Shown: piece by piece, positions 1 to 64,000 of the stretch
Layout of the letters: the number at the start of each line of letters is the position of its first letter
Numbering within the stretch: position 1 is the first letter of the stretch
Assembly: GCA_018343915.1 (NCBI GenBank)
Contig: JABRWF010000003.1
Coordinates: 558,001 to 622,000, forward strand
DNA length: 64,000 nt
Direction of reading: 5' to 3'
DNA from: Agroathelia rolfsii
Lineage: Eukaryota > Basidiomycota > Agaricomycetes > Amylocorticiales > Amylocorticiaceae
Made by a program: the position numbers and the translations under genes
Notes under the pieces: generated by a model
What the model was told of the DNA's origin: nothing
Database searches by the model: none
The model's input: the letters and a program-made list of their open reading frames with translations, nothing else

Positions 1-800
1 CTAAGGGCGTCAGGGACATCTGATTACCTGGAAAAAAAATCATATTAATACAACCGGGTACACATTGTGTGGTCAATATTTATATGAGAGAAAGAGGCTG
101 AGTACTGGATGAAGAGGTTTGTGAATTCGTAAACGCACGCGATGAAGTCAAACAAAATCACCGTTTGAAATGCGAGGCGTTGGGTTACATGATATTCTTG
201 ATATTTACGGCCAGGTTTTTGTGGGGGTTCAAACTTAGGTTCAAGGACGTCTGGGACAGCGACAAAGACGCGAACAATGACATGGAGGCCCATAATTACG
301 CAGAAATGGCTGGCTATTACGATGACTGGCTGCCCGACCCGTGCCTGTGAACACACTTCTGACTCTGCCTTTGACTCTGTGCTCTCTTATCTGGGATACC
401 GCTGGCATACTATGATATTTTGATATCGTATTTGATAATTTATTGGGGTTTTTAATCAATTACATCCCTTGCGGTACTGAAATTATCGTGATATTGCCTA
501 ACAAGATAGTTCGTACACATCACTCCTACTTTATATTGCCTGCCCCATTCATTGATACACAAATGCATTCTGGTGACCTGTGGTAATCTATTCAGAACAA
601 CGAAGCAATAGTTCAAGACTATTCAAATCCCATATGTTTTCAGTTATCCCAACTTTAAGTTGCTATTGAAGCATTAGCGGTCTCTGTAGTAAACCGTGCT
701 ACTGTTTCCAATCCATTCATCAATCTCTTGACTCGATTCACTCTGAATTACATATCTTCTTTAGTCATGAAATAGCAGTATATGAGTATTCAGATAACCA
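1..800. other. Left edge, no firmly supported gene
   Basis: A minus-strand frame of about 100 codons (45-356) with hydrophobic stretches could be the end of a small membrane protein whose remainder lies left of the window. A CAG acceptor-like site near position 30 (minus strand) fits a spliced gene. No family motif is recognisable and the frame may be chance. Nothing else is seen up to the first ADH promoter. Confidence 0.2.
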
Positions 801-801
801 G

Positions 802-826
802 CCAATACACTCTTGGAGTATATAAG
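802..826 (+). promoter_or_regulatory. CCAAT and TATA elements of ADH copy 1
   Basis: CCAAT lies at 802-806 and TATATAAG at 819-826, about 60 bp before the ATG at 887. This is standard core-promoter spacing for a short fungal leader. Its role is inferred from position only. Confidence 0.5.
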
Positions 827-886
827 ATCTCTGGCTAATTGAGAGCTTGAGACCGGAGAGCCATCATCATCCCCTCTTTCCTAATC

Positions 887-2656
887 ATGTCTGCTACTGT
901 AGATATACCCACAATCCCGACCACGCACCGCGCCGCACTCATCACCGCCATTGGACAGCCCTACGAGATCCGTTCTGACCACCCACTCTCGCCTCGACCA
1001 GACGAGCTCGCACCGGGTCAGTGTCTCGTGCGCATGGAGTATGCCGGCCTGTGCCACAGCAACCTGCACGTGCGCAACGCCGATTGGGGCCCGGTACCCA
1101 AATTGATGACGGTCCCCGGCCACGAAGGCGTTGGACATGTTGTTGCACTCGGTCCACAAGCGAATGAGGTGAAAATTGGCGATCGTGTCGGATTGAAGTG
1201 GATCGCGGGTACGTGTGGGTCATGTAAGTGGTGTCAGCGGGCAGAGGATAGTGGTTAGTTATATTACTTTTGTGTATACCTATTTTTATCATCAATCTAT
1301 CCATTGTAGCTTGCCCTGAACAGTTGGTTCATGGCTATACTACCAACGGCACCTTTGCAGAATACACTGTAAATATACAGTATACATACCTTATATATAT
1401 ACCATATTTATAAACATTACCCCAATATTATAGGTTGCTTATGCCAACTACGTTACACCCATCCCGCCCGAAGTTAGCAGTGCCGATGCGGTTTCAATTT
1501 TTTGCGCCGTAAACACAAAACATTATATTTTGCATAAACCTTGATCATCTGAAAAAATCGACTCTATCAATGTAGGGCGTAACAGTCTATACTGCACTCA
1601 AGCAATCCAACACCACAGTCGGCGACTGGATCGTTGTCCCTGGTGCAGGCGGAGGACTTGGCCATCTGGGCATGTGTGCCAACCCCACCCCTCTTCTCGT
1701 TTTTTGAAATGTATACAGCTGTGCAATACGCTGCCGTCATGGGCCTACGCGTGCTTGCAATCGGTATGATTGATTAGTACACGCATACAACCACATAATA
1801 ACCACAAATCAATTACACCTTCTTCCCCTCCTCCTCTCCTATACAGACACAGGGGAAGACAAGAAAAACCTTGCACTGAGTCTTGGTGCTGAGAAATGGA
1901 TTGACTTCAAGACTGCCGCAGGCGAACCGGGAGGACTCGTGGAGGCCGTAAAGGCAGACACAGACGGCGGACCGTCCGCTGCACTTGTAGTCAGCAGTAC
2001 TGTATGTCTTGAAAAGCCAATTTATATGTTTCTTTTATACTCCATCCTTTTCCTTTTTTTCCGAGGTGAAATGAGGTGGCTTACTATTTTTCTTTCTTCT
2101 TTATCAATAAAAGATTCAGGCATATATAGATGCGGCGCAATACCTCCAGTTCTTAGGCACCCTTGTTGCTGTCGGCGTGCCACCGACAACATTGCAGATC
2201 CCAGTTACACTCGTCGTGGCCAAGGTTAGAAAGAGGAAATTAGGAAGCTGTTTTGTCTTCTTAGACTGAACTCGACTATCTTTTTTTAATGCTTTGTCAA
2301 ATGCGGGATATCCATAATACAGTCACTGAAGATCATCGGCTCTTCTACAGGGTAAGTCAATGCTTAAATTATTCGTGATAATGAAAAATCGGTTTTTGGT
2401 TGCGCATGCATCACGCGTTATGCAGGAATCGACAGAGATGCATCGAAGCACTCGATCTCGTTGCAAAAGGGAAGATTAAGTGTTATTATGAGGTCAGAGG
2501 GTGGGATGACCTGAACCAGTGAGCCTGCGCTTTATTTTCCAGAACACACATGAGGTATCTGATGAATCTCTTTATCTCTCTATCCATGATCTTCTTAGGA
2601 CATTCGTGGATATGGAGCAAGGAAATTATCCTGGGAGAGTTATAATGAAGATATAA
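887..2656 (+). CDS. Zinc alcohol dehydrogenase, tandem copy 1
   Basis: Medium-chain, yeast ADH1-type enzyme interconverting primary alcohols and aldehydes with NAD(H). About ten exons share the layout of the three downstream paralogues. Exon 1 (ATG 887, donor 1254) carries the catalytic Cys in LCHSN, the PGHEGVG motif with catalytic His-Glu, and the structural-zinc cysteines TCGSCKWC; the fourth Cys comes from exon 2 (AC|P). The nucleotide-binding loop GAGGGLGHL lies near 1640-1669, and an acidic residue follows in IDTGED (NAD rather than NADP preference). The reading ends ...GRVIMKI at TAA 2654-2656. Two oddities: CHSN replaces the CHSD of the other copies, an Asp normally bonded to the zinc-site His, and the intron at 1670-1718 starts GC rather than GT. 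The copy may be weakened or diverging. Confidence 0.85.
1670..1718 (+). other. GC-AG intron in ADH copy 1
   Basis: The three other ADH copies have GTAAG donors after the GHL(G) codons. Copy 1 has GCATGT at this site. Joining 1669 to 1719 keeps the frame (GHL-A-VQYA), whereas the nearby GT at 1674 does not, so either a GC-AG intron is used or splicing is impaired. Confidence 0.6.
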
Positions 2657-3423
2657 TAGGGCGGAAAACTTTGCATTTGTGTATGAATACTAGCAAGTGG
2701 GGTTTAAATTGTTATTAGCTTTTGTTGAAGTTGGAATTTATGTCAATATCCCCAGCTGTTTGGAGTGCTGAGGAAGACGGGGATCCCAATTATGTGAAGA
2801 AAAAGTACGATCAGCTGTAAAGTACTGAATAGATATATACTATGTAATCAGTACTTGAAGGAGACCACCACTGGCAGTTGATGCGCATATATGCAAATAT
2901 AATCCATCAAGTCACCGGCCGTATGGAACCGCTGTATGATGATTATTCTTTTCATATAAAGAGTCTATAAGCCGAGTGTTAACCTATAGTATAAGGCTAG
3001 CACTTCGTTACTGGGCGATCGCATGGAGCAAAGGCAGCAGCATAGCACTGGCACTCGATTCCATCAACTAGCCTATTTCAATTCTCCGAAAGCCATGATT
3101 CTGTATACGATTTATTTAATCGTTTATCGCTCTTATCAATCACGTCACTGCTTTAATACTGCCTGATAAATATCTCCACGTATATGAATTCGTATCTGCC
3201 CACTCGGCGCATACATTCCCAAATAAGTACTCTCCGCTACCAGCGACCTCTGATCGATCTGATCATCTGTTCACAATCAGTCCTCCATGTGTCATAATTT
3301 TGCCTGATCCAGTCGCCAATGTAGGGGGTTCAAGTTGACGGGAAAAATGCGCCCTTCCACATAAGAAATTATCTATCAGATTGGACGTTATCATCCTTGT
3401 TAATATTTCAAGTTGAAGCTCCC
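2657..3423. other. Intergenic region between ADH copies 1 and 2
   Basis: No coding signal. The last 400 bp resemble the region upstream of copy 3 (for example GGAGCAAAGGCAGCA at about 3024 and 5550, and a shared CATGTGTCATAATTT block). The tandem duplication unit therefore included the promoter region. Confidence 0.6.
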
Positions 3424-5207
3424 ATGTCTGCCATGAATGCATCCATTATTCCTACCACCCACCGCGTTGCACTCATCACCGCGATTGGCCAACCCTACGA
3501 AATCCGTATCGATCATGCACTTACACCCCGCCCAGAGGAGCTTGCACCAGGCCAGTGTCTTGTGCGCATGGAGTATGCAGGATTGTGTCATAGCGATCTA
3601 CACGTGCGCAATGCCGATTGGGGCATGGTTCCCGCGCCGATGACGATCCCCGGTCACGAAGGCGTCGGGCGTGTTGTCGCGCTCGGTCCCCAGGCGGGCC
3701 AGATAAAGATAGGCGATCGTGTTGGATTGAAGTGGATAGCAAATACGTGTGGATCATGCGAGTGGTGTTGGTGCGGAGAGGACGCTTGTTAGTTGCATTG
3801 CTTTCAAGTTTGTGTTTTTGTCCTACATGTCAATTCACCTGTTGTTGCAGCTTGTCCGAAGCATTTGGTCCATGGTTATAATGCCAATGGTACATTTGCA
3901 GAATATACGGTAAGTAACCCCCTTGACTATATATTTGCCGTACTATCTATACTGAATCCCACAGCATAGGTTGCCTATGCCAATTACGTCACGCCCATCC
4001 CGCCTGAAGTTAGTAGTGCGGATGCAGTCTCAATTCTTTGTGCTGTATGATCAATATTTCATGTCTGCGAGCTTTCAATGTATGAAACCTTGGCTATATC
4101 AACACAGGGATTGTCCGTCTATAGCGCACTCAAGAAGTCCAACACCAAAGTTGGTGACTGGATCGCTGTCTCTGGTGCAGGTGGAGGTCTTGGCCATCTC
4201 GGTAAGGGTGTTTTCTCCTCCTTTTATTGTTCCATAGATATTTACACCCCATTTAATTGTACAGCCGTGCAGTATGCTATTGCCATGGGTCTACGTGTGC
4301 TCGCTATCGGTACAATTGCCCTATTCCTTGTGCATGCATCACACATTAACATTTTTATAATGATATCCCTCTTCCTCCCCCACTTTCTATAGACACGGGG
4401 GAAGACAAGAAAAATCTCACGCTTAGCCTCGGCGCTGAGAAATGGGTTGATTTCAAGGCCGTCTCTGGCGAACAAGGAGGACTTGTTGCGGCTGTGAAAG
4501 CCGCTACAGACGGCGGACCGCGCGCAACGGTTATAGTCACTAGTTCTGTACGTCGTGATATTTTTTTTTATGCTGCTTATATACGCACTTTTCATTTTGT
4601 TGAGATGAAGAAGAGGGGTAGCTTACTGCCTTTTTTTGCATTTGTCAACAAAGATCCAGCCGTACATTGATGCAACACAGTACCTCTGCTCTTCGGGCAC
4701 GCTCGTTGTTATGGGCGCTCCCTCAACACCGTTACAGGTCCCGGCCGTGCTCTTTGTGGCTAAGGTGAGAAAAATATTGTGTGGCTTCGTCTTCTCTCGA
4801 ACAATCCTTTCATTTTTTTCTCAAAAAAATGGAATTTGGAATGCACATAACATAGGCATTGAAGATTGTAGGCTCCGTTGTTGGGTAAGTCTTGATGTCT
4901 ACTTTATTCTGAAAAGTGTGTGTGGGGGAGGGGGATGGGCAATAGTAAAACCTAATTACGGATTATCGTGTGACATGCAGCAATCGACAGAGCTGTATTG
5001 AAGCACTGGATCTAGTTGCAAGGGGTAAGGTCAAGTGTCATTATCAGGTCAGAGGGTGGGATAAGCTGAACCAGTAAGCTTATGTTTCATTTTCCAGAGT
5101 ATGTATGAGATGCCTAACAATTTCTCTTTTTTATTTATTATCTATTTAGGACTTTTGTGGACATGGAGCAGGGAAAGTACGCTGGAAGGGTTATATTGAA
5201 AATATAA
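3424..5207 (+). CDS. Zinc alcohol dehydrogenase, tandem copy 2
   Basis: Paralogue of the neighbouring ADHs. ATG 3424 is chosen because MSAMNASIIPTTHR matches the N-termini of the other copies. All expected residues are visible: LCHSD (catalytic Cys), PGHEGVG, four structural-zinc cysteines ([16 protein letters not shown], with an extra Cys inside the loop), GAGGGLGHL, and DTGEDKKN after the second beta strand. The first intron (donor 3788) interrupts the structural-zinc loop, as in the other copies. The frame closes at TAA 5205-5207 after GRVILKI. All visible splice sites are GT-AG. It is likely a cytosolic NAD-dependent ADH of about 355-360 residues; substrate is not determinable. Confidence 0.88.
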
Positions 5208-5935
5208 TAGGATGGAGCCTGAAGCTTGAAACTTTGTATGAATAAATGTGTTTTTCTTTGGATCATTCATAGTCATTGAAGCTGACATTACGGTACTTGT
5301 CCGAGATTTTTAAGCAATGTGTTATGGAGTTGGAGAAAAAATACTATCACTTGGAAAAATGATACAATAGGCGAAGTCACTAGTTGCACAGGCCTATATT
5401 TGGATTGAGACCATTATACGATCACTACTTTGTCTTTGTACAAACCCTGGCAATCTATAAATCTCACATTAATCATTGATTCATCTAATGTCATTATTTC
5501 GGGAAGTGCCTGTATAATCATAATGCTAGTGCATGTAGACAGTCATATGGAGCAAAGGCAGCAACTTGCTAGACTCGGCCCGGGAGCTTATACTGCTTAT
5601 CACAATATCATGGCCATTTGATTGATTTAATCAATTGTACACTGGTGATAGTATACAAAAGTTGTATGCGTGCCTAGACTCGTGTTCACCCACTTCGAGT
5701 CGCTACCGCATGTCATATATCCCAAAATAAGTAATTCCTGCTCACCTCTGGTCATCTGTCCACCTACATGTGTCATAATTTCTTATGCTTCTGTCCATCC
5801 TTAATCATCGGTGCGGCGTCACTGGTCAGGCGCCAGGAAAATGCAAAATGTGACCTTCAAATAAATAAAATCACTTTACCGGCTTAAGTGTTGTGTTATC
5901 ACCCCTCTTGCTATCCGATCATCTATTGAGCTCCC
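5208..5935. other. Intergenic region between ADH copies 2 and 3
   Basis: No gene seen. The right half is a diverged copy of the promoter region of copy 2, with shared CATGTGTCATAATTT and CCCAAATAAGTA-like blocks. Confidence 0.55.
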
Positions 5936-7724
5936 ATGTCTGCTGCCATTGGGACGCCCACAATCCCTACCACCCACCGTGCTGCGGTCATCGCTACTAT
6001 TGGCAAACCATATGAGATCCACGCCAACCATCCACTCACAACTCGCCCAGATGAGCTCACTCCAGGCCAATGTCTAGTGCGTATGGAGTATGCTGGCATA
6101 TGTCACAGCGATCTGCACATTCGCAATGCGGAGTGGGGCAGGGCACTGGTACCTGCGCCGATGAGAATCCCTGGCCACGAAGGTGTCGGACACGTCGTCG
6201 CCCTTGGTCCTCAGGTGAGCCAAGTAAAGATTGGCGATCGGGTCGGATTAAAGTGGCTCGCAAATACATGTGGATCGTGTGAGTGGTGTTGGCGTGGAGA
6301 GGATAATTGTCAGTCACACTAGATGTGTATCTTTGTTTTAAGCAACTAGTTGATTTATGCGCCTGTTATATTATTGCACTGGCAGCTTGCCCAAAACATT
6401 TGGTCCATGGTTCGACCGTCAATGGCACTTTTGCCGAATACTGTGTAAATATGTATCTTTTATAATATCCCTGCTGTAAATTTGATGCATGCTATTGATG
6501 TTTTAGGTCGCCTACGCCAACTACGTTACTCCCATTCCGCCCGAAGTTAGCAGCGCCGATGCAGTCTCAATCCTTTGTGCCGTAAGATCAACGTATTAAA
6601 CCTATTTTAATAACTGTATCTAACATTAGCGATATTTACACAGGGACTAACTGTCTACAGTGCACTTAAGCAGTCTAATACCAAAGTTGGTGACTGGATT
6701 GCTATCCCTGGCGCGGGCGGAGGTCTCGGCCATCTCGGTAAGTGTGTTTATCTTACTCACCCTTTCATCTGAAATAAGGCTCTCATCCTATTTCTTATAT
6801 AGCCGTGCAATATGCTGTCGCTATGGGCCTACGTGTGGTTGCCATTGGTAAGATGATCTCCATGCCTTGCATCCATCCATGCAATCACATAATAATACTA
6901 ACAAATTTTCGATCGCTTCTACTCTCCCTCTCCATCTTGTAGACACAGGCGAGGAGAAGAAGAGTCTCGCACTCAAGCTCGGCGCCGAAAAATGGATTGA
7001 TTTCAAGGCTGTCAGCAGCGAACAAGGAGGGCTCGTAGCTGCTGTCATGGCTGCCACAGACGGCGGACCGCACGCGGCTGTAGTTGCTGCTGCTGCTGTA
7101 CGTTAATCATACCATTCCTGGATCCTACATGTTACTATTCACTTCCACTTTTTTGAAAAGAGGAGAAGGGTAGCTTATAGTCTATTTTTTTGTTCTTATT
7201 CATCAAGGCCCCGCCGTACATGGATGCCGCTCTGTACATCCGCCGCTCTGGCACGCTTGTAGTGGTAGGCATGCCGCCAATGCCATTGCAAATCCCAATT
7301 GTACTCATTGTGGGCAAGGTAAGGCGCACTGTAGCTACTCAATTTCTTTGTCTTCTGCTAAGCTCTCCTTGCTTTTTATATACGCTTTGCAGTCGCTGAA
7401 GATCATTGGATCTGCTGTTGGGTATGGTGTCTATTTCTTTCCCATAAAAAGGGGGTATCAGCACAATAGCTGAGTAACTGCGCATATATCGATGTCCAGA
7501 AATCGACAGAGCTGTATCGAAGCACTCGACCTTGTCGCAAGAGGTAAAGTCAAGTGTCAGTATCAAGTCAAGGGGTGGGATGAGTTGAACCAGTAAATCC
7601 CTTTCCTTCTTCCTCTGAACAAATTAGATGGCTCATGAATGTTCATATGTGATCATGATTACCTAGGACATTTGAGGATATGGAGCAGGGGAAATATGCT
7701 GGGAGGGTTGTGCTGAAGATATAA
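5936..7724 (+). CDS. Zinc alcohol dehydrogenase, tandem copy 3
   Basis: Third ADH paralogue. ATG 5936 gives [15 protein letters not shown]. Motifs are [26 protein letters not shown] then N-S-C across intron 1 (donor about 6309), GAGGGLGHL near 6711-6737, and DTGEEKK. It carries a two-residue insertion in the loop before the GHE motif ([10 protein letters not shown] against WGMVPAPM). The reading ends GRVVLKI, TAA 7722-7724. All splice sites checked are GT-AG and the gene looks functional. Copy-to-copy silent differences and diverged introns indicate an old duplication rather than a recent one. Confidence 0.88.
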
Positions 7725-9054
7725 TAGGAAAGAAAATCTGGTATACTGAATAGGTATGCTAAGGATTTATAACGACGCTTTGATAGGTTGAAGTTAAGAT
7801 TAATGCTTCCAGCTAAACAGGGTGCCAAGAAACGGGGAGAAAGACAACTACATAGAGAATTCCTACCGTTGGTTCTAAAACTGTAAATCATGATGATCCT
7901 GATGTAGCTATGTATCAATTGCTTGCGATCGCAAGACCGTAGGCTGAAGCGGTGATTATGTATGTTGAACGATCGAAGTCAACGTTTGAATAGGTAATTT
8001 TGTACTGGTCATATAGCTGTCTATATTGTGTTAAACAGGATTAAGAGCCTAATATTCATTTTGGTGCTACTATCATTTTCACCTTTTAAAAGCATCTCAT
8101 CAACTTGCAGATACGAGTGCTAAATCGTACATTTAATCATATTCCAGTAGTAATACTCTTGTGGTAATACCCTACCAGTTATATCAACGTAGCTTCGTCA
8201 TGCACACTGCCGATATTGTATTACTCATAGCCTGTAATTGGCTTAGCCAATAGCACTGGTAGCCATATTTTCTTCTCCTTAGTCAACGATACAGGCATTG
8301 ACTTCACTTAATTTTGTCTATGGAACGGTAGCATGCACCTGAAACGCATCACTGTAGCTATAGTATGACACGTCGAATGCACGGTATAATGTACGATGGC
8401 CAATTGTTCCATTGCTACAAACATAGATGATCGATGATAGTTGTGACATCACTGTGTCATACGTTACAGCTCCGTCAGCATCGCTAACGTCAACGGGTTT
8501 TTATTGTAATCATATTCAGATCTCCTGGGCCACTGCTGCCAATGTCAACATTGGACTCAGATTAACTCTCGGCTCAAAACATGTACATTTGACTCTGCCT
8601 ATTACTTGAAATTCTGATATTTCCAGGGTCGACTGGGTACCAGGTTGAGGAGACGGCAAGCAACTTGAAGTACAAGAGAAAGCCATGTGCCATAACCTCA
8701 GTGAATTGACATGACGACTCTCCTAGGACCTTCCTCTGTCATGACTCCTCACTTGATTTCTGTCTTTTCTCGGTCTCCAGTGTTGGATTGAGCGTGCAAA
8801 TGCACTCCTCAATTACACAAACATATCTCTGCATTCCTCTCGGTTGTCGGTCTTGTATCTTTCCTGGCTCTTTCGCAGCTCTAAGCAGGAACTTACGCAG
8901 TCGCAAATATGTGAAGTATATGTACTGATGGGTCTGTCCCTCTGCATTTTGATCTCCTAGCATTAGTTCGCAATGCTTTACAATAGATGTATATATGTAT
9001 ATCACTTTATCAGCTTGAACGGCATTGCCTTTTTGAATCCTACCAATATTACCC
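7725..9054. other. 1.3-kb intergenic region before ADH copy 4
   Basis: Longest spacer of the array. No coding frame with recognisable similarity or credible splice structure was seen. The promoter of copy 4 does not obviously resemble those of copies 2 and 3. Confidence 0.5.
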
Positions 9055-10840
9055 ATGTCTCCTACTAATACACCCACAATTCCAACCACCCATTGTACCG
9101 CACTCATTGCCGCCATCGGCCAGGCCTATGAGATCCACTCCAACCATCCACTCACACCTCGCCCAGATGAGCTCACACCAGGCCAGTGCCTTGTGCGTAT
9201 GGAGTACGCCGGCCTGTGTCACAGCGACCTGCACGTGCGCAATGGCGACTGGGGCATGGTGCCCGAGCCGATGATAGTCCCTGGGCATGAAGGCGTCGGA
9301 TATATCGTCGCACTTGGCCCGCAGGTAAGCCAAGTGAAGATTGGCGATCGCGTTGGGTTAAAGTGGATCGCGAGTACGTGCGGCTCGTGTGAATGGTGTT
9401 GGCGTGGGGAGGATGCTTGTTAGTTATATTACGTTTATGTTTCTGCTGCATAAGAAACGGTCATTGACTTATCTGTTACAGCTTGTCCAAAAGTTCTGAT
9501 TCATGGTTTCAGTGTCAATGGCACATTTTCAGAATATTGTGTGAGTGGAAATACCTATAATATACTTGCTGCCACCTTTGCAAACTTTATAATCCAGGTT
9601 GCCTACGCCAACTATGTCACTCCTATTCCACCCGAAGTCAGCAGCGCCGACGCGGTCGCAATCCTCTGTGCTGTATGATCGAGATCCTATATTCCCATAA
9701 GCGCTAATATATGAGATTTTGACCATATTAGTACAGGGTTTAACCGTTTATAGTGCACTCAAACAGTCCAATACCAAAGTCGGCGACTGGATTGCTATTC
9801 CTGGCGCTGGTGGGGGCCTTGGCCATCTAGGTAAGCATATCCATTCTGTTCGCCCTTCTATTTACATCTCATTAGATATAAAGCTATACAATACGCAGTC
9901 GCTATGGGCCTACGTGTGCTTGCTATTGGTAAGATAATCTCTATTGCCCATGCATGCACAAGTAATCACATAATGTTAACAATTCTAATCACTTCTCTTT
10001 TCCCTTGCTCCTACAGACACAGGCGAAGGCAAGAAAAACCTTGCACTTGGCCTCGGCGCTGAAAAATGGATCGATTTTAAGACCGTCAACCACGAGCAAG
10101 GAGGGCTTGTTACAGCTGCCGTGGCCGCCACGAACGGCGGACCGCGTGCAGCGATTGTAACTGCTAGTGCTGTATGTTGGCTATTTTTATTCCCAGTCCC
10201 TATACCTTTTACGCCTTCTTCTATCAATATACGTATACACCCCACTTTATTAGGGAATGAAGAGAAAGATAGAATGACTTACTACTTTTTCAAATGGTTC
10301 AGGCCCCACCATACGCAGACGCGGCACAGTACCTCTGCTCCTCGGGAACGCTCGTTGTCGTGGGTATGCCGCCGATGTCTTTACAACTCCCAACTGCGCT
10401 TATCGTAACCAAAGTGAGCATTATATATACCACATAGGTTGTCTTTGTCTGAGTTTTTTCTTGCATGAACGATGAAATTATATAGACATTAAAGATTATT
10501 GGCTCTGCTGTTGGGTGTGTACTTAATTCTAAAGGAACCCCCCCCCGGAGCTAGAAATGATAATAAAAGCTGAATGCGCATATATTCATTTGCAGGAATC
10601 GGCAGAACTGTGTAGAAGCACTTGACCTCGTCGCAAGAGGTAAAGTCAAGTGTCATTACCAGGTTAGGGGGTGGAATGAGTTGAATCAGTAAGCTCGTGT
10701 TTTTTGTTGCTTTTTCTGCCTGTCTTGCTTTAATTTTCGGAGTGCACAGTGTCTGACAAACATTCGTTTTGTGATTTTTTAGGACGTTTGCGGATATGGA
10801 AAAAGGAAAGTATGCCGGAAGAGTTGTGTTGAGCATATGA
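9055..10840 (+). CDS. Zinc alcohol dehydrogenase, tandem copy 4
   Basis: Best-resolved copy. Ten exons read as 9055-9418, 9482-9540, 9598-9672, 9737-9830, 9884-9928, 10017-10171, 10303-10413, 10486-10514, 10596-10688 and 10783-10840. They join in frame to 360 residues, close to the roughly 350 of yeast ADH1. Catalytic zinc: LCHSD and PGHEGVG. Structural zinc: [16 protein letters not shown]. Coenzyme loop: GAGGGLGHL, followed by IDTGEGKK whose Asp favours NAD. It ends GRVVLSI-TGA. Intron positions match the other three copies, so the array arose by duplication of the intron-bearing gene. Predicted role: cytosolic alcohol/aldehyde interconversion in fermentation or aldehyde detoxification. Confidence 0.92.
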
Positions 10841-11226
10841 TAAGACATGAAGCCTTGGTATGGATGATCGGTTTTCTGTAGATACTGCAATAGCGATTGA
10901 AGAAGTGCAACGAAGACAGGTGGCGGCGCGTGTGTCTTATCTGAATGGTTATTAATGCAATTTGAATGATGTTTCCATCTAAGAAGGCTCAATAATGTGA
11001 TAAGAACCTATTATTCACCGTAAGATATTTATATATGGTGCCTACCAGTTATTTAAGAAAGGGAGGCTGTGGTTGACACACTGGTTGATGTCTGTGTGAC
11101 TGTGACATAATCGCTGGTCACTACCAACAACGGGACTTTGCCGTAGCCAGTGCTGCATCATCATTGTGTTCAAGTTAACTATCGACTCAAAGTCTCTGAA
11201 TTTATCAGTTTCTTCCTTTAAAATAT
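10841..11226. other. Intergenic region, ADH4 to PDCD5-like
   Basis: 386 bp. No additional coding exon was found, which matters because the following gene lacks the usual N-terminal helix of its family. Confidence 0.5.
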
Positions 11227-11813
11227 ATGGAGGGATTACCATCACCAAGCTCAGGCGGGCCAGCAAACCAGGCCGAAGAGGCGGCCAAACAAGCACAAGA
11301 AGAAGCCATGCGTCATGATCTCATGGCTACTGTCCTAGAGCCTGCGGCTCGAGAACGATGTACGATAATCATCTTGAATGCATGGGGCCTTTGTAATCTC
11401 AACAGTTTTCTCTTCTCAACTCCTTTAAACCGGGATTACTTGACGTCATTCGGGCTTAGTGACTAGGATATCGCTCGTTAGCCCTGAGCGTGCACGGCAG
11501 ATCGAAAGCATCATCATCAGACTGGCACAGTCTGGACAGCTGCGCGGGAAAGTGAGTGACGAGCTGCTAATCGACTTGTTAGAGCAGGTATGTGCGACGG
11601 ATTATGGATCGGATTTCTTCATTTTTTTTCGCTAACTTGTTGTGATTGTTTCACAGGCAGAAGGTGCCAGTACAAAATCTGCGTCGAAGCCAACCACTAT
11701 AGTGGTATGTACAAGAAATTAAGAATCGGTCATATGTGCTTATTGATATTACTAATTTTTCTGTGCAACAGTATCAAAGGAGACGAGATATTGACGACGA
11801 CTTTGATATCTGA
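11227..11813 (+). CDS. PDCD5/TFAR19-like DNA-binding protein
   Basis: Four exons (11227-11359, 11460-11587, 11657-11704, 11772-11813) join in frame to 116 residues. The order matches the PDCD5 family: Gln/Ala-rich helix (NQAEEAAKQAQEEAMRHDLM), then LEPAARERLTRISLVSPERA, a core ending GQLRGKVSDELLIDLLEQ, and a basic-acidic tail YQRRRDIDDDFDI. PDCD5 proteins form a helical bundle, bind DNA and chaperonin, and in animals affect apoptosis; the fungal role is poorly defined. Relative to typical members about 20-25 N-terminal residues are missing, and I found no upstream exon encoding them. Splice sites are GT-AG, and the Leu codon rebuilt across intron 1 supports the model. Confidence 0.85.
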
Positions 11814-12428
11814 GGTCCTCGGACTCGGACTTATCTACTCGCATGTCATCGCATTTGGCTGGTTACAATCAGAGTAACGCTTGATTCTATATGCCGTTAC
11901 TCATATCGAGGTTGGATGAAAATCTTGCCTTGCGATAGACCAACGCGATTTGTAGTGGGGCATAGGTATCGGGTTATTGTATTGATGTTTCACTCAATAT
12001 TTGTCGTTACCATGATGAAGGGTGGCGATGCTTGTACTAGTACTTTCCAGGCGCTACTGATGGAATTTCAAACATCACATTTGTATCAAGCGTATCATTG
12101 TCATCATATGTGAAGAGGTGCTATTGTCAGATACAAACGGTACTAGAAGACAATTGCATCATAATATTCTGCTGGATGATCTACCTGTCCTGTTCCTTTG
12201 TTTGAACACAGAAAAGACAGACAAAGAACCATAGCGCTTTTCCAAGGAAGGTGATTCGAGACCACGTGACTTGGACGTGGACAAACAAAGTCAAATAGAC
12301 GACCACGCCCCGCCGAGAATGTGTCGCTTGCCTTCAACTGTTGCTCGTCTACACCATCCGCTGTCTACTTTTTTTTTTCTTAATATCCACTTACTGCCTG
12401 GTCATAACCGCAGCATTTCACCATCATA
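11814..12428. other. Intergenic region, PDCD5-like to NOT4
   Basis: 615 bp with no convincing gene. The last 90 bp are pyrimidine-rich (a T run followed by CT-rich sequence), usual just upstream of fungal start sites. Confidence 0.5.
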
Positions 12429-15400
12429 ATGTCGATCGCGAGAACCCAAACACGCCCCAATTTGCCCATGGCCAATCCGAATGTAATCAGCTCGCAATCG
12501 AAATCTCATGTCCTAGCTGGCGTGCAAGACGCGTACTGGAGCGACGACGAAACCGTATGTCGCCCTTTCCATTTTTACAAAAATCCCCTCTTATACTTTC
12601 CATAAACCCGATCCATCGGCCGTCCTGACCCTGTATTTTCTATCCGTGTAGGAGGATGTGGAATGCCCACTTTGCCTCGAGGAAATGGACGTGTCCGATC
12701 TCAACTTCAAACCATGCATTTGCGGTTACCAGGTGATTTTTTTTTTGACCTCTGCCACCGCCAAGCTTGCTCACCAGCATTTACCTGAACGTTAATTAGG
12801 TCTGCCGATTCTGCTGGCACCATATCAAGGAGAACTTGAACAAACGGTGCCCGGCTTGCCGTCGTGTCTACACAGACGAAGCCGTCGAATTCAAGCCGAT
12901 GAACCAAGAAGAGTGCGTCTTCTTTCCACTTGTTCTCGAGAAATCTCATCCTGTGATATTCTGCATACTCAGCTGACCCTTAAATGTTCACAGCCACAAG
13001 CGCCTTACACAGCAGAAGAAGCAAAAAGAGCGCGAGCGCAAAGAACTAGATGCCCTAGGAAGGCGTCATCTCGCCAATGTTCGCGTCGTACAGCGGAATG
13101 TGGTGTACGTTGTTGGGATCGGTCCGAGATTTGCAAAAGAAGAGGTTTGACCTTTCTTCATTGCCCATCATCATTTGTCATCTTTTCTCTTTTCCTTTCT
13201 TCCAAAGCAAAAGATTACAAAGTGCAGCATGCTCAAACGATCCCACCCTAGCTAATCCCGACGCTCCGATCGACTGACTACTTCGGACAATACGGGAAAA
13301 TCAACAAGATTGTTCTCGTTAAACGTACACCCTCCAGTGGCGGGGCACCCGTCGTGGGCTTGTATATTACGTACCATCGACGCGAAGATGCGGCACGCTG
13401 TATTGCCGCAGTTGACGGGACAGCATCCTCCGGTAGTGGGCGAGATATTATGCGCGCGAGCTATGGGACAACCAAGTATTGCATGGCTTTCTTGCGCGGT
13501 GTTTCGTGTTCCGATCATAACTGCATGAATTTGCATGAATGGGGTGATGAAAAGGATTGCTTCACAAAGGAGGATTTGACAACTATGTTTGTCCCACCTG
13601 ATCATGTTTCAAGTGTGGCCTTGTTACTGATCTTCCATACAGTAAACATACAATGAAGGACTCCGAAAATAGGGTCCGAACGACAACTGTGGTACACAAG
13701 AAAGCTGATGAAGCTGAAGGTAAGTTTGTCGCTTGCTTGTTTCAATTCGCTCTTACATGTATCATCCAGGGTTACCTCGAGCTGCATCCTGGGCCCAGAA
13801 GAGTGTTGTCAGCTCAACACCCACCTCTACCACTATATCATTGACATCTACCCGGCCTATGCGTCGCGGGACGAACCCACGACCCACTCGGACTGCGACT
13901 ACGACCACAACTGCAGATTCAAAACCCAGCAAGATTCAGCCAGAGAAGAAAACAGCAGCCACGACATCGAACAAGCCATCATCACAAGCATCATCATCGC
14001 GTCCTCCCACTCCAGCCGTCCATCCATTGCCTCCTCGACCGCAGACGCCCGTAGAAATGAAGAGACCAAAGAGCAAAGAACGCGGTCCGGTTGCCGCTGT
14101 CATTGCTTCGTCTCGTCCATCCACACCCACACCCTCGGTCACTGCGGAGTCAGATGCCGCATCCGTTGAGGCAAAACCTGCTGCATCTTCATCACCTGTT
14201 CCGCAGCCGCCATCTCCACCTCCGCGACCACAGTCCACGCAATCAGTACAATCATCAACGCCCTCGGTGCCCTCCGCTCCTGCAGTGCCACCTGGTATCT
14301 CATCTGTACCACCCGGCCTGTCGGCTCCTCCTGGTATTCCCGTACCTGCACATCTTCAACGCGAAGAAGCATCACATCCTCCCACTCCTATTCTCTCCTC
14401 AACGACTTCGTACCAGATGTCGACTGCGGCAAGAGCGCTTCTTGAGGACGTGCAAGCAAGACGAGACTCTGCGCCATCCGCGATCCAATCAACGCCCTTC
14501 CCCGACTTTGACCGTACGCTGCACAGCCTCGCGAGCGGAGACAGTGGAGGAGGATTCCATTTCGAGCTGGACCCTAGTCTTACCAATGGTGATGTTGATT
14601 ATGCTGCTGTTCCCGATATGGTCGGCGAGCCATCCATTCCGTTCCAGAGTGGATTCATGGATGGGCTCCCTGCTCTTAAACCGCAATTACCCTCGATATC
14701 AACGTATTCGATGCCACCTCCTGGTCTGGGGTATCAAGTGAATGTCAACCGGTCTGTGTATGATCCCCTCATATCTCGGGGCACGAGCTCGCCAAGCATT
14801 GAGTCTTCTTCGCCTGTATCTAATTACACTGGATCCTTTAATCCATTCAGCGAATCAATCAGCGACCCGTCTCGACATCCATTGGCATTCGATGATGACT
14901 CGAGCCGCAGGCAATCTCGATTTGGATTTGCTCGCGGTAGACAGGGTTCGACTGCTGCGTCCTCTCCTTCGCGAGTAGGCTCGCCGCTCGTAAATGCTAC
15001 GGAAGCCTCGTACTTCAATCCTATGGAAATTCCTGCTCCTACACCTCAAAGTGTTTCGTGGAGGCAGCCACCGTCGTTGCCTAATGATTATGGGTATCAA
15101 CGGCAGCAAACGCCCTCGGTAATGAATGCTCCCGCTTATCATCCGGTGGCAGCCAGCTCCCAGCAGGTTTATCCTCAGGCAGGTGGCCGTTATCAGTCTT
15201 TCGGAGCACCAATGGGCGTGAGTGAGGCCCAGTTACGGGAGCTGATACAGTCAAGCCGGCGCGTAGAGTCGCCGTCCATTCATAGGGGTATGCCTGGTAA
15301 GAGAACCCTTTATCCTTTAACTCAAAAATAGATTTGTTAATTGCAAAGTGTAAACAGAATCCCAGAGTAAATATAACTCTACGCCCATATTCAACGATCC

Positions 15401-17740
15401 GGCGATCATGTCGGCCAAGATGGCATCTATGTCAATGGCAGACAATGGACTCTATTCTGCGGCCCATATGATGGACGAATTTTCATCTCCTCGATTGTCG
15501 TATGGACCTCCGCCCGGGATCTCGTTTCCACCTGGGCTCATGCCGAGTCCTGGATTGTCGAACGTGAACCGCGACGGCCGCTTTATGAACGGCGGTATGG
15601 AACCTGTTCATGGTGAGTTCTTTATCCCTTTTATAGGGGAGGGAGTCCCAGTCCAGAGTACCGAGTCCCGTGCTTTCCCAGTGCGGCAAATGAACCAGCG
15701 GCGTTGAAAATGATGTAAAAATATAATAAAAAAGACACTTTCGCACCCCCTTTCCACCAACGACCGACCTGCCCATCCCAACAGTTCATCATCACTCGTT
15801 TGCACAAACCAAATTCGCCCTTCACTTGTACCAATACCATGCAAGCGTTATAATTTTCTCATAATACCCCTTATCCCCTACACCACACCACACGCATGCG
15901 CAAATGCATTGACGCCCACGACGATGGATTTCATAATTTATTCACCCACTTTCATATCATCCATCATGTATTCTCCCTCCCCTCCCTCCCCTTTCCTTTG
16001 ACAATCATTATATATATTGTTAATTCACCGTTTTCTCCCATTTCTTTTTCTTTCGTGCTGACATGCATTTGGTCATCTCTTGAAGTGTCGTCTACGCCCG
16101 TCGCAACGGGTTCTTCATCTCCGTCGTCTCAGACTCAGGCTCAAGAGCTCGTGCCTATGCCCTCGCCTGCGCCCACGTCTGCGCCGCCTCTTTCGCCGAC
16201 TGAGTTCCCTGCACTTTCGGTCGCTACTGCCACCGACACTGCAGCGTCTACACCTCAGCAGCAATCTGCCACTGCGACCGCTTCTTCTCCTTGTACTCCT
16301 ACTGATGCTCGAGAAGAGCGGGAAAAAGTGGCGCTTGCCAAAGCTGAGAAGAAGGCCGCTAAAAAAGCTGCCGCTGCTGAACGCGCCGCGGAGAGGCAGA
16401 AGATAGCACAGGAAAAAGCGGCGCTCAGGGCTGTTGAGAAGGCACGTCTGGCGGCGGAGAAAGAAAAGGCGAATGCACTCAAGGCAGCTGAGAAGGAGCG
16501 ACTGGCACAAGAAAAGGTTGAGAGGGAAAGGGCCGAGAAGGAGGCTGCCGCTCTGAAAGCTAAAGCGGAGAAGGAGCGACCTGACAAGGGAAAAGCTGAG
16601 CAGGAGAAAATTGCATTGGCTAAGCAGAAGCAAGAGCAGGAAAAGGCCGCACCTGCTGCAAGAAAAGCACCGATTGCTGCTGCGAAAGCCAAGAATCAAA
16701 ATTCTGCTAAGCAACCCAAAATTAACTCGGCAGCACCGACAGCAGGGCCCTCTTCGTCATCGAGCGAACCGCAAGTTCAAGTTCCGTTGTTGTCTAAGCT
16801 GCCCAAAAAGTATAAGCCTGCCGCTCCTAGACCAATCAGGATCCCAGTCAAGGACGAGGAATCGTTGCTCAGTGAAGATCAGGTCGCATTGCAATCTGCT
16901 CCTGTCTCTGAAGCTATCGGAACAAAGACAAATACGGCGCATTCTAGTGTGAACAACTCTCGATCGCAGTCTTTGGAGCGCGAGTCCGACTATGCTCCTA
17001 CGTTAGCAGACTTCTTCGACGAACTGGACGTAGACAGCTCTCATCTTGACCTCTACTCGCATCCCTTCTTTGATCTCAGTAGGGTCAACCCTGCGGCCAA
17101 GATGCCATTGGAATATGGTCCTTTAGTTCATGCTCTATCTGCACTCTCTGTCGGCGGTGGATCATTTGCCAACAGCATGCCGTCGGGATCCATCGATAAC
17201 GCCGTCTCATCGTTCCAGCAACTCCTAGAGACCCTGACTCAGACGATCTCCGATCTCCTGCGATTGCTCCCTCGCACCACATGGGATGATAGCTCAACAT
17301 TTGACGGTGTACTACGTGACATGCTCAAGGGCGATGATTTCTTGGACGAAACGGGTGAGGACGGTCCTGGAAAAGAGGACGAAGTAGCGGCTCTAACTCT
17401 GGCTTTAGAGCGCAGGGCGCGATGGATGGAAGTACAGCTCTCGAAGCTGGAGGAACTGCATCGGGACATCAACACCGCCGCCGTCCGTGCCGTGCTCGCA
17501 TTCAATGACAACGGATGGGATCGTCATGGGTTTTTGCCCCACATGGGCAACACCCTCCGTCGTTTCGATAGCATTGGAACCGTGGAAGAGAACGGCGTGG
17601 TCAGGCCCATGACGATCGACGAGCTGGAGAAAAAGCTGGCCGTGGCAAAGGAGGCCGCTGATTTTGCTGAGGCGGAAGTAAGGGAAAGTATGCTGTATAT
17701 GCAAGAGTTTAAGCCTATTGAGTACGAGTTGAGTCTATAA
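12429..17740 (+). CDS. NOT4: NOT4/CNOT4-type E3 ubiquitin ligase of the CCR4-NOT complex
   Basis: Nine exons (12429-12554, 12652-12732, 12800-12912, 12994-13144, 13252-13586, 13643-13719, 13770-15296, 15358-15612, 16086-17740) join in frame to 1,439 residues. A C4C4 RING (CPLCLEE...CRFCWHH...CPACRR, residues about 46-88) marks NOT4. An RRM follows (RNVVYVVGIGPRF ... GLYITYHRREDAARCI), then a CCCH zinc finger (FLRGVSCSDHNCMNLHEWG). LPRAASW follows, a segment typical after the finger. The rest is a long Ser/Pro-rich disordered region, an Ala/Lys/Glu coiled coil (about 16,320-16,650) and a conserved-looking acidic C-terminal segment. NOT4 ubiquitinates nascent-chain and ribosomal targets and scaffolds deadenylation. 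It is more than twice the length of yeast Not4. The last intron (473 bp, CT-rich) is unusually long for this locus. Confidence 0.92.
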
Positions 17741-17882
17741 ACTGTAGAACGACATTCGTTCACGTTCACGCCTGTTGCATTTTATTTTTGATCTTTAAAT
17801 CACAATTCTGCCTTTCTATCCAACGTTCCCTAATATATATATATATCTGTACACACCATATGTACCAACCGATACATCGCCG

Positions 17883-18436
17883 TTAAAATTCAATTTGATT
17901 TTCGGCTTGACTGAGAATAGGCGCCTTAACAGCACTGTAACAGAGCACAAGGTCATTTGGTTTGATTTCATAAATGGACGACCATGTGTAACTTACCCCA
18001 TTGCAGCAATAGCAGTCATCCCCATCAGAGTTACAAATGGCACAACATTTCGATTCTAATGCTCGTGCAGCATGGGCTGGGCTTGCGTCCCGAACGAAGA
18101 GCTCGTGACCATCGACTGTCCTGACCAGCACTAATATGAGGGGGAGTGGTAACTCGTTAGCAAGCCCAAGGCCATTGCATGAATCTCGATGGACTCACGT
18201 TCAGACACTATGCTGTTATCCTGATCTGCGCGTTTTGAGGGAGAGTTGTCGCCGAAAGACTAAATAAGCAGGAGAAACATATTGAGTCAATATAGGAGAT
18301 CATTGAAATAGATTTTGTAATAATTAATATTGGGGCTGTGAAACAGGATACGTACAAGCCTCTTGACCTCAGCATGTGAATCTGCCAAAACAGATACGAT
18401 GGCGCCGAGGAAAAACAGGACACAAGATGCACGCAT
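17883..18436 (-). CDS. Small secreted cysteine-rich protein
   Basis: ATG at 18436 opens a signal peptide (MRASCVLFFLGAIVSVLADS) with likely cleavage after ALA/VLADS. Three short exons then join in frame (AEVKRL, SFGDNSPSKRADQDN..., VRTVDGHELFVRD...) to a Cys cluster KCCAICNSDGDDCYCCNG. A consensus GTAAGT follows. If spliced, the protein ends at once with Cys-Cys-stop (17926); if retained, it runs to 17883. The mature product would be about 65-100 residues with 6-8 Cys. A KR site precedes the mature region, suggesting Kex2 processing. Small, secreted and Cys-rich is the profile of fungal effector candidates, but no known family is recognised. Confidence 0.6.
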
Positions 18437-18883
18437 AGTAAACAGGACAAACAGGAGAGTGTGAGGGTAACGGTGAGCCGTGTGGAGTGTGTCCGTTGCG
18501 ACGATTAACCATTATATATATTGGGGACTCGTAGTACAAATGGATATATTTAAACCACAAATGACCGAGTCAATGATCGTGGACACGTATAGGGGGTACC
18601 ATCATTATCCGCGTCGAGGGCGCTCAATTGATCATAATCACCAGGAAACAGTGAAAAAGAAGCACGCTAAAGCAAGGTTCATCACACGGTCCAATAGAAA
18701 TTACGCATACGGAATGAGAAGCCACCAACAAGCCGCGACGTCACATTGGCACGCATACGAAAACGTTCATCACGATCATGGACTGCATGGCTACAACTAC
18801 GACTCAATGTACCAGCGGTCCGATAGCATGTGATTTACTAGGCAAACAGCATGTACTTTCTCCAGGAATAGTCAAGTCTTGGA
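18437..18883. other. Intergenic region, small secreted gene to PAN2
   Basis: Promoter side of the minus-strand secreted gene and 3' flank of PAN2. An AT-rich TATATATA run at about 18513-18520 lies some 75 bp upstream of the ATG at 18436 and could serve as its TATA element. No gene seen. Confidence 0.4.
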
Positions 18884-21800
18884 TCATCTCCGGGGACCAG
18901 ACCTCCAATTGGCGCTGTGGAAACCAGATGACTGTGAGGGAAACATATGGGTATGGTTCGGCGGGGGCGGCGGCGGAGGAACCATTGGATAATTCATAGT
19001 TGCGAGTGCCGCAAGTGAGGCTTGAATGCTGCCGTCGCGCGGGCTGAAAAAGTAGGGTGCTGGGGTGTTGGCCGTTGCGGGCACTTGCGATGGCGATGCA
19101 GCTGGAGCGCCCGGTAAAGGTGGAGGTCTCCAGTTCTGTGATTACCCGGGGACCATCCTTTATTAGCTGTAAAACGAGGAGATAGATGCTGAAACGTGAA
19201 CTTACATTCTCCCTTCCGAGTTTATAAAGCTCTTCCAATTTCTGATCGAAGGCACCCTGAGCTTCGAAGGCCTGATAAGCTTTATATAGGAGTAGGGCTG
19301 AACGGGCATCCTCGATCGAGTCATGCATTCCCGTCTGGATGTTCTCTTGAAGGACAAACCACGATAAGAATCGCAACGACAACCTCCTCTGGCGAGCCTT
19401 GAGAAAGTAGAGATCCACAGTATCGATAACCTGATCCGGTGGCACGTATAGGTCTGGGTTTTATGGTGAGTTATATATAAAAAAAAAAAGGTAAACGAAT
19501 AAAAAAAACACCGCACTAATGATCCTGAAATCTTTCGAAAGTCCATGTCCAATGAATATACAGCCCCGATCAACTAGCAACCTCAATTTCTTGTAGACAA
19601 GCTTTAATGGCGTTAGAGTATACCGTGAATGATGTGGATCGAGGTCGCCCACTGCATCATTATCGATCAAATTAATAGGGAAGTTACGACTTTGAAGGTT
19701 GATTTACGACTAACTTTTGATACCCGAATATTCCGTCAAATAATCAACAACAACGTCGCTAGTGTGGATGTGATCATCGATGAATGGAACACCCTCCTGA
19801 GGGCCATCTCCACGCAACAGTGAAACACGAGCAAGGCTGAGTCGAGCGGGACGAAGGACCTTATGTGACCCGTCTGACCGATATTCTATTTCCTCCTACA
19901 CAAGGTGAGGTCAAAGGGCGGATAAGCAGTTCCTTGGGAAGAAACATACCTGTTGCATGGATACAAATTCGGCGTCAATGGCAATCATCGTTCCAGGCAT
20001 GGGTAACTCGTCAGGTCGAAGACATTGGTGCTTGATCAGGTTTTCATCCCGGTTGCTGGTGATATTCTATCAACCGATTGAACGACCTCCAAGCGAAAAA
20101 GGCACCTACACGGTTATAGATGTATCCATGCATAATATTGATTGATCTATTTCCTGCGGTAGTCCGCTCAGATCTAGCCTATTCCTCATGTCTGTACGCT
20201 CCAGGTAGATTATACTCGGGACCTATGGCAGAGATACGATTAGAAACGAAATATTGAAGCATGCAATAGCATGGGCATTTACCTTCCATCGACCAGGGAA
20301 GCTCAACGCCTCCGCTTCTGATACATTCTGGACGACAAAATCATTGAAAATGTACCATGGACTCTCCTGCTCTGGGTCATTCTCTGCTTCAGGAACTATT
20401 TAAAGCCAGATTATTAGAAAGAACAACACCCGAAACGATTTGTCAGAAAATTGAACCTTTGATGATTGCTACCAAGTGCGATTTCCTATCCTTCCCCGTG
20501 ATCTGCACCACGAGCGCCTAAAAAGTACGGTTCAGATCAACAACCAAGAACCAAATCTTAACAAAGATACGAAATTAAAGCCTACCCGAACTTCGTATAT
20601 TACAGACTCGCTTTCCTGCTTACCATCACCGCCATCCCCTCTCAGCTCAACTTCAGGCTTAACGAACCGCCGCACACGATCATCCAACCATATATCCAGA
20701 TCTTCGTCATTGTGCACTCCGGCGTTGAACGCGAGTATAGGCGGATAGTCGGAGGCTGCAATAGTGCGCCGAGAGACGAACGACGCAAAACGCTTACATG
20801 AGTGGCAGGTGGCTTTATGCGTCAGCTCGCGTGTGATAGAAGAGCGCAGGATTGAGACGAAATCTCGTGCAGGCTGGTCGATGAAAGATGTCTGTTTCCC
20901 CACAGAGCGTGGATAAGTAATGTGTTGAGAACTTCATTTGATCCTATCGTGAGAACACTCACTTTGCGAGGATAGAGAATGTCAATGACGTGAGTCAAGT
21001 TCTCCTTTTCCCGGACCGCTTTACATATCGCGCAAGTCATGATGTTCTTGGTGTTGACACCAAAAAGCTGTGTGATCGGAGATGGAGATGTATTGGCAGA
21101 TTCAGACTGTGGCAGCAAAGACGGATTATAGGGTTGCGAATCCCCCTCAGCAGCCAGACTATCGACCAAAAACCTATGGAAGCTCTGGATCATGCGCGAA
21201 TAGTCCATGTCCTTGGACTCGAGACCGTAGTCGATGATATCAATAGCATTCGCCTCTTGAATTGTCCATAAATTAATATTAAACCGTATTTTTGAGTTGC
21301 CGTTATAAGACCTTACCTTTGGCTAACACACCAACTGTCTGGCAAAAATTGCTAGCCTGGCAATTTGTCCCCTCCGCATCCTCCAACATGCGGCTAATGA
21401 AGCCGAAATCACAGAATAAACAATGTTCCCGCAGACAATTGGTGGTGATGTGCGACTTAGCCAGACGTCGCAGATAGGGGTTATAATGCAAAATTTGCAC
21501 GAGAGGATTTGTATACGAGTTCAAAATGTGCGTTTCAAGTCCGCTGAATTCTGTTTTGTTGTAAAAACTGGTGCAGTGCGCATATATGCTCAGTTGACTA
21601 TTAGAGAAACACTCGTTTTCACGACGATGGCTCACCCGAAATCAAAGTCTTCGACGCCAAATTTGGAATATTCAATCTCTACACGCCGATATGCTCGGGG
21701 AATGTCGCCTCCAATATCGACTTCTTGTTCTCTCTACGTAAGATTTCATTATAAGGCAGACATATTGTTCCTTTTCTATAGCTGCTTACCGGTATACTTC

Positions 21801-23311
21801 TCGCTCGACCACTCCTGAAGTGTGCCTTGTCTTTGGTACTGGTATTTACAACGTTTCTACGTCCTCGAAGCTCGGGCGGGAAAGTGGCATATGCAAGGCC
21901 ATTGTTCATCTTCATCGTACTGAGGATCTGCTGTGGAATCTTTTGAGGTGGTGGATAGTTGATGCCTGGCGCAACAAATGTGTGACTCCAGGATGAAAGA
22001 AGTTCCTTTTCGTAATATGGCATTCCGATTGTGTTGAGAGGTCTAGATATTTATACCGGAAGCTGTTAAGACGGTGTAAACTAGGATTGATAGAAATTAC
22101 CGACGTTGAATCTGTCCATTCTATCTGTGGAAGTGGTTCAGGCGTATCAGCCCACTCGGGTGGTTGCCCATCGAACCCGTTAAACGGGAGCGTGACGTTT
22201 TCGTCAGCTGCGGTCATGAGATGAATCGACCCATCGGCATCGCCGAAACCCATGTAAGAGCCCATAGGCGATACTGCAATAGATGTGATGTACGAAGCAA
22301 CATCGAGCTGCAAATCAGTATTAGTGTTAATGTAGCCAAAGGCTCAAAAACAAATTCATGCCTGATAAAATTCGTTTGCGGTAGGGTCTGTGGCATCAAC
22401 GATGTTCACTAATCCCTGATTTGACGCCACTACAAGACTTGAGCCGCGACGGGGCATAGGGCTAATTAATGCTGGCCCTGTTGAGAATGGAATTGGCGGT
22501 AAAGCTTGGGTAGCACGTAAATCGAAAACTTTGATGAATGGATCTATCACAGGTCGAGACTGCCTTTGTTCAGCATCAGACCTGGTTCGATGGTTAGAAA
22601 GATAGGACACACCTAAGCCCCCAGCCGATGGTGAACGCATAATTGCCACTACACTGTAGATCTTGGATTCCTCCAGCGTGCGCGCGAGAAAATGATTGCG
22701 ATGCTTCGTCCTTGCGAAGCCCGGTGCGTGGATCGTATATGCGTATCTGTCCGTCAGAAGAGCCAGCTAAGAAGAATCCATGTGTTGCTTGAAGTTGAGT
22801 TACGAGAGAACTGGTGGGAGAGCGGCGAACAACTGAGCCCGTTATTGGGCTAAGAAACTGGAGCTCTGGAATTGGATCGGAAGTAGACACAGCAAGCACA
22901 TTGGGCGTTCCTGATGTGTTGGAAAATGCGCTCACGGCCGACGATGTTCTGAAGAATGTCAAATGTTAATGTGGGGAGGCAGCCCGCTAAAACTGATGGG
23001 ACACTTTACCGGAAATACCATTTGTTGAGACCACCCTTCGACCAAGATCCAAGGCCGTTGCTGTCCAAGCTATATGCACGAACAAAGTCCTCCCCAACCA
23101 AGATCTTCTTAACGGCCAGAGTGCCACCGACAGGGAATGATACACCCCGCAATCCAGCCGCACCATAGTAGGAGTAGATCATTCCTGTATTTGAGCCCGT
23201 CCATAGTGCATCTGAGACAGGATCAAAGGCAAGAGAAGTGACAGGCTGGCCAACGACATCTCTCTGATGAGTTATAGGTGGTAAAGGGCGAAATGTAGTA
23301 GCAGATGACAT
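18884..23311 (-). CDS. PAN2: PAN2, catalytic subunit of the PAN2-PAN3 poly(A) nuclease
   Basis: Minus-strand, multi-exon. From ATG 23311 an N-terminal WD40-like propeller is read ([54 protein letters not shown]). A linker follows ([12 protein letters not shown]), then the inactive ubiquitin-hydrolase-like domain ([12 protein letters not shown]..., [35 protein letters not shown]). The DEDD exonuclease has its four acidic positions: [10 protein letters not shown] (about 19,960), [13 protein letters not shown] and [17 protein letters not shown]. The C-terminus is Pro-rich ([11 protein letters not shown]) and stops at 18884. PAN2 starts cytoplasmic mRNA deadenylation, recruited through PAN3 and Pab1. 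Together with NOT4 it puts two deadenylation factors in one 11-kb stretch. Exon borders inside the middle third were not all fixed. Confidence 0.92.
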
Positions 23312-23744
23312 TGTTGAGAAAGTAGTGGCTTGGACAGATGATTGTCCAAGGTGCTAGTGTTGGCTTATAGAATACTTTACTGGTCAGTCACACATGCCTA
23401 AACTTTCAAGTTTGTCACAATAATCAACAACTTGAATAATTAATTCTCTGTTCAACGTTCAACGCCCTTTCACTTAATTCGAGCCCTGAATTTCCGGATC
23501 GCGCTATATCTCAGTCTCGTTTGTGTAAAAACAATAGATACACTACAAAGAGTATTAGGATATACCAATAAGTAATTTAGATCTATTCATCAATAGTCAT
23601 TCGGGCGTAAGCCTCACCCGGGACATGGAAGGCTAGATTAGTCCCAATCCTGGTTTTGGCTGCCTCTTTTTTGTGCGTGCGCATATGCTAATATTCTACG
23701 TGATAATATCTGTTGGGTGTTTTGGGTCCCCAGGCTCAAGGTCG
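23312..23744. other. Intergenic region upstream of PAN2
   Basis: 433 bp between the PAN2 start and the 3' end of the next minus-strand gene. It should hold the PAN2 promoter and the neighbouring 3' UTR. No gene seen. Confidence 0.4.
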
Positions 23745-24324
23745 TCAGCGGTGATGTCCATCGAAAAGATGGCCAAAACCACCAAAAAAGTGACTAAAAC
23801 CACCACCACCACCACCATTATCATCATCACCACCACCATTAATACGACCAAGAAATGGATCCAGGTCTGGTGGAGAAGCAAAATTAAATGACTTGTGCCT
23901 CGTATCGTGTGTCTTGATCTTGGAGAACCATGGGTATAGCTTAATGCTATCAGCGCGACTGACTGGCAGCGTACTAATAACGGGCAAGTCTATTTAAATA
24001 GACAAATATAACATAAGGATATATATATATATATACTTTACTTTATGTTGACTTTCTCTCACCTTGCGATTCAGGTTGATAGAGAATTAATTTTTCGGGT
24101 TGATTTGTCTTCGGGGATTGAGCATCCGGTTGATCATTTTGAGAGACTACATCATTTTTTAGCGACATAATATCAAGCGGATGATGTATTCTGTAAATGG
24201 GATACAGTTCACAGTTATGAACCGAGTATATTTAAAAGAAATGTTCTTACGGTGCAGCTTGAACGAGTGATAGAACAAATAGACCTAGAGAGCATATGAA
24301 CATGCCAGTGAACTTTATCTTCAT
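23745..24324 (-). CDS. Secreted Gly/His/Phe-rich small protein
   Basis: Exons 24324-24251, 24190-24063 and 23989-23745 join in frame to 148 residues. The start encodes a clear signal peptide (MKIKFTGMFICSLGLFVLSL, then VQAAP). A low-complexity Asn/Gln/Pro linker follows, then KLYPWFSKIKTHDTRHKSFNF. The tail has an RINGGGDDDNGGGGGG run and ends in aromatic-His repeats (FSHFFGGFGHLFDGHHR). The Gly run is encoded by a GGT/GAT trinucleotide tract that may vary in length. Function unknown. Secretion and a glycine/histidine tail suggest a wall-associated, metal-binding or effector protein, which is inference only. Confidence 0.65.
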
Positions 24325-26077
24325 ATTTGTTCAATTAATGCAACCCTGGATCCCAGAAGATTTTTTGTTGAAAGAAGGGTAGAAGAGTCCCACCCAAAGT
24401 CAAGAAAACAATAATGGCAACCAGGCCAGGCAGCAGTAAGGTGGAAACGACACTGGATATCCTCTTTGCTTCAAAGGAGAGTCCAGTCCCACTGAAAGGA
24501 AATGGATGATGAAGACTTCATGCTATTACTCGGTCGACCTCATTATATTCTGTGCGTGGCTATTCCCCCAACGACCATGTGCTACCCAGCCCAGTCACAT
24601 TTGGCTCAAGCATCGCCCGATGTTTTGGTCATCGCAATCGTAGAGACCAGCACGGGCTTGCGGATTAGTGATTACCAATAGCCGATAACCATTAGTAAGG
24701 ATCAAGAGATATCCATTGTTTGGCATGGCAGCCATGAGCAGGTCCTCCCTCCCCCAGTGACGGACTTCTTGCGTTGTTCCATGGCGCCACCATCTGCAAG
24801 ATTCAATACCCTATCTCCCACTATGGCTTGTAGGGTGTTACTTTTTACTCATGACAAAAAACGAGAATGGTTGTACAGCTCCGCGAACTTACAGAGTTAT
24901 GTTATGTGCAAACAACAGACTCCACCATTCCAGCAGTTGTCAATCATAGCTAGTGACATAAACAACTCCTGTACTCGTCAACCCAGACTGGCTTGTTCAG
25001 GCTCTCCTACTAGCAAATGACAAACTCTGCTCACGGTCATAATTTAAATTTACACTCATGGCTATCATCATACGCCAACATTTCATCATGATTCAAGACC
25101 CAAGATATAACCATCACCATCATCGCTTCTCACTCTCTGAATCATGATGTTTAGGGTCTGGCGATGCGCAGCGCCCAGTACCAAGCCATATTCTACAAGA
25201 AAGCATAATGGCCGATCTCTTATGATCCTTTGAGTCGGCAATTCTACCGCAAGAGGAGATATTTGGCTGCATGCGCAGCACTGCACCAGTTCCTGAGTTC
25301 TTACCATGTACTAGTATTTTTGGAAAGGAACTTGAAAAAAATACTCCATTCACCACTTACTAACCCCAGGTTCACCGAACGCTGACTATATGCGCTCAAG
25401 ATTCAAAATTCTAAGAATGAGCAGTGCTAATGAAAACAACTTCGAATTCTTGAGCACCTTATGCTAGCCTGAAAGCGCTCTCAGAGTTGTTTCATATGGC
25501 TATGAGTTTTCTCCTTGCCTGATCCTGATATATATGCATAGAAGACCTATCATCATCGGTATTTGTAACATATCCATCCAATCGCTAAATTGTGTGACTT
25601 TCTCGCTCGCCCAAAACTCATCCAATTAACTTAGCGGTCTTCATACGCTAATTTTATTTGTCAGTTGCTAATGTCACCATCCTTAGCAAATCGTCCATCA
25701 CGCGCATCAGGGGGTAACTTCTGAATCAATATTGCAGAAAAGCAATTGCTGTTGTGGTGGCGGTGGATCTCTGTGGAGTATCGACCGGACCTGACAGGCC
25801 TGACCCGACGGACATGAGCCTGCAACGGTCATACCCATAGGTTATGCGCTTTGCTATGTTGATCAATTACAGTTCTCCGATGATGTGCGTTTCTATCCAA
25901 GCCCAAATATTCAGAGAGGAAATATACACCATTGCATTGGTATGAAACATGCTATACAGAGTATGAGGAAAGAAAAAAAGGAAGTTAAAGAAAGTGAGTC
26001 CGTATTAACTAAGACGCTGACAGTGGATCTACATATGAATCACCCTCGCTGATTAGAGCCAGTGTGAAAAGAATTAA
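24325..26077. other. 1.75-kb region without a supported gene
   Basis: Short frames on both strands (such as around 24.76-25.02 kb and 25.09-25.36 kb) lack domain signatures, codon bias and matching splice sites. The right end is probably the 3' flank of the minus-strand gene ending at 26078. Confidence 0.45.
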
Positions 26078-27391
26078 CTAGATAGGCTGATCTTCACTCC
26101 CAATTCGATGGGAGAAAGACGAGCTAAACTCAACGGAAACCCAATCATGCGAGTTGTCAGAAGCATATGAGCTCGCAAGTGATACTTGGCTTGACATGGG
26201 ACTGTGTGCCACGGACGAAGATTCATTCCAGGTTGAAGAAACTCCTCCCAAGGACATAATCCCAGAAGAGTTATCATCACTGTCGTAAGCATCATCGTAT
26301 TCATCCGCTGGCGTGTTTGGCACATATGCGCGATCATGGAAGGTAGACGAAAAGTCGAGAGTGGGTAGTACCAGCGAATGAGACGGATCAACCTTGTCGT
26401 CCACTCTGGAGGACTTCATAATGGAATCCTCTTGATTAGGATTACCGTCGCGAGTCTCCCTGATGGTGAGCCATCCCCCTCTAGCTGTGTCGCCTACAAC
26501 GCCTCGAACCTCCTCCGCTGTCCAGCCCTTGAGCTCGATGCGGAGCACGGTGCATGTCCCACGGGAATCGCCATAAGAACTGACGATCATCTCACTTGAA
26601 GGAAGGTGAAGTGCATCGAGAGATGCAAACAATGCTGACACACGGGTGGCATGATCCGCATGTGACACGTGAAGTGCCGAGGACGGTAGGATCGATGGTG
26701 CGGAAGTGTCCATCTCCGAAAGCGGCACGCGCGTGGTGGGGGTAGGAGCAAGAGGGACAAGGATGTGCGTAGAGACCTGGGGGGTCATGGGCTCGGGGAA
26801 GTAATGCTGGAGCTCCTCCTTGGTGTTGGTATTCTCAGGGCGGGAAATCTTGACTGGCTTGGCCTTGAGAACCTTGTGGGGTGTATTCTCCTTTCCACGA
26901 GGAGGCATCTTGGCGCGCACGGGAGTAGGAGCCTTTATCTCCCAGTCCAGACCCATGTCTATCTCTGCTAGAGAACGAACAGCAACTGGCACATTCTCAA
27001 CCAGATTCCTGAACAGCGGCTGGCCAGCATGGAAACCACGTGCTATTCCGAGGCCCATGTTCGTAGCGGAGAACCCGTGAGGATGGGCTACTGCTGGTGC
27101 ACGAGGAAAGTGTCCGCTGGGACGGCTAAGGGCAAAGCGAGCGGGTAAGGATAATCCATGGCGAATGCTCTGGGATGATGCCCGCGCTCCCTTGAAAGAG
27201 TGAGTCGGAACAGGAAGTCCTGGAGCGGCGAGTTGCTCGACGATTTGAGAGACAATATGGCGAGAGTAGCTGAAGAGTTTGCGAGTAATAGTATTATTGA
27301 CCTGAGTCGCGCGGGGCACCCTAGTAGAAAAGTGCGCTACGCCCTTGATCTGGGCAGCTGCACGGTGGAAGCCGTGCGATGCTAGTTGCAT
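26078..27391 (-). CDS. Unrecognised 437-residue protein, possible mitochondrial presequence
   Basis: Single intronless frame, ATG at 27391 to TAG at 26078. The N-terminus (MQLASHGFHRAAAQIKGVAH, then FSTRVPRATQ) is rich in Arg/Ser/Ala and lacks acidic residues, as in mitochondrial targeting peptides. The middle is Pro-rich and basic (VRAKMPPRGKENTPHKVLKA). A compact stretch around residues 255-310 (HATRVSALFASLDALHLPSS, then CTVLRIELKGWTAEEVRGVV) looks folded. The tail is Ser/Asp-rich and disordered. No family recognised. It is divergently transcribed from the monooxygenase gene across about 300 bp. Confidence 0.6.
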   Translation of the reverse strand: MQLASHGFHRAAAQIKGVAHFSTRVPRATQVNNTITRKLFSYSRHIVSQIVEQLAAPGLPVPTHSFKGARASSQSIRHGLSLPARFALSRPSGHFPRAPAVAHPHGFSATNMGLGIARGFHAGQPLFRNLVENVPVAVRSLAEIDMGLDWEIKAPTPVRAKMPPRGKENTPHKVLKAKPVKISRPENTNTKEELQHYFPEPMTPQVSTHILVPLAPTPTTRVPLSEMDTSAPSILPSSALHVSHADHATRVSALFASLDALHLPSSEMIVSSYGDSRGTCTVLRIELKGWTAEEVRGVVGDTARGGWLTIRETRDGNPNQEDSIMKSSRVDDKVDPSHSLVLPTLDFSSTFHDRAYVPNTPADEYDDAYDSDDNSSGIMSLGGVSSTWNESSSVAHSPMSSQVSLASSYASDNSHDWVSVEFSSSFSHRIGSEDQPI

Positions 27392-27690
27392 CTCTGCCGT
27401 ATACGATGATGATCCAAGAGCTGGTCGTGGTCAAGGTCAAAGATGATTGTGGGTTGCTGTAGGGTCTGCCGGACTGCATGTTAATAACACGGGATCAAAT
27501 TGGAACTGGCGTGGCTCCTCGGCAGTGGAGTAAGTGGTCGCAGAGCCATGTTTAACACAGCCACATTTTACTTCCGCTAAATCACACGCCGTTCCGATCA
27601 GCCGGAGCCCCGCACGGACCCGAGGCTGCAATCAGAATTGCCGTCTTCAGTTCAACACACTATTGCTACTGGTACACTCGCAACGATAGC
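27392..27690. promoter_or_regulatory. Bidirectional promoter region
   Basis: The 299 bp between the divergent starts at 27391 (minus) and 27691 (plus) must contain both promoters. No clear TATA motif is seen on either side. Confidence 0.4.
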
Positions 27691-30262
27691 ATGAGGGTTG
27701 TCGTTGTTGGTGCAGGCCCATCCGGCCTTGTAACTTGCAAAAGTCTACTTGAGGCAGCTACACCCGAATTTCCCTTCGATCCCGTAATTCTAGAGCAGGA
27801 AGATCACATAGGGGGAACGTTCCATTACCGCGCATACGAGGTCGATATATCTCCCATATTAACAGACTATCCTGTGTTTTTTTTTTCAATATCGTCTGCT
27901 GTCTTGCTCAATTTGATAAAATAGAATGCTACTCTAGTCTCTTCAAAACAATTAACTTCCTTTTCCGATTTTCGTCTTCCTCTAGAGCATTCTGACCACT
28001 TAACCTTGAAGGTTCCACTTGTCACTCCTCATGAATTTTTCCATCTCTTCTAACTATTACAAAGGAATATGTCAAGTACTTGGAAGATTATTCAGACAAC
28101 TTCCATGTTACTGAGCGTATCCAGCTCAATACTCGGGTCGTAAATATCAAGCGAGATCCCAAAGGTGGTCATATTGTCTCCTACGTCAAGCGTCAGGCAG
28201 ACAATCCCTCTATATGGGAAGAAGGTATGTACTTTGGCTACAAGTGGAGAACACAGCTATTTAATCCTTCTATAGTGCCCCAGATTATCCATGCACAATT
28301 CCTTGCCATTTGCACAGGTCTTCACGTCACGCCATCCATCCCCGACATTCCTGGCGTAGAGCACGTCTTGAAGCCAAAGCCTGACGATAATTTCATCTTC
28401 AAGCGAGCGGCCTACCATTCTGCAGAATACAAATCACGCTCCCAGCTTGTGGGTCGAAGTTTACTGATTTTAGGAACGGGTGAGACAGGAATGGATCTTG
28501 CATATGAAGCTGCAAAGTCTGGTGCCAAAGAAGTTGTTCTCTGTTCGAGAGCAGGGTACGTATTGCTTCCTCGATATTAACATGTCTTGGGCGCCTAATA
28601 TGAAAACGGATAGATTTTTATCGTTCCCGAAGGCCCTCAACGATTTTGAAGTCTTTGGCTTCAAGTTTGAGTCCAAAACACCTCTGCCTATAGACTCCTT
28701 AATCACCAACTTGGCGGAGACGGCTTATGTCGTGAGTCAACCTATCGCACTAGTATCTCTTTGTCTCTGAAATGAGTGAAAGCACCCATGGATAGCCGCA
28801 TCCCATATCCGTTGGTTGTGAGTAAATCATAGTATGCACTTACGAAAGCTCTGTTGATGCATATTGTACCGAAGCATATCAGACTTTGTTATTAAGCGCA
28901 TCCTTTGGCTACTTACAGGTCCGTTTTATCTCTGTTATGCTCCTTGCATTAATATCTAATTAAAATGATTAGGAACCCAAGCTGGCTGTAATCAATGGGT
29001 ATTTTTTTCCCCACTGGCAACAATACTGGACATGCCCGGGTTAACTCTATGTTTCTCGACGCATAGGTTGGTGAACTGGAACCTGAACGACTCGGCCGTG
29101 CCTATGTCTTCCTCAATAAGGTATGCTTTCATCTACAGCCCAGTCTGGCAATAAGAAAGGTCCTCCTAATCCAATAACCAGTCGCACAAAGCAATGCCCT
29201 ACATCAACCGACCATACCGCAATCGACCCGCTTTCCTGGAATACCTTTCGCGATATATCGATCCACCGGAGGACTCTCCGCCCACGACAGACTTTGCTGT
29301 CGAGTTGGCGCCGTTCCCAACACATTTTCTCCCTGACGGCCGCGCCGTCTTCCCACTTCTTCCAAACCGCAAGGACGCGATAAGGATGTCCAAGCGTGAT
29401 TTCCGCCCCGATACGGTGATTTATGCGACGGGATACACACAGAAATTTGTCTTCTTTGATGAAGAGAGTGGGTATGGTACACCTGCTCGGGCGGATATTC
29501 GGAATGTTGCCGTGTCTGGTGATGAGAGTGTTGGGTTTATCGGTTTTGTTCGTCCTGGTGTTGGTGCGTGTTCTTCTTTCCCCCTTGTATGATCCGAACT
29601 TGTGAGTGGGGCTGACTTGGAATGTCCTACAACTGCCAGGAGCCATCCCGCCTATCGCAGAAATGCAATCCTTCTTCTGGATATCGCTAATCAAGGGCCA
29701 AGCGCGCACACCGCTGCCCAAGGCGCATTACCATCTCCTAGTGAAAGAAACGGCACGGATCAAGTATGGTGTCGATCATAGCACCTATATGAGTACACTC
29801 GCCAAGGACATTGGCGCCGCACCAGGGCTGTGGGAACTTTATCGCGAATATGGGCTGCATATCCTCTTTTGTTACTGGTAAATCGAATGCGACAATAATC
29901 CTTACATGGACCTGCGATTGATCCCATGTTTCTGCTATATTACTCATACAGCTTCGGCGCGGCATTTACATCTTTCTATCGTCTCGTCGGCCCCTTCCGT
30001 TCCGCGAGCGCTCCAAAAGTGATCCGCACGGAGATCTGGGACACTATCAAGCGTAGGGGTGTCTTGGGCAATTTTTTCATGGGACTCGTGAGTCCCTATT
30101 TGCTTGTTTTCTCGAGCTGGGGATTTAACCATAGCGCTTTCTTTTTCTTTCTATCCACTTCCCCAGATTCCTATGATGTTCTACGGCACACTCAACCTTC
30201 TTGCCTACATCACCGAGAAAGTCTGGGTCACATTTGGCGGTTATCCGGCCGTGACAATGTGA
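27691..30262 (+). CDS. FAD/NADPH-dependent flavin monooxygenase (FMO family)
   Basis: Thirteen exons with twelve GT-AG introns (27841-27924, 28012-28064, 28225-28275, 28556-28613, 28732-28782, 28818-28874, 28919-28972, 28999-29066, 29121-29181, 29564-29639, 29878-29951, 30088-30166) join in frame to 601 residues. The N-terminus is an FAD-binding fold (MRVVVVGAGPSGLVTCKSLL). A degenerate FMO signature around FKRAAYHSAEYKS is followed by the NADPH loop ILGTGETGMD. The family motif ATGY appears as VIYATGYTQK. FMOs use NADPH and O2 to oxygenate nucleophilic N, S or carbonyl groups; the substrate here is unknown. The length exceeds the usual 450-550, the extra being a C-terminal segment (IPMMFYGTLNLLAYITEKVW) that may associate with membrane. 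Confidence 0.88.
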
Positions 30263-30732
30263 CGCACTATTGTATTTTAACCAATTGATGCACCTATGGC
30301 AAAATAGATGATGTGATCCACAGATTAGTTTTTTTTTGATCTAAACAGGAAGTGCCAGTGGATCCACAGCCACTACGAGATACTGCACAGCCATCTCTGG
30401 GACCACCGTACGGTAAGGGATAGTATGCCGATATGGCTGACCTATTTCCCTCGTGCAACATGAGGAATTATGGATGCTGTGAAGCTAGATATAGATGTTA
30501 TAAACGTTTGGCACAGCATATCACTGCCATTTGATTCATTACCTGATTCATATCACTCAGGCTGTGCATGGTAGACAAAATAGATGCAAACAGATGCGAT
30601 GATCTGCATGATAAGGCTATGCAAAGGATGTACCGCCTGCGTAGTAACATAAATACTAGTTCACTTGACTGTAAAATATCAAGCCAATACCCTTATCTCA
30701 GTCTGTATCTCTTCACTGTAGAAAGTTGACAA
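30263..30732. other. Intergenic region before the TPR-CHAT gene
   Basis: 470 bp, AT-rich, no gene seen. Contains the 3' flank of the monooxygenase and the promoter of the next gene. Confidence 0.4.
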
Positions 30733-33700
30733 ATGGGTAGTAAGGATCTATCTCTAGTATGTGCATCAGTCTTGTGTGGGTAACGCGACAGTTAATATCG
30801 CGGCTACACCAGCAGTATGAGAAAACGCTGGTTACTACTGATTATATACCTGATAATAGCCATGACGTTGATATACAAGGCCGGGATGGCTCTGATATAA
30901 ATAGGGCAATAAGTACTAGTAAGATGTCCAATTGCTTATTTGACCGAGTTGGGAAGCAAGGCTGATTGGTTCATACAAGCACCAGTGCAGGTTGCTGTGG
31001 AGGGACAGGCAATGAATTTCTGGAAGAAATATCAGGAACTTGGCAACATTGAAGATCTCAATACGGCAATATTTTTTGGATGGAAAATCATCAATTCGAT
31101 GCCAGTCATTGTTGTGGATTTGGACAAGCTGGAATATCCGCGAAATCTGGCAATGTTTCTCAATGAGAGGTTTGACTATTCAGGGAGCCAGGATGACTTA
31201 GACGATGCGATTTCCCTACAACAGTGGGCGATTGAACTAATGCCTGAAGATACATCTTTTACTCCAGGTCACTTAAATGTACTTGCGGGTTCTTTGCTTA
31301 GACGCTTTGATAAGTTTGGAGAGCTAATTGATCTCGAAATTGCGGCTTCGTTCTTGGAACAAGAAATCAATACCAGTCTTGACGGTAATGCTTATGAGCC
31401 CAGTTGCCTAAGAAATCTGGGAAACTTATTGGTCAGGCAATTCGAGCGACTTGGTACAGCGTCAGATATCGATCAGGCTATTCTGATGCAGCAGCTGGCG
31501 GTAGATCTCACTCCTGATGGCCATAACGATAGATCAAGTTATTTGAATAGTCTGGGGAACTCATTTCTCACCCGATTTGAACAATTTGGCGATATAGCAG
31601 ACGTTGACCAGGCCGTTCTGATGCAGCAGCAGGCTCTCAGTTTTACACCTGATGGCCACATTAGGAGAGTCAGCCGTTTGAATGACTTAGGGAGTTCTCT
31701 TTATAGTCGATTTGAGGAAGTTGGTGAAGTAGCAGATATCGATCGAGCCATTCTGGCACAGCAGGAGGCCGTAGAGCTAACCCCTGATAAGAATATTGAC
31801 AAACCGGGCCGACTGAATAATCTAGGGAATTCATTCCTCAGACGATTTGAACAATCTGGCGAAGGGGAAGATATTGATCGGGCCATTCAGGTACAGCAGA
31901 AGGCTGTTGATCTCACTCCTGAAGAACATGCCAAGAAACCCAGTCGTTTGAACAACTTGGGGAGTTCGTTTTTCAGGCGATTCGAAAAATTTGGGGGAAA
32001 AGCAGACATAGACAAGGCAATCTCGACCCAGCAACAGGCCATTCATCTCACACCCGACAATCATGCCAACAAGCCCGGTCGTTTAAACAATCTTGGGGGC
32101 TCATTCCTTAGGCGATTCGAGAGATTCGGCGAAATGACAGATATCAACCAAGCAGTTCTGGCGCAGCAGCAAGCCATTGATCTCATGCCTGACAACCACG
32201 CCAGCAAACCCGCCTGCTTGAACAACTTGGGGAACTCATTTTCTAGCCGATTCAAGCGACTTGGCAATGTGACCGACATTGACCAGGCAATATTGGTGCA
32301 GCAGCAGGCCATCAAAGCCATGCCTGATGGTCATGCCAGCAAACCTGCTTGTTTGCATAGCTTGGGGAATTCCTTTTGCAGCCGATTCGAGAGATTTGGT
32401 AGAGTGGTGGACATTGATCAGGCAATTCTAGTACAGAAGAAATCCGTCGATCTTACGCCCGATGACAACGCAAATAAACCTAATCGTTTGAACAATCTAG
32501 GCGGCTCATTCCTTAGCCGATTCGAGCAGTTTGGAAAAGTAACGGATATTGACCAAGCACTTCTCCTACGGCAGAAGGCTATTGACCTTACGCCCGATGA
32601 CCATGTTAACAAATCTGCTTTTTTGAACAATTTAGGAAATACTTTTCTCAAGCGATTCGAACGATTCGGAAATGCGGAAGACATTGACCGGGCAATACTG
32701 ATGCAGCAGCAGGCCGTTGATATTGTGTCTGATGTTCACGCTAACAAGCCCCATCATCTGGACAATTTAGGAAGTTCATTTTGCAGTCGATTCGAACAGT
32801 TTGGAAGGGTGGTAGACATAGACAAGGCGATTCTGGTGCAGCGTCATGCGGTTAATCTCATTCCTGATGACCATGCCGACAAACCCAGCTGTTTAAACAA
32901 CTTGAGTGGTTCGTATCTCAGACGATTCGAGAGGTTTCATGAAGCGATAGATCTTGATCAGGCCATTCTGATACAGCAGCGGGCTGTTGATCTCACACCC
33001 AATGGCCATGCGGATAAACCCGGTCATTTAAGCAATTTAGGGAATTCCTTTTGCAGCCGATTTGAGCGCTTTGGCGGAACGTCAGACATAGATCAAGCAA
33101 TTATAGCTCAGAAACAGGCTGTTAATCTTATACCTGATAACCATGCCGACAAGCCCGCGTGCCTAAACAATTTAGGGAGCTCATTTCTCAGGCGATTCGA
33201 GGAATTTGGAAAATTAGCGGATATTAACCAAGCAATATCGGCTCAGCAGTGGGCTGTCGATCTCACACCCGATGGTCGTGCCGATAAACCTACTCGTCTG
33301 AGCAATCTCGGAAATTCGTTCCTTGGTCGATTTCAGAAATTTCACAATACTGCAGACATTGATCAGGCAGTAATGGTGCAGCAACGTGCAATTAATCTTA
33401 CACTTGATGGGCATGCCTACAAAGCTAATTACCAAAAAAATCTGGGCCATTCGCTAACAGCTCACTTTAAGCATACTTCAAACAACACTATCTTGCAAAA
33501 AGCTCTCTCTTGTTTTTCAGCTTCTGCTTCATCCTCAAGTGGGTCGCCTCATGTTCGTCTCGACTCAGCTCGTTATTGGGCTCTGCTTGCAGCTGATTCT
33601 TCGCTTCCTGACCTGGACCCAAATCTCACATCACTCCAGGCATGTCACGTCCTTATGGAGCTCATCCCACGCGTTGTATGGATGGGAAACTCTATCGATC

Positions 33701-35424
33701 TTCGATATCAAGATATCGCATCTATTGGCAATGATGTTAATATGGTGGTGTCAATTGCGTGTTCATCTAGTCGTTATGATCTTGCTGTTGGGTGGCTTGA
33801 GCAAGGTCACTCCATAGTGTGGAATCAAATGTTGCACCTTCGCACACCTATTGACAATCTTCAACATGACCATCCAGAACTTGCTACTTCACTTAGAAAA
33901 CTTTCCTGCGTTATCGAACGACTTGGCGCCGATATTAACCAAAATCCTCCCGCCTACCTAAATGCATACAATCGTGATAATAGTATATCGCTTGAACGGA
34001 CTGCTCAGGAGCATCGTCGACTTGCAGAAGAATGGGAAAACTTACTTTATAGAGCTCGGCAATGCCCCGGGTATGAGAGTTTTTTACGACCAAAAATGCT
34101 TGCAGAGCTTTGCCTTGCCACTGTGACCGGTCCTATAATCTTTGTGAATATTGAAGAGAGGCGATGCGATGCGCTTATTCTACGAAATATTGAGGGTTCC
34201 ACTCAGGTCGATCACGTCCATTTATTACTCGCATCGTTAAAGAAGATTCAGTCGGCATATAAATTCTTTGCCTATTTCCTGAGTAATGATGGCTTCAAGG
34301 CTCGGACTTGTGACATTCGTAAGTACATACAGGATTCTCAAGTATTAATCCTTACTGAGGCCCTATTATCTCTCAACAACGCTGTATAATAAGCAGAGCA
34401 CCTCGATTCTAGGTACCAATATGAAGCCGATGGCACCGGTAATCGTGCTTCTTTCGCCATTTCTTCTCAGGGGGAGATGAAAGATATTCTTGAGATGCTC
34501 TGGGATACGATTGTTGAGCCTGTAATTCAGAAGCTTGGCTATATGGTACACCTTCCTCTGGTCGGGTTTGCTTATGCTTATCTCTCACTATTACCTCTTT
34601 AAAATCAGAAAAACAACCACTCAAAAAACTTACTGGAGCTGCCCCATGTCACATGGTGTAATACGGGTCCGCTTGCTTTCTTACCCCTTCATGCCGCCGG
34701 CCGCTATGACACCAGTCCACCAGCAGCGCATGAGACGGCATACGAGTATATGGTGTCTTCTTACACGCCCAGCTTATCTGCATTGATTAAGCAAAGCGAT
34801 ATGGATGTCAACAAGTTCCATGGGCTCACAGCTATCTCACAACCATCTACCGCCGACCATCGTCTTAGTCGACTACCTGGTACAGTCAACGAAATATCAA
34901 AAATCAAAGGTCTATTCCTCGAAAAAGACTTTACCTGGCTAAACGAATCAGAATCAACTAAAGAAACCGTCCTGGAGAAGATGAATCAGTCTAGTTGGTT
35001 GCATCTCGCTTGTCATGGTGTCCAAAGGAAGGATAATCCAATGGCTAGCGCATTCTTGCTTCACGATGGACCATTGGATCTCCACACGATCTCTCGGCAA
35101 AATCTACCTAATGCTAGGCTCGCCTTTCTTTCTGCATGCCAGACCGCTACAGGCGACGAAAACTTACCAAATGAAGCAGCCCATCTTGCAGCTGGGCTGC
35201 TAATGGCCGGGTATCATTCCGTGATTGGCACAATGTGGTCCATCAAAGACCAGGATGCGCCTCTTGTTGCTGAAGAGTTCTATAAGTACTTAGTCGCTCG
35301 CAATATGAAGACAAGTGGTGGAGGGACGGCATATGCTTTGCACGAAGCAGTTAGGTGGCTGAGGGAGAAAATTGGAGTAAATCAATTTGCCCGGTGGGTT
35401 CCGTTCATTCATATTGGTGTTTGA
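30733..35424 (+). CDS. TPR-repeat CHAT-domain (caspase-like) protein
   Basis: Five exons from ATG 30733, introns 30757-30812, 30919-30979, 34319-34396 and 34546-34608, all GT-AG, joining in frame to 1,477 residues. After a short N-terminus come about 17 tandem 45-residue repeats (31.16-33.46 kb) of the form DIDQAI..QQ.AV.LTPD.HA.KP..LNNLGNSFL.RFE.FG, a long TPR type. A helical linker (33.5-34.3 kb) follows. The C-terminal CHAT domain holds the catalytic pair: His in WLHLACHGVQ and Cys in FLSACQTATG, then AGYHSVIGTMWSIKD. CHAT domains are clan CD peptidases related to caspases and separase. In bacteria TPR-CHAT proteins are activated proteases, and Agaricomycetes have large families of unknown role. 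It borders the transposon island. Confidence 0.9.
31158..33462 (+). repeat. 135-bp coding tandem repeat of the TPR-CHAT gene
   Basis: About 17 in-frame units of 135 bp (45 codons), each starting near the RRFE.FG segment. Units are 60-80% alike, and alternate units sharing NSFCSRFE.FG at their borders point to later duplication of two-unit blocks. The period never leaves the frame. Confidence 0.85.
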
Positions 35425-36292
35425 GGGGTTAGTACATGGAATTGGGAATTTTTTGTAATTTAGAGTGGATGCATAACTATATATTTGGGATAAATTATAT
35501 TGGGGATTGTGAATAAAGCATAGCAGCGCTATATATACAGTGGTATGCAAGAAAAATTCCACCCTGCACTACTAACCCCTTGCCTAAATACCAAAGGTTT
35601 TTTGAAGATTATACACTGTAAAAATTGTTACAACCTATATTGTATCATGCTATAGCATTTATTTATGTTTTTATAGTATATATCAAGTATATACTTTGGT
35701 ATATAAAAAGCATAGACTATAAATTATGCTCCTAGCTATAGAATAACTATAGGATAAACTATAACAACCAAAGAATATTTGTAGAATGTCAAGGGTTGAC
35801 TCCTTGACTTTATGTCTAGTACCTATCTGAGAGTGTTCTCATAGCCACACTACCCTTGATCTATTGAGGGCATATATGGGTACTTTCTTAGCTCTTGAAT
35901 AATTGATGCTCTGCTTATTTCACACATAAGACACACAAACTATCTTTTACTTTTATAAGGGGATTTGCACTGCCTCCTAATAGAGAGAGAGAGAGAAAGG
36001 AAAAGGGGGAGCTGGGACTAGCATAGCCTAGGCCTGTGAGTTAACCCTGAGGGCAAAGCTTTTTATTAGTAATCTACTTTAAATATAATATAGAGCTTTA
36101 ATACTTGCCTAAAGGTGAAGAGGTTGATGTCACAGGCCTAAAGCAATATCCTGCAATACTGTAATTTTAGCTATGAATACTATGATAATGTATACTGTGA
36201 AATACTATGAAATATAAAGAATAATTAATGTGGCCTAATCCAGGGCCAGAAGTAACACCTCTAGGGTTTCCAACCCTGAGGTTACTTATAAG
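35425..36292. repeat. Gene-to-transposon transition, unassigned AT-rich sequence
   Basis: The first roughly 150 bp are 3' flank of the TPR-CHAT gene. From about 35,570 the sequence becomes AT-rich and CpG-poor. A GA run lies near 35,982-36,000. About 100 bp around 36,035-36,150 are a diverged copy of 57,800-57,890, so this is a dispersed repeat of a family I cannot name. Confidence 0.5.
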
Positions 36293-37298
36293 TATTAAAC
36301 TATTTATCAAGAGCACACCTGACTCTTGCCACCAAAACTCAACCAGAGCCTACATCAACCCCTGTAAGGTACGGGGTAGCCTGTAATAGCTATTTTACAA
36401 CTCCCAAGGCCTGGGATGTAAGGATAGACACGCCTTGTATGCTATCTTTATTCTCATTCAACTCTGAGCTTGCTGATCACCAAGCTTTACTCTAGACTTG
36501 CAAAGTCTTCAAGTGAGGTCTATCATTGAGACACAAAGTTTCTTGTGTATATAAATAGGCATGTAGGGTCTTTTAGCCTTGATAAACGTAGGGCAAGCCT
36601 TTGTTTACTTTAGGTGTACTAAGTACTATGTTGGGTTTTTGTATTATTGCAAATGCAAATGGTCACCACAAGGGCTGGACCTGTCTTATGCATGCATACG
36701 GAGACTTGCACTGAGCTTGTCTCTTCTGTAAGCAGCACAGAGTACGCCTACAACCTCTAGTACTAAGCCAAGAGGATTTTAAATAGGGGAGAGAGGGAGA
36801 GATAGGGACTCTAAAGACGAAGTGTTATTTATGTTAGCTAACTATTAAATACAAAGCACTACTTGTGCTTACCTGAAGACTGTCAAGAGCACATCTGACT
36901 CTTGCCACCGAAACTCAACCAGTGCCTACATAAACCTCTCTAAGATGTGAGGTAGCCTGTAATGACTATTTTACAACTCCCAAGGCCTGGGATGCGCAGG
37001 TGTACATGCCTTATGCCCTGTCTTAACTATTGCTCACTTCAGAGTGTTCCAGTCACCAAGCTTTACTCCAAGTTCACTGAACTTTCAAGCAAGGTCTACT
37101 GTCACAACACCAAAGATCTTATGTGTGCTAATAGGGGTGCAGGGTATCTTAACTGCAACAAGTTCAGAGCAAAGTCTTTACTTGCTTGAGTGCACTAAGC
37201 ACTATGTGGGTTGTGTTGTTGTGGATGCAAATGGTCACCATGAGGGCTGGACCTATTTTATGCATGTACACAGGAGTAGCACTAAGCAGACTCCTACT

Positions 37299-38185
37299 TG
37301 TTGAAAGATATGCATATTTCAATATATCCAATCTTTCTAAATATTCCAATGAATACTTCAATAAATCAGTTTATATCTCATCTATCACTATTATTTATTT
37401 CAAGAATTTACAACTATTAGTTGTGGAGATATAAAGCAATTATTCATTCACTTTATTCTGAATATTTCCGAAATATATTCATATTTCAATATTCATTTCT
37501 TAAAATCATTTAAATATTCATTTTAAATATCTTTTGTTTAAACAATTCACTTTACTTACTAATACACGATTGTGATTATAAATCAGCTTATAAATCACAC
37601 AAATAAATTAGTAATCACCTTCAAAGATATTAGTAATATTTGAGATATATTACTAATATCACTTTCCTATTCATTCAAATATTCAATTTGCTTATAAATA
37701 CTATACTTAGCTTACAAAGTGGATTTGTCAGCATAAACCTTACACTCTTTGCTTAACAAGCAGATTACTTAAGCAAAGACATTGCTTACAAATCCTTTAG
37801 AAATTAGAATATTTTGTAGTATATAAACCCTAGCTAAATCAGCTGTAAAATATAAGTTATTTCACTCGAAAATAGTGAGTTAAATAGTCTACAAGACTAG
37901 CTCCAAGAGTACTAACTTCACCCCAGACTTACCAAGTCTACAAGATAAGAGAATAAGCCTTTCCCAAGGGAAAACAAGTAGGTAGTCTCAAAGGGACACT
38001 GGCTACAGTCTTATCTATAGTATAGCAAAGTTACTAATCGCTTCCTACCTAGGAAACCTTGCCTAATCTTAGGAAACTATTCAAGCCTATACTTTTCACA
38101 CAAGTAAGTGTTTGCTTTATAATAGGTAACTTGTGAGCTAGCATATAGCTACACTATACAACCCAAGAACTACCATAGTTTAATA
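37299..38185 (+). mobile_element. Copia-family solo LTR A
   Basis: 887 bp, TGTTGAAAGA to TTTAATA (terminal CA decayed to TA), flanked by CTACT at 37294-37298 and 38186-38190. It belongs to a subfamily whose left part differs from that of the complete element. Confidence 0.88.
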
Positions 38186-38325
38186 CTACTATAAGCAGCA
38201 CTAAGCACGCTTATAACCCCTAAGCACAGAGTAAAGAGGATTTGTGAGGGGGAGGGGAAAGAAGGAGATAGGGACTCTAAAGACAAAGATTTTATTATGT
38301 TAGTTAACTACTAGATATAAAGTAC

Positions 38326-39355
38326 TGTTGAAAGATTGAATATTTACAGGCTTCATATCTTTCCAATAATTCCAATGAATACTTCAAATAATCATCTAAC
38401 ATCATATCATACATGATTATTTATTTCATGATTTTACAACTGTTCATTGTTGAGATATTAACAATTCTTTACATACATATATTCATTGAAATAATATGCA
38501 TATATTCTTTTATTTAATATTTTCAATATTTCATTATATCTAATCTTATCAGAGATAAGATTATCATATCTGAAGTCACTTGACTTTATCATTTATGAAT
38601 ATCTTTTTCATAAATATTAAACAATTCTATTTAAATATTCATTTCTAAATAATCATTGTGAATATTACTAATTGATTTTTCACGCCCTAGATCCTTGCTT
38701 ATAAATCACCAAAATATTTACTAAGCAAATTCATAATATTAGTAATATTTATAAAATATTACTAATACAGATCTAATAATAGGATATTGAGATCAATAGA
38801 CATTTTACTTACTAATACTATACAAATTACTTACTAAGCACACAGATTGCTTACCAAGCATATTATTCAGCAAATAGGAATATTACTAAGCTGATTTATA
38901 AGCTGATTTGTAAGCAACCCTTCTTACTAAGCGGATTAGATAAGCACAGGATTGGCTTACTAATCTTGTAGAAATTAGAATATTTTGTATTATATAAGCA
39001 CCAGCAAATTCGGCTGGAAATGACAAGTTATTTCACTCGAAAATAGTGAGTTAAATAGTCTACAAGACTAGCTCCTAGAGTACTAACTTCACCAACAGAC
39101 TTACTAAGTCTACTACAAGACAACAAGCCTTTCCTAAAGGGAAAACAAGTAGGTAGTCTCAAAGGGACACTGGCTACAGTCTTAACTCAGGTGTAACAGA
39201 GTTACTAATTGCTTTCACAAATAGGTTTTATTGCCTTTAAACCTATAACACCACAGACCATTAACTTTTCAAACAAGTAAGTTAGTTGTCTTTTAAATAG
39301 GTAACTAGTAGATTACAAGTAGTCTACATTACACTATTACCACTAACTTTCAACA
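38326..39355 (+). mobile_element. Copia-family solo LTR B
   Basis: 1,030 bp, TGTTGAAAGATT to TTTCAACA, flanked by AGTAC (38321-38325) and AGCAC (39356-39360); the uninterrupted family sequence has AGCAC. Close in sequence to the LTRs of the complete copia element. Confidence 0.88.
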
Positions 39356-39534
39356 AGCACTATTGTGCTTATCTGAAGACAAAGAGAACAAATCTGGGGT
39401 CTTTAGGTAGAGGCACTATAGGGTTATATACTAATTCTACCTAGTCTGTGCACCTGGTACATAGTCTGTGCATAGAAGTGCTAAGTATAATGCAATATTA
39501 CACTATAGTGAGTCTATGATGGTGTCATGTTCTA

Positions 39535-40135
39535 TGTTAAGTCTTGGACAGACGGAGATAGCAGAAAAGGGAAGGGGCGGAGCGGAACGGAAACGGAGAT
39601 GGAGTAAACAGGAGTAGAGATGGGAGAGTGGATAGGAAAGGAGAGGGGTGACCAGACTTGGCCAAGACATATGTGTCAGGCCCTTGCCTAGTTGCGGTCC
39701 GGGACAGGAGTTAGACAGGAGAAGGGGAACTAAGTTGATTTCCAAACTGAGGTAGCTAGGTACATGCTAGGTTGGTATAAATACTATAGTAGCAGGAGGA
39801 TACCAAGAGGAATAGAAATAAAGTGAGATAGAGAGTAGGAAACAGAATATGGGGCGCAAATGGGCTGAAACTATCTATGTAAACAAGGGTACTAGAACGT
39901 GTAGGGAAAATGATGGGAAAACAGGATACGTGAGAAGAGGAAAAGACTCCGGGACTCCAGTTGGGCGCCAAGCAAGGGGTCACTGGTTCCAATGCCCAAA
40001 TTGCGGAGGGCGGAGAGCAGAAGTTGGGAGCCAGAGAGGTGTCTTTAGTTATTGGATGATAGTGGGCAAGGGTGAGTGAGGACATGTCAGAAATGTTGAA
40101 GTGGGAGCCACTTGTGCGCGGAGGGGGTTGTGACA
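39535..40135 (+). mobile_element. 601-bp solo LTR S
   Basis: TGTTAAGTC to GTGACA, flanked by TTCTA at 39530-39534 and 40136-40140. It contains a TATAAATA motif near 39776. Much more GC-rich than its surroundings. A second copy lies inverted at 42601-43201. Internal element not present in the window. Confidence 0.8.
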
Positions 40136-41219
40136 TTCTAGACCTATGTTCTAGACCTGCTTTACATAATAAGTCACATGACTAGTGGTTACATAATGGC
40201 CAGTCACATGATGACTGATCACATAACTTTGCTTAGTCATCAGAGTACTTACGTAATGTCTGCTTATATAATATATATGTTATATACCAAAAAATAGAGA
40301 AAAATCAGAGAAAAATCAGAAAAATAATGAGAAATCTTAAATAAATTTATAGTATATAGATTGACTCATAACAAAGACAAAGAGAACAAATCTAGGGTCT
40401 TCAGGTAAAAACACTACAGGGTTATATACTAATTCTACCTGGTCTATACACTTGGTACATGGTCTATGCATGGTAATACTAAGTATAATGTGATATTGCA
40501 CCATAATGAGTCTATAATGATGTCATAGTCTAGACCTATACTCTAGGCCTTGCTTACATAATATATCACATGACTAGTGGTTACATAAGGGCCAGTCACA
40601 TGATGACTAGTCACATGACTTGCTTAGTTATCAGAGTGCTTATGTAATGTCCACTTATATAATATACATATTATATACCAAAAAATTGAGAAAAATCAGG
40701 AAAAATTCGGAAAAATAATAAGAAATTCTAAATAAATTTATAGTACATAGATCGACTCGTAACACTATTGTAGTTCTTAGGTTGTATAGTGTAGCTATAT
40801 GCTAGCTCACAAGTTACCTATTATAAAGCAAATACTTACTTGTGTAAAAAGTGCAGGCTTTGGATTGTTTCTAAGATGAGGCAAGGTTTCCTAGGATGGG
40901 AAGCAATTAGTAACTATGCTATACTGAAGATAAGATTGTAGCCAGTATCCCTTTGAGACTACCTACTTGTTTTCCCTTGGGAAAGGCTTGTTCTCTTATC
41001 TTATAGACTTAGTAAATCTGGGGTAAAGTTAGTACCCTAGAAGCTAGTCTTGTAGATTATTTAACTCACTATTTTCAAGTGAAATAACTTATATTTTATA
41101 GCTGATTTAGCTAGGGTTTATATACTACAAAATATTCTAATATCTAAAGGATTTATAAGCAATGTCTTTACTTAAGTAATCTGCTTGGTAAGCAAAGAGC
41201 ATATGGTTTATGCTAATAA

Positions 41220-42251
41220 TGTTGAAAGATTGAATATTTACAGGCTTCATATCTTTCCAATAATTCCAATGAATACTTTAAATAATCATCTAACATCATG
41301 TCATACATGATTATTTATTTCATGATTTTACAACCGTTCATTGTTGAGATATTAACAATTCTTTACATACATATATTCATTGAAATAATATGCATATATT
41401 CTTTTATTTAATATTTTCAATATTTCATTATATCTAATCTTATCAGAGATAAGATCATCATATCTGAAGTCACTTGACTTTATCATTTATGAATATCTTT
41501 TTCATAAATATTAAACAATTCCATTTAAATATTCATTTCTCAATAATCATTGTGAATATTACTAATTGATTTTTCACGCCCTAGATCCTTGCTTATAAAT
41601 TACCAAAATATTTACTAAGTAAATTCATAATATTAGTAATGTTTATAAAATATTACTAATACAGATCTAATAACAGGATATTGAGATAAATGGATACTTT
41701 CACTTACTAATACTATACAAATTACTGACTAAGCACATAGATTGCTTACCAAGCATATTATTCAGCAAATAAGAATATTACTAAGCTGATTTATAAGCTG
41801 ATTTGTAAGCAATTTTCCTTACTAAGCGGATTAGATAAGCACAGGATTGGCTTACTAATCTTGTAGAAATTAGAATATTTTATATTATATAAGCACCAGC
41901 AAATTTGGCTGGAAATGATAAGTTATTTCACTCAAAAATAGTGAGTTAAATAGTCTACAAGACTAGCTCCTAGGGTACTAACTTCACCCTAGACTTACAA
42001 AGTCTATAAGACAAGATCAGAAGCCTTTCCCAAGGGAAATTAAGTAGGTAGTCTCAAAGGGACACCGGCTATAATCTTATCTTAAGTATAGCAAAGTTAC
42101 TAATTGCTTCCCACCTAGGAAACCTTGCCTATTCTTAGGAAACACTACAAGCCTGCACTTTTCACACAAGTAAGTGTTTGCTTCATAATAGGTAACTTGT
42201 GAGCTAGCATATAGCTACACTATACAACATAAGAACTACTATAGTTCAATA
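41220..42251 (+). mobile_element. Copia-family solo LTR C
   Basis: 1,032 bp, flanked by AATAA at 41215-41219 and 42252-42256, inserted in LTR D. Nearly the same as LTR B and the LTRs of the complete element; the terminal CA has become TA. Confidence 0.88.
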
Positions 42252-42600
42252 AATAAATCTGCTCTGTAAGCTAAGTATAGTATTTGTAAGCAAATTGAAT
42301 ATTTGAATAAATAGGAAAGTGATATTAGTAATATATCTTAAATATTACTAATGTCTTTAAAGGTGATTACTAATTTATTTATATAATTTATAAGCTGATT
42401 TATAATTACAATCATATATTAGTAAGTAAAGTGAATTGTTTGAATAAAAGATATTTAAAATGAATATTTAAATGATTTTAAGAAATGAATATTGAAATAT
42501 AAATATATTTTGGAAATATTCAGAATAAAGTGAATGAACAAATTGTTTTATATCTTTATAACTAATAGTTGTAAATTCTTGAAATAAATAACAGTAATAG

Positions 42601-43201
42601 TATCACGACCCCCTCTATGTACAAGTGGCTTCCGCTCCAACATTTCTGGCATGTCCCTATTCACCCTTGCCTACTACCATCCAACAACTAAAGATACCTC
42701 TCCAGCTCCTAACTTCTACTCTCCGTCCTCTGTAATTCAGGCGTTGGAACCAGCCACCCCTTGCTTGGTGCCTAATTAGAGTCCCAGAGTCTTTTCCTCT
42801 TCTCACGTACCCTGTTTTCCCATTATTTCCCCCACATGTTCTAGTACCTTTATTTACATAGATAGTTTCAGCCCATTCACACCTCATATTCCATTTCCTA
42901 CTCTTTGTCTCACTTCATTTCTATTCCTCTTGGTATCCTCCTGCTACTATAGTATTTATACCAACCTAGCATATACCTAGCTACCTCAGTTCAGAAATCA
43001 ACTTAGTTCCCCTTCTCCTATCTAACTCCTGTCCCAGACCACAACTAGGCAAGGGCCTGATACATACGTCTTGGCCAAGTCCAGTCACCCCTCTCCTTTC
43101 CTATCCACTCTCCTATCTCTACTCCTGTTCACTCTATCTCTGCTTCTGTTCCACTCTACCCCTTCCCTTTTCTGCCATCTCCGTCTGTCTAAGACTTAAC
43201 A
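42601..43201 (-). mobile_element. Second copy of 601-bp LTR S, inverted
   Basis: Reverse complement of the 39535-40135 element, ending ACTTAACA. Its two flanks (copia LTR D on the left, gypsy pol on the right) are unrelated and show no duplication, so a deletion or recombination joined them. Confidence 0.75.
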
Positions 43202-44048
43202 CCTATAAGAATATAATTTTGTATTATGTTATAAAAAAGGATCAACCAATGGATGAGCTGATACCCTATCTAGAAGACTGGATTTTTATACCAAAGACTC
43301 CTAGGATAACCTCAATATCACTATACTCTAATCCTCCCACTTCTGTTATAAGATGGCAGACATGCTATTGTAGGATGACTGACATATTTTCTATGTAAAC
43401 AGATATATTTCTATGGGTTGGCAGTATACCTCTAATTTTTCCTTATTTTTCTCTATTTTTCTTATGTTTTTATCTTTTGATTTGAGTATACAGGATATAC
43501 TTCTTTATTTTCTAGTTTCTTGTTGTATTGTTTACATGGTACTATATTACATTTAGATATAATTCTAGATTTTTTGATATATATTATTGATTTCCTTCTT
43601 TAATCATTGATGCTTCTTTCATCTTTGATCTTTTCTCATACTATACTTCTGTTCTAACTCCATTGATCCTTTTCCTTTTCTTTCTTCTATTTCCCTTGAT
43701 ATGGAGTTAAGGACTATTCTTAGAATACTTGTAACTAGTATATAAAGGCCTGCCTTTAGGGCCTTTGCAATCCAGCTTAACTACTTTGTCTTTGTCTTTG
43801 TCTCTGCCCTTATTACTTGTGTGCCTTAGTGCTTTACTCTGTGCTTAGTACTCTGTCTTAGTCTCTTTGGGCTTCTTCTCTTGTAGCTACCTATATGAGC
43901 TTATAAGAGGAGTGTGCTAGTCAGCAACCTATATAAGCTGTACTATGCCTTGTCCCTTAGTGGTACTCACTCATACTTATCCCCACTCTCTCTTTTGTGT
44001 GTTTTATCACTCTTTCCACCATCATAATACACCTGGACCCCAAGGTTA

Positions 44049-45079
44049 TGTTGAAAGATTGAATATTTACAAGCTTCATATCTTTCCAATAATTCCAATG
44101 AATACTTCAAATAATCATCTAACATCATATCATACATGATTATTTATTTCATGATTTTACAACCGTTCATTGTTGAGATATTAACAATTCTTTACATGCA
44201 TATATTCATTGAAATAATATGCATATATTCTTTTATTTAATATTTTCAATATTTCATTAAATCTAATCTTATCAGAGATAAGATTATCATATCTGAAGTC
44301 ACTTGACTTTATCATTTATGAATATCTTTTTCATAAATATTAAACAATTCCATTTAAATATTCATTTCTCAATAATCATTGTGAATATTACTAATTGATT
44401 TTTCATGCCCTAGATCCTTGCTTATAAATCACCAAAATATTTACTAAGCAAGTTCATAATATTAGTAATATTTATAAAATATTACTAATATAGATCTAAT
44501 AATAGGATATTGAGATCAATAGACATTTTACTTACTAATACTATACAAATTACTTACTAAGCACACAGATTGCTTACCAAGCGTATTATTCAGCAAATAG
44601 GAATATTACTAAGCTGATTTATAAGCTGATTTGTAAGCAACCTTCTTACTAAGCGGATTAGATAAGCACAGGATTGGCTTACTAATCTTGTAGAAATTAG
44701 AATATTTTGTATTATATAAGCACCAGCAAATTCGGCTGGAAATGACAAGTTATTTCACTCGAAAATAGTGAGTTAAATAGTCTACAAGACTAGCTCCTAG
44801 AGTACTAACTTCACCCTAGACTTACAAAGTCTACAAGACAAGACAACAAGCCTTTCCTAAAGGGAAACAAGTAGGTAGTCTCAAAGGGACACCGGCTACA
44901 GTCTTATATTAAGTATAGCATAGTTACTAACCGCTTCCTACCTAGGAAACTTTGCCTATTCTTAGGAAACCACCCAAGCCTGCACTTTTCTCTACAAGTA
45001 AGTGTTTGCTTCACAACAGGTAACTTGTGAGCTAGCATATAGCCACACTATACAACCCAAGAACTACGATAGTTCAACA
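44049..45079 (+). repeat. 5' LTR of the copia element
   Basis: TGTTGAAAG to TTCAACA, 1,031 bp. TATATAAG at 44713-44720 predicts transcription start near 44,745. Downstream are three short hairpins (44778-44792, 44818-44832, 44851-44866). By my count only about 8 CG dinucleotides occur in the LTR. Confidence 0.93.
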
Positions 45080-45095
45080 GGTTATGAGCCCTGCC
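45080..45095 (+). other. Primer-binding site, half-tRNA type
   Basis: GGTTATGAGCCCTGCC directly after the LTR. The first 15 bases are complementary to the anticodon stem-loop of eukaryotic initiator tRNA-Met, as in Drosophila copia and yeast Ty5, where a cleaved half-tRNA primes. The CAU anticodon forces an ATG (45084-45086), which here opens only a four-codon frame. Confidence 0.85.
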
Positions 45096-45151
45096 TAAAA
45101 AGGCAGTCAGTATAAAACAGGAGTAGCTAACTAAATAATTCCCTTTTCTAG

Positions 45152-47724
45152 TGTCTTTCCAATCCAACACTGCCTCTTTCAACCTTGTTATTGCCCAGGC
45201 AATCAATTCTGCCAATCAGGTTGCTATCGCAGAAACCCTTGATCAGCAGATCATCGAGGATCAAGAGATCGACCATCAGTGGCTTCTAGATCTCAACAGT
45301 AAGCACAGATAAGGAAATACTAAATTAGGAAACTGATATATCTTCCTAATCAGGCTACCCATCGCCCTCCAGCCCCTCTATCAAATCAGAAGACCTAGAG
45401 GAGGTCCCAAGCCTAGTAACTACAGGCAACTACAAAGAGGAGGAAAACCTTGAAGACATCAACAAGGAGATTACCCAGTTTACCACTGAAGAAGAATTCC
45501 AGTGGATTGACTATCAAGCTTTCACCAATAGCTTCGAAGACATAAGAAGAGAATCCCCCTCCACATACATTTCTATCCTAACAGATCTTGAAATTCAAAA
45601 CAAGTGGAAGTGTATAGAAAGCGTTAGGGATTACATCACAAGAGAAATCACAGAGCAACAAGACGTCTGGTGCAGACACTTCAACATCCCATCGACAGGA
45701 CCCTGTTGGACAATCAAGGATATTTTTGAGGAAGCAGCAAGATACAACCCAGAGGAGGAATACATCTATCCAGACCCCCTCACTCTCACTTCCTCAGATT
45801 TAGAACTATCTACACCATCATCGGTTTCTGAACCAGTAAGCAAACTAAAATTAATTTTAGTAGAAGCTTATTGACACAGAAAAATATACACAGCTCTCCC
45901 CAATCTCTTCATCTTCATCTTCATTAGAGGAAGGAGAAATCAGAAGCCCTAAGGACAAGTCAGTTAAAGACGTCCAGGTGAATCTTATCAAATTTATTAA
46001 ATCCTCCTCATTCAAATCCTTATACCAGGAACTTAAACAGTTACCTGAGTTCAACGTTGACGATACAGAAACTTGGGGATCCAGTCAGTCTAGACCATAC
46101 ACACCTTGGTCAGTAGGCAATAGAGAGCTCAACGACTGGGCAAAAGAAGAAATTACTCCCAAGGCTATAGACTCATCGTCATCCACACAAGGTATTTAAT
46201 TACCATACATCACAATCAACTAGATAAGCTAACCAAGCTTTAGTTGAACAAGAATCCCTCCTTCAGTTTGCATTTAAGACTGTAAACGTTCTTGAAGCAA
46301 CAGTCAAGCACCAGTCAGCCCAACTTTCCTGGTACAAAAGTTCCCTGGAAGACCTTACCAAGGAATTACGAGGACTCTCATACTCCTTAGGTTGGAACCA
46401 GGAGATCCAGAAAGGAGTAGCTGCAAAGGCAGAAGAAGAAAGGAAGGAGATTCATCGATTGATTAATCATCAGGCAGGTAGACTCTTCGAGATCGATTAC
46501 CACCAGAGGGATTTCAACAAGAAGTACACTGGTGAGCTAAAAGAATTCAAGGATTGATTCGAGGCCCAGACTAGGAAAATCCTAGAAAACCAAACTGGAA
46601 CGTCTCACAGAGGTGGTAGAAGGCTTACAAGTAACAGATTCACCCCTTATTAGAAGTCTTATACTTTTAGTACTACAAGTCCTACTAGTACTAGAAAAAT
46701 CTTTACGCTTCAGTCTTTACCTCTTCTTTTATATTTTTGTCTTGAGCCTTGAATTTTTATACAACCTTATATCTGCCATTTCAAGTTTCATTGCATCAAT
46801 CATTTCACTTATTTTTGAATTTTGTGCAACTGTACTTTTGTGAAAGTAGCCAAGTCTTAGCTACCACAAAAATCAAACATTGTATTTGTGATTCTTTGAT
46901 TTTCAATAAGCCCAACATAAGTCTACTAAGGATTTTTATTTTCATACTAAGAATTCTTCAGGTATACTATAAACTTAAAAACAGGCAAAATATTGGCATC
47001 AGAGAAAACACAATATCACCACAACTCTACAGGTGAAGAATCACCTCAAACTCAAATTCCACTTGAGTTTGAAGAAATCACTCCTCCTAAGAAATTAAGT
47101 AAAACTTCACTTAAATACTTAGCAAAGAGGAACAAAAAGAAACTTCGAAGAGAAGGGCATATCACCCTTAAATCTCATTGGGAAACATATCACAAAGATT
47201 TCCCTACACCATCCAGAAACCCAGAATTATACCTGGAAATAAAGAAATTCCTATTTGACAGTACCAAATATAATTGGGAAAAAGTCAGTCAGGATTTCCA
47301 GAATAAATTCTTCACTCTCTGTGCAGAAAGAATAATTCTTGCAAGAGTATTCGGAAGATTTGACAAAGTCGAACCCTTCACATTTCCAGACAAAGAAGTA
47401 AGAGGAAACTCTCAAAACCATACAAGGTATCTTATCAAAATCACTCCAACGCCTCATAATTGGAGTATACCATACTTCACACCGGAGGAAATTGAAGACA
47501 AAGTTAGTCTTACAGATATAGAGAGATTAGACAATATAATCTACCTCTATAATTCAGGACATTGGGATAGCATACATCCAGGTCCAAACCTTAAAGACTT
47601 TAAGGAATTCCTAGAAAATCATCACAAGGAATACCTTGAAACAAGCCTCAACAGGATCATAGAAAATTATAGCATATATCTATATCCTATCGAAGACAGC
47701 TTTATATCCTGGGAATTTGTATAA
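45152..47724 (+). CDS. Spliced, methionine-free 5' ORF of the copia element
   Basis: Exons 45152-45298, 45354-45835, 45894-46191, 46238-46531 and 46985-47724 join without a stop to about 652 codons; introns of 55, 58, 46 and 453 bp all have GT-AG ends and matching phases. CTAAC and a pyrimidine tract precede the AG at 45150-45151, so exon 1 itself begins at an acceptor. Neither I nor any motif identifies the protein: an N-terminal acidic part (IIEDQEIDHQWLLDL), a coiled-coil-like exon 4 (KELRGLSYSLGWNQEIQKGV) and a basic-then-globular exon 5 (KYLAKRNKKKLRREGH). It contains no Met at all, so the start is unknown. It stops at 47722-47724, six bases before gag-pol in the same frame. It could be an accessory protein made by splicing and non-AUG initiation. 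Confidence 0.6.
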
Positions 47725-47730
47725 GTCAAA

Positions 47731-50700
47731 ATGACTGAAATACTTATAAAAGATATACCCTCAGGATTTCCTGTTTTCAACGGTTCAAATTGGGCCAAAT
47801 TCTCAGTTAAATTTTATTTCCTAGCCAAGTCATTGCGCATTTGGACAATGTTCTCTAAAGGATTACCTAAGGATGATCCTACTCCCTTACAAAAACCAGA
47901 TCTCAAGCCAGCAGAAATTCTACCACAAGAATTAGCTTCAGCTGCAGGGATTTCTTGGGGAGAAGACAAAAAAATCATTCTAGCTAATGCATGGGATCAA
48001 GCAGATGATCGTGCAAAGGGTTTACTTGGAGGATGTGTAAATGAAACTTGGGCAAATATTTTAATGGCTGAAGAAACAGCTGCTAAAATGTGGAATAAAA
48101 TTTATACAGCGGCAAAAGCTCAAAGACTTGCAGAAGGTCAAAGATATCATACTGAGTTCTACTCCTACAGACTCAGGACTGATAAATCAATGGCTACACA
48201 AATCTCAGAAATGCAAGAAATACAGACAAGAGCCAATGCTACAGGATTATCTATTGGAAAAAAAGATTTCATCTCACGCATAGGAGAAATACTTCCAGAT
48301 TCATACCGCATGATTTGGGGTAGTATTCTAAGAGCAGTGGGAGGTTACGAAAAGGCCACAATAGACTTAATCCGGGGAGAATTGCAGCAGGAACAAACCA
48401 TACGTGAATCTCTCCACACTAATAATAAATCTCAAAGCAGGTCCAATATGTCTAAAGGCCAAAGAAAATTCAAAAAGAAATTTAAAGGTCAAGACAAAAC
48501 AAATAGTCAGGAGTCAGATAACAAAAACTATTGCAAAAAGTGCAAAAAGTATGTTAAACATACTACTGACAAACACATAGACAATTGGAAACCTCTTAAT
48601 CGAAAAAATACAGGAAAGAAAAACTATGGTGGAAAATCCAAAACAAATCAAAGAACAGAAGAAGTTGAAGGCTCTTCCGATGAAGGAATAAATACTTCAC
48701 TCTCTCTGTATCAAACAGAAAAAACACAGGATGATGAATTCTTTTACCTAGTTGATTCAGGTACTAGCCATCACTCCACATTTGATTTAAAGGATTTTCA
48801 CCAGTACAAACCATTTCCTCCTGAAAAACAAAAATACACAATCATCTCAGATGGCACCAGACTCCCAATTAAAGGGATAGGTACTGTCAAAATCAAACAC
48901 ATTGATTCCAGTGGGAGAATACATGTACTCGACATTACAAATGTCAGGTATATTCCAGACACTAGAGAAAGATTACTATCCCCTCAACAAATTTCACAAA
49001 AAACAAATGGGATATGGATCATTGGAAAATCTGGAAAAACCATGGAATTAATGATCAACAAAAAAAAGATTCTAAGCGCATACATCAACCTAAACAATAA
49101 TTTTGAGTTTAGAGGATCAATCACACAAAGTCAACATGCAAAATCTTTGCATAGCTCAGAAGAAACACCCTATGAATTAATTCATCAAAGATTTGCACAC
49201 TCAGGTAGTGATGTTATCCATAAAATCTTAGGAAACACCATAGGTGGACCTAAAAATATAGGAAAGACATCTTATGAAACCTGTGAAGGTTGTGCACTAG
49301 GGAAATCTATCAGAGCACCACATTTTCCATCTCCAGAGCGTACTAAAAACCCAAATGATTTGGTACACTCAGACTTATACTCACTTCCAGTAAATGCCAT
49401 CCGGAGTAACATAAAATATGTTGTGACATTCCTAGATGATGCCACTTCATATTGCACAATGTACTTCATATCATCAAAAGATGAAACCCTTGAAGTATTT
49501 AAAAAATATGTTACATGGTCAGAAAGGCAATCTGGAAATAAGTTAAAAACTATCAGATCAGATAGAGGTGGAGAATATATGTCAAAAGATTTTGACAAAT
49601 TTCTCAATGACTTTGGTATTTCTAGAGAAACTTCTATTCCGCATACACACCAACAAAATGGCAGAGCAGAAAGAGTTCAACGAACCATCCATGAAAAAGC
49701 TGAAGCCATTAGGAAAACTGCTGGAATGAAAGAAGGATTTTGGAAAATATCCATGGAAGCGGCACTATACACCTATAACCGTACACCTACCAGAGTTCAA
49801 TCCTGGAAAACTCCATATGAATCTTGGTATAGAAAACAACCAGATATATCAAGGATACGGGTATTTGGATGCCAGGCATGGATGACTATTCCAAAGGAAG
49901 GTAGAAAAAATAAACTTTCAGACAAAGCCAGAAAAACAATTTTCATAGGATATCCAGAAGGTTCCAAAGGTTGGAGACTTTATGATCCAATTACTGGAAA
50001 GATATGGGATTCATACGATGTTAAGTTCGATGAACACATATTTCCTATGAAAGAAAAGAAAAAGGCTCAATATATGCTACCTCAAAACAATGAGGCAGAT
50101 ATATCAGGTTCTGAAACTACCTCAGAAAAAATACTTTATCCTCGAAAACAAAATGAATACATAGACATAGGGAATATAACAAACCCTATCTCTACAACAG
50201 ATGAAGAAGAAGATATTTCATATCTTGAAGAGTTAAGAGATACTGAAATACGTGACAAAGAGCTAGAGCCAGATAGTATTTCTGGAGCACTTGGAAGAAC
50301 AGGCAGATTTGGACCACTTGGAGATTTTTCTGAAGAATATTTCCCAGGTGAATCCCAAACACCAGAAGCAAACATAGATCCTGGAGAAACAAGTTGACCT
50401 AGAAGAGAAAAGAGACCTAATCCCAGATATAAAGACTATGTCACTTCAAGCCAAATTGAACCAGTTCAACCAACTATAAATCATCTGCTAACATTGGCTG
50501 CAGACGTCGAAAATATTCCCAGAACATATAAACAAGCAATGAATTCACCTGACCATGAAAAATGGGAAGAAGCTATGAAAAAAGAAATGGATTCATTAAA
50601 ATCTAGGGATGTTTACGATCTGGTTAATAGACCCAAAAACAAGACAATCCTCAAAGGAAAATGGGTTCTAAATATTAAATCAGATGGACGTTACAAAGCT

Positions 50701-52077
50701 AGATATGTTGCTAGAGGAGATTTACAAACAAATGATACATTCGATGACACTTGGTCACCAGTCGCAAGATATGAGGCATTCAGAGTTTTACTTGCAATTG
50801 CCACATATAGTGATTGGGAAATTGACCAAATGGATGTTACCACTGCATACCTTTATGGAAAACTTAACCATGAGATTTACATGGAACAACCTACAGGTTT
50901 TTCAGTCAAAGGAAAAGAAGATCAAGTCTGCAAGCTTAAAAAATCCCTCTATGGATTAAAACAAGCAGGCAGACAGTGGAATTTTGAAATACATTCAACA
51001 CTTGAAAAAATGAATTTCAAAAGAACACACTCAGATGCAGGTATCTACATAAACCATCAACAAGTGGGAGACCCAAATGATAAAATCATTCTCATTTTAT
51101 ATGTTGATGATTTATTAATCATGGGAAAAGTGAAAAAGCGAATTCAAGACTTTAAGAAAAAACTCATGGAAAAATATGAAATGAAAGATCTTGGAGAAGC
51201 TAAATCATTCCTAGGCGTCAATATCAATAGAAACAGGAAAAAGAAATTACTGTCTATTGATCAAAAAGATTACTGTGAAGGTATTCTAAAGAAATTCCAA
51301 AAAGAAAAATCAAAAGGATATTCTACACCGATGTCAGCAAGCATCCAACTCAAATCTAACCCTAACCAAGTGACAGAGGCCAATAAAACCCACTACAAAA
51401 GCATGATTGGTTCACTCACATTCTTAACCATCATAACTAGGCCAGACATCACTTTTGCTGTAAACAAATGTGCGAAGTACAGTGAAAATCCTGGAAAAGA
51501 GCATTTCACTGCAGTAAATCATATATTCCAATACCTATCCAAAACCCCGGATAAAGCCATTGTCTATCAAGGACAACACCCAAAAGAATTAACCGCATAT
51601 TCAGATGCAGATTGGGCAATGGACTTAGATGACCGGAAATCTACAACTGGATACATTACCATGATGTGCAAAGGTGCAACTTCCTGGTCAACCAGAAGAC
51701 AACACACCACTGCATTATCTAGTGTAGAAGCTGAATATATGGCTCTCACAGAAGCAGCAAAACAAGTTAAATGGTTACGGAAACTACTAAATGACATAGG
51801 TGAAGATATATCTAACCCAACAACTATTTTTACAGATAATCAAGGAGCTATTAGCCTAGCCAATAACCCTAAACATGGTGGTAGAGGTACTAAACACATT
51901 GAAGTTAGGCATCACTTTATCAGAGAAACAGTCTCCGATGGTACTGCTAGGACTGAGTATATTAATACTAACCAACAACTAGCAGATGTTTTAACCAAGC
52001 CTTTGGCAGAAACAAAGCACAGCTATTTTTCAAATTTAGCTGGACTAACAAATGATCTTAGATGGTTAAAGCAATAA
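47731..52077 (+). CDS. Copia gag-pol polyprotein with one internal TGA
   Basis: ATG 47731 in a good context (CAAAATGA). Order: Gag; an atypical zinc-knuckle-like C-X2-C-X5-H-X4-H (YCKKCKKYVKHTTDKH); aspartic protease FYLVDSGTSHHS; integrase zinc region ending CEGCALGK; integrase core with HSDLYSLP, IRSDRGGEY and RAERVQRTIHEKAE (DDE); copia box RVFGCQAWMTIP; RT with YVDDLLIMGK; RNase H with SDADWAMD and SSVEAEYMAL. A TGA at 50395-50397 interrupts the frame between integrase and RT; otherwise 1,449 codons are open. The TGA is either a CGA-to-TGA transition or lies in a possible 60-bp intron (50348-50407) that would keep the frame. All enzyme motifs are intact. Confidence 0.9.
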
Positions 52078-52088
52078 AGCATTCATTG

Positions 52089-52096
52089 AGTGGGAG
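52089..52096 (+). other. Polypurine tract of the copia element
   Basis: Purine-rich GAGTGGGAG directly before the 3' LTR at 52097, the usual place for plus-strand priming. Short, with one T. Confidence 0.65.
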
Positions 52097-53127
52097 TGTT
52101 GAAAGATTGAATATTTACAAGCTTCATATCTTTCCAATAATTCCAATGAATACTTCAAATAATCATCTAACATCATATCATACATGATTATTTATTTCAT
52201 GATTTTACAACCGTTCATTGTTGAGATATTAACAATTCTTTACATGCATATATTCATTGAAATAATATGCATATATTCTTTTATTTAATATTTTCAATAT
52301 TTCATTAAATCTAATCTTATCAGAGATAAGATTATCATATCTGAAGTCACTTGACTTTATCATTTATGAATATCTTTTTCATAAATATTAAACAATTCCA
52401 TTTAAATATTCATTTCTCAATAATCATTGTGAATATTACTAATTGATTTTTCATGCCCTAGATCCTTGCTTATAAATCACCAAAATATTTACTAAGCAAG
52501 TTCATAATATTAGTAATATTTATAAAATATTACTAATATAGATCTAATAATAGGATATTGAGATCAATAGACATTTTACTTACTAATACTATACAAATTA
52601 CTTACTAAGCACACAGATTGCTTACCAAGCGTATTATTCAGCAAATAGGAATATTACTAAGCTGATTTATAAGCTGATTTGTAAGCAACCTTCTTACTAA
52701 GCGGATTAGATAAGCACAGGATTGGCTTACTAATCTTGTAGAAATTAGAATATTTTGTATTATATAAGCACCAGCAAATTCGGCTGGAAATGACAAGTTA
52801 TTTCACTCGAAAATAGTGAGTTAAATAGTCTACAAGACTAGCTCCTAGAGTACTAACTTCACCCTAGACTTACAAAGTCTACAAGACAAGACAACAAGCC
52901 TTTCCTAAAGGGAAACAAGTAGGTAGTCTCAAAGGGACACCGGCTACAGTCTTATATTAAGTATAGCATAGTTACTAACCGCTTCCTACCTAGGAAACTT
53001 TGCCTATTCTTAGGAAACCACCCAAGCCTGCACTTTTCTCTACAAGTAAGTGTTTGCTTCACAACAGGTAACTTGTGAGCTAGCATATAGCCACACTATA
53101 CAACCCAAGAACTACGATAGTTCAACA
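52097..53127 (+). repeat. 3' LTR of the copia element
   Basis: 1,031 bp; no difference from the 5' LTR found on reading both through. Followed by the duplication GGTTA. Confidence 0.93.
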
Positions 53128-53361
53128 GGTTAAGGGGATATAAACAAGTCCCATCTAGTTAAGGGACTATAAATATGCTAGATTATTGAGTGTTACTTAG
53201 GAAAGTGACCTTACTTGTAGGAGACCTTGCATTCAGGTCTTAAAATATAGATAGCACCTCCTAGCTAGGGGAGAATAAAGATATTAGTATGGTTCCTTTG
53301 CTAGCCTTCCAGGCTAGTCTGGTTAGGTTTAGCTAAGTTATGAGGATCTTATAACAACTTC

Positions 53362-54784
53362 AAAATAATGGCTGCTAAGAGAGGACATATACTAGTTAAA
53401 GGTAAAAAGGAGATCTTGGTAGAAATTAGAAGGGAAAGCACCAAGTTGCTGGAATCCCTCTATCAAATTGTCAAGATTGGCCTATGATAGATTACACTAG
53501 GATTGCAGGATTGGGAAAAAGAAGATGGATTAGTTTTATACAGAGAAAAGGTCTTTGTGCCCCCAAAAAGGGAACTCAAAGAAAAGATTATGGCTAAATA
53601 CTATAATTTAGCCCTTGCTGGTCATCCTGGTCATACAAAGACATTAGAACTTATTAGCAGAAATTACTACTAGATTAACATAACAAAAGAAATAAACCAG
53701 TATGTAGACTCTTGCTTACTCTATCAAGCAAATAAACCAAGCCAACAAGCATTATCTGGACTCCTCCAACCCTTACCTGTACCTGGAAAACCATGGGAAC
53801 ACATTACCTCAGATTTGATAGTTAAACTACCTAAGTCACAAGGGTTTGACTCAATTCTAGTAGTAGTAGATAGGCTTACAAAATTGGTACATTTCATACC
53901 AACCAACAAAAATATATTAGCCAAGGATGTAGCCAATCTCTATATCAAAAATATGTTTAAATTACATGGTGCCCTGTTAATATAGATATCAGACCGAGGA
54001 CCTTAGTTTGCTAGTTAAGTGATGAAAGATATACACACTAGTCTGCACATCAAAATAGCCTTGTCTACCGCATATCATCTATAAAGTAATGGACAGACTG
54101 AACATATTAATCAAGAAGTAGAGCAATATCTAAGAATCTTTTGCAATCACAGACAAACAAATTGGGTAGAATTGTTACCTTATGCGGAATTTATATATAA
54201 CAATAGGAAAAATGAGAGCATATGTGCTAGTGCTTTTGAATTAACCTATAGCTATATTCTAAATTGGGAAGTAAGGGACATTCCAAATCTGACTCCAGGA
54301 GCCTTCAACTGGATTGAAAATACTAAGAAAGCATGAAAAGAGGCATAGGCAGCATTAGGTTTGGCAAAAGAACAAATGAAACAATTATACAATAAAGAAA
54401 AAAAGATGTTCCTAGATTTAGAAGAAGAACAAGAAGTTTGGCTAAATACACAAAATTTGAAGCTTGATAGACCATCCAAGAAGTTAAGTCAAAAATGAAT
54501 TGGCCCCTATAAAGTAGAGAAAAAGCTAAATGACTTGAACTATTAGTTGGACCTTCCAGCTAATCTCAAAATCCATAATGTATTCCATGTTCACTTGCTA
54601 AAACCACATTATGCCTTGGATTATCACCAAAAGCCTTTACCTCCAGTAGAAGTAGAAGGAGAAGAAGAGTATGAAATGGAAGAAGTACTTAACTCAAGGA
54701 TGTGGTGGGAAAAACTAGAATTTCTGGTAATATGAAAAGGATACCCAGAGGAACAAACATGGATTAGAGAATCAGATATGCATG
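53362..54784 (+). pseudogene. Gypsy E1 integrase and C-terminal pol remnant
   Basis: Frame-broken copy of a gypsy integrase: zinc region (YVDSCLLYQANK, with a Cys lost to Tyr), core start SDLIVKLPKSQG, then repeated TAG/TAA/TGA stops, and a downstream LKIHNVFHVHLLKPH segment typical of chromodomain-bearing gypsy integrases. The stops fall where the second copy has Trp, Arg or Gln codons, so C-to-T and G-to-A transitions explain most. Ends at the insertion of LTR L1. Confidence 0.8.
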
Positions 54785-56711
54785 TGTTATGAGTCGATCT
54801 ATGTACTATAAATTTATTTAGAATTTCTTATTATTTTTCCGAATTTTTCCTGATTTTTCTTGATTTTTTGGTATATAATATATATATTATATAAGCGGAC
54901 ATTACATAAGTACTCTAATGACTAAGCAAGTTATATGACCAGTCATCATGTAACTGGCCCTCATGTGACCACTAATTATATGACATATTATGTAAGCAAG
55001 ACCTAGAGCATAGGTCTAGACTATAATATCATCATAGACTCATTATAGTGCAATATCACATTATACTTAGCATTACCGTGCACAGACCATGTACTAAGTG
55101 CACAGACCAGGTAGAATTAGTATATAACCCTGTAGTGTTTTACCTGAAGACCCTAGATTTATTCTCTTCATCTTCAGGTAAGTACAAGTAGTGCTTTATA
55201 TTTAATAGTTAGCTAATAGAATAACACTTTGTCTTCAGAGTCTCTATCTCTCCCTCCTTTCTCCCTCCTTAAAATCCTCTCTACTCAGTACTAGGAGGTT
55301 GTAAGCATGCTTTGTGCTGCTTATAGAAGAGACAAGTTTAGTGCAAGTCTCTGTGTGCACGCATAAGACAGGTCTAGCCCTAGTGGTAACCACTTACATC
55401 TGCAATAACATAAACATACATAGTGCTTAGTGCACTTAAGCAAGTAAAGGCTCTGTCCTACACTTGTTGCAGTTAAGATACCTTGCACCCCTATTAGCAT
55501 ATACAAGATCTTTAGTACTGTGACAGTAGACCTTGCTTGAAAGTTTAGTAAACTTGGAGTAAAGCTTGGTAACTAGAATACTCTGAAGTGTTACAAGTCA
55601 ATCTATGTACTATAAATTTATTTAAGATTTCTCATTATTTTTCTGATTTTTCCCTGATTTTTCTCTATTTTTTGATATATAATATGTATATTACATAAGC
55701 AGACATTACATAAGTAATTTGATGACTAAGTAAAGTCATATGATCAGTCATCATGTGACTGGCCATCATGTGACCACTAGTCATGTAACTTATTATGTAA
55801 GCAGGTCTAGAGCATGGGTCTAGAATATGATACCATTATAGACTCACTATGGTGCAATATTGCATCACACTTAGCACCTCTATGCACAGACCATGTACCA
55901 GGTGCACAGACCAGGTAGAATTAGTATATAACCCTGTAAGTGCCTCTACCTAAAGACCCCAGATTCGTTCTCTTTATCTTTAGGTAAGCACAATAGTGCT
56001 TTGTATCCAGTAGCTAACTAACATAATAAAAACTTTGTCTTCAGAGTCCTTATCTCTCTCTCTCTCTCTCCCACCAAATCCTCTTGGCTCTATGCTAGAG
56101 GTTGTAAGCGTGCTTTGTGCTGCTTGCAGTAGAGACAAGCTTAGTACAAGTCTCTGTGTACATGCATAAGACAGGTTTAGCCCTTGTAGTGACTATTTGT
56201 ATTTGTAATAACACAAAAACCAACATAGTGCTCAGTGCACCTAAAGTAAACAAAGGCTTGCCCTGTGTTTATCAAGGCTAAGATACCCTGCATGCATATC
56301 TACATACACAAGACAGATTGGTGTCCCAACTGTAGACCTTGCTTGAAAGTCTAGTAGACTTGGAGTAAAGCCTAGTGATAGCAAAGCTTCTTCTTGAGTA
56401 ACAGTGGAAACCGTGCACAAGGCGTATACATCCTTGCATCCCAGACCTTGGGAGTTGTAAAACAGCCATTACAGGCTACCCTGTACCTTACAGGGGTTAA
56501 CATAGGCTCTAGTTGAGTTTTGGTGACAAGAGGCAGGTATACTCTTGACATAAAGTAAGTGATAGTTAAGACAGGGCACAAAGTGTGTACACCTACGCAT
56601 CCTAGGCCTTGGGAGTTGTAAAACAGTTATTATAGGCTACCTTGCATTTTAGAGAGGTTTACATAGGCACTGGTTGAGTTTTAGTGGCAAGAGGCAGGTA
56701 TGCTCTTAACA
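54785..56711 (+). mobile_element. Gypsy-family solo LTR L1, split by L2
   Basis: Pieces 54785-55588 and 56556-56711 total 960 bp. Flanked by GCATG (54780-54784) and GCATA (56712-56716), one transition apart. Inserted near the 3' end of gypsy E1 pol. Confidence 0.83.
55589..56550 (+). mobile_element. Gypsy-family solo LTR L2 nested in L1
   Basis: 962 bp, TGTTACAAG to CTCTTGACA, flanked by TGAAG (55584-55588) and TAAAG (56551-56555). Contains a TC dinucleotide run near 56,060-56,080. Confidence 0.83.
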
Positions 56712-56851
56712 GCATACAGATGATGCAATCAGAGAATTCTATAAGTCCAATCCTAGTGCTCCAAGAAAAATTAGTGTTATATTATTTAATCTTCTCCTAT
56801 TCCAAAACTGGGACAATCTGATAGAATAGTAACTTAAGGTGGATTGCCCCT

Positions 56852-57799
56852 AAGGAGGGGGTAATGTTACAAGTTGATCTATATACTATAAATTTATTTA
56901 GAATTTCTTATTATTTTTCTAAATTTTTCCTGATTTTTCTCGATTTTTTGGTATATAATATATATATTATATAAGTGGATATTACATAAGCATCCTGATG
57001 ACTAAGCAAGTCATGTGACTAGTCATCATATGACTGGCCATTATATGACCACTAATTATGTGATATATTATATAAGTGAGGCCTAGAGCATAGGTCTAGA
57101 CTATAACATCATTATAGATTCATTATGGTGCAATATTACATCTTACTTAGCATTACTGTGTACAGACCATGTACCAAGTACACAGACTAGGTAGAATTAG
57201 TATATAACCCTATAGTGTCTACCTAAAGACCCCAGATTTGTTCTCTTTATCTTCAGATAAGCACAGTAGTGCTTTATATTAAATAGTTGACTAACATAAT
57301 AAAACTTTGTCTTCAAAGCCTATCTCTTTTCCCCCCTCTCTCAAAATCCTCTCTGCTTTGTGCTAGGAGGTTATAAATATGCTCCATACTGCTTATAGAA
57401 AGAGACGTGCTTAGTACAGTCTCTGTGTGTACGCATAAGACAGGTCCAGCCCTAGTAGTGACCATTTGCATCTGCAATAACACAATATACATAGTGCTTA
57501 GTGTACTCAAGCAAGTAAAGGCTCTGCCCTGTACTTATTAAGGTTAAGATACCTTAACACCTACTTGTATACACAAGAACACTAGTGTCTCAATAATAGC
57601 CTTTACTTGAAAGTCTAGCAGACTTAGAGTAAAGCTTTGGTGTGAGTGACAATAAGAACAGTGCATAGAGAAGTATACACCCTTGCATCCTAAGCCTTAG
57701 GAGAAGTAAAATAACTATTACTAGTTACCCCATATCTTAAAGGGGTTTTTGTAGGTGTTAGTTGAGTTTTAGTGACAAGAGTTAGGTGTGCTCTTGACA
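56852..57799 (+). repeat. Polypurine tract and 3' LTR of gypsy E1
   Basis: AAGGAGGGGG (56852-56861) precedes the LTR 56865-57799 (935 bp, TGTTACAAG to CTCTTGACA). The same tract precedes the LTR of the second gypsy element. Confidence 0.8.
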
Positions 57800-58251
57800 G
57801 TACCCTAAAGGCAAAGATTTAATTAGCAATCTACTTTTAATAAAATACAAATCCTATTACTTGCCTAAAGATAAAGAGGTCAAAGCTAAGGCCTTCAGGA
57901 CAAGTTACATATTCTATATATACTACTAGGGAAAGGTCCATATATAGCTTTGAGAGTCTATATACAGCCAAAGTTTTAGAAGTATTAATAAGGTTATGTA
58001 GGGGAAGAACTTTTCATTCTAACTCCACCAGGCATCTATGTAGAATTCTATTTCTAGAATAGTACCAGTAACTATTAGGAATTGTTTAGGGAAAGAAGGC
58101 TGTACTTTTTAGGCTGTATGTCAAGGCTTGTACTCTTGACTACCTCAACAACAGAAGTATCTACACCTACTATACCACAAAGCATACACTGTACCACTAA
58201 TAAGTTTCTTGGCATACTCTGAGTCTATAAGACTTTCTGCCAGACCACTAT
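57800..58251. repeat. Unassigned repeat between gypsy elements
   Basis: The first 90 bp match the diverged repeat near 36,040-36,150. The rest is AT-rich with no recognisable coding motif and may be older transposon sequence. Confidence 0.4.
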
Positions 58252-59212
58252 TATTACAAGTTGCTTGTTGTACTATAGATTTATTTAGGATTTACCACTA
58301 TTTTTCTGATTTTTCTCTGATTTTTCTCTATTTTTTGGTGTATAATATGTATATTACATAAGCGGACATTACATAAGTACCCTGATAACTAAGTAAAGTT
58401 ATGTGATCAGTTATTATGTGACTGGCCATTATGTGACTACTAGTTATGTGACTTATTATATAAAGTAGGTCTAGAGTATGGGTCTAGAATATGATACTAT
58501 CATAGACTCACTATGGTGCAATATTGCATCACACTTAGCACCTCTGTGCACAGACCATGTACCAAGTGCACAGACTAGGTAGAATTAGTATATAATCCTA
58601 TAGTGCTTTTACCTGAAGACCCTAGATTCATTCTCTTTGTCTTCAGGTAAGTACAGTAGTGCTTTGTAGTAAATAAGTAACTAACATAATAAAACTTTGT
58701 CTTTAGAGTCCCTATCTCCCTCTCTCCCCTCCCCTACCTAAATCCTCTCTGCTTAGTGCTAGGAGGTTGTAAGCGTACTCTGTGCTGCTTACAGAAGAGA
58801 TAAGCTTAGTGCAAGTCTCTATGTGTGCGCATAAGACAGGTCTAGCCCTAGTAGTGACTATTTGCATCTGCAATAACACAATATACATAGTGCTTAGTGT
58901 ACTCAAGCAAGTAAAGGCTCTGCCCTGTACTTATCAAGGTTAAGATACCCCAACACCTACTTGTATACACAAGAACACTAGTATCTCAATAATAGCCTTC
59001 ACTTGAAAGTCTAGCAGACTTAGAGTAAAGCTTAGGGATTGATAAGCTTTGGTGTGAGTGACAACAAGAACAGTATATAGGGAAGTGTACACCCTTGCAT
59101 CCTAAGCCTTAGGAGAAGTAAAACAACCATTACTAGTTACCCCATATTTTAGAGGGGTTTTCATAGGCCTTAGTTGAGTTTTTGGTGACAAGAGTTAGGT
59201 GTGCTCTTGACA
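58252..59212 (+). mobile_element. Gypsy-family LTR before element E2
   Basis: 961 bp, TATTACAAG (decayed TG) to CTCTTGACA. What follows (59213) is mid-gag sequence with no primer-binding site, so this is either the 5' LTR of E2 after a deletion or a separate solo LTR; no clean target duplication is visible. Confidence 0.7.
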
Positions 59213-62200
59213 CTGTATATGATGCAAAAGTGAACCTCATGAAGGAGGAGATATTGTCCAATAGGAGATATTGGTACAACAATAACCCACAAGTAGATCT
59301 CCAGCGTAGTAACCTAGATGCTATAGATATTTCGGCAAAAATCTTGGGAGGGAAACCCAAGTTATCAAAAAACCCATTTACAAGTGTAGGATCTGCCTAG
59401 CAATCCTCCCTGTTGCAAGTAGCTGCAATGCAAAATCAACCTGCTACCACATCCAACAACCCTTTTCAACGGAATGATATTATATGTTACAACTGTTAGA
59501 AAAAGGGGCACATTGCAAGAGACTATTAAAGCCCTAAAGTAGACAGGGTTAAAACCAATAACCCATTCCAAAAGGTAGCTACGGCTTCATCAACAACGCT
59601 AATGCCAATACCGGTAGTAGATAGCCAGAATTCCTCCACTATGATGCAGCAAGACATGCTTAATATGCTATAAGAACAGGGTCAAATGATTGCAGCCCTT
59701 AAAGACAAGTTGGGTTTTTAGAACAGTTAAAGTATAAGGCCAATGCTTCTGGCCATTATGTATAAAATAGAATTTCTTCTTTCTCTATTTCTTCTTCACT
59801 TTCAATTTCTTCTTCCACTGTACAAGGTATAAATAGACAACACCTGAAAATTCCTCTTATGTTCCATGGACATTTCTCTACCATTTCTATTTCTGCAATG
59901 ATTGATTCGGGAGCTTCTTCCACTTTTATTAACAAAAAATTTATAGACAAGAATAATATAAAAACACTAAAATTACAAAAACCAATTCCTCTGTACAATA
60001 TCAATAATTTACCCAATGCAATTGGATTTATCTCAGAATATGTCATACTTTTAACCCAGATAGGTACAGAATGACAAAGGCTAGTCTTCTTAGTAGTAGA
60101 TATTGGTACAGAGGATGTAATCCTAGGTATTGATTGGCTACAACTAGAAAATCCTCTTATCAACTGGAAAAAAGGGTATGTTACCCTAATGGATGATTTA
60201 TTAAAAGATGAGGAATATAAAAAAATAAATAAAATTATAAAAGATGAAGACTCTCCTTCATTATTAGCAGCAACCTTGGAATTACTGCCTCAATACCAGG
60301 AATATGCCAAAGTCTTCTCCAAAGCAGAATCTCAATGGTTCCCTACTAGCAAACCCTATGATCACAAAATAGAGTTAGTAGAAGGAGCTAAAATGAAGAG
60401 GGCTAAGGTATACCCATTATCAATCCTAGAGTTGAAAGTATTGGATGCATATTTGGAGGAAAACTTGGCTAAAGGATATATAAGAAAATCACAAAGTCCT
60501 TATGTATCTCCCTTTTTCTTTATCCCAAAGAAGAACGGGAAACTTAGGCCTATAGTAGATTATCATTGACTTAACAATATCACAATAAAAAACTCCTATC
60601 TACTTCCTCTAATCTCCTCTATTGTGGATGGACTCTCTCAGGCAAAAGTATTTACTAAATTGGACTTACGATGGGGATACAATAATGTCTTGATTAAAAA
60701 TGGATATCAAGAACGAGCAGCCTTCATAATACCCCGAGGACTGTTTGAACCCCTAGTAATGACCTTTGGTCTATGCAATGCCCTGGCCACCTTCCAAGCT
60801 ATGATGGACAAAATATTTACAGACCTAATTGCACAAGGATTAGTATATATCTATATTGATAACATTATAGTTGCTACAGCCAGCCTAGAAGAATACCAGC
60901 ATTTAGTGTATGAAGTACTCAAGAGATTAGCAGAAAATGATCTTTTTGCTAATTTGGAAAAATGCCTATTCGAAGTCATGGAAGTAGAATTCCTAGGCGT
61001 AATAATTGGCTACAATCGAGTATAAATGACCAACAAAAAAGTACAAGCCATTTTTGACTGGCCAACCCCTACAACAGTTAAGGATGTTCAAAAGTTCAGA
61101 GGTCTAGCTAACTATTACTGACAATTTATCAAAGGGTTCAGTGAGATTACTAAACCCCTAGATAGATTAACTGGTAAAGGCACTTGGAAATGGGAAAAGG
61201 AGGAACAAGAATCATTTGACTATCTCAAGAAGGCTTTTACTACTGCCCCAGTATTAGCTATCTATGATCACCAGCAAGAAATTTGGATTGAAACAGATAC
61301 CTCAGGATATGCAACAGGAGGAGTATTCTCCCAGTTGCAGGATGATGGTGAATGGCACTCTATTGCCTTCCATTCCAAATCTATGGATAATGCATAAAGA
61401 AATTATGACATCTGGGATAAGGAAATACTTGCAATTATTCAAGCACTAGAAGAATGGTACTACTACATTATTGGGTTACCTAAACCGGTAGAGATCTGGT
61501 CTAACCACAAAAACCTAGAATATTGGGCAACAAGTCAACACCTAAGCCGTCGATAAGCATGTTGGTATCAGATCCTATAAGAATATAATTTTATATTGTG
61601 TTACAAAAAAGGATCAACCAATGGATGAGCTGATGCCCTATCCAGGAGGCCGGATTTTTATACGGAAGATTCCCAGGATAATCTCAATGTTACTATACTC
61701 CAATCCTCCTACTTCAAAGTAATGGCTGCTAAAAGAGGACATATACTAGTTAAAGGCAAAAAGGAAATCTTGGCAGAATTAGAAGGGAGAGCACCAAGTT
61801 GCTGGAATCCCTCTATCAGATTGTTAAGATTGGCCCACAACGGATTACACTAGGATTGTAGGATTGGGAAACAGAGGATAGATTGGTTTTATACAGAGAA
61901 AAGGTCTTTATGCCCCCAAAAAGGGAACTCAAAGAAAAGATTATGGCTAAATACCATGATTCAGCCCTTGCTAGTCATCCCAGGTGTACAAAAACATTAG
62001 AGCTTATTAGCAGAAACTACTACTGGATTAACATGACAAAAGAAATAAACCAGTATGTAGACTCTTGCTTACTCTGTCAAGCAAACAAGCCAAGCCGACA
62101 AGCATTGCCTGGACTCCTCCAACCCTTACCTATACCTGGAAAACCATGGGAATATGTTACCTCAGATTTGATAGTCAAACTACCTAAGTCACAAGGGTTT

Positions 62201-63285
62201 GACTCAATTCTAGTAGTAGTAGATAGGCTTACAAAATTGGCATATTTCATACCAACTAATGAAAATATATCAGCCAAGGATGTAGCCAATCTCTATGTCA
62301 AAAACGTGTTTAAACTATATAGTGCCCCATTAACATAGACATCAGACCAAGGACCTCAGTTTACTAGTCAAGTGATGAAAGATATATATGCTAGTTTATA
62401 CATCAAAACAGCTTTGTCCACCATATATCATCCACAAAGTGATAGACAAACTGAACATGTTAATCAAGAAGTAGAGCAGTATCTAAGAATCTTTTGCAAT
62501 CACAGGCAAATAAATTGGGTAGAATTATTACCTTATGTAGAATTTATGTACAACAATAGGAAAAATGAGAGCACACATGCTAGTGCTTTTGAATTAACCT
62601 ATGGCTATATTCTAAATTGAGAAGCAAAGGACATTCCAAATCTGACTCCAGGAGCCTTCAACTGGATTGAAAATGCTAAGGAAGTACAAAAAGAGGCACA
62701 GGCAGTATTAGGTTTAGCAAAAGAACAAATGGAACAATTATATAATAAAGGAAAAAAGATGTTCCCAGATTTAGAAGAAGGACAAAAAGTTTGGCTAAAT
62801 ACACAAAATTTAAAACTTGATAGACCATCCAAGAAGTTAAGTCAGAAATAGATTGGCCCCTATAAAGTGGAAAAAAAGCTAAACAATTTGAACTATAAGT
62901 TAGACCTTCCAACTAATCTCAGAATCCATAATGTGTTTCACGTTCATTTGCTAAAACCACATTATGCCTCAGATTGGCACCAAAAGCCTTTACCTCCAGT
63001 AGAAGTAGAAGGAGAAGAAGAGTACAAAATAGAAGAAGTACTTAACTCAAGAATACAGCAAGGAAAACTAGAATTTTTGGTAACATGGAAAGGATACCTA
63101 GAGGAACAAATATAGGTTAGAGAATCAGATATATATACAGATGATGCAATTAGAGAATTCTACAAGTCCAATCCTAGTGCTCCAAGAAAGATCAGTGCTG
63201 TACTATTTAATCTTCTTCCTTTCCAAAACTGGGACAATCTAACAAAATGGCAACCTAAGGTGGATTGCCCCTAAGGAGGGGGTAA
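59213..63285 (+). pseudogene. Decayed chromodomain-type gypsy element E2 (gag-pol)
   Basis: In order: C-terminal gag with a broken zinc knuckle (CYNC-stop-KKGHIARDY-stop, 59,490-59,530); protease MIDSGASSTFINKKF near 59,900; RT (LRPIVDYH-stop-[32 protein letters not shown], 60.2-61.0 kb); RNase H (IETDTSGYATGG); integrase with zinc region (CLLCQANKPSRQ), SDLIVKLPK, SDQGPQF and QTEHVNQ; C-terminal chromodomain (EVLNSRIQQGKLEFLVTWKG). At least ten in-frame stops. The RT box reads YIDN in place of YxDD, so polymerase activity would be lost even without the stops. Confidence 0.85.
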
Positions 63286-63747
63286 TGTTACGAGTCAATC
63301 TATATACTATAATTTTATTTAAGATTTCTCACTATTTTTCTGATTTTTCTCCGATTTTTCTCTATTTTTTGGTATATAACATGTATATTACATAAGCAGA
63401 CATTATATAAGTAATCTAATAACTAAGCAAAGTCATGTGACTTATTATATAAAGTAGGTCTAGAGCATGGGTCTAGAATATGATACCATCCTAGACTCAC
63501 TATGGTATAATATCGTATCATACTTAGCACCTCTGTGCACAGACCATATACCAGGTGTACAGACCAGGTAATTAGTATATAACCCTGTAGTATCTCTATC
63601 TGAAGACCCCAGATTTGTTCTCTTTGTCTTTAGGTAAGCACAATAGTGCTTTGTATTAAGTAGTTAACTCACATAATAAAAACTTTGTCTTCAGAGTCCC
63701 TATCTCTCTCTCTCTCTCTCCCCTATCAAATCCTCTTGGCTCCATGC
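63273..63747 (+). repeat. Polypurine tract and 3' LTR of gypsy E2 (interrupted)
   Basis: AAGGAGGGGG at 63273-63282, then TGTTACGAGTC from 63286. The LTR is cut at 63747 by a reverse-oriented copia LTR and does not resume within the window. A TC run lies at 63,705-63,720. Confidence 0.8.
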
Positions 63748-64000
63748 TATTGAACTATGGTAGTTCTTGTGTTGTATAGTATGGCTATATGCTAGCTCAC
63801 AAGTTACCTATTATAAAGCAAACACTTACTTGTGTGAAAAGTACAGGCTTGAATTGTTTCCTAAGATTTAGGCAAGGTTTCCTAGGTGGGAAGCAATTAG
63901 TAACTTTGCTATACTTAAGATAAGACTATAGCCGGTGTCCCTTTAAGACTACCTACTTGTTTTCCCTTGGGAAAGGCTTTTGATCTTGTTTTGTAGACTT
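63748..64000 (-). mobile_element. Copia-family LTR (minus), runs off the window
   Basis: Begins TATTGAACTATGG, the reverse of the LTR terminus, and continues with the conserved GCTAGCTCACAAGTTACC and hairpin region of the copia family. Only its right-hand 253 bp are visible. Confidence 0.8.

Follow-up and report, generated by a model that had tools for sequence, protein, structure and literature searches.

The window, that is, the whole 64,000-nt stretch of Agroathelia rolfsii DNA that was analysed, carries on its plus strand an element bounded by a 5' LTR (TG...CA, 44049..45079) and a 3' LTR (52097..53127), both 1,031 bp long and identical with 0 mismatches. The 5-bp target duplication GGTTA is present at both element flanks (44044-44048 and 53128-53132) and, together with the identical LTRs, indicates that the insertion is recent. 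A TATA box (TATATAA, 44713..44719) is present in 14/14 aligned upstream regions, family 3 (see below) among them, and the cap site probably lies near 44745. The primer-binding site (PBS) GGTTATGAGCCCTGCC (45080..45095), a putative complement of the CAU anticodon region of the initiator tRNA, adjoins the 5' LTR. The gag-pol frame consists of a first open part with Copia gag and integrase (47731..50397), which is ended by an in-frame stop (50395-50397), and a second open part with the RVT_2 reverse transcriptase (50398..52077). In Pfam, gag was identified as Copia-type (PF14223, E 1.9e-11), and rve (E 1.3e-12) precedes RVT_2 (E 9e-70), which is the Copia order. Based on gag, the integrase located before RVT_2, the LTR pair, the target duplication and the PBS next to the 5' LTR, the element is a Ty1/copia LTR retrotransposon (Pseudoviridae). 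Caulimoviridae by definition have no LTRs or integrase and possess a reverse transcriptase other than the Copia (RVT_2) type; here LTRs, integrase and RVT_2 are all present, and the element does not belong to that family.

Two frames upstream of gag-pol and their relatives in the genome

The stretch between the PBS and gag-pol (45087-47730), which the preliminary description had taken for a plain untranslated leader, is mostly coding, a point absent from that description. This part of the earlier reading was wrong, as the stretch contains two protein frames, both conserved, along with small GT-AG introns and a predicted split start codon. Frame A, with ∼445 codons in five exons in the window, was delineated from stop-to-stop frames without ATG, GT-AG introns and comparison with the copy L012. 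Exon 1 (R-U5, 44745..44997) contains no AUG, and its final base, an A, would open the split start codon. Predicted intron I (44998..45151) has a donor GTAAGT in U5, a branch-like GCTAAC and an acceptor TTCTAG. Exon 2 (45152..45298) begins with TG and would complete A|TG to give AUG UCU UUC. It is followed by intron II (45299..45353), exon 3 (45354..45835), predicted intron III (45836..45893), exon 4 (45894..46191), intron IV (46192..46243) and exon 5 (46244..46653), the stop of which is aligned with the family 2 stop (...RFTPY*). A U-rich spacer without ATG (46654..46992, 40% T) separates A from frame B (46993..47724), which encodes 243 aa from a proposed UUG (AUA UUG G) and stops 6 nt before the gag-pol AUG. 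The window copy is broken, with a premature in-frame stop in A (46555-46557) in addition to the stop in gag-pol; the position of this A stop is open in some other copies.

Upstream of the element, related LTR pieces in both orientations are clustered at 37400-43200. Elsewhere in the window, frames at 59750-62340 resemble, by eye, a broken Ty3/gypsy pol with reverse transcriptase- and integrase-like parts. A long repeat-rich open frame at 30913-35424 is followed by another frame, which resembles that of a TPR-CHAT protein, and four diverged tandem copies of one gene, presumably alcohol-dehydrogenase-like, are located at 1547-10692.

Relatives were sought in the same genome (37.7 Mb, 8 contigs), and the copy numbers are lower bounds. 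Many were found, and in some of them gag-pol is open over 1,450 aa. Three families were distinguished: family 1, to which the window copy (L001) belongs, family 2, typified by L012, and family 3 with L029 and L030. The identity of family 2 to the window, taken per 100 nt, is 20-72% (mostly 50-70%) across the leader's initial 2,000 nt, whereas its final 500 nt (47187-47730) are 96-99% identical in L012. Because this end is far more alike than the sequence upstream of it, B seems to have been exchanged by recombination between element families. The family 3 gag is 59-61% identical to that of the window type and its B about 30%. A fourth, heavily decayed family is represented by L031 (C2:5089000-5095500), with a gag of 49% identity and a B that is 42% identical to that of family 3. 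It was considered as a counter-example to the absence of ATG described below, with 44 ATGs in 2.8 kb vs 50 expected, but its B relative has 11 stops and it is uninformative on living elements.

Absence of AUG from the leader and its maintenance

No ATG is present on the plus strand in 45087-47730 (2,644 nt), which bears out the earlier count; the ATGs flanking the empty stretch are located at 44742, 45084 (PBS) and 47731 (gag-pol). CAT is frequent in the same stretch, as had been stated, with 48 occurrences. The earlier expectation of ∼40 ATGs was too high and falls to ∼24 once dinucleotides are preserved. In the shuffled null that the preliminary description had proposed as a check, 5,000 dinucleotide shuffles of 45087-47730 contained on average 23.8 ATGs (range 11-38) and zero was never reached. 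Among the 64 triplets ATG was the most extreme (z -6.0, 1,000 shuffles), followed by TAA (-2.9), and TTG was the most enriched (z +4.5). The 2,647-nt gap is the longest run without ATG on either strand of the window. The PBS AUG at 45084 is the only AUG between the predicted cap site and gag-pol, and it opens a four-codon uORF, AUG AGC CCU GCC UAA (45084..45098), both as previously described. The stretch from cap site to PBS (339 nt) is also ATG-free, which is not significant alone since 1,648 of 5,000 shuffles were ATG-free as well; among 23 copies, an ATG between -327 and the PBS AUG was identified only in L006 and L024. The leader shows no depletion of CUG, GUG or UUG in strong context, and therefore near-cognate codons in general have not been purged.

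Leader ATGs could be counted at 20 of 28 loci, the other 8, without PBS or gag start, being excluded. Seven leaders contain none (L001, L002, L003, L004, L007, L012, L013). One ATG is found in L005, L006 and L020, two in L018, three in L008, L022 and L023, four in L015, five in L021 and seven in L024. The leaders of L009-L011 contain 21-33; these and L024 have longer leaders of 3.2-4.4 kb. The copies with the 1,450-aa open frame (L002, L003, L005, L012, L013) have 0, 0, 1, 0 and 0 leader ATGs, respectively, the gag-pol match of L012 containing a TAG although this copy is listed with the open frame.

For a selection test, the observed substitutions were placed at random with the substitution types kept (1,000 placements). 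Between the window and L012 (family 2), 757 substitutions at aligned positions would be expected to create 25 ATGs, but none was found (0/1,000). Between the window and L018, 917 substitutions gave 1 ATG at aligned positions vs 28.8 expected. Within families, several copies were inside the random range (found/expected: L015 4/4.2, L021 5/4.5, L023 3/4.0, L020 1/2.4, L006 1/3.0 and L008 3/6.4), whereas L022 (3 vs 9.2, 15/1,000) and L018 (1 vs 14.3, 0/1,000) were below it. Close pairs were little decisive (L004 0 vs 2.1, L007 0 vs 2.1, and L013 0 vs 3.8, 20/1,000). The 11 within-family comparisons sum to 21 ATGs vs 56 expected, with shared branches counted repeatedly. Older copies appear to mix a constrained history, when active, with an unconstrained, decaying one, and as such do not provide a clean neutral control. 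In L005, L006, L008, L015, L018 and L020-L023, 13 of 22 ATG gains, shared gains being counted repeatedly, arose from ACG, suggestive of C-to-T decay at CpG.

In family 3, the leader of L029 contains 5 ATGs compared to 34.9 in shuffles. Four of these are missing from a related copy, L030 or L055; the one common to L029 and L030 lies 66 nt before gag and opens a 10-codon uORF. That selection maintains the absence of AUG is well supported by these comparisons, with zero ATGs also in the L012 leader from a second family and several broken copies regaining them at the random rate. The core of the earlier reading, selection against AUG letting scanning ribosomes reach gag-pol, is thus well supported by the shuffles, the between-family comparison and family 3.

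Coding frames, introns and a predicted split start codon

Frame A is under coding selection. Comparison of the window with L012 gave pS 0.74, pN 0.31 and dN/dS 0.13, values computed with a superseded family-2 intron IV acceptor and therefore including 6 extra codons. With a pS this high, the AUG-free state has outlived the turnover of nearly all silent sites. Synonymous shuffles of A (n = 3,000) contained on average 6.1 ATGs, with zero in 1 of them. After the start of A, Met is encoded by none of the 688 codons in A and B, whereas the first part of gag-pol has 17 Met among its 888 codons (P 1.7e-6). The synonymous shuffles of B were ATG-free in 1,597 of 3,000; codon choice alone thus often gives zero, and the purge in B is visible mainly as missing Met. 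Each of the three families also has a spacer with no ATG (P 0.036, 0.037 and 0.001), although the sequences are related and the spacer limits in L029 approximate. The introns are too short to show a purge, with 0.4 ATG expected in L012.

The small introns of A are 48-66 nt long, and a branch-like CTAAC or CTAAT precedes most of their acceptors. Precise losses were identified in genomic copies for intron II (L005), intron IV (L007) and the family-2 intron IIb (L036/L019, one place). By alignment, L022 lacks II and IV, L023 lacks IV and L024 lacks II, with gap ends ambiguous by at most 2 nt. Among gaps of at least 15 nt in family 2 (12 loci), 5 of 8 coincide with introns and 3 (L017, L018, L025) lie elsewhere. 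No precise loss of intron III (family 1) or IIIb (family 2) was found among the loci examined. Precise losses of this kind arise by reverse transcription of partly spliced RNA and are fossils of splicing, which makes II, IIb and IV functional introns of the element. The position of the family-2 intron IV acceptor is fixed by the copies that lack this intron. A 49-nt family-2 intron (L012:2141-2189) stands where window exon 4 (about 45960-46030) has ∼17 coding codons, and by tblastn family 3 is also coding at this site; judging by the alignment, this is an exon turned intron, or the reverse, within a gene of a retroelement.

Exon 2 contains no ATG, and its frame starts with TG right after the acceptor, while exon 1 ends with A before GTAAGT. 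Joining the donor ACAA|GTAAGT in U5 to the acceptor CTAAC...TAG|TGTC is predicted to give ACA AUG UC, and removal of 44998-45151 would result in the exon 1-exon 2 junction ACAAUGUC. Intron I spans the end of U5 and the LTR, the PBS and the PBS AUG. From 36 PBS-like rows, 28 distinct places were obtained by merging duplicates and dropping L025:93, which has neither donor nor acceptor. The acceptor TAG|TGTC is kept at 28/28 of these and the donor AAGTAAGT at 26/28, the exceptions L006 and L022 having lost four bases there. The splice sites of intron I are common to the three families, family 3 being represented by L029 and L055. A whole-genome search with two queries for the spliced intron I junction found nothing closer than 3 mismatches; at that distance there were 67 and 19 matches, of which 13 and 12 were the unspliced acceptor itself. 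The missing fossil fits the removal of the PBS ending replication, and is also expected if intron I is not spliced. Use of intron I to build the start codon of A is thus predicted from the arrangement and conservation of its splice sites.

Frame B is conserved in the three families, with 41 invariant columns among 4 sequences, and is, like A, constrained as a coding frame. Its dN/dS was 0.20-0.37 in 6 of 9 comparisons, 0.59 between the window and L012 and 0.89 between L029 and L030; the comparison of the window with L029 was saturated. B contains no AUG, and the frame opens just 7-14 codons upstream of an aligned NTG. Of 16 copies, 15 carry the triplet of their family at this site (UUG for family 1, CUG for family 2, GUG for family 3), flanked by A at -3 and G at +4; L024 is the copy not aligned there. 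A pattern search identified this codon in 9 family-1, 12 family-2 (L014/L035 being one place found twice) and 2 family-3 loci; the patterns demanded A at -3 and G at +4 and are therefore no test of that context. We infer that B starts at this near-cognate codon under leaky scanning. Alternatively, B might be spliced in frame onto the exons of A and need no near-cognate start, and by eye phase-compatible AGs are present near the start of B in the alignment of families 1 and 3. However, most family-2 copies have no AG from the upstream in-frame stop to the CUG (in L012 this open stretch is AACTTTGGCATAAAAACCTTTATT; L018 and L021 carry substitutions in it), and in family 3 the nearest downstream AG is not conserved, which makes such splicing doubtful, with perhaps one chance in a few. 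An A|TG junction able to start B was looked for by eye, and no AGTG was found near its start.

Protein searches at E 0.001 with B or spliced family-2 A gave no match. As gag residues 1-260 were likewise unmatched, the collection seems to be without this group and the blank says little. Among viral contigs, 19 pattern matches to B were found, none of them a relative. In Pfam neither A nor B matched a family above the cut-off, with PigL_N (E 0.035) and DUF4858 (E 0.21) below it. In the PDB, single B gave two weak matches (E 0.2 and 1.3), and the B and A profiles none at E 1. The AlphaFold model of B alone had a mean pLDDT of 34 and is unusable.

One transcript with two predicted fates

The removal of AUG appears to belong to a device by which one transcript could serve either Gag-Pol or protein A. 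A single promoter would give a single primary RNA with two fates, the unspliced RNA being both genome and Gag-Pol messenger and the spliced RNA the messenger of protein A; taken as a whole, this is the probable explanation of the leader. On unspliced RNA, ribosomes that pass the PBS uORF would scan 2.65 kb without AUG to the gag-pol AUG. They would traverse A without translating it, and a minority may start B at the UUG, CUG or GUG in strong context. On spliced RNA, U5 would be joined to exon 2, A|UG would make an AUG and protein A would be translated. Were A translated every time, AUGs inside it would do no damage; they would harm only ribosomes that cross it untranslated. Because scanning ribosomes must cross both A and B on unspliced RNA, selection would have removed AUG from all three frames of their sequence, and with it the internal Met codons. 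Removal of intron I would also delete the PBS and leave the fully spliced RNA unable to prime its own reverse transcription, and for this reason intron I would persist in genomic copies. We slightly favor the stronger reading that splicing is a start-codon switch, in which one splice assembles an AUG, deletes the PBS and irreversibly turns the genome and Gag-Pol messenger into the A messenger. If so, the price would be that ∼690 codons of two proteins, plus introns and spacer, are kept AUG-free in all frames and that B is started without AUG, and to our knowledge this would be the longest AUG-free scanning path.

A different use of the purge would be reinitiation at gag-pol after translation of A on spliced RNA, with the unspliced RNA serving only as genome. 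The spacer and B are ATG-free and no AUG is present from the A stop to gag-pol, as this would need, but AUGs inside A would not hinder its translation, and yet they are missing from A to a degree that its codon usage does not explain (zero in 1/3,000 synonymous shuffles). Moreover, the part of PMC5902531 on reinitiation describes it as usually failing after ORFs of more than ∼50 codons, and A has ∼445. We consider this improbable. Nor do we give much credence to gag-pol being expressed from a separate subgenomic RNA, from an internal promoter or a splice near gag, with the absence of AUG otherwise caused. Drosophila copia and BARE1 make Gag from spliced subgenomic RNAs, as stated in the relevant part of PMC3735527, and the spacer is U-rich (40% T), but an RNA with a short leader removes the need to purge 2.6 kb, and by eye no acceptor-like site lies directly before the gag AUG. 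Ribosome shunting or internal entry, with the absence of AUG incidental, is very unlikely. AUGs are tolerated in regions bypassed in these ways, and the spacer, which was the only region folded, folds little better than its shuffles (z -1.4, 8/100 at least as good), even if the short PBS uORF recalls the uORF of pararetrovirus shunts (PMC5902531, in the part on these viruses). Chance or strand-biased base composition can be dismissed: the leader is A-rich and CpG-poor, but the shuffles and the between-family comparison refute it, the next ATG-free run is just 948 nt, and the 2.6 kb upstream of the three distant gag matches L032-L034 contain 33, 54 and 50 ATGs, respectively, the true leaders of these being unmapped.

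The predicted device has partial counterparts. In rice tungro bacilliform virus (RTBV), according to the account of this virus in PMC5902531, ribosomes reach the polyprotein AUG by leaky scanning over 900 nt through the AUG-free ORFs I and II, ORF I starts at AUU with about 10% of ribosomes, P4 is made from a spliced RNA and the leader contains short uORFs. Long upstream ORFs without internal AUG, as in RTBV and the badnaviruses, and a leader uORF are found here too. Unlike RTBV, the element is an integrated Ty1/copia element, its AUG-free stretch, at 2.65 kb, has roughly three times the length scanned in RTBV, introns interrupt the upstream gene A, whose AUG is apparently made by splicing, and neither A nor B has a Pfam match above the cut-off. 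Within Ty1/copia, according to the BARE paper (PMC3735527, in the part on RNA use), a retrotransposon has to keep its spliced RNA from being reverse transcribed, and in BARE1 and Drosophila copia, too, part of the RNA serves as genome and part as spliced mRNA. Their splicing, as described there, limits expression to Gag, whereas in the present element it would supply A with its start codon and delete the PBS. Other LTR retrotransposons also have additional conserved ORFs besides gag-pol (PMC7264820, PMC5408684); the extra ORFs here precede gag, contain no internal Met or AUG, and A is spliced. The Gypsy env is likewise a protein of an LTR element made from spliced RNA, but in another superfamily and from a gene downstream of pol, as outlined in part of PMC4276936. 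Among open-licence papers, no Copia element with an AUG purge or a splice-made start codon was found.

Conserved proteins such as A and B are missed by ORF finders that demand an ATG: the listing of ATG-started frames of at least 100 aa contained neither. Broken copies show the lapse of constraint, and copies lacking introns document splicing at the DNA level. The AUG purge is a natural test of the distance over which ribosomes scan. It has long been asked how retroelements apportion one RNA to translation and replication, and here an answer may be readable from DNA, because the PBS, the uORF AUG and the split start codon all lie in or around one predicted intron, so that one splicing event would settle which of its two roles the RNA takes.
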